From: Echinococcus granulosus
Taxonomy: Eukaryota > Platyhelminthes > Cestoda > Cyclophyllidea > Taeniidae
Length of the DNA: 64,000 nt
Assembly: GCF_000524195.1 (NCBI RefSeq)
Contig: NW_020170501.1
Location: 162,550 to 226,549 of the forward strand
Direction: 5' to 3'
Every line of letters starts with the position of its first letter. Position 1 is the first letter of the stretch. This document shows positions 1 to 64,000 of this stretch, piece by piece. Under the pieces are notes generated by a model, which saw only the letters and a program-made list of their open reading frames with translations, searched no databases and was not told where the DNA came from. Made by a program: the position numbers and the translations under genes.

Positions 1-1340
1 ATAGTCCTCTCGTGTCAAAAAAGGTACACAAAGACGAGAAGAAGACCAACAGGCAGGCTGTCAAACCAATCGGATCGCAGAGGATAGCAATACTGATATC
101 AGAGCAACACGTATTGGGCAATAAGTCGAATTGGGCGGTAAATAGTTTTAAACAGCTGTGCAATGCTAGGAGAGAGGTCTTGCAAGAGTTGAACGTCAGT
201 TGATTTATGTAATCAACTTGGAGCCAGTAAGTGAAATTTTAATTTTGATATAACTCGACAAAGTTCCTACTTATTTTAAATCAGTAGCGTTTCTAGTCAC
301 TGCATCCTGTAAATTACCCATTGGAAAAAGCGAACTTTGTTTTAGCTTTACTAAAGCCCACATCCCTTTTCTATCATTCCCACCTGCTGGTTTTTAATTC
401 TCTAATCAAGCCCTGTGTAGAGTTGTGGCAATTTGCCTCCGAAATGTTAAAGGTGTTTTATCAGTTTGCTAAGCTAATATCACCCTCCGTATTGGTCCTA
501 CTTCACAAATGAAGTGTCTTAATAGAAAAAAGCCTTTACTTACATTGACCGTTCATTTTTAAGTTATTTCTCTTAAACTTAGAATCCAATAATTTTAAAC
601 TCTACGCAAAACACCGTGCAAACGGTAGGTACACCTTGATTGATAAGTGCTTTATTACTATGGCATTGATTAGTACGCAGAGTGACTGGCAAGGTTATGC
701 TAATTTTAACTCCATCATCTTTTGCTCATCTTATTTTTTTTCAGGTTCCAGACATATTCTTACTTTTGTTTCAGGACTCACTTAACTGATCGTCTTCTTT
801 TGGGAGAAAAAATTCTTTTCTTTTCCCAGCTGTGTCTTCTCTGTTCGATGCAAATTAGCCAATGAGACTTTGAGGCAAGGAAGTACAAGGGACAAATGAA
901 ATTTAGTTGTTAGACTCAGCACCAAAGATACTGCTTATGAATAATATGCTGTGCTTTAATCTGCTCTGCAAGCAACTTGTAAATTCGTCGAAGATGCCAC
1001 TTTTAAACTCTTGAAAATCTTGCAAATTGAGGAGTTAGTCATCCCTTTAAAAGTCATTATATCCAATGGAAAAATTTAGCCAAAATTTCCGACCGTGGAT
1101 AGTTTTTTAAGCACATATTAAACCCAATTTTTTGATTGGACAAGGGGCCAACCAATAGAAGAACAGGAACGTTCCCAAATAGCTGAAAAGCAAATTTAGT
1201 TTATGGGTAGGTACTTTTGAATCCTTTCAAAGTATTAGGAGCGTTCTAACCTAATGACACAAGTTGTGAATCACCCCGAGTTCCAATCAGATCATAAAAG
1301 TGTCAGACGCACACAAGATTTGAGCACTCATTCTCTAGAC
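1..1340. other. left-edge region upstream of the array, no gene resolved
   Basis: A short plus-strand frame (12-203) begins with lysine-rich residues and ends in TGA. It could be the last exon of a gene cut by the window edge, but it does not resemble any exon of the array to its right. The rest is AT-rich. From about 1,120 on, several ATTGG/CCAAT pentamers appear in both orientations (near 1,135, 1,152 and 1,285), probably the distal part of the copy 1 promoter. Confidence 0.35.
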
Positions 1341-1342
1341 AG

Positions 1343-1399
1343 CCAATCAAAGTGTTGAGTGTCTTGCCAATCAGAGAGTTAATAGAATTATCTATAAAA
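1343..1399 (+). promoter_or_regulatory. CCAAT/TATA promoter of array copy 1
   Basis: CCAAT boxes lie at 1343-1347 and 1367-1371 and a TATAAAA box at 1393-1399, 42 bases before the ATG. The near CCAAT starts 26 bases before the TATA. The same layout is seen at copies 2, 4 and 5. Confidence 0.7.
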
Positions 1400-1440
1400 T
1401 AAGGCCTTTCACCATGTAAAGAATAGACAGTTTGATTCAG

Positions 1441-2318
1441 ATGGCGAAGAAGGAGGCAAAACCAAAGGAGAAGAAAGAGAAGAAAGATAAGAAGGACAAG
1501 AAAGATAAGAAGGACAAGAAAGACAAGAAAAACGATAAGGGTAAGAGCAGTAGAAGTGACAAGAAGGTCACCCGGGAAACCCAACGCCTGGAGGTATCAA
1601 TATGTGGGCATCCCGATGTCGTAGATATGTACATGGTAAAGGTAAGTCCACTTATTGCTTTTGCTTACCTCACTTGTGGATCCTACAGAGCAGCGATTTG
1701 AATGCCGTGATAGATAGCTACCAAATAGACATTGATCCAGATCCTGGCACCAATGCAGAAGGCCAAGTGATTGATACAGAAGCTGATCTCTTTCTGTGTG
1801 TCTACGATGTACGCAATCGGAAAACAGTTGATTTCCTCAAATCAAAGGTAAATGGTCCTTTGCAATCTCACCTATCTCATTCTAGGTTTTACCAGAGGTC
1901 AAGAATTTGAATAAGAAAATGGCGATTGCTGGATTGGGGCTGGAGTATAGAATGGGCGGACGCGATGAACTCGCTGATATGGGAACTGCTTCCTCATTGG
2001 CTAAACAGTACGGGTGTCGAGGTGCCGAGCTAATCTACTGTGAAGGTGTAAGTTCCCCCATCTCCCTTTGTGATAGTTTTTTTTGTCTACCGCTAAAATT
2101 AATGTGCTTACACGCTTTTTACCCTCTTTTTGTAGGAACAGCTGGCAGCTGGAACATTTTCGCTGTACGCAGCATCGAATCCAGAGAAATACAATAAAGA
2201 CACTGAAGAAAAGACGGAGGAGGGGGGCGATAAAAAGAAAAAGAAGGATAAGAAAGACAAGAAGGATAAGAAAGATAAAAAGGATAAGAAGGAAAAGAAG
2301 AAGAAAGAGAAGAAGTAG
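1441..2318 (+). CDS. array copy 1: lysine-rich Ras-fold-like pseudoGTPase
   Basis: Four exons, all joined in phase 0: 1441-1641, 1689-1847, 1886-2047 and 2136-2318, giving 234 residues. Residues 1-48 are mostly Lys/Asp/Glu repeats. The core starts with a beta strand ending in CGHPD, followed by PDPGTN, the strand ADLFLCVYDV, then MAIAGLGLEY, SLAKQYGC and AAGTFSLYAA. In order these resemble Ras strands beta1, G3, beta4, beta5, helix alpha4 and helix alpha5. The residues that bind nucleotide are gone: no GKS in the P-loop, no NKxD, no SAK. The tail is again KDKK repeats and there is no CAAX box. The family assignment is my inference from pattern order. A function as a scaffold, or in binding acidic lipid or nucleic acid, is only a guess. 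Confidence 0.8.
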
Positions 2319-3253
2319 TAGGAATGATCTAGCATTTGTAAACTGTCAACTCCTATCATCTTCCCCTGACCCTTCACCAGCCTCCGCCATCTGCTGCGCT
2401 CGAACGTACCTGTCAGTTTGTCCACCTGTAATGCCATTCTGTCATTCCTGCAATCTAACCATTAACTCATCTCTTTGCTGCTCCAAGTGGCGCACTTCAA
2501 AACTTCTTTTCAAGAGGCTTATCACTTGCCCACTTTTTCGATTTTTATCTTAAAGACCGCTTTGTGGGCATCACTTGAGATTTATCACCGGTACCTTATA
2601 TATATGTATTATGTATTCTTACACATAAATCCCTACAAGATCTCCAAAACATCGCTTCTTGCTTGGAGAGGGCTTTCCAGAGGGACGTGGCCAGGCAGAG
2701 GGTTACACCAGAACCAGTCCTTGCTGTCATATCTCTTCCATATTTTTTGATCGACAGTAGTAATGGAACACCTTACTTCTCTCTTATGCCTAAAAGAAAC
2801 ATACGCGGTTAAAATGTGACATTGATGGACACGTAGTTATTTACAGCTAGGCGCACGCTCCCGAGGAATTGTTTTAGTTAATCTCATTTAACAACACAAC
2901 ATGATGCAATCAAATTTTAATTAAAAAATGACCCATTTAGAGAGGTTTTGCAATTTTGGTCAAAATTTATAACTCGAATAGCATAAATTTGGGCATTATC
3001 TTTTGATTGGCCAAGAAAGTGACCAATCGCAGAGTGGGTCCAGTACCCAATGGGAGTGTTGCATCGGACTAGAGGGAAGGGACTAGAAATTTGTGCAACC
3101 TTTTCAACAATTTTGCCGGCATAATGAACACATGCGCCTGATAGGAGAGGCAAGTAGACATCCAATCAACTCATGTCACTAGTATGTGGACATACACACA
3201 TACAAAATGCGAGCAAAAGAAGCAAAATACCAATTAGAAAGGTGCATGATTTG

Positions 3254-3286
3254 CCAATCGGAAAGCAAGTTTATTGACCTATAAAG
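3254..3286 (+). promoter_or_regulatory. CCAAT/TATA promoter of array copy 2
   Basis: CCAAT at 3254-3258 and TATAAAG at 3280-3286, start-to-start spacing 26 bases, 42 bases before the ATG. The distance to the ATG equals that of copy 1. Confidence 0.7.
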
Positions 3287-3327
3287 TAGAGCACTTGGCT
3301 CTCTAAAGGTCAGGTAGTTCATTTCAA

Positions 3328-4109
3328 ATGCCAAAGAAGGAGAAGTCAAAGAAGGAAAAACAGGACAAGAGTAGCTCCCACGAGAAGAATTCAAGTCGCA
3401 AGACTTTACATTTGTATGTGACAGTTTGTGGCGATCCCCAGGCTATAGAATTGTTTACGAGAAAGGTAAGTGTGATTGTGTTGTCTGTGGGCTCAATTAC
3501 TTTTTCGCTACAGAACTCCGAATTGAATACTTTAATAGACAAGTATCAAGTGTTTATTAACAGCGAGCCTGGAAATGATGGTAGTGGCAGAGTGATAGAG
3601 GGAGAAGCTGATTTCTTCCTCTGCGTCTACGACATATGCAATCGCAAATCAGTGGATTTCCTCAAGAATAAGGTATACCTCTAGGGAATTGCCTCATTAG
3701 CTGGCTTATAGGTGATGAACGTGGTGAATGGCTTAAAGCGGCCCATTGGTGTTGCCGGATTGGGACTGGAGTATAGAACGCGTGGAGGTAAAGAGCTCGC
3801 CGACGTTGGCACTGCTGCTGCATTGGCTAAACAATATGGATGTAAAGGCACTGAGCTTGTCTCCTGCGATGCAGTAAGTACTTCTTTCCTCCACCTCCGG
3901 TCCCACCTCTTCTTTACCATGATTAATGGCCCTGTTTAACCTTTGATGTGTAATAGAGACAAATGGCGGCTGGAACATTCGCTCTGTATGCAGCTACAAT
4001 GCCAGAAAAGTTTAACGCTAACCCAGACAGTAAAGAAGGAGGAGAAGAAGGGGAAGAAGAAAAGAAAAAGAAGAAAAGTGGAAAGAAATCAAAGAAAGAG
4101 AAGAATTGA
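3328..4109 (+). CDS. array copy 2: lysine-rich Ras-fold-like pseudoGTPase
   Basis: Exons 3328-3465, 3514-3672, 3712-3873 and 3957-4109, all phase 0, encode 203 residues. Exons 2 and 3 have exactly the same lengths (159 and 162) as in copies 1, 3, 4 and 5, so only the lysine-rich first and last exons vary. The core shows VCGDPQAIELF where a P-loop would be, EPGNDG at the G3 position, ADFFLCVYDI (beta4), VAGLGLEY in place of NKxD, ALAKQYGC, then CDA and MAAGTFALYAA. The tail is GKKSKKEKN. No signal peptide or membrane segment is visible, so a cytosolic or nuclear protein is likely. Confidence 0.8.
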
Positions 4110-6140
4110 AAACTCTTCTATGTCCCTCATTTACACTCTTGATCCGTTTAACACCTTCCGCTTGTCAATTGTTCTTTTAATCTGTCTTCCTGTTACCTCA
4201 CCTCACCTCCCCCCCTAGTGTCTTTATTTGACCAATTTTAGGAAGCATAAATCTATAGCTAAAGCAAAAATGTTTTGTTTAAGTCCTCAACATCTTCCCT
4301 TCTTAAAAATGAAGGAACAGAAGGTGGATTTCAAATTTACTATAAAAGGTATTTACATTAATTTTTAGAGGAGCCTTTTAACTTCGGTGATTAGTTTATG
4401 CGTGTGCAACTAGAGAAGACAAAAGCCTTGGTAGGGTTTCACATGCCACCCACGTAACAAATGTGTGCCACAGTGCCTCGGGTGGTATTGGCACAATACA
4501 GGGGCTTTCAGCCCAACAATACGCAATTCGATTGGCTTCAATAAAAAGAACAGTTACTGAATAGCTAGAGAAGAGAGAGAATGCAGGCTGTCTAATCAAC
4601 CAATTTGTTTACTTTTATTAGAACATTCCTAGGCGCGGTTAGGACTTAATGTTGAAGCTGCAAGATCGGTGATTCCTATGGAGACTTAGGACAGTGTTGA
4701 AGGCTCACAAGGGCCTGAAAAATTAGGTCGCCCGTAACGTGAAACGTCAAACTCTAAGTTGAGGAGATACACCACTTTTAGCTAAAAAGAATAAGATTGA
4801 GTCCCTACGGAACCATTGCATGGATCCCATGGTGGTCCATAACCTCTCCAAAAGTTGACATTTAACTTTGAGAAGGCTTAAAAAGTGGTGTCTTTAGATT
4901 ATCTACCCAATTCATAGTACTATTTGACTGATTAAGATTAACCTCAGCAGTTTCACAATAGTTGTGGCCAAGTAGAGTATTGTAAGCAAAAATCTTTGGC
5001 TTTTGTTTCTGCAAAAGTGGACAATCTGATTGGACAACTTGATCAGTTTCTAATTGGGCGTAGCCTTGACCAATCAGTAGAAGGTACAAAGGGTGTGGCG
5101 ATTAATGTCCAATCAAAAGCATTTGCTTGATTCGTGTACATGAAAGTCAACTCAGTTAATACCTTAGAGAAGTAGTATTTGTAAAGAGGCCTGTTCTTGT
5201 TATAGTAGAGAAAATACGCATTTTACTTTTTGGTGGAGAAAGATCAACTCTGCTCGCATTGTGTCAAAGTCTGCAACGTTGCAAGCTGTTGAAGTAGTCT
5301 AGTGGACAACCTCAGAATATATGACAGACTATCAAAGATACCAGGTCAACACCCTACGCCAGATTCAGAATGAGGGTTCATCCTCTTCCCTATGGGCACC
5401 TCACGTATCGTGCTCTCCTTCAGACATCCATCATTATGGCAGCAACACAGGCGAGCATCTGCTTGAAATCATTCTGTGGCTTGAGGTGGTAGACACAAAG
5501 TCAGGAGCAACTAGAGCCACCGAAAGCACAGATCAGACGGCGTGTACACATCTTTGTGGAAGATGTGACCATGCTCTCAATAAATACCTAGACGAACCTA
5601 CTACCCACTGCATTTCCCCAGCATAATGTTGCCATCATTACCTTTTGAGGTGAGACGTTCTTCAGAATGATACTTACAAGGTCAGAAACTCCAATTGGTG
5701 CCTCGGGGATTATAATTGAAGCAAGCCAATTTCTTACGGCATGAAGGGGAGCAAAAACGAGTAAAAAAGTGTGTTCTTCCCCTTTAAAAAATCGTATTTG
5801 AGCCTTTTAGTGCCTTTAAATGCATTTAATTTCACTCCATCAGGGTTGAGCACAAATGTCTGACTTCTAAGTTGGACACTCGTCAACTCCCTTTCTGATT
5901 GGGTGACAGGTTAACCAATTAAAACGCCTCATTCTCCATTAATTAAGGCGTCCATTTTTGAGGAGAGGTAAATGCTTTTTGAATAAAATTTACTCGATTT
6001 CAAGTTAAACATGGATAGCAGCATACTGCTTAAAGACTAAAGGAAAAGCATAGGAGTCAAACGAGGGTAGATCCAATTAGGGGCCTATCATGGGGTCTTA
6101 CACGGACACGCACATAAGGTGCGAATGAAATTAAGGAAAA
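4110..6140. other. spacer between copies 2 and 3
   Basis: This 2-kb spacer is longer than most others in the array. Apart from the decayed element described separately (about 5230-5640), it holds a CCAAT-type cluster at about 4990-5130 with at least four CCAAT/ATTGG sites but no array gene after it. Single CCAAT boxes lie near 4530 and 4600. No array exon was found here, so a lost copy is possible but unproven. Confidence 0.45.
5230..5640 (+). pseudogene. decayed gene-derived element, forward copy
   Basis: This stretch is similar to the reverse complement of about 8400-7980. Shared blocks include the CATTGTGTCAAAG motif (5250-5270), TTCAGACATCCATCA (about 5425-5440) and TCAGGAGCAACTA (about 5500-5515). 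A frame at 5321-5626 remains open and contains SDIHHYGSNTGEHLLE, matching SDIHQCGSHAGKYLRE in the reverse copy. The two differ by many substitutions and indels. I do not recognise the protein. It may be a dispersed repeat or a duplicated host gene remnant. Confidence 0.5.
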
Positions 6141-6197
6141 CCAATCAGTGAATTTAGAGATCCATCAATCATTGTTAGTGAGATGGACTATATAAAG
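6141..6197 (+). promoter_or_regulatory. CCAAT/TATA promoter of array copy 3
   Basis: CCAAT at 6141-6145 and TATAAAG at 6191-6197. The spacing here is 50 bases, as at copy 6, instead of 25-26 at the other copies. Confidence 0.65.
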
Positions 6198-6237
6198 GAG
6201 ACATAAACTTAATGCAGTCGGAGGTGATAACTTTCTC

Positions 6238-7074
6238 ATGGTGAAGAAAGAGAAGAAGGCAAAGGGAAAGAAATTGAAAATGGAGAAGAAGTTGAAGTCA
6301 GGAAAGGGTGGAAAAAGTGACAAAGAAAATGGGCGCAGTAAGAAGCCTAGTGGTGAGACAATACGGTTGTACGTGGCCGTGTGTGGTGATCCTCAAGCCG
6401 TCGATTTATTCATGAAGAAGGCAAGTCTGTGATAATTTTAGTCTCATTACAACATTTTTTTGACAGAACGGTGACTTGAATGTGGCTGTAGACAAGTATC
6501 AGGTGATACTTGACGCTAATCCGGGCAATGATTCGAATGGTAAAGTGGTTATCAAAGGAGCTGACTTCTTTTTGTGTGTCTACGACGTTTGTGATCGCAG
6601 GACAGTGGGGTTCCTTAAGAAAAAGGTGAGTTGATTTGAGTAGCTTTAACCACCTATTTGAAGGTCATTCCAGAGGTCAAAGCAATGAACAAGAAGATGG
6701 CAATTGCTGGATTGGGTTTGGAATGTAGGGGCAGTGGAGGAAAAGGTGAGACTGAGATAGGCACGGCTGCACAATTGGCCAGTTTTTATGGATGCAAGGG
6801 CACTGAACTCATCTGCTGTGATGGGGTGAGTAGTCTCCACCCCCGCCTCCCTCCCTCTATAACACTTTGGTTTCTTCTCCACTATGATTGTTCTCTCCCC
6901 TTCCATTTTGCCTTCTTCTAGCATCAAATGGCAGCAGGCACATTCTCACTTTACACAGCTACGTGTCCGGAGAAATTTAAGGAGATTAGGCAATTAATTG
7001 TAGACCGAACCGAGGAAGACAGTAAGGAGGAGACGTCAAAGCAGGAGAAGACGAAGAAGGTAAAGAAAAAATAA
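6238..7074 (+). CDS. array copy 3: lysine-rich Ras-fold-like pseudoGTPase
   Basis: Exons 6238-6420, 6467-6625, 6664-6825 and 6922-7074 (218 residues, all phase 0). Intron 1 begins GCAAGT, a GC-AG intron, where copies 1, 2, 4 and 6 have GT. The core reads VCGDPQAVDLFMKK, then NPGNDSNGK, ADFFLCVYDV, MAIAGLGLE, ASFYGCKGTELICCDG and MAAGTFSLYTA. The lysine-rich start (first ~36 residues) and the tail of the last ~25 residues (Glu/Lys then VKKK) frame the core. Both neighbouring spacers contain a decayed element in opposite orientation. Same family and same caveats as copy 1. Confidence 0.8.
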
Positions 7075-7339
7075 GAATTTTGGGTTTTTTTTCTCCTCCT
7101 CCTCCTCCTCCTTCTACGTATCATCCTCCAATCTACCAACCTGTTGACAATATTTGATGCCTCCACTTCAACTGCCGTCAAATGTCTTATCGCTGAAAAC
7201 CGAGTGAAAGGCTCTTTGTGTGTGTCAGTGTGTGTTTGTTCCTAAAACCTTAGCTTTGGGGGAGAGAGGGGATATATTTATGGAAGACAAGTAGTTATTC
7301 TTTCGCTGGGTTCCTCACCTGCATTTTTTACGCCTCTTT

Positions 7340-8400
7340 GTATTACCGGTCCGCACCAAGAATTACCAACCATCGAGGTTCCTCTTGGGAGTCCAGCCTG
7401 GTGTAGGTCATTTGGAATGAGATCTCACCTTCAGGGGTGATGTTGACAACACCCTTCTGTGTAATTGGCCTAGCACGGTCAAATCTTCCACTGAGGTGTA
7501 TATTCATCATCGCAGTCTTCCCTACTGTCTATAGAATATGCGCATTCTTGACAGACGTAGCCACTGAAGCTTCGTCAGCGATGATAGTGAATCGGCACTC
7601 CCATCCGCCACGTTGCTCTGATGGCGAGGTAAAGGAACGCCTCCGCCATTGTCGCATGTAATGCTGTAGACCAGAGAATTCTAGGCGCCCTGTTTACAAC
7701 CACGCCTTCAACTCGGCGCATCACTGAACTCACAATCCTGGAGGTCAAAGTGCGGAGGTGTTTTCGTTGACGCCAAGGATGCGTCGACTTGGAAGAAGTT
7801 GTCAACATGTGGTGTAGGTGAAAGCTAAAGCTCACTGTTTGGACAGATTGAATGGTCGTTTGTAGAACATTACTTGATAGGCGGCTCATTATGACTTTGA
7901 TGCATTTGGGCTGTGTTCTGTGGATATACCGCCGTCACAGTCAAAATCCTTGCGGTTAGCTGCACGATCTTACTGGAAGCCCTTCCGTGAGTGAGAGTAG
8001 CACCGTCCATCTGTGCTTCCCATGATTAGTAGTTGCTCCTGAATTTATGTCTCCCACCTATGGCCATGAGATAGTTTCACGCAGATACTTGCCTGCGTGG
8101 CTGCCACATTGATGGATGTCTGAAGGGAAAGACGAAAAGGGCGTCTTCCACTAGGAATAGGACAGACTTGCATGCCAATCCCACTTATTGCTGCATGTGA
8201 CGTTGTCTCTTACTGGAACCAGGAGTTGCTTGTTGATCTACACACGGATTAAAGGATATGCGATAGTCTAATTCGTCTGTTCTGAGGTCGTCACCTAGAG
8301 TACTTCTACACTTTGACACAATGAGAGTGGAGTCGATCTTTCTCTACTATGAGCAGAAAGGTGTATTTGATCTCCAGTCCGACAGGTAGAAAACACTTAG
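7340..8400 (-). pseudogene. decayed gene-derived element, reverse copy
   Basis: Read on the minus strand, this is the longer relative of the 5230-5640 element. The similar part is about 8400-7980. Further 3', after a TATAG that looks like a splice acceptor, an open frame of about 60 codons runs from about 7526 to a TAA near 7346. It contains NITPEGEISFQMTYTRL and ends WLVILGADR, which looks like real protein. Upstream frames carry in-frame stops, so the whole is probably a decayed multi-exon gene or transposon-derived copy. No family was recognised. The CCAAT cluster at 8463-8580 lies where its promoter would be. Confidence 0.45.
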
Positions 8401-8462
8401 CGAGTGCTACTTCTCTGAGGCCTCTGTCGATTTAGCAATTATGTATACAATTCGATCGTATG

Positions 8463-8580
8463 TTTCTGATTGGCTATTAATTGGGCACGCCCTATATACC
8501 TTCTGTTGATTGGTCAGGGCCACCCAATCAGAAACTGACCACGTTGCCCAATCTGACTGGCCGCTTGGTCCAACCAATAA
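8463..8580. promoter_or_regulatory. dense CCAAT cluster, both orientations
   Basis: Five to six CCAAT/ATTGG pentamers are packed into about 120 bases (near 8469, 8480, 8512, 8525, 8549 and 8575). The cluster sits between the start side of the decayed minus-strand element and array copy 4 on the plus strand. It could have been a shared bidirectional promoter. Confidence 0.45.
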
Positions 8581-8768
8581 ATTAATTCCTTTTTTGTTAT
8601 TTTTTTCCTGAAATTTCCTGCCTGGTTAAAAAGCACTGCTAGAATAAGGCGATCCACAGTGATCATTCGTATCTGCTCGTAAACTAAAAAGACAGACAGA
8701 TAGACGCGCGCCGAAAGATTTTGCCATAACTTCGTAGTAGGAGACAATGAAAGATCGCAAATCATCTT

Positions 8769-8800
8769 CCCAATCAGATTAATTGGGATAAAATATAAAA
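8769..8800 (+). promoter_or_regulatory. CCAAT/TATA promoter of array copy 4
   Basis: CCAAT at 8769-8773 and TATAAAA at 8794-8800 (spacing 25), 40 bases before the ATG at 8840. The promoter looks intact although the coding sequence is broken. Confidence 0.6.
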
Positions 8801-8839
8801 GGGGCAACAAATGTGTAAGTTACAAATAGTGTGGTCGTA

Positions 8840-9613
8840 ATGCTGAGGAGAGAGAAGCTCGTGAAGGAGGTGAAGAGCGATAAATATCGCAAGGTAGGTA
8901 AAAATAAGCAGGGTGATGCGAATTCCAAACTAGAAGTCAAATTGGGAGAAGCTTTGCTTAAATGTGACAGTGTGTGGCAGTCCGCAGGTTATGAATTTGT
9001 TAATGCAAAAAGTAAGTCTATGTGTGCAGTGAATCCCCTCGAAACTCTCCTCCCCCTTCTTTACAGAACGGTGAATTGAATGCTGCGGTAAATAAGTATC
9101 AGGTGCAGATTTACGCTGATCCTGGAAATGATCGGAATGGTAAATTATTTGGCATAGAAGCCGATCTTATCCTCTGTGTCTATGATATTTGCGACCGCGA
9201 GACAGTCGAGTTCCTCAGATACAGGGCACGTTAGTTTTGGGGGCATAACATGCCGGTTTTAAGGTCCTGCCACAAGTCAAAGAGTTGAACAAGACGATGG
9301 CGATTGCTGGATTGGGATTGGAATGTCGAGGCGGTGGTAGATGCGGCGACACTGGGATAGGAACAGCTGCTCAACTGGCTAGGTTCTACGGATGTAGAGG
9401 CACTGAGCTTATCAGCTGTGACGGAGTGAGTAGTCACCGTTTCATCTCTGAAAACAGAAATTTTGTCATTAATCCACTTTTCTTGCCATCTTCTAGCAAC
9501 AAATGGCAGCTGGCATATTCTCACTTTATGCGGCTGCGTGTCCGGAGAGGTTCAAGGAAGTTAATGAAGTCCCAGATGAGGAAGAAAAGGAGCACTGGAG
9601 GAAGAAGATGTAA
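8840..9613 (+). pseudogene. array copy 4: frameshifted Ras-fold-like gene
   Basis: By alignment with its sisters the exons are 8840-9011, 9067-9225, 9264-9425 and 9497-9613. The lysine-rich start is in one frame. The P-loop-like segment (VTVCGSPQ) lies in another, and that second frame has an in-frame TAG upstream. A 2-base deletion or 1-base insertion near 8957 explains this. Exons 2-4 keep normal lengths (159, 162) and phase. Intron 2 starts with GC (9226). The last exon is shorter and lacks the polylysine tail, ending HWRKKM. It is either a recent pseudogene or carries an assembly error at 8957. The downstream exons are well preserved, so decay would be young. Confidence 0.7.
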
Positions 9614-10213
9614 TAAGGGAGATTTTGTTTTCCCTTCAATAACCTCACTTCAACATGTCTGTCCTCCTCCATCTTTCTCTAGTATTAACCGATTCTTCTT
9701 CTCCCTCTTTTTTGACTTCCAGGGACCTAGTAGTCCCCAGGACTTAGGAACAGGATCTCTTTACTCCACAGTCTTTGTCTCTGCTTCCCTCGAATGCAAA
9801 TATGGGAAAAGTGTGAGCCTAAGTACTCATCCCAATATTGCCAATCCCTTCTGAGTCCTTTCTTGTAACAAATGCGACACCCGTAAGGAGAGGTGTTTTG
9901 GTTTAATGGTTAGAAGTGTTGGAAGACCTTACACCTAAAAGAGACATCAAAATACTAGATTAAAACAAAGCCTTATAGGCAAATGCACCTCTCAATTCGT
10001 TGAGGTAGGAAAAAATGGCACAGAAGCCATCAAATTGCCCATTTTTCTCGCAGTTACACAAAATAGGTCACATGCTACTGAAATCGGGGGTTTAAAAATT
10101 AAGCAGTAAGGCGGAGCCAACCAAATTTTTGCATTAGGTCACACGGACATGCACACAAGAGGTGAGAAGAATAAGGTGAAATAAAAAATCCAATCAAAGA
10201 ACCAAGGGCTTTG

Positions 10214-10245
10214 CCAATCAGAAGGGAGTTGAATGACCTATAAAA
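10214..10245 (+). promoter_or_regulatory. CCAAT/TATA promoter of array copy 5
   Basis: CCAAT at 10214-10218 and TATAAAA at 10239-10245 (spacing 25), 39 bases before the ATG at 10284. An upstream in-frame ATG at 10233 overlaps the TATA box and so is unlikely to be in the mRNA. Confidence 0.65.
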
Positions 10246-10283
10246 AAGCAATCAAACCTGATGGGCAAGTAGTACACACTTTG

Positions 10284-11145
10284 ATGGCGCGAGGAATGAA
10301 AAACAAAGAGGCATCAAAGGAAAAGGCACCCAAAGAGAAATCTAAAGGCGACAAATCAAAGAAAGATAAGAAGGGGAAAAATAAAGGCGAATCACAATTG
10401 GAGGAGAAGAGGAAGCAACCAGTGGCTAGAAAGGCTACAAACTTGAGTATGAATGTCTGTGGTCATCCAAATGCCATTGAGATGTTTAAACAAAAGGCAA
10501 GCTTGATGTCTGTGACGCCTAATCTTGCAGGAAAATGAGTTGGATGTAGCTGTGGATGAATATCAGGTGAATTTTAATGTCAACCCCGGAAATGACAGTG
10601 ATGGCACGCTCTACAGTGGTGATGCTGACTTCTATCTTTGTGTCTACGACGTTCGGGATCCAAAAACTGTCCAATTTTTACAAAAAAATGTGATTTTTAA
10701 GGAGTTGTCTTAATCAATTTTGAGCTAGATTTTGCCAAATGTGAGGGCCTTGAATAAGGTGATGGCGGTGGCTGGTCTAGGGCTTGAGTATAGAAGTCGC
10801 GGAGGTCAAGATGGCGTCAGTATTGATACAGCCGGCCTACTTACCAGGCAGTTTAGATGCAAGGGGACTGAGCTCATCTACTGCGATGGAGTAAGCAGTC
10901 CTCTCTCCATCCTACTAGTCCCATTTTCCCAACAAAGGATTATTTTATGAGGCAATTTTTTACCACCTTTTTAGAAACAGTTGGCAGCAGGAGCGTTTTC
11001 TCTCTACGCTGCTGCAAATCCAACAATGTTCACCAAACCCACTGAAAAGGCAGAGGAGGTGAAAGAAGACGATGGCAAGAAGACGAAAAAGGAGAAGAAG
11101 GGCAAAGCAAAGAAGGAGAAACCCAAAAAGGAGAAGAAGAAATAA
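10284..11145 (+). CDS. array copy 5: lysine-rich Ras-fold-like pseudoGTPase
   Basis: Exons 10284-10496, 10531-10689, 10729-10890 and 10975-11145 (234 residues, phase 0). Intron 1 is only 34 bases and starts GCAAGC. The start was set at 10284 because the earlier ATG lies before the TATA box. The core carries VCGHPNAIEMF, NPGNDSDG, ADFYLCVYDV, AVAGLGLEY, RQFRCKGTELIYCDG and LAAGAFSLYAA. The first ~48 and last ~35 residues are dominated by Lys with Glu/Asp. As in its sisters, the GKS, NKxD and SAK residues of true GTPases are absent. Confidence 0.8.
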
Positions 11146-11836
11146 CGTCCTCGTGGTTTTTTCTCCCCTCCCCGGAAGTCCATTTTGGCTGTCCTTCCAT
11201 CCCAGCTAATCCCTTTGCATTCTCTGCTGCCATCATTTGGTGATACAGCATCAAAGGCAATATTTACTCTCTTTGTTTGAATTCTCGAGCACGGAAAAGT
11301 GGCGGCCACTTCAGATTGGCCTGTCCGCTGTCACTCACTCTTTCCTCCCCCCTCCCCCTCCTCTGTCGCATTTCCTTTCTTCATTTCTACTTCTAGGGCA
11401 AATGATAAGTGGATTTTAAGAGCAAAATGAGGAGTTCTTTGAACCTCCCCTGCTCCTTCTCCTAGTCCGTTATTACCGCGAAATCGTGGCATATCTGAAA
11501 GAAGCACGATACGAGAGGGAAGGGAAGGAAGTGCCGTAGATGAAATATGAAGGACTGGAAGCACATAAACTCATAAAATGGAGAAGAACATTAAAGAGGG
11601 GAGGAGTGTAAAAATAAAAATAAGCAATTACAATAAAATCCGTGAGAAGAGTGTGCTCACCTCAGGCAAAGCAAAACAGACGGACAACTCTTTGCCCTAT
11701 TTTTAATTGTGGGTAAGAGAGACAAATAAACTCTCTGTCTAATGGGGAGGAGATGGGGGTGGCGCCTTTATTAGGGTAAGTCACCTTCATGTGCGGACAA
11801 GAAAGACTTGATGAAAACACAGTACTCACCAAATGA

Positions 11837-11893
11837 CCAATCAGAGGATTGATTGGCCTGTCACTCAGGTGTCACCTGAGATGAGCTATAAAA
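11837..11893 (+). promoter_or_regulatory. CCAAT/TATA promoter of array copy 6
   Basis: CCAAT at 11837-11841, an inverted ATTGG about 10 bases on, and TATAAAA at 11887-11893. CCAAT-to-TATA spacing is 50 bases, as at copy 3. Confidence 0.65.
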
Positions 11894-11934
11894 TGGTGTT
11901 TTTCACTTTGTTGTGACTAGATCAGTTATTTCCC

Positions 11935-12735
11935 ATGCCATTGAAGAACAACAAGGATCCCAAAAAGAAACCGGATAAAAATGCCAACAAAGGGGGCCAG
12001 AATAACGCGGGTGACAAGAAGCCGAAGAAGAAGGAGCGTGAGACTAAAAACATCCATGTATGCGTGTGCGGTCTGTCCAGAGTTGTAGATTTGTACCTGA
12101 GACAGGTAAGCAAATAATGGGTTGCCTTCAGCCCGACATTTCTCTCTCTATCTCTCCTCGATAGGTAAATAACTTGTCTTGTACTACGGAAAAATATATT
12201 GTGTACATTGATCCCACCCGTGGGAGTGATGAGGATGGTAGAATAAATGCTACAAACGGGGATCTCCTTCTCTGTGTCTACGATGTTCGTGACCCCAGTT
12301 CTGTCACCTATCTGACGGATAGGGTAGCTTCCCGTGTATCGTCTCATCTGCTTACCTGTAGATTATGCCTTATTTGAGAGGTGGAAACTGGAAAATGGGC
12401 ATAGCCGGATTGGGAGTAGAGAACCGAACCGGAGGATCGGGCGAAACCGATGTGTTCACAGCCAGTCGACTGGCTAGACAATATGGAGCTCACGGCACTG
12501 AGTTAGTCTGCTGTGATGGGGTAAGTAACGCCCTCTCCCCTCTTCTGTTAGCCATTTACAAGTGATGCCCTCGTTCTACCTTTTTCATTGCTCCTTGTAG
12601 AACCAAATGGCAGCGGGCACACTTGCGCTTTATGGACAAGTCTGTCCAGAGGAGTTTGAAGAGGAAGAGGATGAGGACGAGAATGACAAAGATAAAGACA
12701 AGGATAAGAACAAGGGCAAGAAGCCTAAACCCTAA
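11935..12735 (+). CDS. array copy 6: divergent lysine-rich Ras-fold-like pseudoGTPase
   Basis: Exons 11935-12105, 12165-12323, 12362-12520 and 12601-12735 (207 residues, phase 0). This is the most divergent copy. The P-loop-like segment is VCGLSRVVDLY, the G3-like piece is PTRGSDEDG, and exon 3 is one codon shorter. The beta4 strand DLLLCVYDV, the AGLGVENR segment, ARQYGAHGTELVCCDG and MAAGTLALYG remain. The tail is acidic (EEEDEDENDKDKD) before GKKPKP, unlike the basic tails of copies 1, 2, 3 and 5. It is the last copy; nothing similar follows. Confidence 0.78.
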
Positions 12736-15700
12736 AAAGGGTCATGATCGCCCAGTATTTTACGTCCATCTTATCGGCCAAAATCGCCTTACTTTCACTC
12801 TGTCAGCCCTTTCCATCACCTCGCCTTTCCTCCCTCGATGTCCAAACATCAATCAGTACTTTTCGGTTTCATCATTTGATTTTGGGGAAACTGTTTTATA
12901 GCATCATTTTATCTTGAGCTTCGATGCAGTAAAGTTGGAATAAAAGGTAAAGATTTCCTAAATTTTTTCATGCTGCTTTCGTCAAAATTGAAAATCAGTA
13001 CGCCATTTATTCGTTGTCGTTGATATTGTTGCTGGTGGGCTTCTCTGTTCAATTGACGGAAGCATTACTCCTCAAATCTGTGAGTGTAGGTAATGCGAAC
13101 ACTCAACACCCAATTCATGATTATCCACAGCCAAAATTAAATTAAACGATGGCTCTGCTAAGGTCTCACTTGGATCCTGCTTCAGTGGATGCAAATATGT
13201 CTTTGGGATGAGGCACGTTCCTGTTGCTCCAATCACCTTTTCCTAATTTAGACGTCTTTTACACCATAATCCATACCAACTCCAAAATCCATTCTCCTCA
13301 TCCGCAAGAAGAACCAGCAACTTTATTGACACCCTGTAGTGATAAAATCATTAAGCATTCTAAATGATTGGCAGAATGAAGGGTATAAAGGAAGAAGGAA
13401 CAAATGCAAAAAAGTAATTACACAAGTACATGACTAAGTCGAGTGCCTCAGGTTGATTACGCAGCCTTTTTGATTGGTTTGGGGGCTTTGTCACCCCATG
13501 ATAATGTTAAGAGAGGCCTATTAAGAATAGCAAAACTTTTTGGGATATTTTGATCAAATTTCATTATTAGAAATTTCTTATAAGTAGAAAAAGAGGAAGA
13601 GAATGCTTTTTTGCCTTGTTTATAGCTCGTCGATGATAGCCTACAACTTTTGTTTCGATAGGTGGTTTCAAAATTTACCATGATTACAACCTTTTTAGAT
13701 AAGTGTTTGATTTCATGAATATAGCAGTAGTAATTGAACGCAGCCGCTTTTAAATCCAAAAACTTAAGAGCTTTTGACGATTTGATGTTAGTTGGATAAC
13801 ACAGCTATATCCAAATGGAGGTAGACTGGATTTCTAAAGGTGAATCCACGAAATGTAAGGCTACTCGTAGGATAATTGCTGCCTACCTCCTCATGTTCTT
13901 TTGATTTTATTTCCACCACCACCCAGCCTTACCATTCGTTAATATTTCCAAATTACTTTAATGTGCTTTTTCCTCCTCTTTTTGTTTTACATTAAGGTGG
14001 GTGATTGAATGATTAGCAAACAAATGAATACCTCATGATTCTCAAGGTTACTTGAATTGCTTTAGGTGACTTACACCTACGAAAGGGAAGATAAATAGTG
14101 AATTGCGTCATAGCAGCACTGGAAGAGGTAAGATAAAGTTACATGAGACTGGTATCACCAAAGTAACCTATCAATTTGATGCGATGGTTGTAAAATCCTA
14201 ACTTAATATAATTTGAACAGGTGGTCCATTTATTTAATTTTGACGCCACTAATGACACAATCATGCACCTTTTGAGAACAGCAGTGGGTGAGGGCAAGGC
14301 TTCACTTTGTGATATTGGTGAGTCCCTAAGGAGTGGCAGCTTACGCTTTTCGTTGCTGATAGGGCGGACTTGCTAGGGAAACAAATGCAAGCACAAATAA
14401 GATAAGAAACAATGGTGCTCCATCGTTGCGAATTTTCGCAAGAGTGTAAAATGTGTGTGCATTGTCTCCAATTTTCTCACATTCTCTTAATGAGCAAGTA
14501 TTTCTTATCCATCCACCCATTCGATGTGAATTAATGCCATATCATGCGATCACGTGGCACAAGAATAATAGACAGGTTTTGGAGTGCCACAAGTACACAA
14601 TTAGGGCTCATGGACTTGGTGCTGTTTTCACCCACCCACCGTCTCTCCGCACCTCCCCTGTACGACACTCCGGCTAAATTTTGACTTCTGCAATCTCAAA
14701 CATCTCTGAATGCTGCACTCTTTTTTCCTTCCTTCTGACTTCTTTCCATAAAAAAACGGTCCATACAGTGAAATTTCATATGCTTTATTCCCAAGTAAAC
14801 GCTGAGTGTAAATTAGATTACGTGGAAATCTGATCTTCTCCAATTTCTACACAAAAGCAACCAAGTGTGGATTCTTCAAAATGCACAATAAAATTTTTAC
14901 GTTTAAATTATGGAGTAAAATTTTCTGCCAAGCATAAACTATTACATCTGCCGGAATTCTTTTGCAAGTCATTCATCCCGAATTTTTGAGCTGCGAATTT
15001 TTGCACGTTTGGACACGCTTTTCAAGCGGTAAGGTGACAGATTTTACCACCCTGGATACCCAAGGTAAAGGCATGCTCAACTTTCGCCCTCAGGACTTTG
15101 ATCACTTGCAATACTCTACTTGACATCTACGCTCAACCAAATTTTTCAACTGAATAGCATGAATAACGAGGTAGAAGGCGAAAAAGTAAGGAAAATTTAT
15201 GGATTTAAGAGCAATTTACATGGATTTTTTTAGGAGTACTAAAAATTTACGTAAAACTTTAGTCAAAATACCCATAAAATCGAGTCACCAGTTGACGAAT
15301 TTCTCCGACACCAGGACGAATTCTATTTTTAGCAACTTGGCCCAACGTGCATTTCTATTTTTATTTTCTATATTTTGTGAAGTAGTCAAGATATCTTTTG
15401 TCTTCCTCTACATCGTTAATCGCCTTCTATTACTCCACTTTCGATGAAAATCAATTCTCTCACACAAAACTCCTGCCAAATTAGTGAATCACATTCGCAC
15501 ACGGGCACACACCACCGCTCTGGCAGTCGACTCAATTGCCTAGTCCCAGAGCAGGTAGGTATTCACTGTTATGCGAGAGTCTCACAAATTCTTGTACTCA
15601 GTTTTAATTAATTGCTCTAGTATTCTGAAGTGTGGTGTTGTTATAAAAAGGATAAGGTGTTTATACTCTTTAGATTTCTGCGTACAGGTAGCATTCCTAT

Positions 15701-18118
15701 TTTTCTCCAGCCTACTAGGAAGGCTATATACTGGATTCATTAATACTCTAATTTCCGAGGCAAGTAATACGAAGTGGCACCAATTCCTTGTCTGTGAAAA
15801 AAAAACGAACGACACTACCTGTGAAAACGTGCATTTCTAGAGGATTTAAGGATCGTAAGAGGATAAACCTTACTTCCAGATGCATTAATAATGTATCTTC
15901 ATTATTTATGATTGGTTGAACAAAATAAAGTGGCAAATTTTTTGAAGAGTAATAACGGTAAAGATATTATAAATCTACTTAGCAGTGTGTATCAGAAAAT
16001 GAAATTTATTGTTTTAGCGTTTCCTGGTCACGGATGTAACTGGTACTGTAAATTAAGACAATTTGAAATTGACCTCAGTGTCGAAGATGTTTAGGTAAAT
16101 AGAAGCTATCTGTCACATATTCTCAATGGAATAGGATTTAAACCCACCATAAGGCGTATGTAATGGTTGATTTTTCCTTTCTTAGTTGTTAAAATAAGCT
16201 TTTTGGGTTTCATAACTAAATCACCAGAAAAAGCGTCAACCACTGCAGAGCTTGCCATTAAAATCTACCTCCCCAATGCCTCTAAAACGACTCATAACTT
16301 CATCACCATTCGATTAAGGTGACATAAATAAAGCTTTTTTTATTCATTTAGACGAGAAGTCATGTCATACCATACTTAATGAAATTAGTCAACTTATGTT
16401 ATGCTCAAAGTGTGCTCATAATTTTTGGATGAATAATTGGGTTACTTACCTATCAGTGCACTCAACCTTTCTATACCAAATTCCACGACTTAGTGGCAAA
16501 ACTATTTCATTGCAGCAATCTCACACTAGTAGCCGACCTGATCTTGCTACAAATACTTAAAACTGCGTTTTTTAACCACGACAGTTCTAAAAACGCAAGA
16601 ATTCCATTATGCCTTTATTTTCTCTCCCTTCTGTGCAACTGATAGTCCTTCCGAGATTATTAATTTATCCATAAGTGCTTGCGCGTACGTGCATGCAAAA
16701 GCCGATTAAGCGAGGCTCTCGGATGACGCAACCCCCCGTATGATGGCACCTTTCGAGCCTCCGCCACCATGACTAAAATCTAACTGCGCGGTATCTATGC
16801 AGCTGAAATACCCACGAGTGTTAGTAGGTTTGTAGGATTACTGGCATGCTGACGCAACAGACTATGAAGTTCTCTCTTTTCGACAAGACGTAGTTCCTAA
16901 ACCAGATGAGTTTCCAGCATGCAAGTCCGTCAATCAACCACAGGGACCGGTGGAAAAGACGAATCTACTATTGACAACTATCTGCTCTAATAGTGCTAAA
17001 GCCTCAAAAAACTGCACTGCACAAGCACACCTTCATGTTTGGACAAATGCACGACTTAAAAAAAGCGAAGATGTTTGCGTGAGCCCTAAGGCGACTTCAC
17101 ATACTGCTTTTAATAAGATGATGCATCCAATTTGGTTTGCAGATGCATCTAAAAAACGAATCGGACAATATGCCAATCTAAGAGAGAAATGGCAAAAGAC
17201 GGATTGATTCCTATGACCCAAAATTGCAGTATTCCAAACCGAAAAAGAATGAAATTTTTTCGAAAATGTTCGGCAAAAATCTAACTTATTAAATCTGGTC
17301 AAGTAATTTTCCGTGGAACGTTCTGAGAATAAATAAAATCTGCAGGGCTTTGGTAAAACGAAATCCAACTATTGTTATAAAGACCCCAACGGATCCTCCA
17401 CGTCAAATAACTTTTGCTGACCCCTAATACAAGTGCCGCGCGCCGCTTAAAACAAAACAATTCTACAATATATGGGAAAAACTCATTTGACGCGTTTCCT
17501 TTGTTATATGAAATGGGTGAGTATCGAGACGTAGTAATTTGGTGGTAATAGTTTAATACTTCCTGTGTGTACAATTACCTTGTTGTTGTAAAACAAATCA
17601 AGATCTGAACAACAATATTGGCGTTGTCTAATATTTATGGGCAAGAAAGGTTTTGCGATTGATTTTTATTATAAGATGAGGTCGATTAAACCCCTCAAGT
17701 GAAATTTATTTAAGCTCATCCACAATAAAAACAAGGGGCATAACATCTGATTTGTTGACAGGTTAGAATTGTTTTAAATCAATGTCCATGTAATCGATTG
17801 TTGAGTTTTGGTCCCGCATTTTTTGCTTATAACTAAGTTATTTATGTTAACGTTTGATTAAGCAAGAAGGTTGGTTTTCGTGAATAACCTATTGTCAGTG
17901 CATGCAGACAAAGTGTGCTTTTAAGAACAATTTTGATGTCCTAATAGCATTATGATCAAAATTACTGTGCGTTTTTCTTTTCCCTGATTTTTATGCTGGA
18001 TCGATGACCTTGACATTGACATCTATTTGCATTTCATTGGTTTGATTTTGAGGCAGTGGGATTTGGTAATCCCTATCCTGCTGCCGCCTGCGCATAGACC
18101 TCGTAGTGCAAGATAAAA
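12736..18118. other. gene-poor region, 5.4 kb
   Basis: No open frame here looks like protein; the longest (13457-13759 minus, 17033-17368 minus, 15571-15840 plus) have no recognisable motif or splice context. Base composition is AT-rich. I see no tRNA, no tandem repeat and no clear transposon ends. The first few hundred bases probably hold the 3' end of array copy 6. Confidence 0.5.
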
Positions 18119-20944
18119 ATGTTGGAGAAGAAAACTATCAAAGCCGTAATTCTCATTGGGGGTCCTGCTAAAGGTACACGATTTCGACCACTTTCTTTGG
18201 AAATGCCGAAACCACTGTTCCCGATTGCCGGGTATCCCATGATTTACCACCACATTGAAGCATTTTCAAAGATACCCAACATGAAGGAGATCATTCTCAT
18301 TGGGTTTTATCAGCCAAATGAAATTCTCTCCCGACTCATAAGTGATGCTGGGAGGGAGTTTGGTATGAACATACGGTAATCACTTTTTTGTAAGAGCGAA
18401 CTGTATATTGTTGCTTTTAGCTACTTGCAGGAGTTCACTTCCCTCGGAACAGCAGGTGGAATATTCCAATTTCGGGATCAAATAAGTGCTAGTGGTCTGG
18501 ATCTTCTCTTTGTCATGAATGCTGATGTTTGTTGTGATGCTCCACTGCAGGAAATGGTAGACTTCCACGCTAGTCTTGGTTCTGTTGATAAATTCGTGGT
18601 CCTCTCAACAGAAGTATGTTTTTTTTTCTTTGTCTCAGTTTCATCCTAATATTGGATAGTCGTTTTGGAGTTTTTTTTGCTTTCCTTTAGGCAACGCGTG
18701 AACAGTCTATGGAGTTTGGGTGCCTTGTAGAAAATCCCGAAACAAATGAGGTGGGCTGAAGTTGGTCCAATGCGGCCCACTCTTTCTGCTTTTTTACACT
18801 TTTTACTTTCGTAGATCACACATTACGTCGAGAAACCAGACACATTTGTTAGCGTCCGCATCAACTGTGGCATCTATCTATTCACTCCGAGCATCTTCAA
18901 ATTTATTCGTGTAGCCTTTCTGGAGCATCAAAACCAAAAGTTGTAAGTTTATCTATTATCTACTGGTTTTCTTGTGGAATTGATCTTGATTTGGGAAAAA
19001 TTTTCCCTAGCGCCAAGCCCGGAGGAACTTGCAAAGAGAGCATTCAGCTGGAGACGGAGATATTTCAACCGCTTGCGGGTAGTGGAACCCTTTACGCCTT
19101 CCACACGGAGAGATTCTGGAGTCAAATCAAGCATCCGGGGTAAGTTTTGGCCTTTTAAACAGCGTTAACGCCGAGAGCTGATAAACTTTGATCTTAGCTG
19201 CTAGATTTTCTTCTCTCCCTTTGGTGTATAATAATCATTTCAAGTTTTCTAGCCGTAGAACTGCTTCCATCGTCTTCCATGGTTTGAATGTTATCCGATA
19301 TGTCCCTGTGTTTACTCCTCTTCCGGAGTGGCAATCTACGTGGGCAAATGTGTGATGGGTAGAGAGCCTCTTGTTAATTGCACATCATATCTGAGACTAC
19401 CGCTTTCCGCGTTGGCATAATTTGTAATGTGGTAGAAACTTGTGATCTTCCCATCCTTTTCTGCCAGACCATTTTGAAACCATAGTAGTTATTTAAAGTT
19501 CCCATATCACCTCCAGGCCTCCCACCTTTATTGTTCACTTTATTATGGGTGATGCCGTTCCGCTGCCTGCAAATGTGCGGTCTTCAGGGTCTCTCGAATC
19601 CGCAAATACCATCCAAGGAAGTGATACCACACTTAGTTTTGAGATACTTTTGTAGCTCTGGAAAGCCTATGAAGCTAGAGTAACTACAACTTTGGGTTCT
19701 GTGATTGCCTGCCCATCTTGGTCACTGAAACCCATCAGGACCTCTATATCAGTGAATTGCTGATATTTAAAATTGAGCACTGGTAAACATCAATTGGTTG
19801 TCTTAGCTAGCTTGCGGTAGTCCACAGGGTCTCGGGTACCTCTTGATGTTACAGAAACCAGCTGAGATTTCCACAGCAACTTCACGCCTTACTTTCTGAC
19901 CATTAGTTTTCTATCCAATTTTGGCAATGCTCTAAAGCCCATGCGGCTGTCTTGGTTTTCCGCGTCGCACTTCGAAATTTCGATCTTTCTGTTATTTCAA
20001 GAGCGGTGATTTACGCGAACCGGCAGATGCTGGCCCTTTATCACCGTACCCATCCCCATCGTCTGGCAGTTCACAGGGTCTCCATTAACAGCAACGGAAA
20101 CACCACCTTTGACACGACAGATGTCACAACAGAGGCCTCGGGGGATGGCGAGACAACAACTACGTCAAGTGCCCGCATCATCGGCGATGTCTATTTGCAT
20201 CCCACAGCACGTGTGCATCCCACTGCAGTCCTCGGTCCCAACGTGAGCGTCGGTGCGGGCGCAGTGATCGGAGCGGGCGTGCGGCTCCGCGATTCAATCG
20301 TTCTGCGTAATGCCGAGATCCATGCACACGCCTGTTGTCTCAACTGTGTGGTGGGCTGGAACGCTGTCATTGGTCAGTGGGCCCGTGTTGAGGGTACTGC
20401 AGCCTTTGGTCCAAACCCCAACACACCCTTTACAAAGCTGGAGGTGGTACCTGTATTCAATGCCAAGGGTCAACTCAATCCCTCAATCACGGTTATTGGT
20501 GAGTGAACTGAGGAGATGAAGATCTTAACGTTGTTTGTGAGGTGGGAAACTAAGATATCAAGTCTTGTTTGCTACGCAATTTCCACTTCGACGACATTTA
20601 GCTTATGCTAATCCCCATTAAGTCGGCAAGGCCTTGTTTTTCTTCAAGGATTCATCCATTTGTAGTTGGGGCCTATATTCTGGAGTAAGTAGACTGTCTC
20701 TTAAAATACGTGACCTCTCCTTAGAATACCACCTGTCAGTTATGCTTTGTTAGAGGTCAAGGCTATCTCCCACGATATTTCATTGCTACACGCATTTATA
20801 TTGGGACAAAATCTGTGCACCCACCCTTTTTTTCCTCACGCAGGTTCAAATGTCGATGTACCACCCGAGGTGATTGTGCTCAACTCGATTGTGCTGCCAC
20901 ACAAGGAGTTGTCACGGAGTGTCAAAAATCAAATTATTCTCTGA
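18119..20944 (+). CDS. GMPPA: mannose-1-phosphate guanylyltransferase alpha subunit
   Basis: Seven exons: 18119-18375, 18421-18613, 18691-18750, 18815-18942, 19011-19139, 20002-20498 and 20844-20944, adding to 454 residues (human about 420). The start [18 protein letters not shown] is the nucleotidyltransferase signature. [21 protein letters not shown]-like MNADVC and [11 protein letters not shown] follow. The C-terminal half has hexapeptide (left-handed beta-helix) repeats, such as [19 protein letters not shown], and the end [14 protein letters not shown] is diagnostic. In animals GMPPA binds GDP-mannose and restrains the catalytic partner GMPPB, so it supplies protein glycosylation in the cytosol. 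About 20 extra residues rich in Thr/Ser, absent in human, lie just before the hexapeptide repeats. Phases agree at every junction. Confidence 0.93.
19140..20001. other. 862-base intron 5 of GMPPA
   Basis: This is the only long intron of the gene. It contains no open frame or clear repeat. The splice donor is GTAAGT and the acceptor is TTTCAAG. Confidence 0.6.
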
Positions 20945-21484
20945 GTGATTTTTAGTTACGCTACTGTCACTGCCGTCTCTATAAAGTCCACGCAACTGAC
21001 TTGATTTATCCCTCTAAACAATCATTTTTTGTTCTATTTAGTAATGGATTTTTGATGTGTGAAAGGTGACTAAAAATGCAATGTTTCGGTGTCCTGGTTG
21101 TTGAATAACACCTGTCGTGGACTGGCTGTCTGCTGAAACCATTGGGAAATGAAGAGGTGAGACGCATGTCGAATTAATTAATTGAAGGCAGTCGGCACGA
21201 TGTTGCTGTACATGCTTGAAGTTGGAGGAATCTGGGAGGAGGAAGTGGAGGGGGGGCTCCCTCTAGCCCTGGGTTTGGTGTCGATTGAAGGCTTCCTCTA
21301 AGTAAGCCGGAGAGTTGAAATCACCGGTCCTAGTGGACGACTGCTTTCTCATCTCTTGCCCTTGGAATTCGGTGCTGAAAGCTTCGAAGAAAAAGATTTA
21401 GAGAAATATTTTTATTAATTACCTTTTGTATGATTATAAGGCGATTGATCTGATTCGTCAATCAGATGTCGGTGCTGTTATTGA

Positions 21485-21665
21485 ATTGGTCGATATTTGG
21501 TGCTGTTTAATTGGTTGGCAGGTTCACTGCTGGTTTATTGGTTAACAGGTGGTATTTGATTGGTTAATAGATCAATTCGAATTTCGGGTGACTACATGCT
21601 CGATAAGGAATGCAAAGGTTGATGGCTGTAATACCGATTCATGCGTTGTCACTCTCTCTATAAAC
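21485..21665 (+). promoter_or_regulatory. orphan inverted-CCAAT cluster with TATA
   Basis: ATTGG pentamers begin near 21485, 21510, 21537 and 21558, and a TATAAAC lies at 21659-21665. The layout resembles a promoter, but no coding sequence starts in the following 3 kb on the plus strand. It could serve an unseen RNA or be a relic. Confidence 0.3.
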
Positions 21666-22299
21666 TAATGTTACAACTCCGGAATTGCGTCTTTTTTACA
21701 GATTCTTCACCCGTAGAGCGCTTACTTCAGGTGCAAAATTAAAGCTGTGGGGTATACACACATTTACGGGACTCCCTTTCTTGCACATATTAAACGAACA
21801 GGACATTTACTGGATTCTTTAGCAATTGATCGACAAACAAAGGGTTGGTTTAAGTGAAGTTTAGAGGCATCATTCTCCATCACGTGGATGTAAGCGACCA
21901 TTGTGCTCTATATGCAATCCATTCGAATGCACTTTCTTGTGTTTTCTGCACGTAATCTGTCAAGAAAATGAGGTATAATGAAAATTCAGGGGCAAGACCT
22001 CTTTGTATTACTTTCTTCAACACAAATGCAGGGCGAGTGAAGCATAAATGGGTGGAATTGGTTTGAATGAATGGTTTAGCCAATCGGTTAGCACAGATGT
22101 GGAGAGGTGGGAGAGAGGGAAGGTGGAACTGATGCATTCGACATGGGCATCGGGTGTATGGACAGTGCGAATGCGAGCTGTTTCATAAGTGAGTCTCAAA
22201 TGGTCAGTTAAGTCAAGAGGGGGGAGGGGGGGAGGGGAAGCGAATGGAAAGACATGCTGATGAGCTTAGGGTGAATGGTTCAATGAAGAACATGCTGAC

Positions 22300-22740
22300 G
22301 GACCATGGGCGTGTGATAAGACCAAGCATGGATGAAAGCTCAATAAGGACTGAATGATTGGACAGTTGGATGGATGGATTAGACATGGATGAACCAGAAT
22401 TGTTAGACAAATGTAGGGACAAATCAATCCTTATTTGACAAACGTGTGCATGCATGCAAGAAACTGAGGTGCTAAGGTAAATAAACTGATGAGAGGGGGC
22501 GTGATTTGGCGATGGATAAAGAGGTAATGGCCATGGCCGGACGAGTGTGTAAAAAAATGAATGCGCTAATCGAAAGAGTTAAATATTAGTAAATAAACAT
22601 GGATACGGGATAGATGAATGGATAAAAGGATGGTTACAGGATGAATGGCTGAGTGGATAGGCGAATGGATTTAGAGATTGGGTGGGTGGGTGATTATATA
22701 GATAGATTGATAAGTGGGCATGGATTCAATGGATCAGGGA
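22300..22740. repeat. degenerate GGAT-type microsatellite region
   Basis: The tetramer ATGG/GGAT and variants (GATGGATGGATT, GAATGGATAAAAGGATGG) recur irregularly through about 440 bases. It is an old, diverged simple repeat with no coding potential. Confidence 0.6.
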
Positions 22741-24742
22741 TGGTCAACCCCGTTGTTTGTTAGGCTATAAGCCTTTTATTATTAAATAAAGAGAATGCCA
22801 ATTTGACAGTGTAATGTAATACGATAGTGGTTTATCCCTCGGTTCTGGTGAGGCGCCACTTTTGTACTTCGAATTGGCCCCCTTGTACCTCGCTGGGTGG
22901 GCTGGCCTTTTGGGCCATGCCAATAGCCCAGACACCTTCACCGTGCTGAATATATATATTCTGCCCAAGTATTGTGTCTTCTTTCGTCTTCAGGGAGCCC
23001 CGGGACGCTACAGTAAGGCTCCAAATTCTGGCAAATATAAGCCTTCTGAAATTTTCTGTTGAATACAATAAACTGAGAACAAAGCCAAGAGGAGTGAACG
23101 ATGGAGGTATTGGAAGGAATATTCGGCAATTTGCCTTGCTCCATAAATGGTGGGATGCTAAAAAAATAATTTCACGAAATTAAAACTCCTTTAGTACTTT
23201 TTGGTTCATTCATCGCATAAGGGAAATTGTATAATGTCAAGTACCATTGTTAAACAAATGAGTTGCCATTGATGGATAGCTGATAGATGTCAGGAAATCT
23301 ATTAGCTTTTATCCGATTTATTTCATCAAAACATCTCCAGCTTTGGATATTTCACCATTGTTTGAGTTAACTAAAAGGAGGCCTCAACATCAGGATATTT
23401 TGCTCCTGTCGTGTCTAAAAGGGGGTTTAATTTTAAATAATACTACTAATTATTCTTGGAACGAACTAGCGGATTAATGACAACCTTGATTGACGTAACA
23501 CTCCCATTAGTCCTAAACCTACCTTTGAAAAGGTGTCCAGAAGGCCAAAATGCTCAGGTGACTATGTTTAAAACGGAACGAGGTCCCTTGGTCGTAGTGC
23601 ATGACTGAACTTTGAAGTACCTAGGGTAAGTCTTTGAGAGGTTAACAGATCACATCACACAAACTCGCCTTTTGGCTTCTGATACTGATGCTTTTCCAAT
23701 AAACCGCATAATTATAAAACACAGTGCAGCAAATGCCTAAGCATTGTTATAAATCATGCTTTGAGTGAACCACTGCTCCTAGTGATCCAGTCCCAATGCC
23801 GGATAAAGACGGTTAAATATGCTCCCTTCTAATGCGTGGACCTGTGAACGTCCTGAAGGCACTCTCAGTGTCAACATCTGCACGAAAGCACCTACTTTCA
23901 TAACTGTGTGTATTTAAACGATCAAATGTGTAAAGCAAAGGGGAGTAAAAGATAGAAAAAGCAAGGACCTACATGTTTTGTTAAGGAAGACTGGTCGTAC
24001 GTTTACCACTATTGTTCGAACACATGTGCGGAGATTTAGGTGCAGAATTTGTTATCTACAGTGTTCTTTGTGAGCTAGGCAACTCTAATCTTTGTAAAAT
24101 GGAAGGCACTTGAATAGAGCGAATCCTTATTAAAACATAAAACATTGCATTGATCCTGAATTATTAAGAAAGAGGAGAAGAACATCGTGTTCTGCAAGGC
24201 TAAAGTGTGTCAAGAAACGCTTCTCCAATCTATATTTTGCGACGAAACTAAGTGTTCTAAAATAATGCATTGAGTTCATCCGTAAAATATTTGTCAACTT
24301 TTCGCTTACGGTGTAATGTATTGTGCCACATATAAATAATATTCTGGACTGACACATAACATATTAGGGCAAAGATTTAAAAGCCTTTTTAATTGATCAC
24401 TGCTATTAGTTATTTCTAAGGCATTATCTTAAAATTTAGGTGTATTTTAGTTCTTCCAGAACCTGATGATGGGGCTTCTATTGCTATTCTATACCCCCAT
24501 GTAACCATGTAAGGATAGTCAGCCTAAAAATAATACTTATTAGCGTCCGTTTTTTTGCTGCCACTTTAATATAATGACGTTTATTGTCCAAATAAAAATT
24601 CCATTATTATCTTGGTATATTGAGCCTACTGGCAGGTTTATGGAGTAGGTGGACAGCTGACTGGTAGACGCAAATGGAGGCTGGAAATTGTCTTTATATC
24701 TGAGCTAAATTCTTTGTTGATTTTATTTAGTATTTATGGACG

Positions 24743-27700
24743 ATGTACGACCCAAAACCTGAGGCTGTAGAATCCAAAACCGTTGAAGACAATAGAGTGT
24801 ATGTTTTTTGTTGCGTAGTTGAATTGTCTAGTTATGATTCTTTGTTTTGCCTATGTGCACGGTTATCTCCACGACTAGGTATTCTCCATCACCCTTTCTA
24901 GTATGGATTTCAGTTTCCCAATATAACCTTTTCTTTAACGCTGATAACTCTCAAGGAGTGGAATTCGGGTCATATTTTTGAAATCTGTTGACTCTTCGAA
25001 AACTATTGGCCAGGCGTTATAACTTTGGTGTTCTTTTTATTCGCAGCAATCCTTTTTAGTGCTTTTGTTTTTGTTAAGGGTCTATGTAATCTGTACATGA
25101 TTTAAAAATGCGTTTTAGACCGATGAAAATCTCCGGATTTCCCGAGTTTGCGGAGATTTGCTGCTTCATCAACCACTTCGGTGAAAAACTCGGTGTAATG
25201 CTCACCTTTCCGCGAATCGCTCGTCTTTTGTCGTGCGAAACCGATGGTACTCTCCCATTTTGAGCATAATCCTTCCTGTGAATTGTTAAATTCCTCACGT
25301 TGTTTAACTCCTTAAGCCGATCTGCAATCACTGACGACGCTGGTGGTGAAACTGCTCAACAAGATGCGTCTCCGCACTCAGCTGAACCGCTGGCAGCCAG
25401 CACTGGGCCGATTTCTACAGCGACATGCATACAATTGTGACGAGCTTAGATCTATCGGCAACGGACTCAATAACGGCAGTCCACCGACTCTCTTCTTCTC
25501 CCTCGCTCCGCAGCGCCGCTTGCGGGTCCTCCTCTTCTGTCTAGAGACGCAATTCCATCTTAATGTGCCTTTTAAGGAGAAGGTGAAGACTATAGACTCG
25601 CAAACCCTGCGAACTCCACCTCTAGGAGTAGACATCTTTGGTAACTCCTATTGGCTCCTCGTGGACACTGAATGCAATTTCCTTCTCTATCGTTCCTCTG
25701 CAGAGGACATGACCCTGGAGGTTAGTTACTTTTTGTTTAGGCCGATATGTAGCGCACGCGTTATTTGCTATCTTGTCAATACGGGCGTATTTCTAGAGCA
25801 TATTTGAAGGCCCTTACTTGGCTCTTTCACCTTTATGTGAGCTTTGTTTTTGATATTTTTGGGCGTTTTAGGGAGGTCACATATATTTCCATTCCTTTGA
25901 AAAGTATGCGATTCCATATTGATTGTAGTTAGGGAATGTAGCGTTTTTTTATACTGACCCACCAAATTGAAGGCTTCGTTTCTAACTTTATTGAATCGTG
26001 TATCATTATGACGTTGCGCATTAATGCAAGGTGACAAAACAATCGCAGTCAAAAGTAATACATGACACCCAAATCTACTACATCCGTGTATTTGGCTTAG
26101 TTGTACTTTCGGTTGAAATTTTTTTATCATCAACCGTCCATCTTTCAACATTTTTCCACCCATTGAGCCCTCTCTTTTTGTCCGAGGCACCTGAAACTGG
26201 TGAATGTTTTAGATGCGTTTATGTAACATAGGTGAAAACGAGACCATACTCTCCGTTGCGACCCTCGTAGGACCTTGATGAAACATGAGGGAAATTTGCT
26301 TTGCATGTGTATTTGAATGATGTAGAAAAATCAACATACTTTGGAATTGAGAATTAACTTGCTATACTCTCGGCTCTTCCTTATTTCTCTCATTAAAATC
26401 GTGCATTTTTCCTCCGGACCTCTAATCACAGCTACTCAGTGAATCATTCTCTACGCTGGAGACTGTAATTGAAGATCTTAAAGACGAGAAATACGAAAAG
26501 ACTCCCATCTCGGAGCTATATTCGGTCTTTCGTATAGCTGCTAAACAGGAGCCTGAGGGGCTAAGAAACTTTCCATCGCCTCCAACTCTCCCGGATATTG
26601 TGGCCCCGAGAGAGGTAAAGCTTGACGAATCGGACGTTTATGTGAAGCCGGAGACAGCGGAACTTCCAGACGGTAAACCTGAGGAGACAGAAGAGGAGGA
26701 GAAGAAAGCGAAGGTAGAGGACGTGATTACCAAGAAGTGGTACGTGGTTTACTCTTCTCAATGTGTGATAAAGACTGCCGTTATCCTTACCTTCTACTTA
26801 AATCATGCGCTCTGTTTTATTTCAGCGTGGAGACACCTACTGAGCCGGCAGATGAAAAGCCAATTTCTGGACTGATTGCCTGGTGAGTTATTCCATTTTT
26901 ACATTGCTAAACTGAAGACGGCTTTTTTTACCAGTTGTCCCTTGTTTCGTTTTTAGCGAAGATGCCGTTCCTCAAGCCGATTTTGAGCAGCAAGAAACTG
27001 AACAGCAGAGCAGGTTGAAGCGTCATTCGTTTTCACACCTTTGTTTTACCTTTTCTGTGATTAAGCTTGTTATTTTTCATTTAAATTTCAAGTGTCAAAG
27101 AAGAAGGATCACAGGAGGCATTAGGTCTTCGTCGAAGTGGTCGAAAGCGCAAGCAGGTGGAGTTCCTCGCGATGGAGTCCTTCAACAAAGGCAAAAAATC
27201 GCGAGGTAAGAAGTCCATCTCCATTTCAACATCAAAGAAATCCAGACGGGCAGAAGGGAAGTTAAAAGAGGATAAATCTCGAAAGGAAAAAACATCCAAA
27301 AAGCGGAAAAGACGGCGTCGAGGCAAAAATCCCCGAAATGGTCAAAACGGCAGCAGCGGATGTTTGTGGACCCGTTCCCCAGAAGACTCGGAAACAGACA
27401 ATGAAGAGGATGAGGAAGAAGATTTGTGGAACGACGTTGGCTCGAATGGTCCTGATAACAGCGGATCTTCTCTTCAAGATGGAGAAAAACAATCGCCTCG
27501 TGATTGGTTGGAAGATCTTGAAAGTGATTTCGATTTGGAGGCTGAGGATGGAGGCGACTCCGGAGTTGTAGCTGGGCGGAATCTCCAGCGTCAAAAGTCG
27601 CAGGTTCTGGACGAGGCGCCGTGTCAGATTTGCACTGAATCGAATCATCCAGAATGGCTCCTCCTCTGCGATTCCTGTGATCTCGGATTTCATGCCCAAT

Positions 27701-29243
27701 GTCTTCGTCCGGCTCTTCATCTTATCCCTGAGGGCGACTGGTTCTGTCCACGTTGTCTACACACTCGTTTAGTGACTGCTCTCGTCGAGCAGTTGTCGAC
27801 TCTCCAAGCACGCAGTAAGAAGCTGGACAGCGCTGCAAGAATGCAGGAGCGTTTGAATTTCGTCAACATAAGTGTCACGAACATCCTACGGGATGAGCGA
27901 ACGCGTCGCCCAGTTGTAGACAGTGACTCCTCGTCTGTCGAAAGCGAGGAAAGTTCTCATCAAACTAGACGCAAACGCTCACGTTACTACGAAAGTAGCG
28001 GCTCTACTTCGGATGATGCCTCATCCTCTGATGAGAATGGTGACGATGATGAAGAAGAAGAAGACGATGATGATGACGACGAAGATAAGGAAGAAGAGGA
28101 AGATGAACTACCTGCTCGTATAACTCGTCATCGGAATGTTCACTACAACGTGAATGCCGCATTTCAGCAGTTGGACGAAGTGCTAGTGGAGGATGAGAAG
28201 TATGCACAGGAGCGTTTGGAACGCAGCAAAGCGAAGAATCAGCACAGTGATCACGAGGAGGAAGGTAAGGATGAAAGTGCGGCGTGTGGAGGACCTCCAC
28301 TGCCTGGTTCTGTGGTACCGAAGACTGCAAAGAGGAAGCGGCTCTCCTCCTCTTCGGCATCCTCGGACTCCAAGGGTAGAGAACGCGGCAAGCGTCGGAG
28401 GCGTGTCTCACCTGGAAGCGAGGAATTCCGACCTTCCGATGAAAGTGAAAATGACGAAGATGAAGATGAGGAATATGAGGAGGAGGAGGTGGAGCCAAAC
28501 TCCTCGACGGTGGAGTCAGTTTCTTCAGATCAGAGTTGGAACGTTAATCGTAGACGACGAGGCCGACGTCATGGAAGACTTACTCGGAGGTCCGGACATC
28601 GTCGTGGTGGAAGGCCCAGTAAGGGAAGACGTGGACGTCGAATTCCACATTTCGAAGGTCCGTCCAGTGATGAAGATGGTGAAGAAAGTGTTCCTCTCAG
28701 GCAAGCTGATCTCTTTTTATTCGTGAGTTGGATGCTTGCTTGACGTTCTTCTCCACTTGCGTTTATAGACGCAGTTCAAGGGTTCGCGTTAACTACAGGG
28801 AAATCGAAAGCTCTGAAGAAGAGGAAGAGGAAGGAGCAGGTGGGAAGGAGGCCGCTGTTACGAAGAATTCTTCAGGAAGACGAGCTAACACCGCTTCTTC
28901 TGGAAGTGAATATGCTCCAAGTGAGGAGGCAGAAGGTGTTGAGGAGGACGAGGAGGGCGAGGAGGAAAGGGACATCGAAGGCGTAGAAGCCTCTTCATTA
29001 GCTGTGAAAATTCCACCAATCATGTCCACACAGGAGGAGGACGAAATTCTACAAATTTCCAGTCCCGTTGCTACCTCTCGCGAATTTGGTAATAATAATG
29101 AGCCACAAATCGAAGAGGATTCCATGGATATGGTGAAGGATGATCCCATCTTTCAAAATTTTGTAATTGATGAACTCGTTTTGCCGATTCAGCAGGAGAC
29201 GGAGAATGCCTCCGACATGCAACGGCATAGTCCCACACTTTGA
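24743..29243 (+). CDS. RSF1: remodeling and spacing factor 1 (PHD-finger chromatin protein)
   Basis: Eight exons: 24743-24798, 25119-25246, 25317-25720, 26432-26739, 26826-26882, 26957-27013, 27093-28700 and 28769-29243, giving 1030 residues. All junction phases agree. The N-terminal region (about residues 19-200) has FPEFAEICCFINHFGEKLG, like the conserved RSF1 start. The PHD finger begins at C514 (CQICTESNHPEWLLLCDSCD) and ends DWFCPRC near residue 557; NFVNISVTNIL follows as in vertebrate RSF1. Long Lys/Arg and Asp/Glu tracts surround it. RSF1 pairs with the ISWI ATPase (SNF2H) to space nucleosomes in the nucleus. Intron 7 starts GCAAGC, a GC-AG intron. The protein is shorter than human RSF1 (about 1440). 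The first exon is short, so the exact start is less certain. Confidence 0.9.
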
Positions 29244-31174
29244 GCATTCGCATCAGATTGTGTAGACGGGCATGTAAATACTCACAATCCGTGTATATTC
29301 GTTATTCTCGTTTCTACTTAAGAAAACAAATGAAACAACTTTACCATTTTTTTATCAGCACTGCATATATTCCCTCCTAATAGTGTCCTACTTAAGGCTT
29401 TTCAGTAGCATGTCCAATTTGAGCTTTGAGAAGTACAACTGATTGAAATACAGGATTTTTTGAAGCACTTACGCTGTTAGTGGTGGACTTTCTCTTCGTT
29501 TTCAAGATTCTGGGTCATTTATTTAAGTTGACTTTAAAAATTGGGAGAAATTAGTTGCTTTTTTTACATAATCTGGTATAGACTTCACCAAAAGTGATGG
29601 TGGGGGGAAGGAGGGGGTAGTCTTCCATCCACGTCTTTTTAACTCCCCGTTCGTGAACTGTTTACTTTTGGGGATAATGTTCCAATCCATACTCCGTCGA
29701 TGTCATGCTGTTTTTGTTGGAAAATAGCCACTTTGCAAACTGGCCACCTGAAAGGTTAAAGGCTGTGAGAATGTCACCTCCTACTGCCCTTATTCAAACG
29801 GGAAGGTAGTCTGCAAATCCCGATGATTTTTCTGGGTGATGCGTGCCTCATCAGCTGCAACAGTGGAGTTCTGTAAAACATCTTATAAAAAACGGGTAAG
29901 AAACCCAGCCCAAAAAAGTCAAAAAGGGAAGTTTTTCCCTCACAAGTTAAATAAACCATTTCCTCCTGTAGATTCCCATATTTTTTGTAAAGTGTCTCGG
30001 TCCATGGATTCTAGTGGCCCTTTGAGGGGGGGAGGTGGGGAAGAAAACCTCCTCACCAACGTTCTTACGTCTTTTCATTGCTTCTGAAAATGAGTAGTGG
30101 AAAATGGCAAAGTTTTGTGTGCATATTCTGCCTGAGGCGATCTCCTGTTAAAACGTACCGACCAACTCCTTCGTTGCATAACACCTCGCATTTTTGTAAC
30201 CATTAACGAATAACACAAAAAGGGTGGATTAAGTCGTATCAGTAGCATAAAGCAACGAAACAAATTCGTTGTGTTCCGATTCCTTTGAAAAAGATTGTTT
30301 TATCTCAGTGAATGTAGGACTTGGCCACGTTTGAGACGATGCAACTCTATCTCGTATGTGAGTGTATTCTAGGTCAAGAAATGATGTGTGACGTCCTGCC
30401 TTGACCTCCATCTGATTCACCAGTCGTGGCAGTTTATACGAAAGTTGTCCTTACAAATGTAAACAGTCCTGTTGACACACATTGTATAGACTTTTGGAGG
30501 TAAAACGGATCTTAGGGATATGAGATGGGTGATGAGGGAGTAACCAATACTACCCCTCATTACAAGTCAGTTAGAAAACCGTGAAGGTGGGGATGAATAA
30601 GTTGGCAGCCTTTGAAGCTCCTTGTCACCTGTTTATGAGTAGCACTTTGGCAATCATTTACTCATCTGCCACGAATTTTCCTCCCCAGGTGCAGATTGGA
30701 GTTGGGAGCCGTGGTACACCTCCCACCTATCGAAAAAAAAACTTAACAAAATTGACGAAGGAATTTTTCCAGCTTTGAAAACGAGTTAAACTCGATTTGT
30801 AAGCCACCCGATAAGCTCGAATCAACTTACGATAGTTTATAATGATCAAACGTCAGCGTGGACGCTGCAAATTGGAAGGCCAGTTCAGATACCTCATCTC
30901 CTTCCGCGATTACCTTTTGTCTACAGACTCAGACATCTATGGAATCCTTGAATAATTAAGTCAGGCATACCTCCTTGTTGGCCTAGTCCGGGAAAATCGA
31001 GATAGCTCCCAGGCCGATCCTGGACAGTGGCATGCATTGTATGACGTCGACGAACGGAACCAGGGTCACTTAGTTCTCGCTTGATACAACTACTTCAAGT
31101 TCTCTACTTCCACACCTCAAGGTCATGCAGAACTGAGAATTGATTTGCTTTCAAATTCACGCAAATATTGATCC
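29244..31174. other. intergenic region between RSF1 and the next gene
   Basis: About 1.9 kb without a supported gene. It starts with the RSF1 3' UTR, AT-rich with no clear single poly(A) signal. Short open frames near 29774-30087 and 30229-30420 have no recognisable content. G-rich stretches occur at 29600-29625 and 30024-30042. Confidence 0.45.
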
Positions 31175-34100
31175 ATGTCACATCGGTTGAAGAAGTCACG
31201 TCGTCACTCCCAGGACACTTACCCGGATGTGCGAGCATCCCTCGCGAATAAGACAAGCTGGAGGGATGAAGACTTTGTAGATTTCACACACATCCAACCG
31301 GTTGATTGGCTCGTCTCTGCATCCAGTCAGACGGAGAGTGAGGAGTCCCGTCGAATTAGTCAATTCCAATTACCGCCGGAGCCTTATGACGGGACCAAAT
31401 CGCGACTCTTTTCAAGCTTCCCCAGTGACGAGGATGAGCACCTAGGCTTTGCATTAATAACTTCTAGGGAATCGGAACCTGGGGACGACTACAATGAACC
31501 CAACTTTAGAACTACGAGGCGCGAAATTGGTAAGCTTCCCAAAGTGCCTTGACGATTGAAACAGCCCTTCAGTATTGTTGGAACGGTAGAGTTAAACACA
31601 TTCCAAAGCCCCTAATTTATCTTCACCATCCATTATTCAGGTTGTGCGTTGTGCAAACCATTGACAGGCTAATTTGCTCTACTGTTGGTACTAAAATATT
31701 TGCTTTTCTTTGAAGTGGAATTGTCACCGATGCAAATTTTGCGACGTTGGACGACAATCGTCAACTTGAGTGGACTGAAAAGGGAGGGTGACAAGGTGAC
31801 ACTCAGACCAGAAGCGGCGAACGAAGTAAGTGTGTTGAATAGGTAGAAAAATGAGGGTCTATTCCTCTCTTGTGTCCTCATGACCATATCTGTAAATAAT
31901 TTGCACTTCCCTTAATCCACGACAGCAGGGTTTTGCTACAGGAGGGTCACAGTGCCAACATCCCGAGGTGGAGGGAGGTATGGATTGGTGCTGTTGTTTA
32001 AACCAACCACTTTGTGCCGATAAAACCCTAAATTTCTTTAATGACTTTGGTGTTAAGGGAGGACTGCATAGTTTCTTTCTTCTCTTTATTTCTTGGACAA
32101 AGATTTGCTTAGTCCCAAAGTACTTGATTAGTTGTCAGATTTTATATGACTACAAATCCCTTAGAACTTGAAAAATAGGTTTTTTTTTGAAGCTTCCTCC
32201 GTCAGATAATTATTTCCACCATCTTCCACTCTTTCCAAAAATCTGCTGACAAATTTTATCATTTCACCGGACCGCTGCTGACTGAGCACTAGGCAGATAC
32301 CCAATGAAATGGTTTATTGTCAAAGGAAAAATATTTCCCGTCATTGGATGGTAAATAATGATGTAATCCCCGAGGTTTGGCATCTCAAAATCTTTCTTTT
32401 TAAATGTTGTGATCTAAAAAAAGAAAGACTACGGCTTCACAGTGAGGCTAAATGCAACAACCAGCAGACCAATCCGCCACCCGATGGTTGCAGTTGCAAA
32501 GCACCGCCTTCGAGGCGTGAGTTATAGCCAAATAAGATAATATTCATCCTCTGGAGGCCTACAATACGCAACTCTCCACCCAGCATGGCCCACCTAAAAA
32601 GTTTTGCTGTCCTGTGAAATCCGCCCGAATAAATGTACACGGGTTGTTGGTCTCAGGATGGCTGGAATGGGATTGCACGAAGTAGCAAAATTTGGCAAAC
32701 TACAAAGCAACCCACAAAGCGCAAGTCACAGGGTGACTGCGCTAACCAGGCACAAACATAGGATACGACTGTTGATTGGCTACCAAGCGAAAAGCAAAAA
32801 TTTTGTGAAGGCAGACTGCTTGGCGCTGCTCTTGAACAACATTATGAAATGACTTTGGTCTTCCCAAAGCCTCATAAAATACTTAATCTCTATGAAACCA
32901 TTTCGAGCGCGTTTTAATCACCTAGGTATATCTAATTAAGAAGCACGCTTTTTGGGTAGTGGTGAAGAAAACCAACCCATATGAAATTAAAAAGCTGAAC
33001 CCATATAAATTTGCGTGATTACTTTTGGACGGGATCACTCTCGTCCTGTAAAGCAAGGTTCTCACCTTTTATACCTCCCAACATGGAGCTCATCCGATGA
33101 TGCTAGAAGGGAAAAGTGGAAGAGAAGATTATGTTGGACTATTTAGTAATCCTATTTTACGAGATGATCGTGACAGTAAAGTTAGGGTATTTGCGTAAAA
33201 GCCGCACGTTCGATTGTGCCACTCAATTTTTTGCAGGATTTTCTCAGCATGTCGATGGTTCCGCTTTAAGGTAGTCACTTAGTCCATTTTTGCATTAAGG
33301 CAAACGGAATGATTTTACGAGGATGCCGAGTTTGAATATGCGCGAAATGGGCCCGTAAACGCGCTGAGCAATTTAAACTAAAGAAGGCAATAATTTATAC
33401 CCCTTTGTAAGTGAAATAAATACAGATTTTTCCGTTTTGCGTCAGGTAAATAAATTCTGCTGGGCGAGATTAAAACACCGTCACTTCAACCGTCCAGCAT
33501 ATATTTTGACGAAAGAATATGAAGAAGTTGGTAAATTTTTATTGAGCAATCGAATGGTTCTTAGCGAATAACCGCTATGGGCCACTTCGGGATTGAATTC
33601 TAAGGCCAAGGAACTAAAGGATTTGCTGGGTGCGCTTCAGGACTTCTAGAAGTCAAATGTAGGCGACCCCCTAATTATCTAACAAGAGTGATTTGTAATA
33701 AATAGGGCCAATTTATAGCACACTTCTTGGTAACGATACTAATTGGCAAAACTATATTGTTGGACTGAAAGTTTATTAACTACGCCTTTAAAGTTGTCGG
33801 TATCTATTTGCGATCCTAGATCGAGGCACTACACGCGGCGGCACATTACATGGCGGAGAAATTTGGTCAGGGTTCAGGCGCCTACGAAAAGTGGCGCCAG
33901 TGGTTCCTCCCTGTTTGTCACCCCATTCGGCGTAGGCAAAACATTTTACGGCGCTTTGAGATCGAATACCGTGTCAATGTCCAGGACTACGAACCCGCAA
34001 TGTAGGTTTCTGCAGTTTGTAAGCAAAAGGGGAAATCTATAAGACAAAATTGCTTGTCGAAGTCTCGTCCTGCCGTTCTACAACATTTCTTCCTTTAGTG

Positions 34101-36308
34101 CGGAGAGGTATCAAGACTTCAGGTTTTCATTCTGCTCCACACAAGTTAAATTTAATGGTGTAGTATCGCCACCATTAGAGATGAACCACAAACTGTCTAA
34201 AACGCCCGCATAACGGTGTGCACAATCTAAACAACTAGCACCCTCCCCCCCCCCCCCCCGAAATGAGGAAGTGTGCACAAAGACCGCCACACTGGTAATC
34301 CAGATGACTTGCTTATGCGATCTTGAGAGAGGCTCTTAGGGCTTGACGCAATCACCACACCTTTCCTCGTGTTGCTTTATCTCCAAAATCCACCCGCCTC
34401 ATCACACAATGACTTTGGTTTTTTTCGCAAAATCAGACAAAAGAACATTATAATGCTGCTGGATAGAATTAACCCATGACCAGGGTCCTTTGCCCCCTTC
34501 TCACACCATCACCACGGGACATACACCCGTGATGACCTCAAAAGCTTGCCGCCGTCGTTTCATCGTAAGGAGTACCCTCTTATTTTGCAGAAAAAAAAGT
34601 ACGGGCGGACGGAGCCTAATTGCTCACTTTTGGTGTAAAATCACCTTCCAACATTGTGTCAAGCCCGGAAGATTAATTTTGCTTCCTCGTTTTTTTTTTG
34701 CCTTCAATACCAGGCGACCAATGGCAAAAATGATTCGAAGGAACATTCGACAACTTCTGCACAAGGAGTATGCTCCTATCAACAATAGGATTTGGCACGA
34801 AAAATTGGGCCAACTGCTCATACAAAAGAGTAGAGTAGGTCTTCTTTCAGAAGCTTGCCTTATTGAAATCACAAATATTCCCAGCACTGTGTCTTGAGCA
34901 CACCGCGGCGAGGTTCGGTGGAATGGAAGGTGTTTCATTTGTTAGGTCGGATTTGAAAAGAAACTTCTCACCTTCTCACCGTAAGTAGGTCCACGAGGTG
35001 TTGAAAGACCGCTAATGTAAGTGAGGTAATTTGTCCTTCATGTTACCGGCGTGAATGCCGGAATCGTGGAAGACCTCGACCGTATCTGACATCACCTCAG
35101 AGTAGATGGACACCAATTGTGGAGTAGGAGAGAAGGATGCGTCAGTACTTCCACGTAGTTCACATCTACCAGGCAGTCATTCGCTTCATGTGACCTACAT
35201 CGTCGCCTACAAGAGAGTGAGCTTGAGATTGCCAAACTTTGACGTTGTGCAGACAGCAACAGCGATTAGGACAAGAGACGAGGAAGATTCTCATTTGCCC
35301 CAAGTGTCCCTTCACTGATTGACCCTCTAGACGGTTTATTGCTGAACCATTTGACACCGATTTACGACGCACGCAAGGACGGCTGCATGTACACCTCGTT
35401 TATACCCACGTGACAACGGAGCACGTGACGCCTCCACGTCTGCGTATTGTCTCGAATAAGACGTGCACACACTTGTAAATAGACATGGGTCTCCACCTAT
35501 GCTAGGTCGATCTAACGGACCACATTAAGCGTCTGGAAGAACGTGAGAGGCAGAGACAGACGGAACTACTTCAAAAGGGTGTGATCAAACAGGAGATCTA
35601 CGATCAGGTGTCCACAGCAAAAGTCACCGCGAAGCACAAAGTCCGTCGAAGAAAAGCCGGTAAAAAGGGCAGTCCAACGACAACAAATTTGTTGACACAT
35701 CTTGATGCATTCAACACCGCCACAGTGGCACCTGATTTGGATAAATTGGTGAGTTAAAAACTGTCCCAACGTATGATGTCTAATTGGTCGAATTGAATTG
35801 CAGAAAGCTACAGTAGCGACTCGACAGATTGAGCTGAAGAAGAATGAATTAACCTCCGACCAGGATGTTGACACATCAGTTTCACTCCAATTGCTGCAAG
35901 AGTGGAAGTCGTCGCTGCCAAGTCGTGGATCTAAGCACAAAATCTTAATCCCTCTAGAGAACGATTGTCAACGTGACTTGGCACTACTTGAGGCGCCGAT
36001 CGAGTCTACGAAAGGTGAGGTGACTTCGGATGAGCAACGCTGGGAAGATTGGGTGACAAATGAGGAAATCAGTTCGGAGGACAGTGGACGGATCCATGAA
36101 GATGGACTTATTCCTCCAGCTCCCGCTGTAAGATCGAAAATTAGACCGGTTAAATACGATGCTGAAGACGGACCGGCTGTCAATTTCTCCCCTCTTGTAG
36201 GAGATGAAAGAGCTGTATAAAAGAGCTCAGAAAATACTCAACACTCCCTGTTTCGTGAGGAAGAAACTGCCAACAAAGCCACCATCACCTGAACGCGGCC
36301 ACAGATAA
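31175..36308 (+). CDS. unidentified nine-exon gene, helical charged protein
   Basis: Exons: 31175-31529, 31716-31825, 31942-31977, 33820-34001, 34714-34834, 35253-35303 (weakest), 35506-35748, 35804-36127 and 36201-36308. Together they give 509 residues, and every junction agrees in phase. The start is Ser/Arg-rich and contains FTHIQPVDWLVSASSQ. The middle reads MQILRRWTTIVNLSG, then EALHAAAHYMAEKFG and KWRQWFLPVCHPIRRRQN, then RRNIRQLLHKEYAPINNRIW. A charged coiled-coil-like segment follows (HIKRLEERERQRQTELLQKG) with KHKVRRRKAGKKG, and the end is YKRAQKILNTPCFVRKKLP. AATAAA lies at 36357-36362. I do not recognise the family. No membrane segment or enzyme motif is visible. Confidence 0.62.
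31978..33819. other. 1.8-kb intron of the unidentified gene
   Basis: No nested gene is supported. Short frames (31968-32171, 32309-32527, 32604-32852) are unremarkable. Confidence 0.4.
34245..34259. repeat. poly-C run
   Basis: Fifteen consecutive C residues lie inside the intron between exons 4 and 5 of the unidentified gene. The length may be unreliable in the assembly. Confidence 0.9.
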
Positions 36309-36356
36309 CTCAAGTTACTTCACTCTTTCAAATTCCACATTTTTGTTAAAGAAGGA

Positions 36357-36362
36357 AATAAA
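36357..36362 (+). terminator. polyadenylation signal AATAAA
   Basis: A canonical AATAAA lies 49 bases after the stop codon of the unidentified plus-strand gene, in a fitting position for its mRNA end. Confidence 0.7.
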
Positions 36363-36399
36363 ATGCAAATTGTTGTACTAGATGCAAGCCATACAACCG

Positions 36400-36424
36400 C
36401 ACACACACACACACACACACACAC
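36400..36424. repeat. CA dinucleotide microsatellite
   Basis: About twelve CA units between two convergent genes (unidentified gene on plus, LARP1 on minus). Confidence 0.95.
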
Positions 36425-36662
36425 GGAGTATTGTCAAGGTAGTGGGTTCCACAATAAGCAAACCAAGAAGAAAGAAAAGGGCTTTAAAAAATAATAAAAA
36501 CGATTTTAACAAACCCATCGCCAAAATAATCGTGGCAACCAACCACGGTGGTGCAGGAGGACGATAGGTGGTAAAGATGGTGTTGTTAAGGAGAGAATTA
36601 GAATGGCAGAGATTTAAGGGAATAGAAATTAGATAGAGTAGAGGGGGGATGAAAAAAAAGGG

Positions 36663-39600
36663 CTACCCAGACTTGGGTTTACCGCGTTGGTTACGCGGTC
36701 TCATTGGAGCTGAATGATCAACTAGCGCCTTTTTTGGAGCTGTTGTCACGTTTGTGACATCTGCGAGATCCCCCGCTGGCACAGTGACTTGTACATTCTT
36801 CTGCGAATCAACGTCCCCAGCAGTCGGGGCAGGCTTTTTGGAATCCCAGTGCTTCACAGGCCACTTGGTGGTGGCAGGAGAATCAGTGGCATTGGTTGAA
36901 GCAGTTTTTGCAGTATCGGACTCATGCTTTGAAGGCTGCGGTGTATCACCAGATTCGCTTACCGCAAGTTTGGTTGGTTTTTTGCCCTTCTTTGACAATC
37001 GTTTTTTTTGAAGTCCCCTTTTCACTTGCGCAGAATCCCCACCTTTAATTGACACTTCACCCTGATACAAAGGCTTTACACCCACTGATTTAATCTTATT
37101 CTCATCCTCATCCTCGGTCGCCTCCTTTTTAGCTCCCCGAGCTTTGATGGGGCAATCTGTGGAAGCAAGAGACTCCGAGACCTGAGATGTTAACGCAGTG
37201 ACCGCCGCCGGTTCAGACTCAAAGTCGTCAGGATTGACGGATTCAGGCTCAGAGGAGCCTCGACTATGCTTAATTGCGGGTTCAGAAATTGACACATCCG
37301 CGGATGTTGAAGGCAGGCGCTTGCGGTAGCCGAAGAAGCCATCTGGAGCCTCAAACTAAAGAAAAAAAATATTACACATTAAATCGTCATATATAATTAA
37401 GGTGAGGACAAGAACGATGTAGCAACTAAGTTACGACTCACGTTAATGCGGAAATCCTCAATTCGTCGATACTTCTTGAGAAGCTCAGCAATGCGAGGGT
37501 CCAGTTCGGGCTTTTGTCTACCGTAATGCAGAAAAGCCCAGAACTTCTCTAGACCGTACAAATGGCCAGCATCATAGTCCCTAAGCGTTTCCTCCTATAG
37601 CACAAAATCGGCTCCAGTTGTATGAGACATAGTAGAGTTAAAAAACAGTAGTATTTAAAAAAGCACCTGAAAGTCTTTGAAAAGGGTAGGTAGGAATCTA
37701 CGTTCCAGACCGTAGGAGTAGAATCGGAAGAGACATTCAATGCCATAGCGATAGCCGACCTCAGCATCTGACCTAGCCAGCTGTCTGAACTCGCGATACA
37801 TCTTGCTGAAGAAGTTGTCTCGCAAGAAGAAGGACCAAAAGCGATAAAGGGTGTTCATCTCCTGTGATTTGCCCGCACCACAACGCTCCCTGTCGGCCAA
37901 ACAAGCAGCACGGTAACGCATGTAGTCCTTTGAGGTGTAGCCACCCGCCTTCAAAACCGATTGAGTGGTCATGTTGTTGCGGAAGTTGGGTGCGAAATTG
38001 TTTACCGAATGAGCTGTGGAGGCACAGAAGGAGGTGGCATGCTTTCGTCGGCCTCGGATTCTTAAAGAACTTGCCCTTGTTGCTTCCTGATCCTCTAACT
38101 GATTACCAGTGGTGTTATGCGAGCGCACTTCTGCCCCACTTGAGGGATAACGTGACTGGCTGCTAATTATCACCGTTGTTCCAGAGCAGCAAAAATCACT
38201 GTAATTGAAAGGTAAATAAGAGATAAAAGTGATATCCTCCTCCTTCTCTTCACTTGCACAAAGGGAGTTGTCAACTCACCGGCCCATCGACACAACAGTC
38301 TTCTCTTTGTCCTCCTCAACGGCTATGTCTGGTACAAAATTAAAAACACTTTTATCACCCTCACAGAAGGAAACACTAGATACACGTGGTCCTCTGCTGG
38401 AGGAGTGACGAGGCCCCTTTCCACTATGTCCGCTAGGTTTGTCGATATCAAAGGCAAAACCGACATCCAATTCGTCACGTCGACGTCTGCCCCCAGCACC
38501 GATTTTGACAGGGTAGAAGCCGACCACACGACGCGGAGTTCTAGGAGTTGGTAGATGTGATATTTTTTTCGGTGATTGGCCAATCTGTTCTTCCGCCTTC
38601 GAAGCGGCCATTGAGACTTCATTGATAAGAGCATCGACAGCAGCTTTTGCAAGGTGGAAAGATGCAGACTGTTGATCTTCAGCAGTAGCAGAGTTATCCT
38701 TGTTGCCCACTTGGAAAACGGGGTTCCACTGAGCCAATTGGACGTTGGCAGGGTAATAAATAATTGGTTGAGCAACGAATGGAGGAGGTTCAACTATGCT
38801 TGAAGGATAAAAGAATGGGTATTCCTTTATTTCAGTGGGTTTCTTCTCGTCAATGGATTCTCCGGGATTTTCAGCTGGCAACTGTTCGCTTTTTGCGGGG
38901 TGAATCGCAGCGGAAGGTGGCACTTTATCTTCAGCGGCAAGTTTTAGAGTAGCAAAATCTTCGTCCGATAAAAGTTGAACCTTGAGATGATATGTAGGAA
39001 ATGAGGATATGTTGAGAAACCTACCTTGCTGGGCTGGCTGATAATGTGATGATCGTCTAGACTACCAAGGTCGGAGAAGGAGCTATTTCTGGAACTGAGA
39101 TAGTCGTCAAAGTCGTAGTCAAAATCAAATCCCAGGCGAGTGTATGATGAGCGACGTTGACGTCGCACACTACTCTGATAAACCTCCAAACCATGCTTAA
39201 TCTCCTGCAAATGCTCTGCGTGAGTTTTGGCCCTAAAATGAGTAGATTTAAGCGAAAGTGAGACCGGTGAAATGAACAAACCTTGACTGATAATCGGGAT
39301 TGGGGTGTCTATCACCGCTTGGATGCTTGCTATAAATTCGCTGCGACACACCGCCACCCTCCGATTTCTGCAATTTCTGAGGGGTAACGTGGTGACTGTG
39401 AGAAAAGCCCTTCGAACGAAGTTCAGAAACAGGAGCAATAGCAGAAGTAGCTGTACCAGAAGCAGTGCTTGACTGTTGTGAAGCCTCTTCTGGCGCCTTA
39501 GATGTAAGAACAGTAGTCGAGGGATCCTCTCTTTCAATTGCTCGCTCTGGTAAAATGACGACAAGGTACTTCAAAAGATCTTCTTCATCTATATCCACAG

Positions 39601-40840
39601 AATCAGAGCTGGACGAAACTGCGCGCGATCGGGACTGAGCCTACAAAAGAAGATGGGGCGTAAGCGCAGTTTTCTTCAAACTTGTGGAAAATGGGATTAA
39701 CAACGCAACAAAGGTGTTACAGGGCGTGAAATTCTTTGAGCTTCAGCATCGCTTTCATAATGAGAACGATTGCCAGCCCGCTTGGATCGACGGTCAACTG
39801 TTTGCCAGCGTCCTTCTTGTGGTTTTTGCTGCTGCTGCTGTTGTTGGGTATTCTGTTGTTCAAGAAAGCAGGGTTCTTCTTGAGCTGATGTTAAAATCAC
39901 TTCCGGAACCGGCGGTTGGGGAGACTGCTGCAGCGTAATTACCGGCATTGGGTTAGGTTGATCAGGAAATTGTAGCAATGGGTGTGGTGCGGCGGGCTCA
40001 GGCAATTCTAGAAGGCAAATCAGTAAGGAAAATAATAAAAGTAGACAAACTCATTGTGGCAGATATAAGAGAGGGAAATGAGTTAGGATTAATCCGGCGT
40101 ATTTTACTCATAGTTTCATCGAATTCGACAACCGTGCTTGCAGCACAAGCCTAAAAAGGATTTCAGGAGTTGAGAATGATAACGCAGCTTACTTTAAGAA
40201 CATCTTCACGTTTTGCTTTGTGCTGGGCCATGCGAGGAAAACCTAGGATTACATCAAGCGGGATAAAGCGATCGTCTTCCATGAGACCCTGCAGATAGGC
40301 GTCTTTACCAAAGTTTGCGTCCCCAAAATAATATTCCACTTGTAATCTGATTCGATTAAGACGAGTAGATGTGCAAAATGCACACTCTGGATGGTGACAA
40401 CAACAAGTAACAGGGGTACGAGTGAGGCCCCTGTAGTAATTAACAATACTAGGATCTATACAGCAATAAATATACCAAACATTTACCAAATCCGAGTATG
40501 GGTGCATGATGGCAAACTTCATAACCCACGAAATTTGGCCCAATGAGAAGGCAAGAACGGTTACGATCACCCACTGTTGCATTCGAAATAACAGACGAAC
40601 GATTATTATCGTTACTGTTACGACGAGACGTACGAGGCCCACTTTGGGCACCATCGCTAACACCAATTGACTGGCTATCCTCCTTGAATGCTGCTTTTTC
40701 TAGCCCAACATCATCTTCGAATCTTTTCCAATTCTTTTATGTCGCCGTTTAACTGGCGCTGCTTCCTGCACAGTCTTCGCACTGACTTTGCCCAGTTCTG
40801 GCCACTCCTCCTCTACAGGTGGATTCACAATATCAACCAT
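36663..40840 (-). CDS. LARP1: La-related protein 1 (mRNA-binding, DM15 repeats)
   Basis: Ten exons from 5' to 3' on the minus strand: 40840-40487, 40386-40193, 40150-40108, 40007-39721, 39640-39282, 39232-39025, 38980-38280, 38162-37667, 37594-37442 and 37355-36663, about 1162 residues. The La motif lies at about residues 128-190 ([20 protein letters not shown], then [13 protein letters not shown]). [20 protein letters not shown] and the C-terminal DM15 repeats ([49 protein letters not shown]) are diagnostic of LARP1. In other animals DM15 binds the 5' cap and TOP motif and controls translation of ribosomal protein mRNAs downstream of TOR. One base appears missing near 40735 in exon 1 (see findings), so the frame breaks as written. 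The acceptor just before the ATG hints at a spliced leader or 5' UTR intron. Confidence 0.9.
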
Positions 40841-41640
40841 AACTCTAATGAAACAATATTAACCACAATGCCTGATGTATTTACAAAAACGAACGGACTG
40901 CACAATTGAAGCAGCACACGTGCCCCAATATTAAACATACAATGATCGAATTAGCTCATCTAAACGAACGCTCCTTCAAATAAAGTACACACAAATTTGC
41001 GTCTCAGGTAAATATGCCTGTTTGCACAGCAAAGTTAGCGAAACAATTTGCTCTTTATTTGTATTAGACATGGGTTTGTGATTAGTTGACGATTCAGTAT
41101 ATATACTATTGGTATTAGGGGAATTCGCGTTTACTTTAAAACCTCTTACTTCTAATCCATATAAACTGTCTACTTCTGGCAAAATGCTGTTTTATCAGAC
41201 AGGGCATTGCTGGAACTGCAGCCCAACATTAGCTTACCCATCCCCACAAAGTGCCCTTCTCTCTGACAAATTCTGCCACCATCTCTTTCTCGTCGTCCTC
41301 AATCCCCCTGCAATAAGTTGGCTGACTGGATAGAGGACGCAGTGCTCTCCAGGAGATTGACCACAACTACTACGAAGTGGGACTCGCACCCACTGAACCC
41401 CTCACAGCTGGGAAGGTGTATTTAGCCGCACACGCATTGCGTCACCGACTCCATTGCGATTATTCAGAGCAACACCCACCCACAAACACCCATTTCTCAC
41501 GCAGCCCTCACATGCACAGCACCACATCTACGGTTCGTCGACTACGTGCCAACACAAGAACACAAAGCACTGGAGGGAACCAACACACGACCCACACTCC
41601 CTCGCAAGAAATCACTCCCACCCACCCGGAAGACTAACTC
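40841..41640. other. intergenic region between LARP1 and NVL
   Basis: About 0.85 kb between the start of LARP1 and the end of NVL, both on the minus strand. The left half is AT-rich and probably holds the LARP1 promoter and 5' UTR. The right half (41400-41640) is C-rich with CACCCA-type words. No gene or clear element was seen. Confidence 0.45.
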
Positions 41641-41705
41641 AAAATCAAAATCACCAACGTTTATTTGTTTAAAAATAGTATTCTATACAAGTACAAGACA
41701 ACACT

Positions 41706-44700
41706 CTACTTTTTCAACTCATTCAAAGCAATCTTTAAATCATCTTCTATCAGGAAATCCCTCTTTGCCAACTGAGCCTTCAGTTTTGCCATTTCCAGCA
41801 GGTTTTCCAAGTCTGCACCACTGCAAACAAGGCAACAGAAGTGGTCCGACATCCATCGTGGATGCACGCATACACACTCACCCACCTCACGCAATCACTC
41901 ACCTCATTCCATCAGTGCGAGAATCGGCCGCAACACGTTGCAGCACCTCTGTTCCACCTTCAATTCTTGGAGCAGTAGCCCCACGAGTGCACGCGGAGAG
42001 GACGTCAGCTCGCTCGCATTGAGACACCGGAGGCGCAACGCTCAAATGCAGACCCAGGCGTCCTGGTCTTAAAACTGCTTCGTCAATCATATCCTTCCTA
42101 TTCGTCGCGCCCACTACAAACACCCTCGCCTGTCGGTGCTTGTCAATTCCATCCAACTCCACCAATAACTGGTTCACCACACTCACTCGACTGCCTGCAT
42201 TTCCAAAATAGGCCAATTAAACTCTCCTATCCACCCACCTACAGTGCTGTCCATCCAAATGGCCACGTACCAGAGGTCTCATCTACATCTCGTCGTGGAC
42301 AAATGGCGTCGATTTCGTCGAAAAAGATGAGGCAAGGTTGACACGCGCGTCCTCGCTCGAATATTTCCCTGATTCGGCGCTCGCTTTCACCTTGGAACTT
42401 GTTCAGAATCTCTGGACCCTTCACAGAGAGAAAGTTGAGTCCAGCGGTGTTGGAGAGGGCCTTGGCAATCAGTGTCTTGCCACACCCTGGAGGTCCTTCC
42501 AACAAAACACCTCCAGATCGCCTTCGCAGAGCTTGCGCTCTTTCCCAATCGTCTATGAGAAGCTAGGAGACATTTACGAAGAGTAATAATGAACTAGTTA
42601 AGGCACACCGACTTTGAGGGCTCCAGTCCTCCGTCTATGTTTCTAGACAGTGTCCAATAAAGGAGAAAGTTCGGATTTGAAAGAGTCAGAACTCTGGAGA
42701 CTGATTCAATACCACCTTCCTCTGTGTCAGATATAATTCAGAGAGACCGCTAAGCAACGCCGAAATGCCAACAAGGCATGAGAGAAGACTGGTCACAAAA
42801 GCCAACTCCATGAAACAACCTCTTTCGTCTTCAGACAAGGAAAAGCGATTCTCCTACGTAGTGGGTTCAAAACGTCCATTGGTTAGGAGAGATACAATGC
42901 AAATGGACCCAACAAGGCCGTTTGCACAGAGGAAGTGACAAGCAAACACGCTAGCAACTACTGTTAAACGGAACTCCCTCTTCGGTACAAAATCATCGCG
43001 GAATCCACATTCCTCCAGCATATCCGACTACTTTGTGGAGACCGAAGCAGAAGGAGCACCAAGAATGGGAGTTAAAGGAAGAAAGGAAGGAAGGAATGAA
43101 GGAAGGGGGATGGTGAGGAGACCCCTCAGTCTCCCCGCCAGTTGTTAATAAACCTTACTCTATATTCAACTAGAACAACGTACAGTCAGTAGGGAGCGAT
43201 GGTAAGGAAGAATAATGGCATTACTTGAACCGAACGTACCATAAATTGATTGTGCAGATGCATCTTAGTCTCCTCAAGGCCACCAACATCATTCCAAGTC
43301 ACATCAGGAACTGTTACGAATTCTGCAGTATTTTTAACCGCCGGTGTGACTTGAGTCAAGGCCACATCCAACACATCTCGTGTCACTCGACCCAACGACT
43401 TGCACTACAAATAAAAGTTAGAAACGAACGAAGGTCACGCTCATGAACTCACCCAGTCACTTTACTGAAAGGCAATTAGCCACGCACCGAACACACTTCC
43501 TCCATCGAGCAACACCGCCTTAGACGCTTTCACTCATGCTAAATCGGCAGCAGACCTTACAGAACGATCGTTTTGCCTCCAAGTTCGCTGAATTCAGTGC
43601 CCTCGTTGGCGCGTTTAGAGCCTACGTCTCGCCTATCATCGCGATTACAGGGATCCTCGGAAATGGCCTCATCATATACCTTTTTTGGCGCGAAAAACCA
43701 CGCACCCGATTCTCCGTATTCGCTATCAGTTTGGCCTTAGCTCACACCATCTCCCTTGTCATTAATACCATCATGGATGACTTCCTCGGCAGAGGTTTGC
43801 ACTACGCAACTGGCGGTGCATTTTCTGTCAAATTGGATGCCACCTCAGAGGCAAGTTGCAAATTGCTGGAGTACTTGCCCAACACCATGTACTTCACCGC
43901 CTCTTACCTCGTTGCGGTCTTCTCCATCGACCGCGTACTTACTACCTACCACCCAATTCGATTTCACGCTTGCCGCTATCGCAAACAAGCCATTCTGGCC
44001 TGTCTCATTGTCGCAATTCTCGGCGCCAGTGGCAATATCCCCACCCTCTTCGTGCAAACTTTAAGGCTGGAGACGGAAGGCAACATCGCCTGTCGCATGG
44101 ACCGAAGCAGAGCTCTGCTAGCCGACTTCGCCATCGTTTTCACTACCATTGTGACTTTCTTCCTACCCGTGATAATAGTCCTCGTGCTCAATCTCATAAT
44201 CATACAACAACTCTGGAGGGCCCATCGGTGGCGTACAACGATGACAGGTGGCGCAAGAGGTGCTCAGGGGATGGGACGCATCACCGGCCACTTGGCAATG
44301 ACCACGTGCTTCCTCCTTCTCTACCTTCCCCTCGGCATCGTCGTGCTCATGCGCCTTCATGTCACCGTCTGTCTGGGTGAGGAAAACACACCACGAGCCA
44401 TCCGTATCATCAATATGAGCAAATTCCTCTCCTCTCTGAAGGACGTCGCCTACGCAGTCAATTGCCTCATCTACGCCATCTTCCTGCCAAAATTTCGGGC
44501 TCGTCTGACCAGTCTTTGCGGCTATCACCGACCACACAACTAATGTTATTAGGAAAAATGACTTACCAAAGTAAAAGGACTTCTAACCTCAACCAATGTT
44601 GATGCTTCTTCCTCTGACCTGGACATTAATTCCATTCGAAGAGCAAGAACTAGCCGAATTAAGTCACCCGCTTCGTAGCCTGGTGTGCGATGAGCGATTT

Positions 44701-46002
44701 CTCCTAGAGTTAGATCCTCCGCCAATACGAGCTGTGATCCCTCCTTCATGGAAGGCCTATCCCCCTCTTCTAGGCTTGAAACCTCGTCCACAAGAAATTG
44801 GGAAAGCAGACTACAGGAGTACATGCCAGACATAGTTAATGCGATTAAATGTAGTAGAGCAATGCAGAAAACGAAGGGTCTAACCTTAACCGACACGATT
44901 CTTCCATCATGCCAAAAGTGAACCTGTGCGTAAATAAGTCTGTAACGTCTTGAGGAAGACTCGCTATCAGTCTACGAGTCTCACCAACAACGACTATGCC
45001 AGTGCCAACGCATTCTACAACAATGATAAACATCCAATACCTCACCTATTAAGAGTTCGTTCTTCAACAAACAGACGACACGAAAAGTCCCAACGGGAAC
45101 GTTCTGCTTTTCCATACTATCAATGGCATCAATGTGGAGAATGCAGGGCGCATTGATCTGGAAGGCAGTAGAACACGTTACAAAGACGCAAACCTTGGCC
45201 TGATTGAAAATTTCGCGCCAAGTACGAATAGTTGGAGTAACAAGACCTACAGTAACGGAGAGATAATTCACTTGGAGGGTCTACAAAATGTGGGACGACC
45301 AACTTAAAGTACCCCTGCAATGGCCTTGATAAGTGTGGTTTTGCCACAAAAGGGTGGACCATTAATCAACACTGTGGGCCAAACGTCCGGTAGATTCGAC
45401 GGCTTTAAGTGACACTTGAAAGCAAGTTGCACTTGTTTCTGGTTAAAAGACAATAGAAGAACAAAGCATGATACCAACCAACAAAGCTGGAGGCACCGTG
45501 TTGACAATGTCATCGATTTTCAACGTCGGAATGCAGCAAGAGATGTCAATTTCTACAAAGGACAACTAGAACAAAGCCTTCTACAAACTCAGCACAGATG
45601 ACAGTCTCAGTTTCTTTGGAACAGGAGCGCTCGGTTCCGTATCCATGGCATCACTCCCACCAGGAGGACGTTTTTGGTCGGTTGACACCTCAGGAACCTC
45701 TTCCACCATCATTTCTCTAGCACTTACAAGCCTTAAAGCTACTCGTAACAAGAGCAATAAATGTCAACAAACCTTTTAGAGCATCTTTGCGCCAATTTCT
45801 AACATTATCTTTGGTACACGTCGTTTTCCTGTCAGTAATTACGAAATTTATGAATTCTTGCAAAGAAGAAGGGTCCTCCGCAACGGCTATGAACTTATCT
45901 GAGATAACAACATATGCTTTATCTTACGGCCTCCGCCAAGGGAATTAGGAATTTGCGTTGCACTTGGGGAGCGATATAACCCTGAGAATCATTCATCATC
46001 AT
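41706..46002 (-). CDS. NVL: NVL-like AAA ATPase with a degenerate D1 domain
   Basis: Thirteen exons on the minus strand: 46002-45928, 45893-45769, 45716-45589, 45552-45479, 45438-45313, 45280-45194, 45157-45046, 45014-44885, 44810-44588, 43404-43240, 42562-42271, 42194-41903 and 41820-41706 (647 residues; human NVL about 856). D1 has Walker A GPPFCGKT (161-168), but its Walker B reads CILHIDAID with Ala at residue 216 instead of the catalytic Glu, and its sensor-1 Asn is replaced (GETRR). The linker [17 protein letters not shown] is NVL-like. D2 is intact: GPPGCGKT (438-445), [33 protein letters not shown] works in the nucleolus in 60S ribosome maturation. Exons 1-3 are less certain. PEX6 and SPATA5 were considered; the CPRR and ETSGSRV motifs favour NVL. 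Confidence 0.78.
43080..43106. repeat. GGAA tetranucleotide repeat
   Basis: About six GGAA units, one interrupted by a T, inside NVL intron 10-11. Confidence 0.8.
43536..44543 (+). CDS. rhodopsin-class GPCR, intronless, nested in an NVL intron
   Basis: One exon of 335 residues with seven hydrophobic segments. TM1 (about 31-51) has [11 protein letters not shown]3 ends with [11 protein letters not shown] (130-140), a DRY-type motif changed to DRV. Cys108 before TM3 and Cys186 in the second outer loop can form the usual disulfide. TM5 is around 196-222, TM6 around 250-274 and contains the LLYLP form of CWxP, and TM7 has NCLIY (309-313) for NPxxY. The short tail is basic. This suits a peptide receptor of the kind expanded in invertebrates; the ligand cannot be told. 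The gene lies fully inside the NVL intron 43405-44587, on the other strand. Lack of introns suggests retroposition or a single-exon receptor lineage. Confidence 0.85.
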   Translation: MLNRQQTLQNDRFASKFAEFSALVGAFRAYVSPIIAITGILGNGLIIYLFWREKPRTRFSVFAISLALAHTISLVINTIMDDFLGRGLHYATGGAFSVKLDATSEASCKLLEYLPNTMYFTASYLVAVFSIDRVLTTYHPIRFHACRYRKQAILACLIVAILGASGNIPTLFVQTLRLETEGNIACRMDRSRALLADFAIVFTTIVTFFLPVIIVLVLNLIIIQQLWRAHRWRTTMTGGARGAQGMGRITGHLAMTTCFLLLYLPLGIVVLMRLHVTVCLGEENTPRAIRIINMSKFLSSLKDVAYAVNCLIYAIFLPKFRARLTSLCGYHRPHN

Positions 46003-46118
46003 CGCCGGCGTGATGCTACAGATTAAAGTCTCCCATAACCGATGTCACCCAATCACGTGCGAGGTGGGACTAAGGTTAAGATCGTCATCATCATCACAAA
46101 AGCGCTTGTTTTGCGATA

Positions 46119-47895
46119 TTGGCTAGGGTTTTGTCCATTTACATTGCTCTAAAATTAGGCATTTGCAAAGTAGCTAAGAGAGTGCCATGCAAAATAGGCA
46201 TGGAACCACTAGCAACTGAAGCACGTATGGGATCAATGAAAGTCAAATGCCACTTTACTGATTCTATTTTTACTTTGTTATATAATGATAAATGCTCTTC
46301 AGCTAGTTGACTGGACAGACATGAGTGCTGTTCTACATGTCTTGTTGCAGCACTCTGAGCCTTCCTTGAAGACGAGGGTAAACGTAACGCCGTGGTATGG
46401 ACCCGTGGTCAGCCCACCCGGAGAAGGTACAATGGCCAAGGCACGAAGTAGTCTTTTACCAAAATCGGGAGTTGGACGACCAACTTATTACATCTTTGTT
46501 GGTTTACTACTTCCGGTTCCACAACCTTGCATCCCAACAGTGGTAAGAATGCCTAAATTCTTGAGAAAGAAGCCAGAGTTTGCTTCCTTTCTGAGTCTGG
46601 TACCATCAGCTCAGTTTGGATACTCGCTCGATCTACCCTTTCGTGGCCTAAAGTTGTGTTTAAATGATCGTGTTTTACAGACCAGAATTGCCGTGTTTGC
46701 ATCTGACCTTACAGTGCCGTTGATACCACGGGCACCAAGGTTTGATGTCTTATGCTGTTTTTCTAAATGGAACACTCACCCTGCAATGTACTATCGAAGC
46801 TAAATTCCTAAAATAGCATGACTTCGTGGAGATGTGTATGTGGTTGTGGTTCATCGTTGGTGGTGAATGCGAAGGATCCAGGAAAAGGTGTACTTCGTTG
46901 AGGAAAGTTAGAATGCGGAGTTGTCACGGTAGCTATTAAAAGAGGGTTGCATGAGTGCCTAAATCAACTTGTGAAGTATTTCTCTTCTCCCCTTATTTCT
47001 CACTTCCAATCTTTCATCATTTCGACAAACGAACAGATGTTAGGTTGACGAATTCCCTCCCTGAAGTCGTTGATTTGATACACCCAAACTCGATGCTAGT
47101 AATCAGTGGCAAGACATGTCGATTAGTCAACATCATTGCTTTCACTAGTGGAGAGGCATGCTACTTCCTGACCTGCACTCTGCACCTCTTCCACCCCATC
47201 CCTCCGTCATTCAGCCGTAAAACGGAGGGATATTTACCATCCTCGATGCCGTTTAGACCTTCTAGATGTGTGCTCTTTTCTGGTTATCAAATAGACGATT
47301 GTGCTTTGCGGCGGGGGTGGAATCACCATCTTCGAGCAGCCCAATTCCAAGAGCGATGACCTACTTTGCAAAGGAAAGAGTAGTCTTCACGGAAGTGTCT
47401 GTGACGTCTTGGCGTTCGTTCGCGTCATCGCACCTAGTGCCAACGACAACAAGGTACCACGAATTGATGGACCAGCCGACCGAGAGAACGACACCGTCTC
47501 CGTGATTAGGGTCAAAAAGTATCAATCTTTACCAACCTGTCATTAATTTTCCACAATTTTGGTCTTTGCATAATGCGGCATCGGGCGTATCTTGTCATGG
47601 ATGTCAGGCCCATGACGAAACAGGTGCTATTCTCGCAGTGAACTGAGCATTAAAGTCGTTTTGTTTGTGTCCTACTTATATGTGTTTAAGTAGACTGACA
47701 ACCAAAGTACAAGGCGGAACGGTGAAGGTGGTTAGCCTTCCACAATGTTCCACTACCATTCTGACCTGCTTCCAGTGGGCAGGGAGCGACCTGGACACTT
47801 ACTGTGGTCCGCAAATATCGCCTAGTGGACTACCCGCTAACCGCATCCTCAGGATCGTGAGAGCTCGCGTCAAGACTAGTCGGTTTGACTCGTAG
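46119..47895 (+). other. unresolved coding fragments, possible multi-exon gene
   Basis: Several open stretches look like protein. Bases 46297-46435 contain DWTDMSAVLHVLLQHSEPS after a TTCAG acceptor. Bases 46440-46740 contain PTYYIFVGLLLPVPQP and FASFLSLVPSAQFGYSLD. Bases 47060-47180 contain LPEVVDLIHPNSMLVISGK. Bases 47295-47450 contain IVLCGGGGITIFEQP and SVCDVLAFVRVIAPS. Bases 47690-47895 contain GTVKVVSLPQCSTTILTCF and end at TAG (47893-47895). The glycine-rich and strand-like pieces faintly recall WD repeats. I could not join the exons in one phase, so this may be a real gene with exons I missed, or a pseudogene. Confidence 0.35.
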
Positions 47896-48225
47896 TAAAG
47901 GAGCGACCCGCCAACACCACCAAAGCCAAGGGCTGGATGACCTCCCAGGTATCCACGACTCCACGCAGAGAGCAACCTCACAAAGGCACTTCACGTTCGA
48001 CGTTGTGGCGCCACCGTCGCCCAACCGACACCTCCCAACCAATAGACTACTGCGGAGGCTCAAACTTCAACAGCCCAACCGATAGCCCGACACCTCACTG
48101 CACCGCAACGATCAGACGACACGACAGTAAGTCTTTACTTAAAATACAAATACATTACACCAAAGAAAGGGGGGAGAAGCATACAAACGTGTCTGGAAAT
48201 CATCGAGTGGCAGAGCAGAAACGCA

Positions 48226-50181
48226 TTAGTCAACCTCCTCAATAGTGGGACCACGGCCACCAGAACTCGCACCACCCATGCCACCACCACCAGGCATGCC
48301 TCCTGGCATACCTCCAGGCATGCCACCAGCACCACCTGCCTCCTGGTACATCTTCGTGATGATGGGATTGCACACACTCTCCAACTCCTTCTGTCTGTGC
48401 TCGTACTCCTCCTTATCCGCCTGTTGGTTCCCATCCAACCACTTGATCGTCTCTTCACACTTCTCCGTTATCTTCTTTCGATCCGACTCGCTTATCTTAT
48501 CCTTCACCTTCTCATCTTCCACTGTCGACTTCATGGTGAAGGCATAGCTCTCCAACCCATTCTTGGCTGCCACACGATCCCTCTGCCTTTCATCCTCTTG
48601 TTTGAACTTCTCGGCATCATTCACCATCCGCTCTATCTCCTCCTTCGATAGGCGACCCTTGTCATTGGTGATGGTGATCTTATTCTGCTTCCCTGTCGAC
48701 TTGTCCACTGCCGACACGTTGAGGATGCCGTTAGCATCTATATCAAACGTCACCTCAATCTGAGGCACGCCACGGGGCGCTGGTGGGATACCCGACAGCT
48801 CAAACTTGCCCAGCAAGTTATTGTCACGCGTCATCGCGCGCTCGCCCTCGTACACCTGAATCAGCACACCCGGCTGATTGTCTGAGTAGGTGGTGAAGGT
48901 CTGTGTCTGTTTCGTTGGGATTGTTGTGTTGCGTTTTATCAGCGCAGTCATCACACCACCTGCTGTCTCCAGACCCAGCGACAGTGGCGCCACATCGAGC
49001 AGAAGCAGATCCTGCACCGCTTCCGACTTGTCGCCAGTCAGAATGGCTGCCTGCACCGCCGCACCGTAAGCAACCGCCTCGTCTGGATTGATGGACTTGT
49101 TCAACTCACGCCCATTGAAGAAGTCTTGAAGCAACTTTTGGACCTTCGGTATACGCGTTGAACCGCCCACCAACACTATATCGTGAACGGCACCCTTGTC
49201 CAACTTTGCATCCCGCAGCGCCTTCTCAACTGGATCCAACGTGCTGCGGAAGAGATCCGAGCACAGCTCCTCGAAGCGAGCCCGTGTGATCGATGTGTAG
49301 AAGTCGATGCCCTCCAACAACGAGTCGATTTCTATGTTCGCCTGAGCACTCGAACTCAACGTTCTCTTCGCTCTCTCACACGCCGTTCTCAGTCGACGGA
49401 TGGCTCTCTTATTCGATGTCAAATCCTTCCCCCTATGCTTTCGCTTGAACTCCTCCACAAAGTGGCTAACCAGGCGAGAATCGAAGTCCTCACCACCAAG
49501 GTGCGTGTCACCGGCAGTCGACTTCACCTCAAAGATGCCATCCTCTATGGATAGGATGGACACATCGAAGGTGCCGCCACCCAAGTCGAAAATAAGTACA
49601 TTGCGCTCCTTGCCTACCTTCTTATCCAAACCGTAGGCGATGGCAGCCGCTGTCGGTTCGTTGATAATACGTAATACATTCAGACCCGATATCGCACCCG
49701 CATCCTTCGTTGCCTGGCGTTGACTATCATTGAAGTAAGCCGGCACTGTGACAACCGCATCTGATACCTTCTTGCCCAAGTACGCTTCTGCAGTTTCCTT
49801 CATCTTTGACAGTACCATGGATGAGATCTCCTCTGCGCTGAACTGCTTTGTCTCACCACGATACTCAACTTCGATCTTTGGCTTGCCTCCTGAGTTGATC
49901 ACCTTGAAAGGCCAATGCTTCATATCATCTTGCACTGCCTTATCGTCAAAACGACGTCCTATCAATCGCTTGGCATCAAATACCGTGTTGCTGGGATTCA
50001 TAGCCACCTGATTCTTGGCAGCATCACCAATAAGACGCTCCGTATCCGTAAAAGCGACATAACTCGGGGTGGTACGATTGCCTTGATCATTGGCAATAAT
50101 CTCCACCTTGCCGTGTTGAAATACACCAACACAAGAGAAAGTCGTCCCCAAGTCGATACCAACAGCTGGACCTTTCGACAT
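48226..50181 (-). CDS. HSP70: cytosolic heat shock protein 70, intronless
   Basis: One exon of 651 residues. It opens with [16 protein letters not shown] and has the other HSP70 signatures [14 protein letters not shown] and [14 protein letters not shown] in the ATPase domain. After the linker ([13 protein letters not shown]) comes the substrate-binding domain, then a GGMP-repeat tail ([19 protein letters not shown]) and the terminal EEVD, which binds TPR co-chaperones and marks a cytosolic or nuclear form. No signal peptide or KDEL is present. Length and order match the HSPA8/HSPA1 family. The absence of introns and the heat-shock elements upstream point to a stress-inducible gene. ATP-driven folding of client proteins is the known family role. 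Confidence 0.97.
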
Positions 50182-50221
50182 AGCTTTGTGACAGGTATTG
50201 AGGTGTACGCGACCGCCGCAA

Positions 50222-50340
50222 GTCTATATATCAACCCCAAAAGCGATGTTCTAGAACAATTCCAAAGTGCGCGCAACATACTAGAATGTTCCTAGCCAAT
50301 CAGAAAGCGCCACACTATCATACTGCTTTCTCATTGGTTG
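50222..50340 (-). promoter_or_regulatory. HSP70 promoter: TATA, heat-shock elements, CCAAT
   Basis: Reading away from the ATG at 50181: a TATATA box at about 50225-50231; a heat-shock element at 50249-50263 (alternating GAA/TTC units, one spacing off by one base); a second at 50284-50291 (GAATGTTC); CCAAT at 50296-50300; and an inverted ATTGG at 50333-50337. This is the normal arrangement of an HSF-driven HSP70 promoter. The region stops 13 bases before the assembly gap. Confidence 0.85.
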
Positions 50341-50352
50341 GCAATGCCATAC

Positions 50353-50452
50353 NNNNNNNNNNNNNNNNNNNNNNNNNNNNNNNNNNNNNNNNNNNNNNNN
50401 NNNNNNNNNNNNNNNNNNNNNNNNNNNNNNNNNNNNNNNNNNNNNNNNNNNN
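50353..50452. other. assembly gap, 100 N
   Basis: Exactly 100 undetermined bases. The round number suggests a gap of unknown true length. It lies next to the HSP70 promoter, so further promoter elements or another gene copy may be missing. Confidence 1.
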
Positions 50453-50699
50453 ACTAGTGTAGGGACGCGGTGCGTGCAGCGTGTCTTGGCTACGCCTTGC
50501 TGTGGCATCAACCCTGGCCTTGGCTCTCCGCCCCAAAGCTAATTTTTCCCTCCACTACCAGTAATGTCCTGTTACCTATGCGGCAGCAACTAACTCAGTA
50601 GGTATGGCCTCCCTGATCGGTATCACCCTCCAACATGAAGCTGTCAAGGGAGGAAGCAGACTAAATTAATTGTAGACTTGAAGGTGTGAATTATGAGGT

Positions 50700-51600
50700 A
50701 TTCCTCTAGGTCTCGTAGGCTGACTCTCCCTAGGCAAAAGTCAAGAGGTATGGTTTTCAGGAGAATGAGGAAGGGGAAAGGAGCGCAGGCGGGTAGAAGG
50801 CCACAGTTGTTGGGTGTTAGTAAGGTCTACGTCGGATAGAGGTCGCCATTGCCATCATTGATCAGTAGGTGGATTTTATGTCCACGAAATGCTGTGCATT
50901 CGGGTAAATTTAAGAAGAAGCACAAATTTTTTAACTGCCTATAAAAGTTGTGCAATGAAATGGTAAAAGCAAAAACGGGCGTGTACACGAATGTTCTAGA
51001 AACGTGAAGCACCTCTAAGGCTTAGCTCAGCAAACATTCCCCTCGTGTTTGATACGTCATCAGCTTTGCCTGGCAAATTTTGCCTTCATTGCGTCTTTGA
51101 AGAGGTGACTGTATTTCTAGATCATTCTATCGGGATATACATTCTCGTGCTTTCTACATCCTCACCATCAGGCGAACCTCGTTCTTTGTTTTCTTTCTCG
51201 TCTCTCTTCGTACTTGTAAGAGGGTGTCCTTACCATTCCGTTAACCCACCTCCTACTCGTGCTTGATACATCCTCAACACCATCAGACGAATTCCATTCC
51301 TTTTTCCCCTTGTTTCCACCTTCTAGAGACTTCGGTTCATGCGCATAAACATGTTTGACGACTCAAGCATTGCGTTGCACCGTGACGTACAGTCTCCAGT
51401 GTTGCTCCCCAAGTGTTTTTAATCAGCCACTTCGATTACCAGCTCAGAATTCCGTCTCGGAATTCACAAGTGGATGTACTTTGGAATGAAGAGCTGCCAG
51501 AGCTCCTTTGCCTTCAACCACCCTCATTCAAAGCATCTAGGCACCTGGATGTAGAATAAACTGTGTGCGGTCAGTTGTATCCATGTGAGGAGATGGCAAA
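50700..51600 (+). repeat. tandem unit A, heat-shock-element-like and non-coding
   Basis: Similar to unit B 1.1 kb downstream. It has TATAAAAG at 50941-50948, internal repeats beginning CTCGTG near 51041, 51145 and 51256 (spacing about 105), TTCTAGA-type half sites between them (for example near 50992 and 51113), and GAATAAA at 51554-51560. The longest open frame is under 75 codons and is not shared with unit B. Confidence 0.65.
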
Positions 51601-51814
51601 GCAGGCTGAGGTCAGGCTCCTAAGGTGGACATGGTCCAGTAAATTAGCAGCTAAGTAGGCTCATCAAGGCTTCAGGGTATGTTTAAGTGTGTTCATCAGT
51701 CGACGAGTCATTGTTGTGGCAGTCAGGGGGCCTTGAATGCCTCGTAAGGATCAGATCCATCAATGAAAATTACGGACGAAATGAAGTCCGGCGTTGTAAA
51801 TTAGGCGATGCTCT

Positions 51815-52885
51815 TCTAGGACTCGTAGGCTGACTATCCGTAGGCATAAGTCAAGATACGTGGTTTTCAGGAGGACCTGGGAGGACAGGGTAGGGGAGTG
51901 GGAGGCAACGGTTGTGGGGTGTTAGGTGTGCCTACATTAGAAAGGGGTTGGGGGTTGCGTCTAGGCGATGCTGCCCATCAGGCCAACATGGGTCATCTGA
52001 TGGATTTCATGACCACGAAATGCTGGGCCTTCTGGTAATTCCAGAAGAGGCACAACTTTTTTGACTCCCTATAAAAGTTATTCAACGAAGGCAAAAACGG
52101 AGAAGAGCCTCTACAGCCTAGCTCAGCACACATTCCACTCGTGTTTGATACGTCATCGTCCTCGTCAGGCGAATTTTGCCTTTATTACGTCTTCGGGGAG
52201 TGATTGACCTTCTAGAACGTTTTATCACCATACATTCTACTCGTGATTTCTACAGCCTTATTATCAAGCTAATCTCATTCTTGACATTCCTTCTTTTGCC
52301 TCGTCGTGGGGATACTAGACCGTCTCGAATATTCCTTCAACACACCTACTCGCGCTTGATGCAACATTGTCGTCGGACGAATTTCACTCCTCGTTTTCCT
52401 TCTTCTACTTTTCTTCTTTTTCTAGACGTGCCGGCTGCATCATCATGCATATTTTTTCTCTTTGTTTTCCTTCTTTTCCCTATTCATGGGTGTGATAGGC
52501 CTTCTAGAACATTCGATTCATGCATAGTATGTGTGGGCAGCAAAGTCTAAACTGCGTCATTTTTCAAACTACGTGCATAAACATGTTTGCTGACGCCAGC
52601 CTTGTGTAGTGTCGAGAAATACAATCTACAGTAGTAAAGATTCCTTCTCCTCGAGTGTTTTTATTCACCTACCTCGACTACCAGCTCAAAACCCCGTCTT
52701 GCAACTCGGGCTTCCAACTCACTATGCTGAGAATGGCCTCACAAGTGGATAGACCTTGGAGTGAAGGATTGCCAGAGCTCCTTTGTCTTCAACCACCACC
52801 AGTCAAAGCATCCAGTCACCTGTCTGTAGAATAAACTGTGTGCGGTCAGTTGTCTCGATGTGAGGAGATGGCAAAGCAGACTTAT
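51815..52885 (+). repeat. tandem unit B, heat-shock-element-like and non-coding
   Basis: Diverged copy of unit A. Shared landmarks are CTCGTAGGCTGACT (51822; 50712 in A), CCACGAAATGCTG, TATAAAAG (52071-52078), TTTGATACGTCATC (about 52143) and the block GAATAAACTGTGTGCGGTCA (52829-52848). A TTCCAGAA heat-shock-element pair lies at 52039-52046, about 25 bases before the TATA. It has about 145 more bases inside than A, fitting one more internal repeat. Repeated TTCTAGAAC sites occur near 52210 and 52511. Confidence 0.65.
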
Positions 52886-55800
52886 CTGTCTACGCCTCAT
52901 TGTTTGGTTGTGGGTGGGTGTCAGTAGTCCGACTACAACATAAAGTGTGTTGACTGGCAGGAAGGTTTAAATTCCTTTTTAGAAGCAGAACTATCAACCG
53001 GTTTTCAGGCCGATTTAAAGCAGAAGTCGTTGGGGTTTCTTCTTCCTTACGACATTCGTCACCGAGCAACGAACATGAAACAATACCACTTCAGAAGTCA
53101 CTACAATTAAGCATACTGATGACACACACTAGAAACACGCCCCACACAGAAACCACTTGAAGCAGTGCCACCTAACCTCTTAGGCGAAATGCAAGGTACT
53201 GTGGGGTGATTCTTCAACGGTGACTCTCGTCTCACATTCTCGTATGAATTAGAGGTAGAAATATGAGATTCCACGATTTCTGCCGAAAACTATACCAACT
53301 CAGTACGTTAATGAAATCTTTGGTGCTGCAGGGGATGCCAAGTGTCTCTCTTCACTTGGTACTTAAAACCGCGGGGGAGAAAGACCAGCCTAACTACCAT
53401 TCAAGCCTCTCAGAGGTGTGTAGGAGCTACGAACATAAGAAAAAGTGCCAAAGTGAGCATTAAGAAAGGAGCAAGTAGAAGGCTTTTGCATTACCGTTAC
53501 GAGCTGGTGACTCTGCTGTGACCTGACTTTATCGTTAGCACAATGAAGGAAGAAACCAACCGCAATGTAGTGTATTTGCGTATGCTAAAAGCCAAAAATT
53601 TGGATAAACAATGATCAGGTTTCTGGAAATAAGCAAACTCTGGGAAGCACGAGGGAAGAGGAACTTCAGAGTGGATGGAAGAACGCCAGAGAAGGGAGCT
53701 GGTATTGAGTGCTGCATCGCCCCACCACCACATGGTTAGAGGCAATGGAAACCAACGAGCAGTGGCCTACATCTATCTCGACAGCTAGTCATTTTCAAAC
53801 ATGAGTTGGCCCACGCCGAAAACGATCGTTTAGGCGACTAACTTCGAGGCCTGTGAATACCATAACGAATGCAATTGAGCATATTGTGATAAACGTTAAT
53901 TTTAGATGCAAGCAAGCTTAGAAGGACCAATTTTTTAGGAGTAATACAAAAGAGTATTAAGTGCTTGGAAGGCATTGGAAGAGAGTTGGGGTGGGGATGA
54001 TATTTTACGTTAAACAAACCAAGGAAGCGAATGAGGAAAGAATTGGTGCCCAGTAATCACAAACCTTTAAACACTGTTAGTAATCTCCACATAACGAATG
54101 TGTTATAATGCCTAATTAAGGCATTATCATTCATGACATATCAAGTCTTGGTTTTAGGAATTGAATTTGTTATTCCCTTTTAACATCAGCCTACACCAAA
54201 TTTTGTACGTTTGTATAAATCACAAAAAGCAATTTTTTTTGAATTTTTTTAAATTTGCTTAGTTAATTAAATTTTTTGAATTTATATGAGTTTGTTTGGC
54301 TGCACCAATGAGGAGCATACGACACCAACCGCCCTAACTGGGCACTCCTCGTGGGCGCTAATCGTGCGTTTGTTTTGAAGAGTCCTTGCGTAGGTGTTTA
54401 CTGTTTACGCAAATGGAAGCTGGGGTGGATTCAGTAAAATGCTATGGATTTCCAGGAAAACATGGAGACTACAAGAAGAATGACTGAGAAAGTTTAATCG
54501 GGGATGCGAATGGATTCCTGGGGCACTTGAAAGTCAGTGCTGGACTGAAATATTGTACTTGGGAAGTCTTGGATCTTTCTGGTTGACGAGATTGAAGCTG
54601 TTTAGAGCAGCGTCTGGCTTACATTCCCTGCCGAAACTGGGTGCAAAAGTGGCGGACTGTCTTATTTGTGCCCTTATATTAGAAGGGTAGTCATCCAGTC
54701 TGCGGTGCTAGAGTAGCGTCTTGCCTGGAGAATCGAGGACGGAGAGGCCAACAAACCGTTACTACTTTACCCCTATTCTCTCATCTTTTATGTTCTTGTT
54801 CTTTGTATTTTTAATACATTATCTTGCATTTTTGTGCTTAGGTTGTGAAATTCAAGTGAATATACGAAGTCGTGTGGGGTTACTTTTTATATTTCATCAA
54901 ATGACTGTTGAAACATAGGTTGCGTATTTATTCTAGCGATTACTTTGCAACAGGTTTTTTGGGCACCTTCCAAAACGGCATTTGGTACTACCCAAATGAT
55001 GGATGTCTACACACTCACTGGGTCATTCCTGTGTATAAAATAAAATTTTTTACTTATGAGGAGATAAAAGTAGCTCAATGTAGTGGATATGACTGTGTCA
55101 TTGGCGCTGCACTATGCCACGTCTGGCTCCACCAAATCAATCGAATACTCAAGGCCATTGGCTTAGGCAATGTTTGAAAAAAGGGTCAAATTGACAATTT
55201 TTTAGAAGGGCATGATATCTAGATCAGCGCGCGAATGCCCACACTTTGCGTTTACATAACTTGCAAAACATCAGTGGGAGCTGACTATTTTTGACGTGGT
55301 CCTGAAATACGTCTGGAGTCTTATCGCCTCCTTCCATGCCATGATAAAGGGCAATTGACAGGAGGATTGGCGCGCCATAAGCCCAGCCGCAAAACAACTG
55401 GGCCATGGCCTGTGGTTCTGAATAGATGATTTCATCTTTACGAGGGATTTCGTCAGCGGTCATTTTGCAACAGCATTTGAGTCCTCAAGCAGCACCATGA
55501 GGTCATATCGTGTCATGGTGAGTGAGGCGTCAGTGATGAGCGAACAAATGCTGTAATTGCAGAGCTACCACCATAATTTAAACTCATCACTACCAGATTG
55601 AAATTTCATTGCGCTCCAAAGGTGCACAACATCGCCACTTGAGAGCGAAATGGAAGGCCCAACAGCCTTGTCACTTTCTGCATTGCCTACAACAACACTT
55701 AAAGTGATCCATTCCAAGTGAGTTCTACCGAGTTGGATTGTGAAGGTGCTGTTGCAAGGCGAATGAATTTCATTGAAAATAATTTCCCTTCTTATCACTT

Positions 55801-57734
55801 ACTGGAATGGAGCACAGACCAAATAGTATCTTGGGTGATTTGTCAACAAATGTCATGATAGTGGGAGCACGTGATTAGCTACAATGGAGCAAACGATTTC
55901 ATTCAGCAGTTAATCGAGGACTTGACAACAGCACTTGAGCAACACTAAAGCTGCAGCCAATAGGCCTGTCAACTTTGCCTATAGCTTTAAAAAAAGGAAA
56001 TATGGAAATCACATTTCTCATTGGGCGACTTACCTCATATTTTCTCGACCAACATTTGAATGCAGCTTAGGTGGGTGCAATGATCCACCTTAAGCCACCA
56101 AATAGGAAAATTTCAAGCCTCCATACTGAAATAGACCCCTTACAAATACCTTAAATATGGCGTTGCCAGTTTGTGGTTTTGCTATGACAGGCACAGAAAA
56201 TCCTGCGTAATTTTACATTAACTTGGAAACGAGGACTTAAATTATTCCAAATCTCAGTACTCAAGGCCTGACGAAGAAGGAACTGCCTTAAAGTGTGGCT
56301 TTGTTTACTTTCCTTTAGAATGTAGCTTCTATCCATAGACCCGATCACGTCTGCTACAGACGATCACCTATCACACTTCTCACAAATGCCAGCACCATGA
56401 CATGTGCTTCAAATTTTATACACCCAGTTGTCAGTGCTTCACCACGGCCAAGACATGCGACTTAAGCAATTTAATGAAACTCGTGTCTCAAGACTTAACA
56501 ATAATGAGGTAGTAAGTGTACGCTAAAAGCATGTAAAAGTAGCTGCCACGAGTCAAGTTGTGGTGGGCGGATGGAACCTTCGACACGCCACCTCAACGGT
56601 GCTCTGCATTGCACAGTATCAAGAACCTTAAATGAAATGTTGATGGGGCAAGATTAATTCATGTTATTGGGTTGAGGAATGAGTCTAGGGTTGGGGTAAA
56701 CCTTGCCAGTTAGTTCTGTCATCAGGTGGAAATTTTACTGTGGCTAACATCGTCCCACCCTGAATTGAACCCAATCATGTCATCAGGGCTGATGCTAAAT
56801 GGCAGCTTTGCTTAACCAGTCATTAATCCCGCTGTCAATCAAACCTTATTTTGTCTGCTTTTTGTCACCATCTCTCCTACAACACAACCAAGTTGGAGTG
56901 ACTACCCGAGTGGGTGTGGGTGGTGGGACAATTACTTAACCCAACAAATCACTCCATTTTACTCTCACCATAATTTTGATTAGATCAGCAAACAATATCT
57001 ACAGAGTGAGTGCTCGATTAAATGCTGAGAAATTGATGGCTTTTTGTTTGTCATATTGTACCTCATAGTCAATGACTTTGTTTATTCCCTTTCATGTCCA
57101 TGGATGAAAGTCGGTGAAGCCATCGATATTTGACATGGAAATCTGGCGTTCTACAAGCCGAAGGTGACATCACTTGCACAAGAAAAACACGTCGCATTCA
57201 GGGCGACACTCCGCCAACCATCCAATTTGAAAGACCAATACAAAAATACTGTTTTGCACAAGCAACCGCGTTATAATATGATAGCAAGCAACTCCAAAGC
57301 ATGTCAAAATGCTCATGCCCTACACCGCAAACATGCGGTAGATTGGGAAAGCAGGATTCAATTTTTGCAAATACCTATACCTTAGTAATGGCCTTACTGT
57401 TTGCTGTCGACTCAAACTGCTCACTTTAGCATACTTCAAACGTGATCACGAGAGCCTACTGAGACCAACATTGTTTAGCCACGGCGAAAAAGCTCAGGTA
57501 AACACTAAGTGACCTCAATATTCCACTTCCCACAACACCATAATGATATCCACTGCAATTTCTACATACCGGTTGTAGGTAATTTATGCTGGTCTTCTGT
57601 GCCCACCCACCACTAGTAGGGTAAAGCAGTCTTGTTTTCCTAATGTGAATCAAGCAATGAATATAAGGTTTGTATTGCAGGTTTGAAGCAGAAAATAAAT
57701 GCATGCTAGAAGAATTTCACTGGCGAAATCATGC
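52886..57734. other. gene-poor region, 4.8 kb
   Basis: No gene is supported. Bases 54190-54300 are very AT-rich with T-runs. On the minus strand, 55856-55803 (MTFVDKSPKILFG start, then GTAAGT), 55799-55565 and 55463-55224 are open stretches with plausible splice sites around them, but I could not assemble a protein or recognise one. A small plus-strand frame at 54721-54918 includes a hydrophobic run and is probably chance. Confidence 0.4.
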
Positions 57735-58670
57735 TCAGCGACGTACTGGTCCACTTCTTTTCCAGAAGACATCGAGGCAGGCCCACCGCATCATCTCCAC
57801 CAAATTCCAACTAAGAGTGTCGTCAACCATACCATGCTTGCACCAAATTCGCCAACTGGAAGAGGTTTGAAGAAGTGGGTTGTCATAAAACCCACCTAAA
57901 CACCAAAACATCTCCTTCATGCGATCGAGACTGGTCACGAGACGCCTGGAGTAATACAACCAACCAGTCGTGATGAATGTTTGGTGCGGGATCATACTAC
58001 TCACGAGCTCCTCCATGCCTCTGTACATTCGATAAGCATTTCCATAATCGGCATCTACTACTACACAGTCGTAGTCTGCAAGACGCCTTTCTCCCAATTG
58101 CATTGTCGACTCCGTGATATTTGTCAACTGTTGCAGAGAACTTCCACATGATTCGCTTGAAGAGTAATGCCATTCGATACGAAAGTGCTGCACGTTAATA
58201 TCTACATCAAAGAAGATGCGAGTCGGAGGGCCGGAATTCACCACCTGCAAGTCGCAATAGTACCGTTCCATGCTGCCTCGCTGCCAACTTGCACCAGAAT
58301 GTGATGCGAGATACAAGCATCTTACAGACCTCTGTATGTGTTTAGGGAACTCTGCATACGACAGTCGCTGGAAAATGGCATCTTGCTCACTGCGATGCAC
58401 TATTGCTGCAATTGCATTGCCGCAGATTAAGTCCTCTTCAGTTAAAAGCACCTGGCAGATGTACTTGTCGAGCCACTTCCATTCCTCCATACCCCAACCT
58501 ATAAAGTAGCAGTATGGCCAAGTGTTGAGTATCCACTTCCACTTTGGGATTGCGTGGCATAACTGTATTAAATCATTGGCTCTAAGGTATTTGCAAATTC
58601 TCAGACCCAGTTCCATCGGAAGGTCTGCAATCGTTTTTTTGCTTGCCTTCCTTCTGCTTCTTTTCCCCAT
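57735..58670 (-). CDS. F-box protein of unknown target
   Basis: One coding exon of 311 residues. After a basic start (GKRSRRKASKK), residues 14-50 fit an F-box: IADLPMELGLRICKYL, then ANDLIQLCHAIPKWKWIL. F-box proteins bind SKP1 and bring targets to a cullin-1 ubiquitin ligase. No LRR, WD or Kelch repeat follows. The rest has many Trp and Tyr (WPYCYFIGWGMEEWKWLDK; DADYGNAYRMYRGMEELV) and no family I know. The exon begins exactly at an acceptor: TTCTAG directly precedes the ATG. A matching donor (GTAAGT) lies at 58868-58863, giving a 198-base intron in the 5' UTR. A TATTTAAG box at 58947-58954 would place transcription start near 58920. Confidence 0.72.
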   Translation of the reverse strand: MGKRSRRKASKKTIADLPMELGLRICKYLRANDLIQLCHAIPKWKWILNTWPYCYFIGWGMEEWKWLDKYICQVLLTEEDLICGNAIAAIVHRSEQDAIFQRLSYAEFPKHIQRSVRCLYLASHSGASWQRGSMERYYCDLQVVNSGPPTRIFFDVDINVQHFRIEWHYSSSESCGSSLQQLTNITESTMQLGERRLADYDCVVVDADYGNAYRMYRGMEELVSSMIPHQTFITTGWLYYSRRLVTSLDRMKEMFWCLGGFYDNPLLQTSSSWRIWCKHGMVDDTLSWNLVEMMRWACLDVFWKRSGPVRR

Positions 58671-58868
58671 CTAGAATGCAAATGAAAGTGACAAGAGGGA
58701 GGAATAAGTAGTGCTGGAGAATTGTCAAGTCCAAATTATCATGTAATGCTAATCCGAGATTATGAGCAAGTTACTCACAAACTGATTGAGTAACTAACCG
58801 ACGAATGAATGAATGGTTTTGTGAAAAAGGCTACCACGGCATACAAGTACAGCATTGAATCAACTTAC

Positions 58869-58954
58869 TGTTTGTGATGTGCTGAAACAGCGATGTGGTG
58901 GTACCGTCGAATGAAAGGCTTGCAAGACATGCGCTCCGATGTGCAACTTAAATA
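58869..58954 (-). promoter_or_regulatory. TATA box and non-coding first exon of the F-box gene
   Basis: TATTTAAG on the minus strand at 58954-58947, followed by a probable 5' UTR exon ending at 58869 before GTAAGT. The next exon starts at the F-box ATG. This is inferred from splice consensus only. Confidence 0.5.
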
Positions 58955-60221
58955 GGGTTGACAACGCATCACCCCCTGAGGTCAAGGTCTTGTTAGATTG
59001 TGTCACGAAATAACACGTCACGTCAGCATTGGTCGATTTAATCACTGGTCACGCCAAGTCAGCGTGATTGTCACTCTACCCTTTGACCTGCTTAGTTGTA
59101 CTCGCTTCGCAATGCAAACGATGCATGACAGCATTTTAAATTTCAAATCTGACCTTCATTTAAAACAAGGTGATGCCCCAGTTACGGCAAATGAACTGTG
59201 AGAAAAGTATCAATACGATTTGGGAAATCACTTTGACAGAGACGCTTGACTAGAGTTTAGTCAGTAGGTCCTTACTCAATGCCACACATGCTGTTACGTC
59301 AACGTGGGTGGATGCTCTTGTACGAGTAAGTATCCACAAGTTCCATGCCTTCCCTTCCTACCCTTCCCCATAACTTTACACAATAATCTGCATTTCGACT
59401 GGTGGTGTCTAAACTGGCACTAAATGAGTGATTTGTGGAGAGCACTAAAGGCTTCTCGCTCATCTGTGGTGAAGTGTTGGTGTATTTCTTTCGAGGATAA
59501 GGTTGAGAACTGGGTGGACACCTGTGGTAGGCGGGATGTGGGTGGATTGCGCCCATTGGATGGTAGTCTTAACGTGTCGACCAGGCGGCATGCCTTGATA
59601 ATGTGCATAGCTCTACACAACAAAATTAAAGTTGTGATTCTGATCGCAGGTCGCGCGACTGAAACGCCCCGTGGCATGGCCTTTGTGAACATGACCGCAT
59701 AGCAGAATTCGAAGGCTGCCCTGAAGGCGCGTCCTTGCTACACGAGGTGAACAGTTTGGCCCCCCCAGCAGCCACAACAGTGTGAAACACTAAACAGTGT
59801 TTAAGGTTATTAAGAATGGAAATGACAATTCAAACAGCAATCACTTCTTTGAAGTACACTGTGGGTGAGGCGTTGTAGCCCCTACAGCTGTCTGGTCCAG
59901 ACATTATTCTCTCTCATTAAAATCAAAAATGGATTTAACACATAAAATTAAAACAGAAGCAAAGCAAATTTTTTCCTCATTGCATTCAAAAACGTCATAA
60001 ATTATTGCCAATCATTCAGATGTAATCCTTAATTCATTACCATAAACCTAAAATGAAAGGACTCATAAATTAGAGCAAACAAAACCTCCACCTTTCCTTC
60101 GGTCCGAATAACTCTCACCTGAAAACTTTCTATTTTAAGATCACTTCTCGTTCTCCTTTTCCCACTCAAGTCATCCCAAATCCTAGCAAAAATGTGGACA
60201 TCTATTTATAAGAAAAAAAGG

Positions 60222-60252
60222 GGACCGGGTAGGGAGGTGGGGGGGAGGGGGG
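60222..60252 (+). other. G-rich tract, possible G-quadruplex
   Basis: GGG tracts separated by one to three bases (GGGACCGGGTAGGG, then long G-runs). The motif fits the usual G-quadruplex pattern; no gene is adjacent. Confidence 0.5.
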
Positions 60253-62074
60253 ATGAAAGCAGACACAACTGTGAAGTAATTATTGCTGTTGGTCAGCGTT
60301 TTAATACTGTGTAATTGATAGGGTAGCGCTACCGCCTTTTCCTCTGCCCTTCCCCCCAGTCTCGCCACACCTTTGTTTGAGGTTAATGAGGGACAAATTA
60401 AAGGTGATACATCAAACAGGGAGGAGGAGGAGAAAAAATAAGAAGAAATGTACAATAAATTACCACTACTAGAGAAGAGCGAGCACACACATATGGAAGA
60501 GGCCAATAACTGCGCGAATTTCTTAAACAATGGCATTCCGAATTATCGTAGATGTAATGGAGATGGCAACCAGAGTAAAAGAATAAACGAATGTCATAAA
60601 AAGCAAGGCTTTTAAAAGTCGAAAATGTGTGTACAACGAGAACTTCGGTGAACCGGGACCGGGGGTTTTGAATACCCCCAGTTGATCCCATTCTAGCGTT
60701 TTAATTGGCTATTGACTAATTGACCAATCAGAGCGAGAAGGACTTGGCGGAAGGTCTAACGATGCAATGTTCGGAGAGAGAAGCTCGTAGAAACACTCAT
60801 CAGTCTATCGGTATGATCCTCCCCTCATCTGAAAGCCTCGTTTCTCATCGGATTAGCCTGATAGATTGGATTCGGGCTTATCTTCTTTTACCGGCTACTT
60901 CCAAAAGTGCGGATAAATTGCTAGAGGAAGACCTCCTTCTTGCGTTGAGAATAGCTTTCAGGCATGTTTGATAGGAGTGGGCGATGAAAACAGGCATCTA
61001 CGATGAAGTGGTCATTGGTTGAAGGCTGGGCACTAAGGTCAGCTAAGGCGTACAGAGTCAACAGGAAGTCAGCATCTGACATGACCCTCGGAGAAAAGTC
61101 ACCATTCTGATGAGAATGAGGCAGGAGTGGAGACACTGACTCAACTCATCCCCTTGTCCATACTTGGTAGTCGACACACAGAGGCTAAAGGGAATAGTTC
61201 CTTAGAAAGGAAAAATGAGATGGAAAGGGGGATGACAAGGGCCAAAATTTCCAGGCTAGCTGAATCCACAGCATGAGAAGTACATTCCACCAGCGTCAAA
61301 ACCTCCTGGTTTGTCGGCCCCACCCCCGCGTAACTACCCCAAAACCAGTTTTAAATCCCCAGAAATTTACGTTTTTCATGCCTAACTGCCGAGCCTTCTA
61401 AAACGTCTCGTCAGAACTAACGATTTCATTTGGTCCTCCTGATTGGTCAGTTTCAAGGTGAAAACAGGGCCAAGGCCAATCGAAGTGGCCTAGGTAGGGT
61501 GGAATGCGATCACTCTCCATTGAAGGCGATATGAAGTTGTTGATATTTGGTGTGAGCTAGAACTGTGTTGAGTTTCCTACCGTCTTTATGGATAGCTCGC
61601 CTCATTCGCCTCCGCGTCGTATTTCGTCGGTCCAAGGGGAGAAAAAAAATTAAACGTTTCGCCTAGAGTGAAATTTACCTAGTCAGTAGGTAATGCAACA
61701 ACCAGGTAAGTAATCGAGGCGTCTAGACTGGAAAATACTACACAGTGCCTAGGCGGTTGGCGGCTCTAGCAGGGAAGGCGGAAGGGGGCGGAGGAGGAGG
61801 AGGGCCGATTGGAGTGCTAATTATGAAAAGTGCATTAATTAGCGCCACCAATTTCTTCGTCGTCATCGACGTCATGCGGTTTTGGGAGATGCGTGTCCAG
61901 CCGCAACAAGGGCTCATCAAAACCGCGAGCATTATGGCATAACCAATAAAAATCGCCGCTATGGTGACAAGCTCTGGCGTCACACACACACGTCCAGTTG
62001 GTTAGCCAGCCAGTTAGCTAGCCAGCTAGATATGGAGGGTGCCATGAAACCTCTCATGCTCCCTTGCTCCGTGC

Positions 62075-62092
62075 TTGTGTGTGTGTGTGTGT
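62075..62092. repeat. GT microsatellite
   Basis: About eight GT units; no associated feature. Confidence 0.9.
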
Positions 62093-64000
62093 CAAGACTT
62101 TAAGGCCTTCCCTGCTCCCTCCCTCCACCTTATGCGTGAGTGAACGAGATAGCCCATGCAGTGGAATCTGCCATTGGGAGGGAGAAATGAGAGAACTTTC
62201 TTTTCCCCTTTAACTAACTATGAGTTGACGCTTCAACTGGATACTCTGTGAGGTGGAGGGGACAGCTAACAAAGTATCCGGCAAATGATGTGTCCACCAA
62301 TTCTCAACCCTCCTTGAGGCTCAGGTAAATGCTTTCGGGACGATTTCTGGGGCCGCTTGACGGGAAGTTGCGCTGGCACCAAGTATACAGTTATAGGCTT
62401 TTCAAGGTGAAGAAGGGGACTGAACACTTAGGCGTTAAGAGCGTTAAGTATTGAAGATAAAATAAGTGCATGCAAAGAGAAAATCACATAAATGGAAAGA
62501 TATTCTTATTCTTACAAGACAAAACCAGCTTAAAGACATTTCAAGTCAGGGAGGCAGGCATCAGTTGATCAGCCAATAAGAAGAAGGAACTCAAAGGGTC
62601 CGCCTCCCCCTCCCTTAATCATTAAACTTGCCCTTGAGAAGATTAACACTTTATGGGGAAGGAAGAAGGGAAAATAGGAACCTACCTTTTATCCTCTTTA
62701 TCATGGGATTAAACCAACATGAGCATGGGAAGTGGACACTTGGGAAATACTGCAGAGACAAAAGATACCACCGTGTAGCGGTTGTCGTATCATAAGTCCT
62801 CGGAGGAGAGGCAAGACTTTGAAACCTCAGTTGTGCATTTAGAGGGTGTGTTATTTGACAAATGACAACTTCATCAATATGGAAGAGTAAAAGAAAAAGA
62901 CTTAGGAAAGTAAATAGCCAAATTATTGCTCTTCCAGTTCTTCCTCATCCAATTCTTCCCCGCTCCCTATGCCGTCAAAAATCTCCTCTCCTTTCGATGA
63001 TCCCACAGCTTTGCCTTGTTAAAGCAACAGTGCTTTCAAGTCAGCTGAAATGGCGGGACCTAAAAGAGGAAGTCAAAGGGAGGGATTTATGGGGGAAGTT
63101 TAGGTGGAAACCGAGGGACCTAATGTCCACAAATTCTGCCCGCTGCATGCACACCCTCATAAACAAGGCCGATGATCTGCCATTCATAACTTCCATGAAT
63201 GCCACGCCACACTAGCTACAGTTTAGCTCCAGGCCCATAACTACCGTCTACCGTGTTGATTGACAAGTCTTCCTATGTCTGAAAAGTTGACTACTATCGT
63301 AACCAGGGTTGAGGGATGTCAACTCTGGGAGCTACATATACAGCCGACTGATCTGTTGTGTGGTTCCACGATAGCATCAGACATGCGTTTCACAAGCTGG
63401 ATGAAGCAACACTCCAATCCTTCCAAGTAATCCGAGGTTACTTGCAATCCAGTCATTTCTGGGGTTAAAAAAAAATAAGTCTCGTGTGATACTTACGCCT
63501 TATGGATATTTCTGGAAGCGCCTCGGTTGCAATCACTCCACCATCATCTTCAGGATTAGCAACATCGAGAGAATGAGAGGCGCCATCTGATCGTGCTTAT
63601 GCAAACAGCGCTTCCGCCGTCTTGATGAGAAGGTAAAAATGCTAATTACGTAGTAGGGGACGTTTTTTTCAAATCTAGGGACGGGCCTCGGGGCGGCTCC
63701 CTACCCCTCCGAGAGGCATCACATTCATCATTCGAAGGGGGGAACAGGAGACCTATTAAATAATGGAGGCAATGTTGATTATGAAAACTTATCAAAACTA
63801 CTTCAGCATTCACAAATGCTTGATGATTTCTATGCACACACACACGGAAAAAAAAACGTGCAGACTTTTTTCAAAAGATCTCCCCTCCCCTCTGCCTCAG
63901 TTATCCAAGTGCCCAAAAAGGTGGGTCGTGAAGAAGTGTAAGGCGAAGGCAAGAATTCCGCCTCAGAAGCGAGGAAAAAGAAATGAGAGAGTCTTGGTGA

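Follow-up and report, generated by a model that had tools for sequence, protein, structure and literature searches.

The table of non-binding pseudoGTPases in PMC5593906, as of 2017 and in the available part of that paper, lists only the pG1 and pG2 domains of p190RhoGAP, CENP-M, and the fungal dynein LIC. In the same text, all five G motifs of the p190RhoGAP pG1 domain are degraded, an 11-residue deletion removes switch I, and helix α1 occludes the phosphate site. CENP-M (PF11111) is a single small Ras-fold domain; the available text of PMC4080450 describes a deleted switch I, a divergent switch II, and a P-loop that has lost its glycines. Here, a tandem array of six genes from the tapeworm Echinococcus granulosus is compared with these systems. 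From sequence and predicted models, the encoded proteins very probably have a G-domain fold that has lost its nucleotide site.

The tapeworm gene array

The six paralogues lie on one strand at positions 1441–12735 of the window (the whole stretch of DNA that was analysed, 64,000 nucleotides) and share a common core of about 150 residues. The features are as follows.

1343..1440, + strand: copy 1 core promoter, with CCAAT at -98 and -74 and a TATA box at -48, counted from the ATG
1441..2318, + strand: copy 1, exons 1441-1641, 1689-1847, 1886-2047, and 2136-2318 (including stop); 234 aa, both ends lysine-rich
3328..4109, + strand: copy 2, exons 3328-3465, 3514-3672, 3712-3873, and 3957-4109; 203 aa
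6238..7074, + strand: copy 3, exons 6238-6420 (GC donor), 6467-6625, 6664-6825, and 6922-7074; 218 aa, structure predicted
8840..9613, + strand: copy 4, exons 8840-8893, 8934-9011, 9067-9225 (GC donor), 9264-9425, and, by frame, 9497-9613
10284..11145, + strand: copy 5, exons 10284-10496 (GC donor), 10531-10689, 10729-10890, and 10975-11145; 234 aa
11935..12735, + strand: copy 6, exons 11935-12105, 12165-12323, 12362-12520, and 12601-12735; 207 aa

The original prediction assigned one strand, an identical four-exon layout, and polylysine ends to all six genes. The common strand was confirmed. Four exons separated by phase-0 introns, the core ones 159 and 162 bases long, are found in copies 1, 2, 3, and 5 (4/6), and the same four copies have clearly lysine-rich ends. 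Copy 6 has four exons too, but each core exon is 159 bases long, a loss of one codon, and its terminal lysines are mixed with acidic residues; copy 4 is not a four-exon gene and has only a short C-terminal tail. The motifs listed earlier, among them the CGDPQ-type starts, FLCV, and CDG, are present in the sequence, and a recount agrees with the spacing of 19 residues from the G3-like Asp to FLCV, against 21 in Ras.

Once spliced and translated, copies 2 and 3 are identical to the deposited proteins P0004 / EGR_08852 and P0001 / ECG_02321, respectively, and the deposited model of copy 5 (P0005) has a later start and a different end of exon 1. If exon 1 of copy 4 is taken as a single piece, the frame changes ahead of the core; if an extra 40-base GT-AG intron (8894-8933) splits it in two, the frame stays open to the end of exon 3. 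Exon 4 is in frame from 9497, as a frame reading in which the five-exon join was read in parts. No deposited protein was found to match copy 4, and its exons 2–3 compared with copy 3 give a dN of 0.19 and a dS of 1.05. From its sequence, copy 4 is a possible pseudogene, though the five-exon reading preserves the frame.

A TATA box is positioned at -45 to -49 in 6/6 copies, and copies 1, 2, and 5 have CCAAT pairs with a 24-base spacing. With 39 TATAWA occurrences on the + strand of the whole window, about 0.003 are expected per 5-base slot.

Copies 2, 3, 5, and 6 are 40–52% identical to copy 1. Given this identity and the relatives in other tapeworm species, the resemblance within the array is greater than chance. 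A search of the same E. granulosus genome found no family loci beyond the six-gene array. The database protein search, which requires shared 5-residue words and on which the restriction to tapeworms rests, listed 18 family proteins, all from tapeworms. In a tree of 19 rows (P0017 and copy 4 omitted, copy 5 in place of P0005), copy 1 clusters with E. multilocularis P0007 and T. solium P0009, and copy 6 with E. multilocularis P0008, T. solium P0010, H. taeniaeformis P0011, and T. crassiceps P0012. The source labels ‘Ribosomal_L7Ae’ (P0011) and ‘Methyltransf_11’ (P0013) had no Pfam match at 0.001. Searches of the open literature found nothing on five deposited locus tags or on a guessed tag stem and nothing joining pseudoGTPase with Echinococcus, and among the literature matches listed no title concerns the six-copy family. 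No description of this family was found in the open papers searched.

Predicted fold of the core

In AlphaFold models, copy 3 and the Hymenolepis member P0018 (39% identical to copy 3) both have their elements in Ras order. The P0018 model was built from the same alignment as the copy 3 model and contains blocks of 62–69 in the G4 region; one of its five models dropped to 56.6. Both models match small GTPases in the PDB, P0018 having CENP-M at the top of its list, and the Foldseek TM-scores for copy 3 are moderate (0.40–0.69 in the rows listed). The structural comparison proposed with the original prediction agrees with it, the copy 3 model matching small GTPases in the PDB.

Profile comparisons were made with a core alignment of 16 rows (A4), in which the cores of 14/18 database proteins are represented; P0012, P0015, and P0017 were omitted, copies 5 and 6 stand in place of P0005 and P0008, and copy 1 was added. 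Compared by hhalign with 12 small GTPases, the core profile matched with a probability of 95.7 and a score reached by 0/100 column shuffles. This local match spans β3 to β6, with the P-loop part outside it. In the two predicted models, strands and helices have the Ras-type order and topology. Subfamily profiles scored 42.2 for Ras, 35.9 for Rab, and 27.7 for Rho. Of the 1930 open frames at 30 small-GTPase loci in the same genome, the best (L046, E = 0.0044) is Rho-like by reading.

In profile searches with full-length proteins, an ATP synthase subunit was top in the PDB, and RNA_pol_Rpc4 and other families were top in Pfam. As these unrelated families rank first because of the tails, the core-only rows were used, in which small GTPases come first in the PDB with EhRabX3 and EhRho1 as the best matches. 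In Pfam, 5/14 cores gave a weak Ras (PF00071) match (E = 0.052–0.21), all in the same register, and 9/14 gave none; the best of the 14 cores, at 13.6 bits, is below the curated Ras cut-off of 21.6 bits.

The former nucleotide site

The original prediction held that all nucleotide-binding motifs had been lost. The P-loop GK[S/T], NKxD, and SAK are indeed gone from the cores, while DxxG near switch II is kept in 14/18 proteins. The G1 motif GxxxxGK[S/T] is found in 0/18 database proteins (P0012 is without the region), with stray GK[S/T] at residue 25 of P0001 and at residue 140 of P0002; copy 1 has another in its N-terminal tail. At G3, the Gly is invariant and the Asp variable, and hhalign pairs another Gly with Gly60. 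NKxD (G4) is absent from every core, the three stray [NT]KxD in the 18 proteins all being in N-terminal tails. SA[KL] (G5) occurs in 0/18, and there is no terminal CAAX-like Cys.

The deletion of switch I also stands. Counted from Gly50 of copy 3, the first glycine and the presumed equivalent of Gly10, to the glycine that hhalign pairs with Gly60, the family is about 19 residues shorter than Ras, and both AlphaFold models are predicted without a switch I loop. Helix α2 is missing from the models and the P-loop is collapsed. As α1 begins at most 2 residues after the first strand in both, the models leave no room for a phosphate loop.

Substitute motifs occupy the former nucleotide edge, namely CGxP, AGLG[LV]ExR (18/18, at the G4 position, with Asp119 matched by an acidic residue), and mostly CDGxQxAxG. 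Conservation is slightly higher on this edge than on the opposite one, a weak difference (p = 0.04), and invariant columns number 8/45 against 3/33 (p = 0.23).

The proposal of a lineage-expanded pseudoGTPase family is thus supported by predicted fold, profile match, and motif loss. By the definition in the available text of PMC5593906, applied to a predicted fold and to motifs read by sequence, these are pseudoGTPases, putatively of class (i), which should bind no nucleotide. The family probably consists of tapeworm-restricted, tandemly amplified Ras-fold proteins that make no use of nucleotide and have a non-switching adaptor role. An ordinary small GTPase of Ras, Rab, or Rho type would have been the ancestor. 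With switching lost, the proteins would act as constitutive adaptors, the core gripping a partner, perhaps via the rebuilt former nucleotide edge, and the lysine-rich ends tethering the protein to an acidic surface, most likely a membrane, failing that RNA or tubulin. The two Hymenolepis members that have no lysine tails start MGQKIT, a myristoylation-type pattern, which favours a membrane as the surface. A role as membrane adaptors in particular is possible but less likely than not.

Alternative readings and comparison with known systems

That the core is an unrelated α/β fold of similar topology, with no homology to small GTPases, is very improbable. Single-sequence and curated-profile searches gave no significant match, as this reading would have it; against it stand the shuffle-controlled profile match in register, the ranking of the core-only PDB search, the single register of the weak Ras matches, and the fact that both models are best matched by small GTPases or CENP-M. 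Also unlikely is an atypical domain whose rebuilt pocket continues to hold a ligand, whether a cofactor, a metal, or a different nucleotide. The fixed AGLGxExR with its acidic residue, the retained DxxG, and the slight conservation of the former nucleotide edge would suit such a pocket, but neither model has a phosphate loop, the P-loop region is without GK[S/T], structural needs may explain the Gly/Pro conservation, and the edge test has little force.

It is similarly doubtful that these genes are an amplified and divergent form of CENP-M, either a tapeworm kinetochore pseudoGTPase or a paralogue gone from the kinetochore. Among 350,542 chains, the first Foldseek match of the P0018 model was 7pkn chain M (E = 2.5e-6), from an entry among those carrying the human CENP-M sequence, but at a TM-score of 0.52 and an rmsd of 7.1; CENP-M is absent from the 50 Foldseek rows listed for copy 3 and from the VIA rows, an absence from a list only. 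The damage is alike, and in the hhalign register both have GxGxE at G4 (human GAGRE, family AGLGxE) and CD at G5, GxGxE occurring in 52/72 and [YF]CD in 66/72 CENP-M sequences. These comprise the human sequence and 71 of the best 120 of 508 matches, the named ones being from mammals. The profile comparison with them is at background (score 15.1, reached by 28/200 shuffles), and against small GTPases the family scores 56.5 and CENP-M only 13.3. PF11111 is absent among matches at E <= 10 for the 14 cores, in a search whose filters drop weak matches. The genome profile search found no other CENP-M above cut-off in the same genome, a point in favour of this reading; two weak matches elsewhere (E = 0.41 and 0.72) look like chance. 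CENP-K had no match and CENP-H one below cut-off, in exon-by-exon searches whose prokaryote controls gave no signal and which are no proof of absence. Neither the genome profile search nor the shuffle-controlled comparison supports descent from CENP-M.

A bolder version, to which little credence is given, has the G domain converted to an amplified binding module that needs no nucleotide, with a rebuilt and fixed loop (AGLG[LV]ExR and CD) where the base once sat, a CENP-M-like solution; in its most radical form, CENP-M itself would have moved off the kinetochore to a site set by the lysine tails.

The tapeworm proteins would form a free-standing, tandemly amplified, lineage-restricted family, an unusual addition to the non-binding pseudoGTPases. 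The relatives in Taeniidae and Hymenolepididae make the route from a switch domain to a fixed domain testable, and the reading offers a hypothesis for proteins of human and livestock parasites that are labelled ‘hypothetical’ or ‘expressed conserved protein’. Compared to Ras, Rab, and Rho (PF00071), the order of elements in the models and the profile register are shared, whereas the P-loop GK[S/T], switch I, NKxD, SAK, and terminal CAAX-like Cys are absent and Pfam scores fall below cut-off. EhRabX3, an Entamoeba GTPase (PDB: 5c1s) whose GTPase domain is missing several G motifs according to the available text of PMC5593906, is the best PDB sequence match to the core (E = 0.017); however, it has two matching stretches in one 391-residue chain, the better spanning 78 positions at a per-domain E of 1.3. 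The p190RhoGAP domains, likened by description only, lie within a long RhoGAP protein and are not free-standing. CENP-M is the nearest known design, a likeness from which kinship is a separate matter; human CENP-M is without lysine tails and is one protein of the CCAN complex, whereas the tapeworm has a six-gene array.

The gene array and its surroundings

The annotated features of the window are as follows:

1441-12735, plus strand: array of six same-strand genes (copies 1-6), from a spliced reading of the window
18119 to about 20944: GMPPA-like gene (mannose-1-phosphate guanylyltransferase alpha) adjoining the array, from a sequence reading only
about 24750-29243: PHD-finger protein (Pfam PHD, finger only) with long acidic stretches, RSF1-like by reading
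36663-40699, minus strand: LARP1, with La domain and LARP1_HEAT region (Pfam)
43524-44543: rhodopsin-type GPCR, single open frame (Pfam 7tm_1)
48226-50223, minus strand: HSP70, single open frame with a C-terminal EEVD (Pfam and sequence)
57735-58670, minus strand: 311-residue open frame with an F-box-like start by reading (no Pfam match at 0.001)

The original prediction assigned all six genes an identical four-exon layout, the core exons measuring 159 and 162 bases. This layout, with phase-0 introns, was found in copies 1, 2, 3 and 5; however, copy 6 has core exons of 159 and 159 bases and the layout of copy 4 is broken. Intron sizes in copies 1, 2, 3, 5 and 6 are 34-59, 38-39 and 80-96 bases. 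The exon joins of copies 2 and 3 are confirmed since the spliced proteins are identical to P0004 (EGR_08852) and P0001 (ECG_02321), both named Echinococcus granulosus among the 18 database proteins of the family. On these identities, the window is assigned to E. granulosus sensu lato. Splice donors at 6421 and 10497 (first exon of copies 3 and 5) and at 9226 (exon 2 of copy 4) are GC rather than GT.

With an undivided first exon, copy 4 loses its frame before the core. If a 40-base GT-AG intron (8894-8933) is added, no stop or shift interrupts the reading up to the end of exon 3 and, by frame, an in-frame continuation in exon 4 would run from 9497. No deposited protein was found for copy 4. 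Since the extra intron keeps the frame and the differences from copy 3 in exons 2-3 are mostly silent (dN 0.19, dS 1.05), copy 4 was not called a pseudogene.

The core promoter is unusually regular across the six copies. Within the 250 bases upstream of each, a TATA box lies 45-49 bases before the ATG in 6/6 copies and at least one CCAAT box lies between -70 and -98, again in 6/6; copies 1, 2 and 5 have CCAAT pairs spaced exactly 24 bases. With 39 TATAWA sites on the plus strand of the whole window, the chance of a match in a given 5-base slot is about 0.003. Every copy seems to possess its own core promoter. Pairwise comparison of exons 2-3 among the six copies gave pN of 0.17-0.38 and pS of 0.56-0.90. 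As silent sites are near saturation, only the direction of selection is safe, and it points to a protein under constraint.

Kinship to small GTPases and the altered nucleotide site

The proposed kinship to Ras-fold proteins is supported by profile comparisons. With hhalign, the family matched a profile built from 12 small GTPases with a probability of 95.7 (E 9.2e-9) and a score of 56.5, while none of 100 column shuffles went above 33.7. Scores against single sequences were below that of the 12-GTPase profile (HRAS 32.8, RAB1A 27.0, RHOA 23.4; ARF1, CheY and CENP-M 14.7-15.4). A core-only profile searched against 177,635 PDB sequences placed small GTPases first, the top four matches being EhRabX3 and EhRho1 in two versions each (E 0.017-0.17) and the next having an E of 2.3. 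A Pfam scan of 14 cores produced five matches to Ras in a common register (E 0.052-0.21, below the cut-off), two weak matches to DUF1506, and none for the other seven.

The nucleotide-binding motifs had been considered lost altogether. This holds for GxxxxGK[S/T], NKxD, SAK and switch I, but DxxG (G3) appears not to be cleanly gone since it is present near switch II in 14/18 database proteins. GxxxxGK[S/T] is absent from all 18 (P0012 lacks the region), with GK[S/T] occurring off the P-loop in two places; window copy 1 has a further instance in its tail. The three occurrences of [NT]KxD are all in N-terminal tails, SA[KL] was found in 0/18, and none of the 18 has a CAAX-like terminal cysteine. 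AGLG[LV]ExR occupies the NKxD place in 18/18, and the SAK place mostly holds CDG followed by QxAxG.

In the AlphaFold models of copy 3 and of Hymenolepis P0018 (39% identical), helix α1 begins at most two residues after the first strand; the phosphate loop is therefore predicted to have collapsed. Helix α2 is not present in either model. By our own count, the stretch from the first glycine to the one matched by hhalign to Gly60 of Ras is about 19 residues shorter than in Ras, a gap that removes switch I as originally described. Over 16 rows, conservation is slightly higher at the former nucleotide edge (mean entropy 1.26) than at the opposite one (1.59; p 0.04), both edges being defined by us from secondary structure, whereas invariant columns do not differ significantly (8/45 vs 3/33, p 0.23). 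As a result, a rebuilt site at this edge is only suggested.

Distribution among tapeworms

Searches of the genome (103.6 Mb, 272 contigs) with copy 3 and P0018 returned 21 and 9 exon matches, respectively, all within the array. A protein profile search that requires shared 5-residue words, and which remoter relatives can escape, picked out 18 of 5060 candidate proteins at E <= 10, all labelled as coming from Echinococcus, Taenia, Hydatigera, Hymenolepis or Rodentolepis. The database names Ribosomal_L7Ae (P0011) and Methyltransf_11 (P0013) are not backed by a Pfam match at 0.001. In a 19-row tree (18 distinct rows, copy 4 absent), copies 1, 3 and 6 each cluster with Taenia rows (support 96/91, 99/97 and 100/100); the duplications that gave rise to them would thus be older than the Echinococcus-Taenia split, subject to a long-branch warning. 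The T. solium relatives of copies 6, 3 and 1 (TSMEX_009313, 009315 and 009317) are on equally long contigs, as are the two members each of H. weldensis and H. diminuta, suggesting that clustering was kept in these species. The H. diminuta protein P0016 seems to contain a second, partial domain copy after the first, which seems to be either a tandem domain or a gene-model fusion.

In the open-licence papers themselves, none on the family came up under five of its deposited locus tags or a guessed stem of such tags, nor any on pseudoGTPases in Echinococcus. No relevant title on the family appeared elsewhere in that literature among the matches listed. While pseudoGTPases are known, we rate the family as new, with an unusual combination of features: its proteins are free-standing and mostly lysine-tailed, and it is both tandemly amplified and restricted to one lineage.

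Proposed function and comparison with known pseudoGTPases

Lysine-rich ends can bind RNA or tubulin. The Hymenolepis proteins P0016 and P0018 are without lysine tails and begin with MGQKIT, which we take to be a myristoylation-like pattern. Since the tail-less forms start in this way, a membrane would be somewhat favored over RNA or tubulin as the tether. The lysine-rich ends may bind acidic membrane, as described for the K-Ras4B hypervariable region (PMC6888304).

The human kinetochore pseudoGTPase CENP-M is the nearest known design. The family scored 15.1 against 72 CENP-M sequences, a value matched or exceeded by 28/200 shuffles. The CENP-M set itself scored 13.3 against the 12 small GTPases, compared with 56.5 for the tapeworm family. 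The family is thus clearly related to small GTPases, and its relationship shows more plainly than that of this CENP-M set. The HIKM complex requires CENP-M though CENP-M cannot bind GTP (PMC4080450), and p190RhoGAP without its pG domains has reduced RhoGAP activity (PMC5593906). Both are fixed scaffolds and not switches. Our best guess, drawn from this likeness, is that the tapeworm proteins may also act as fixed scaffolds.
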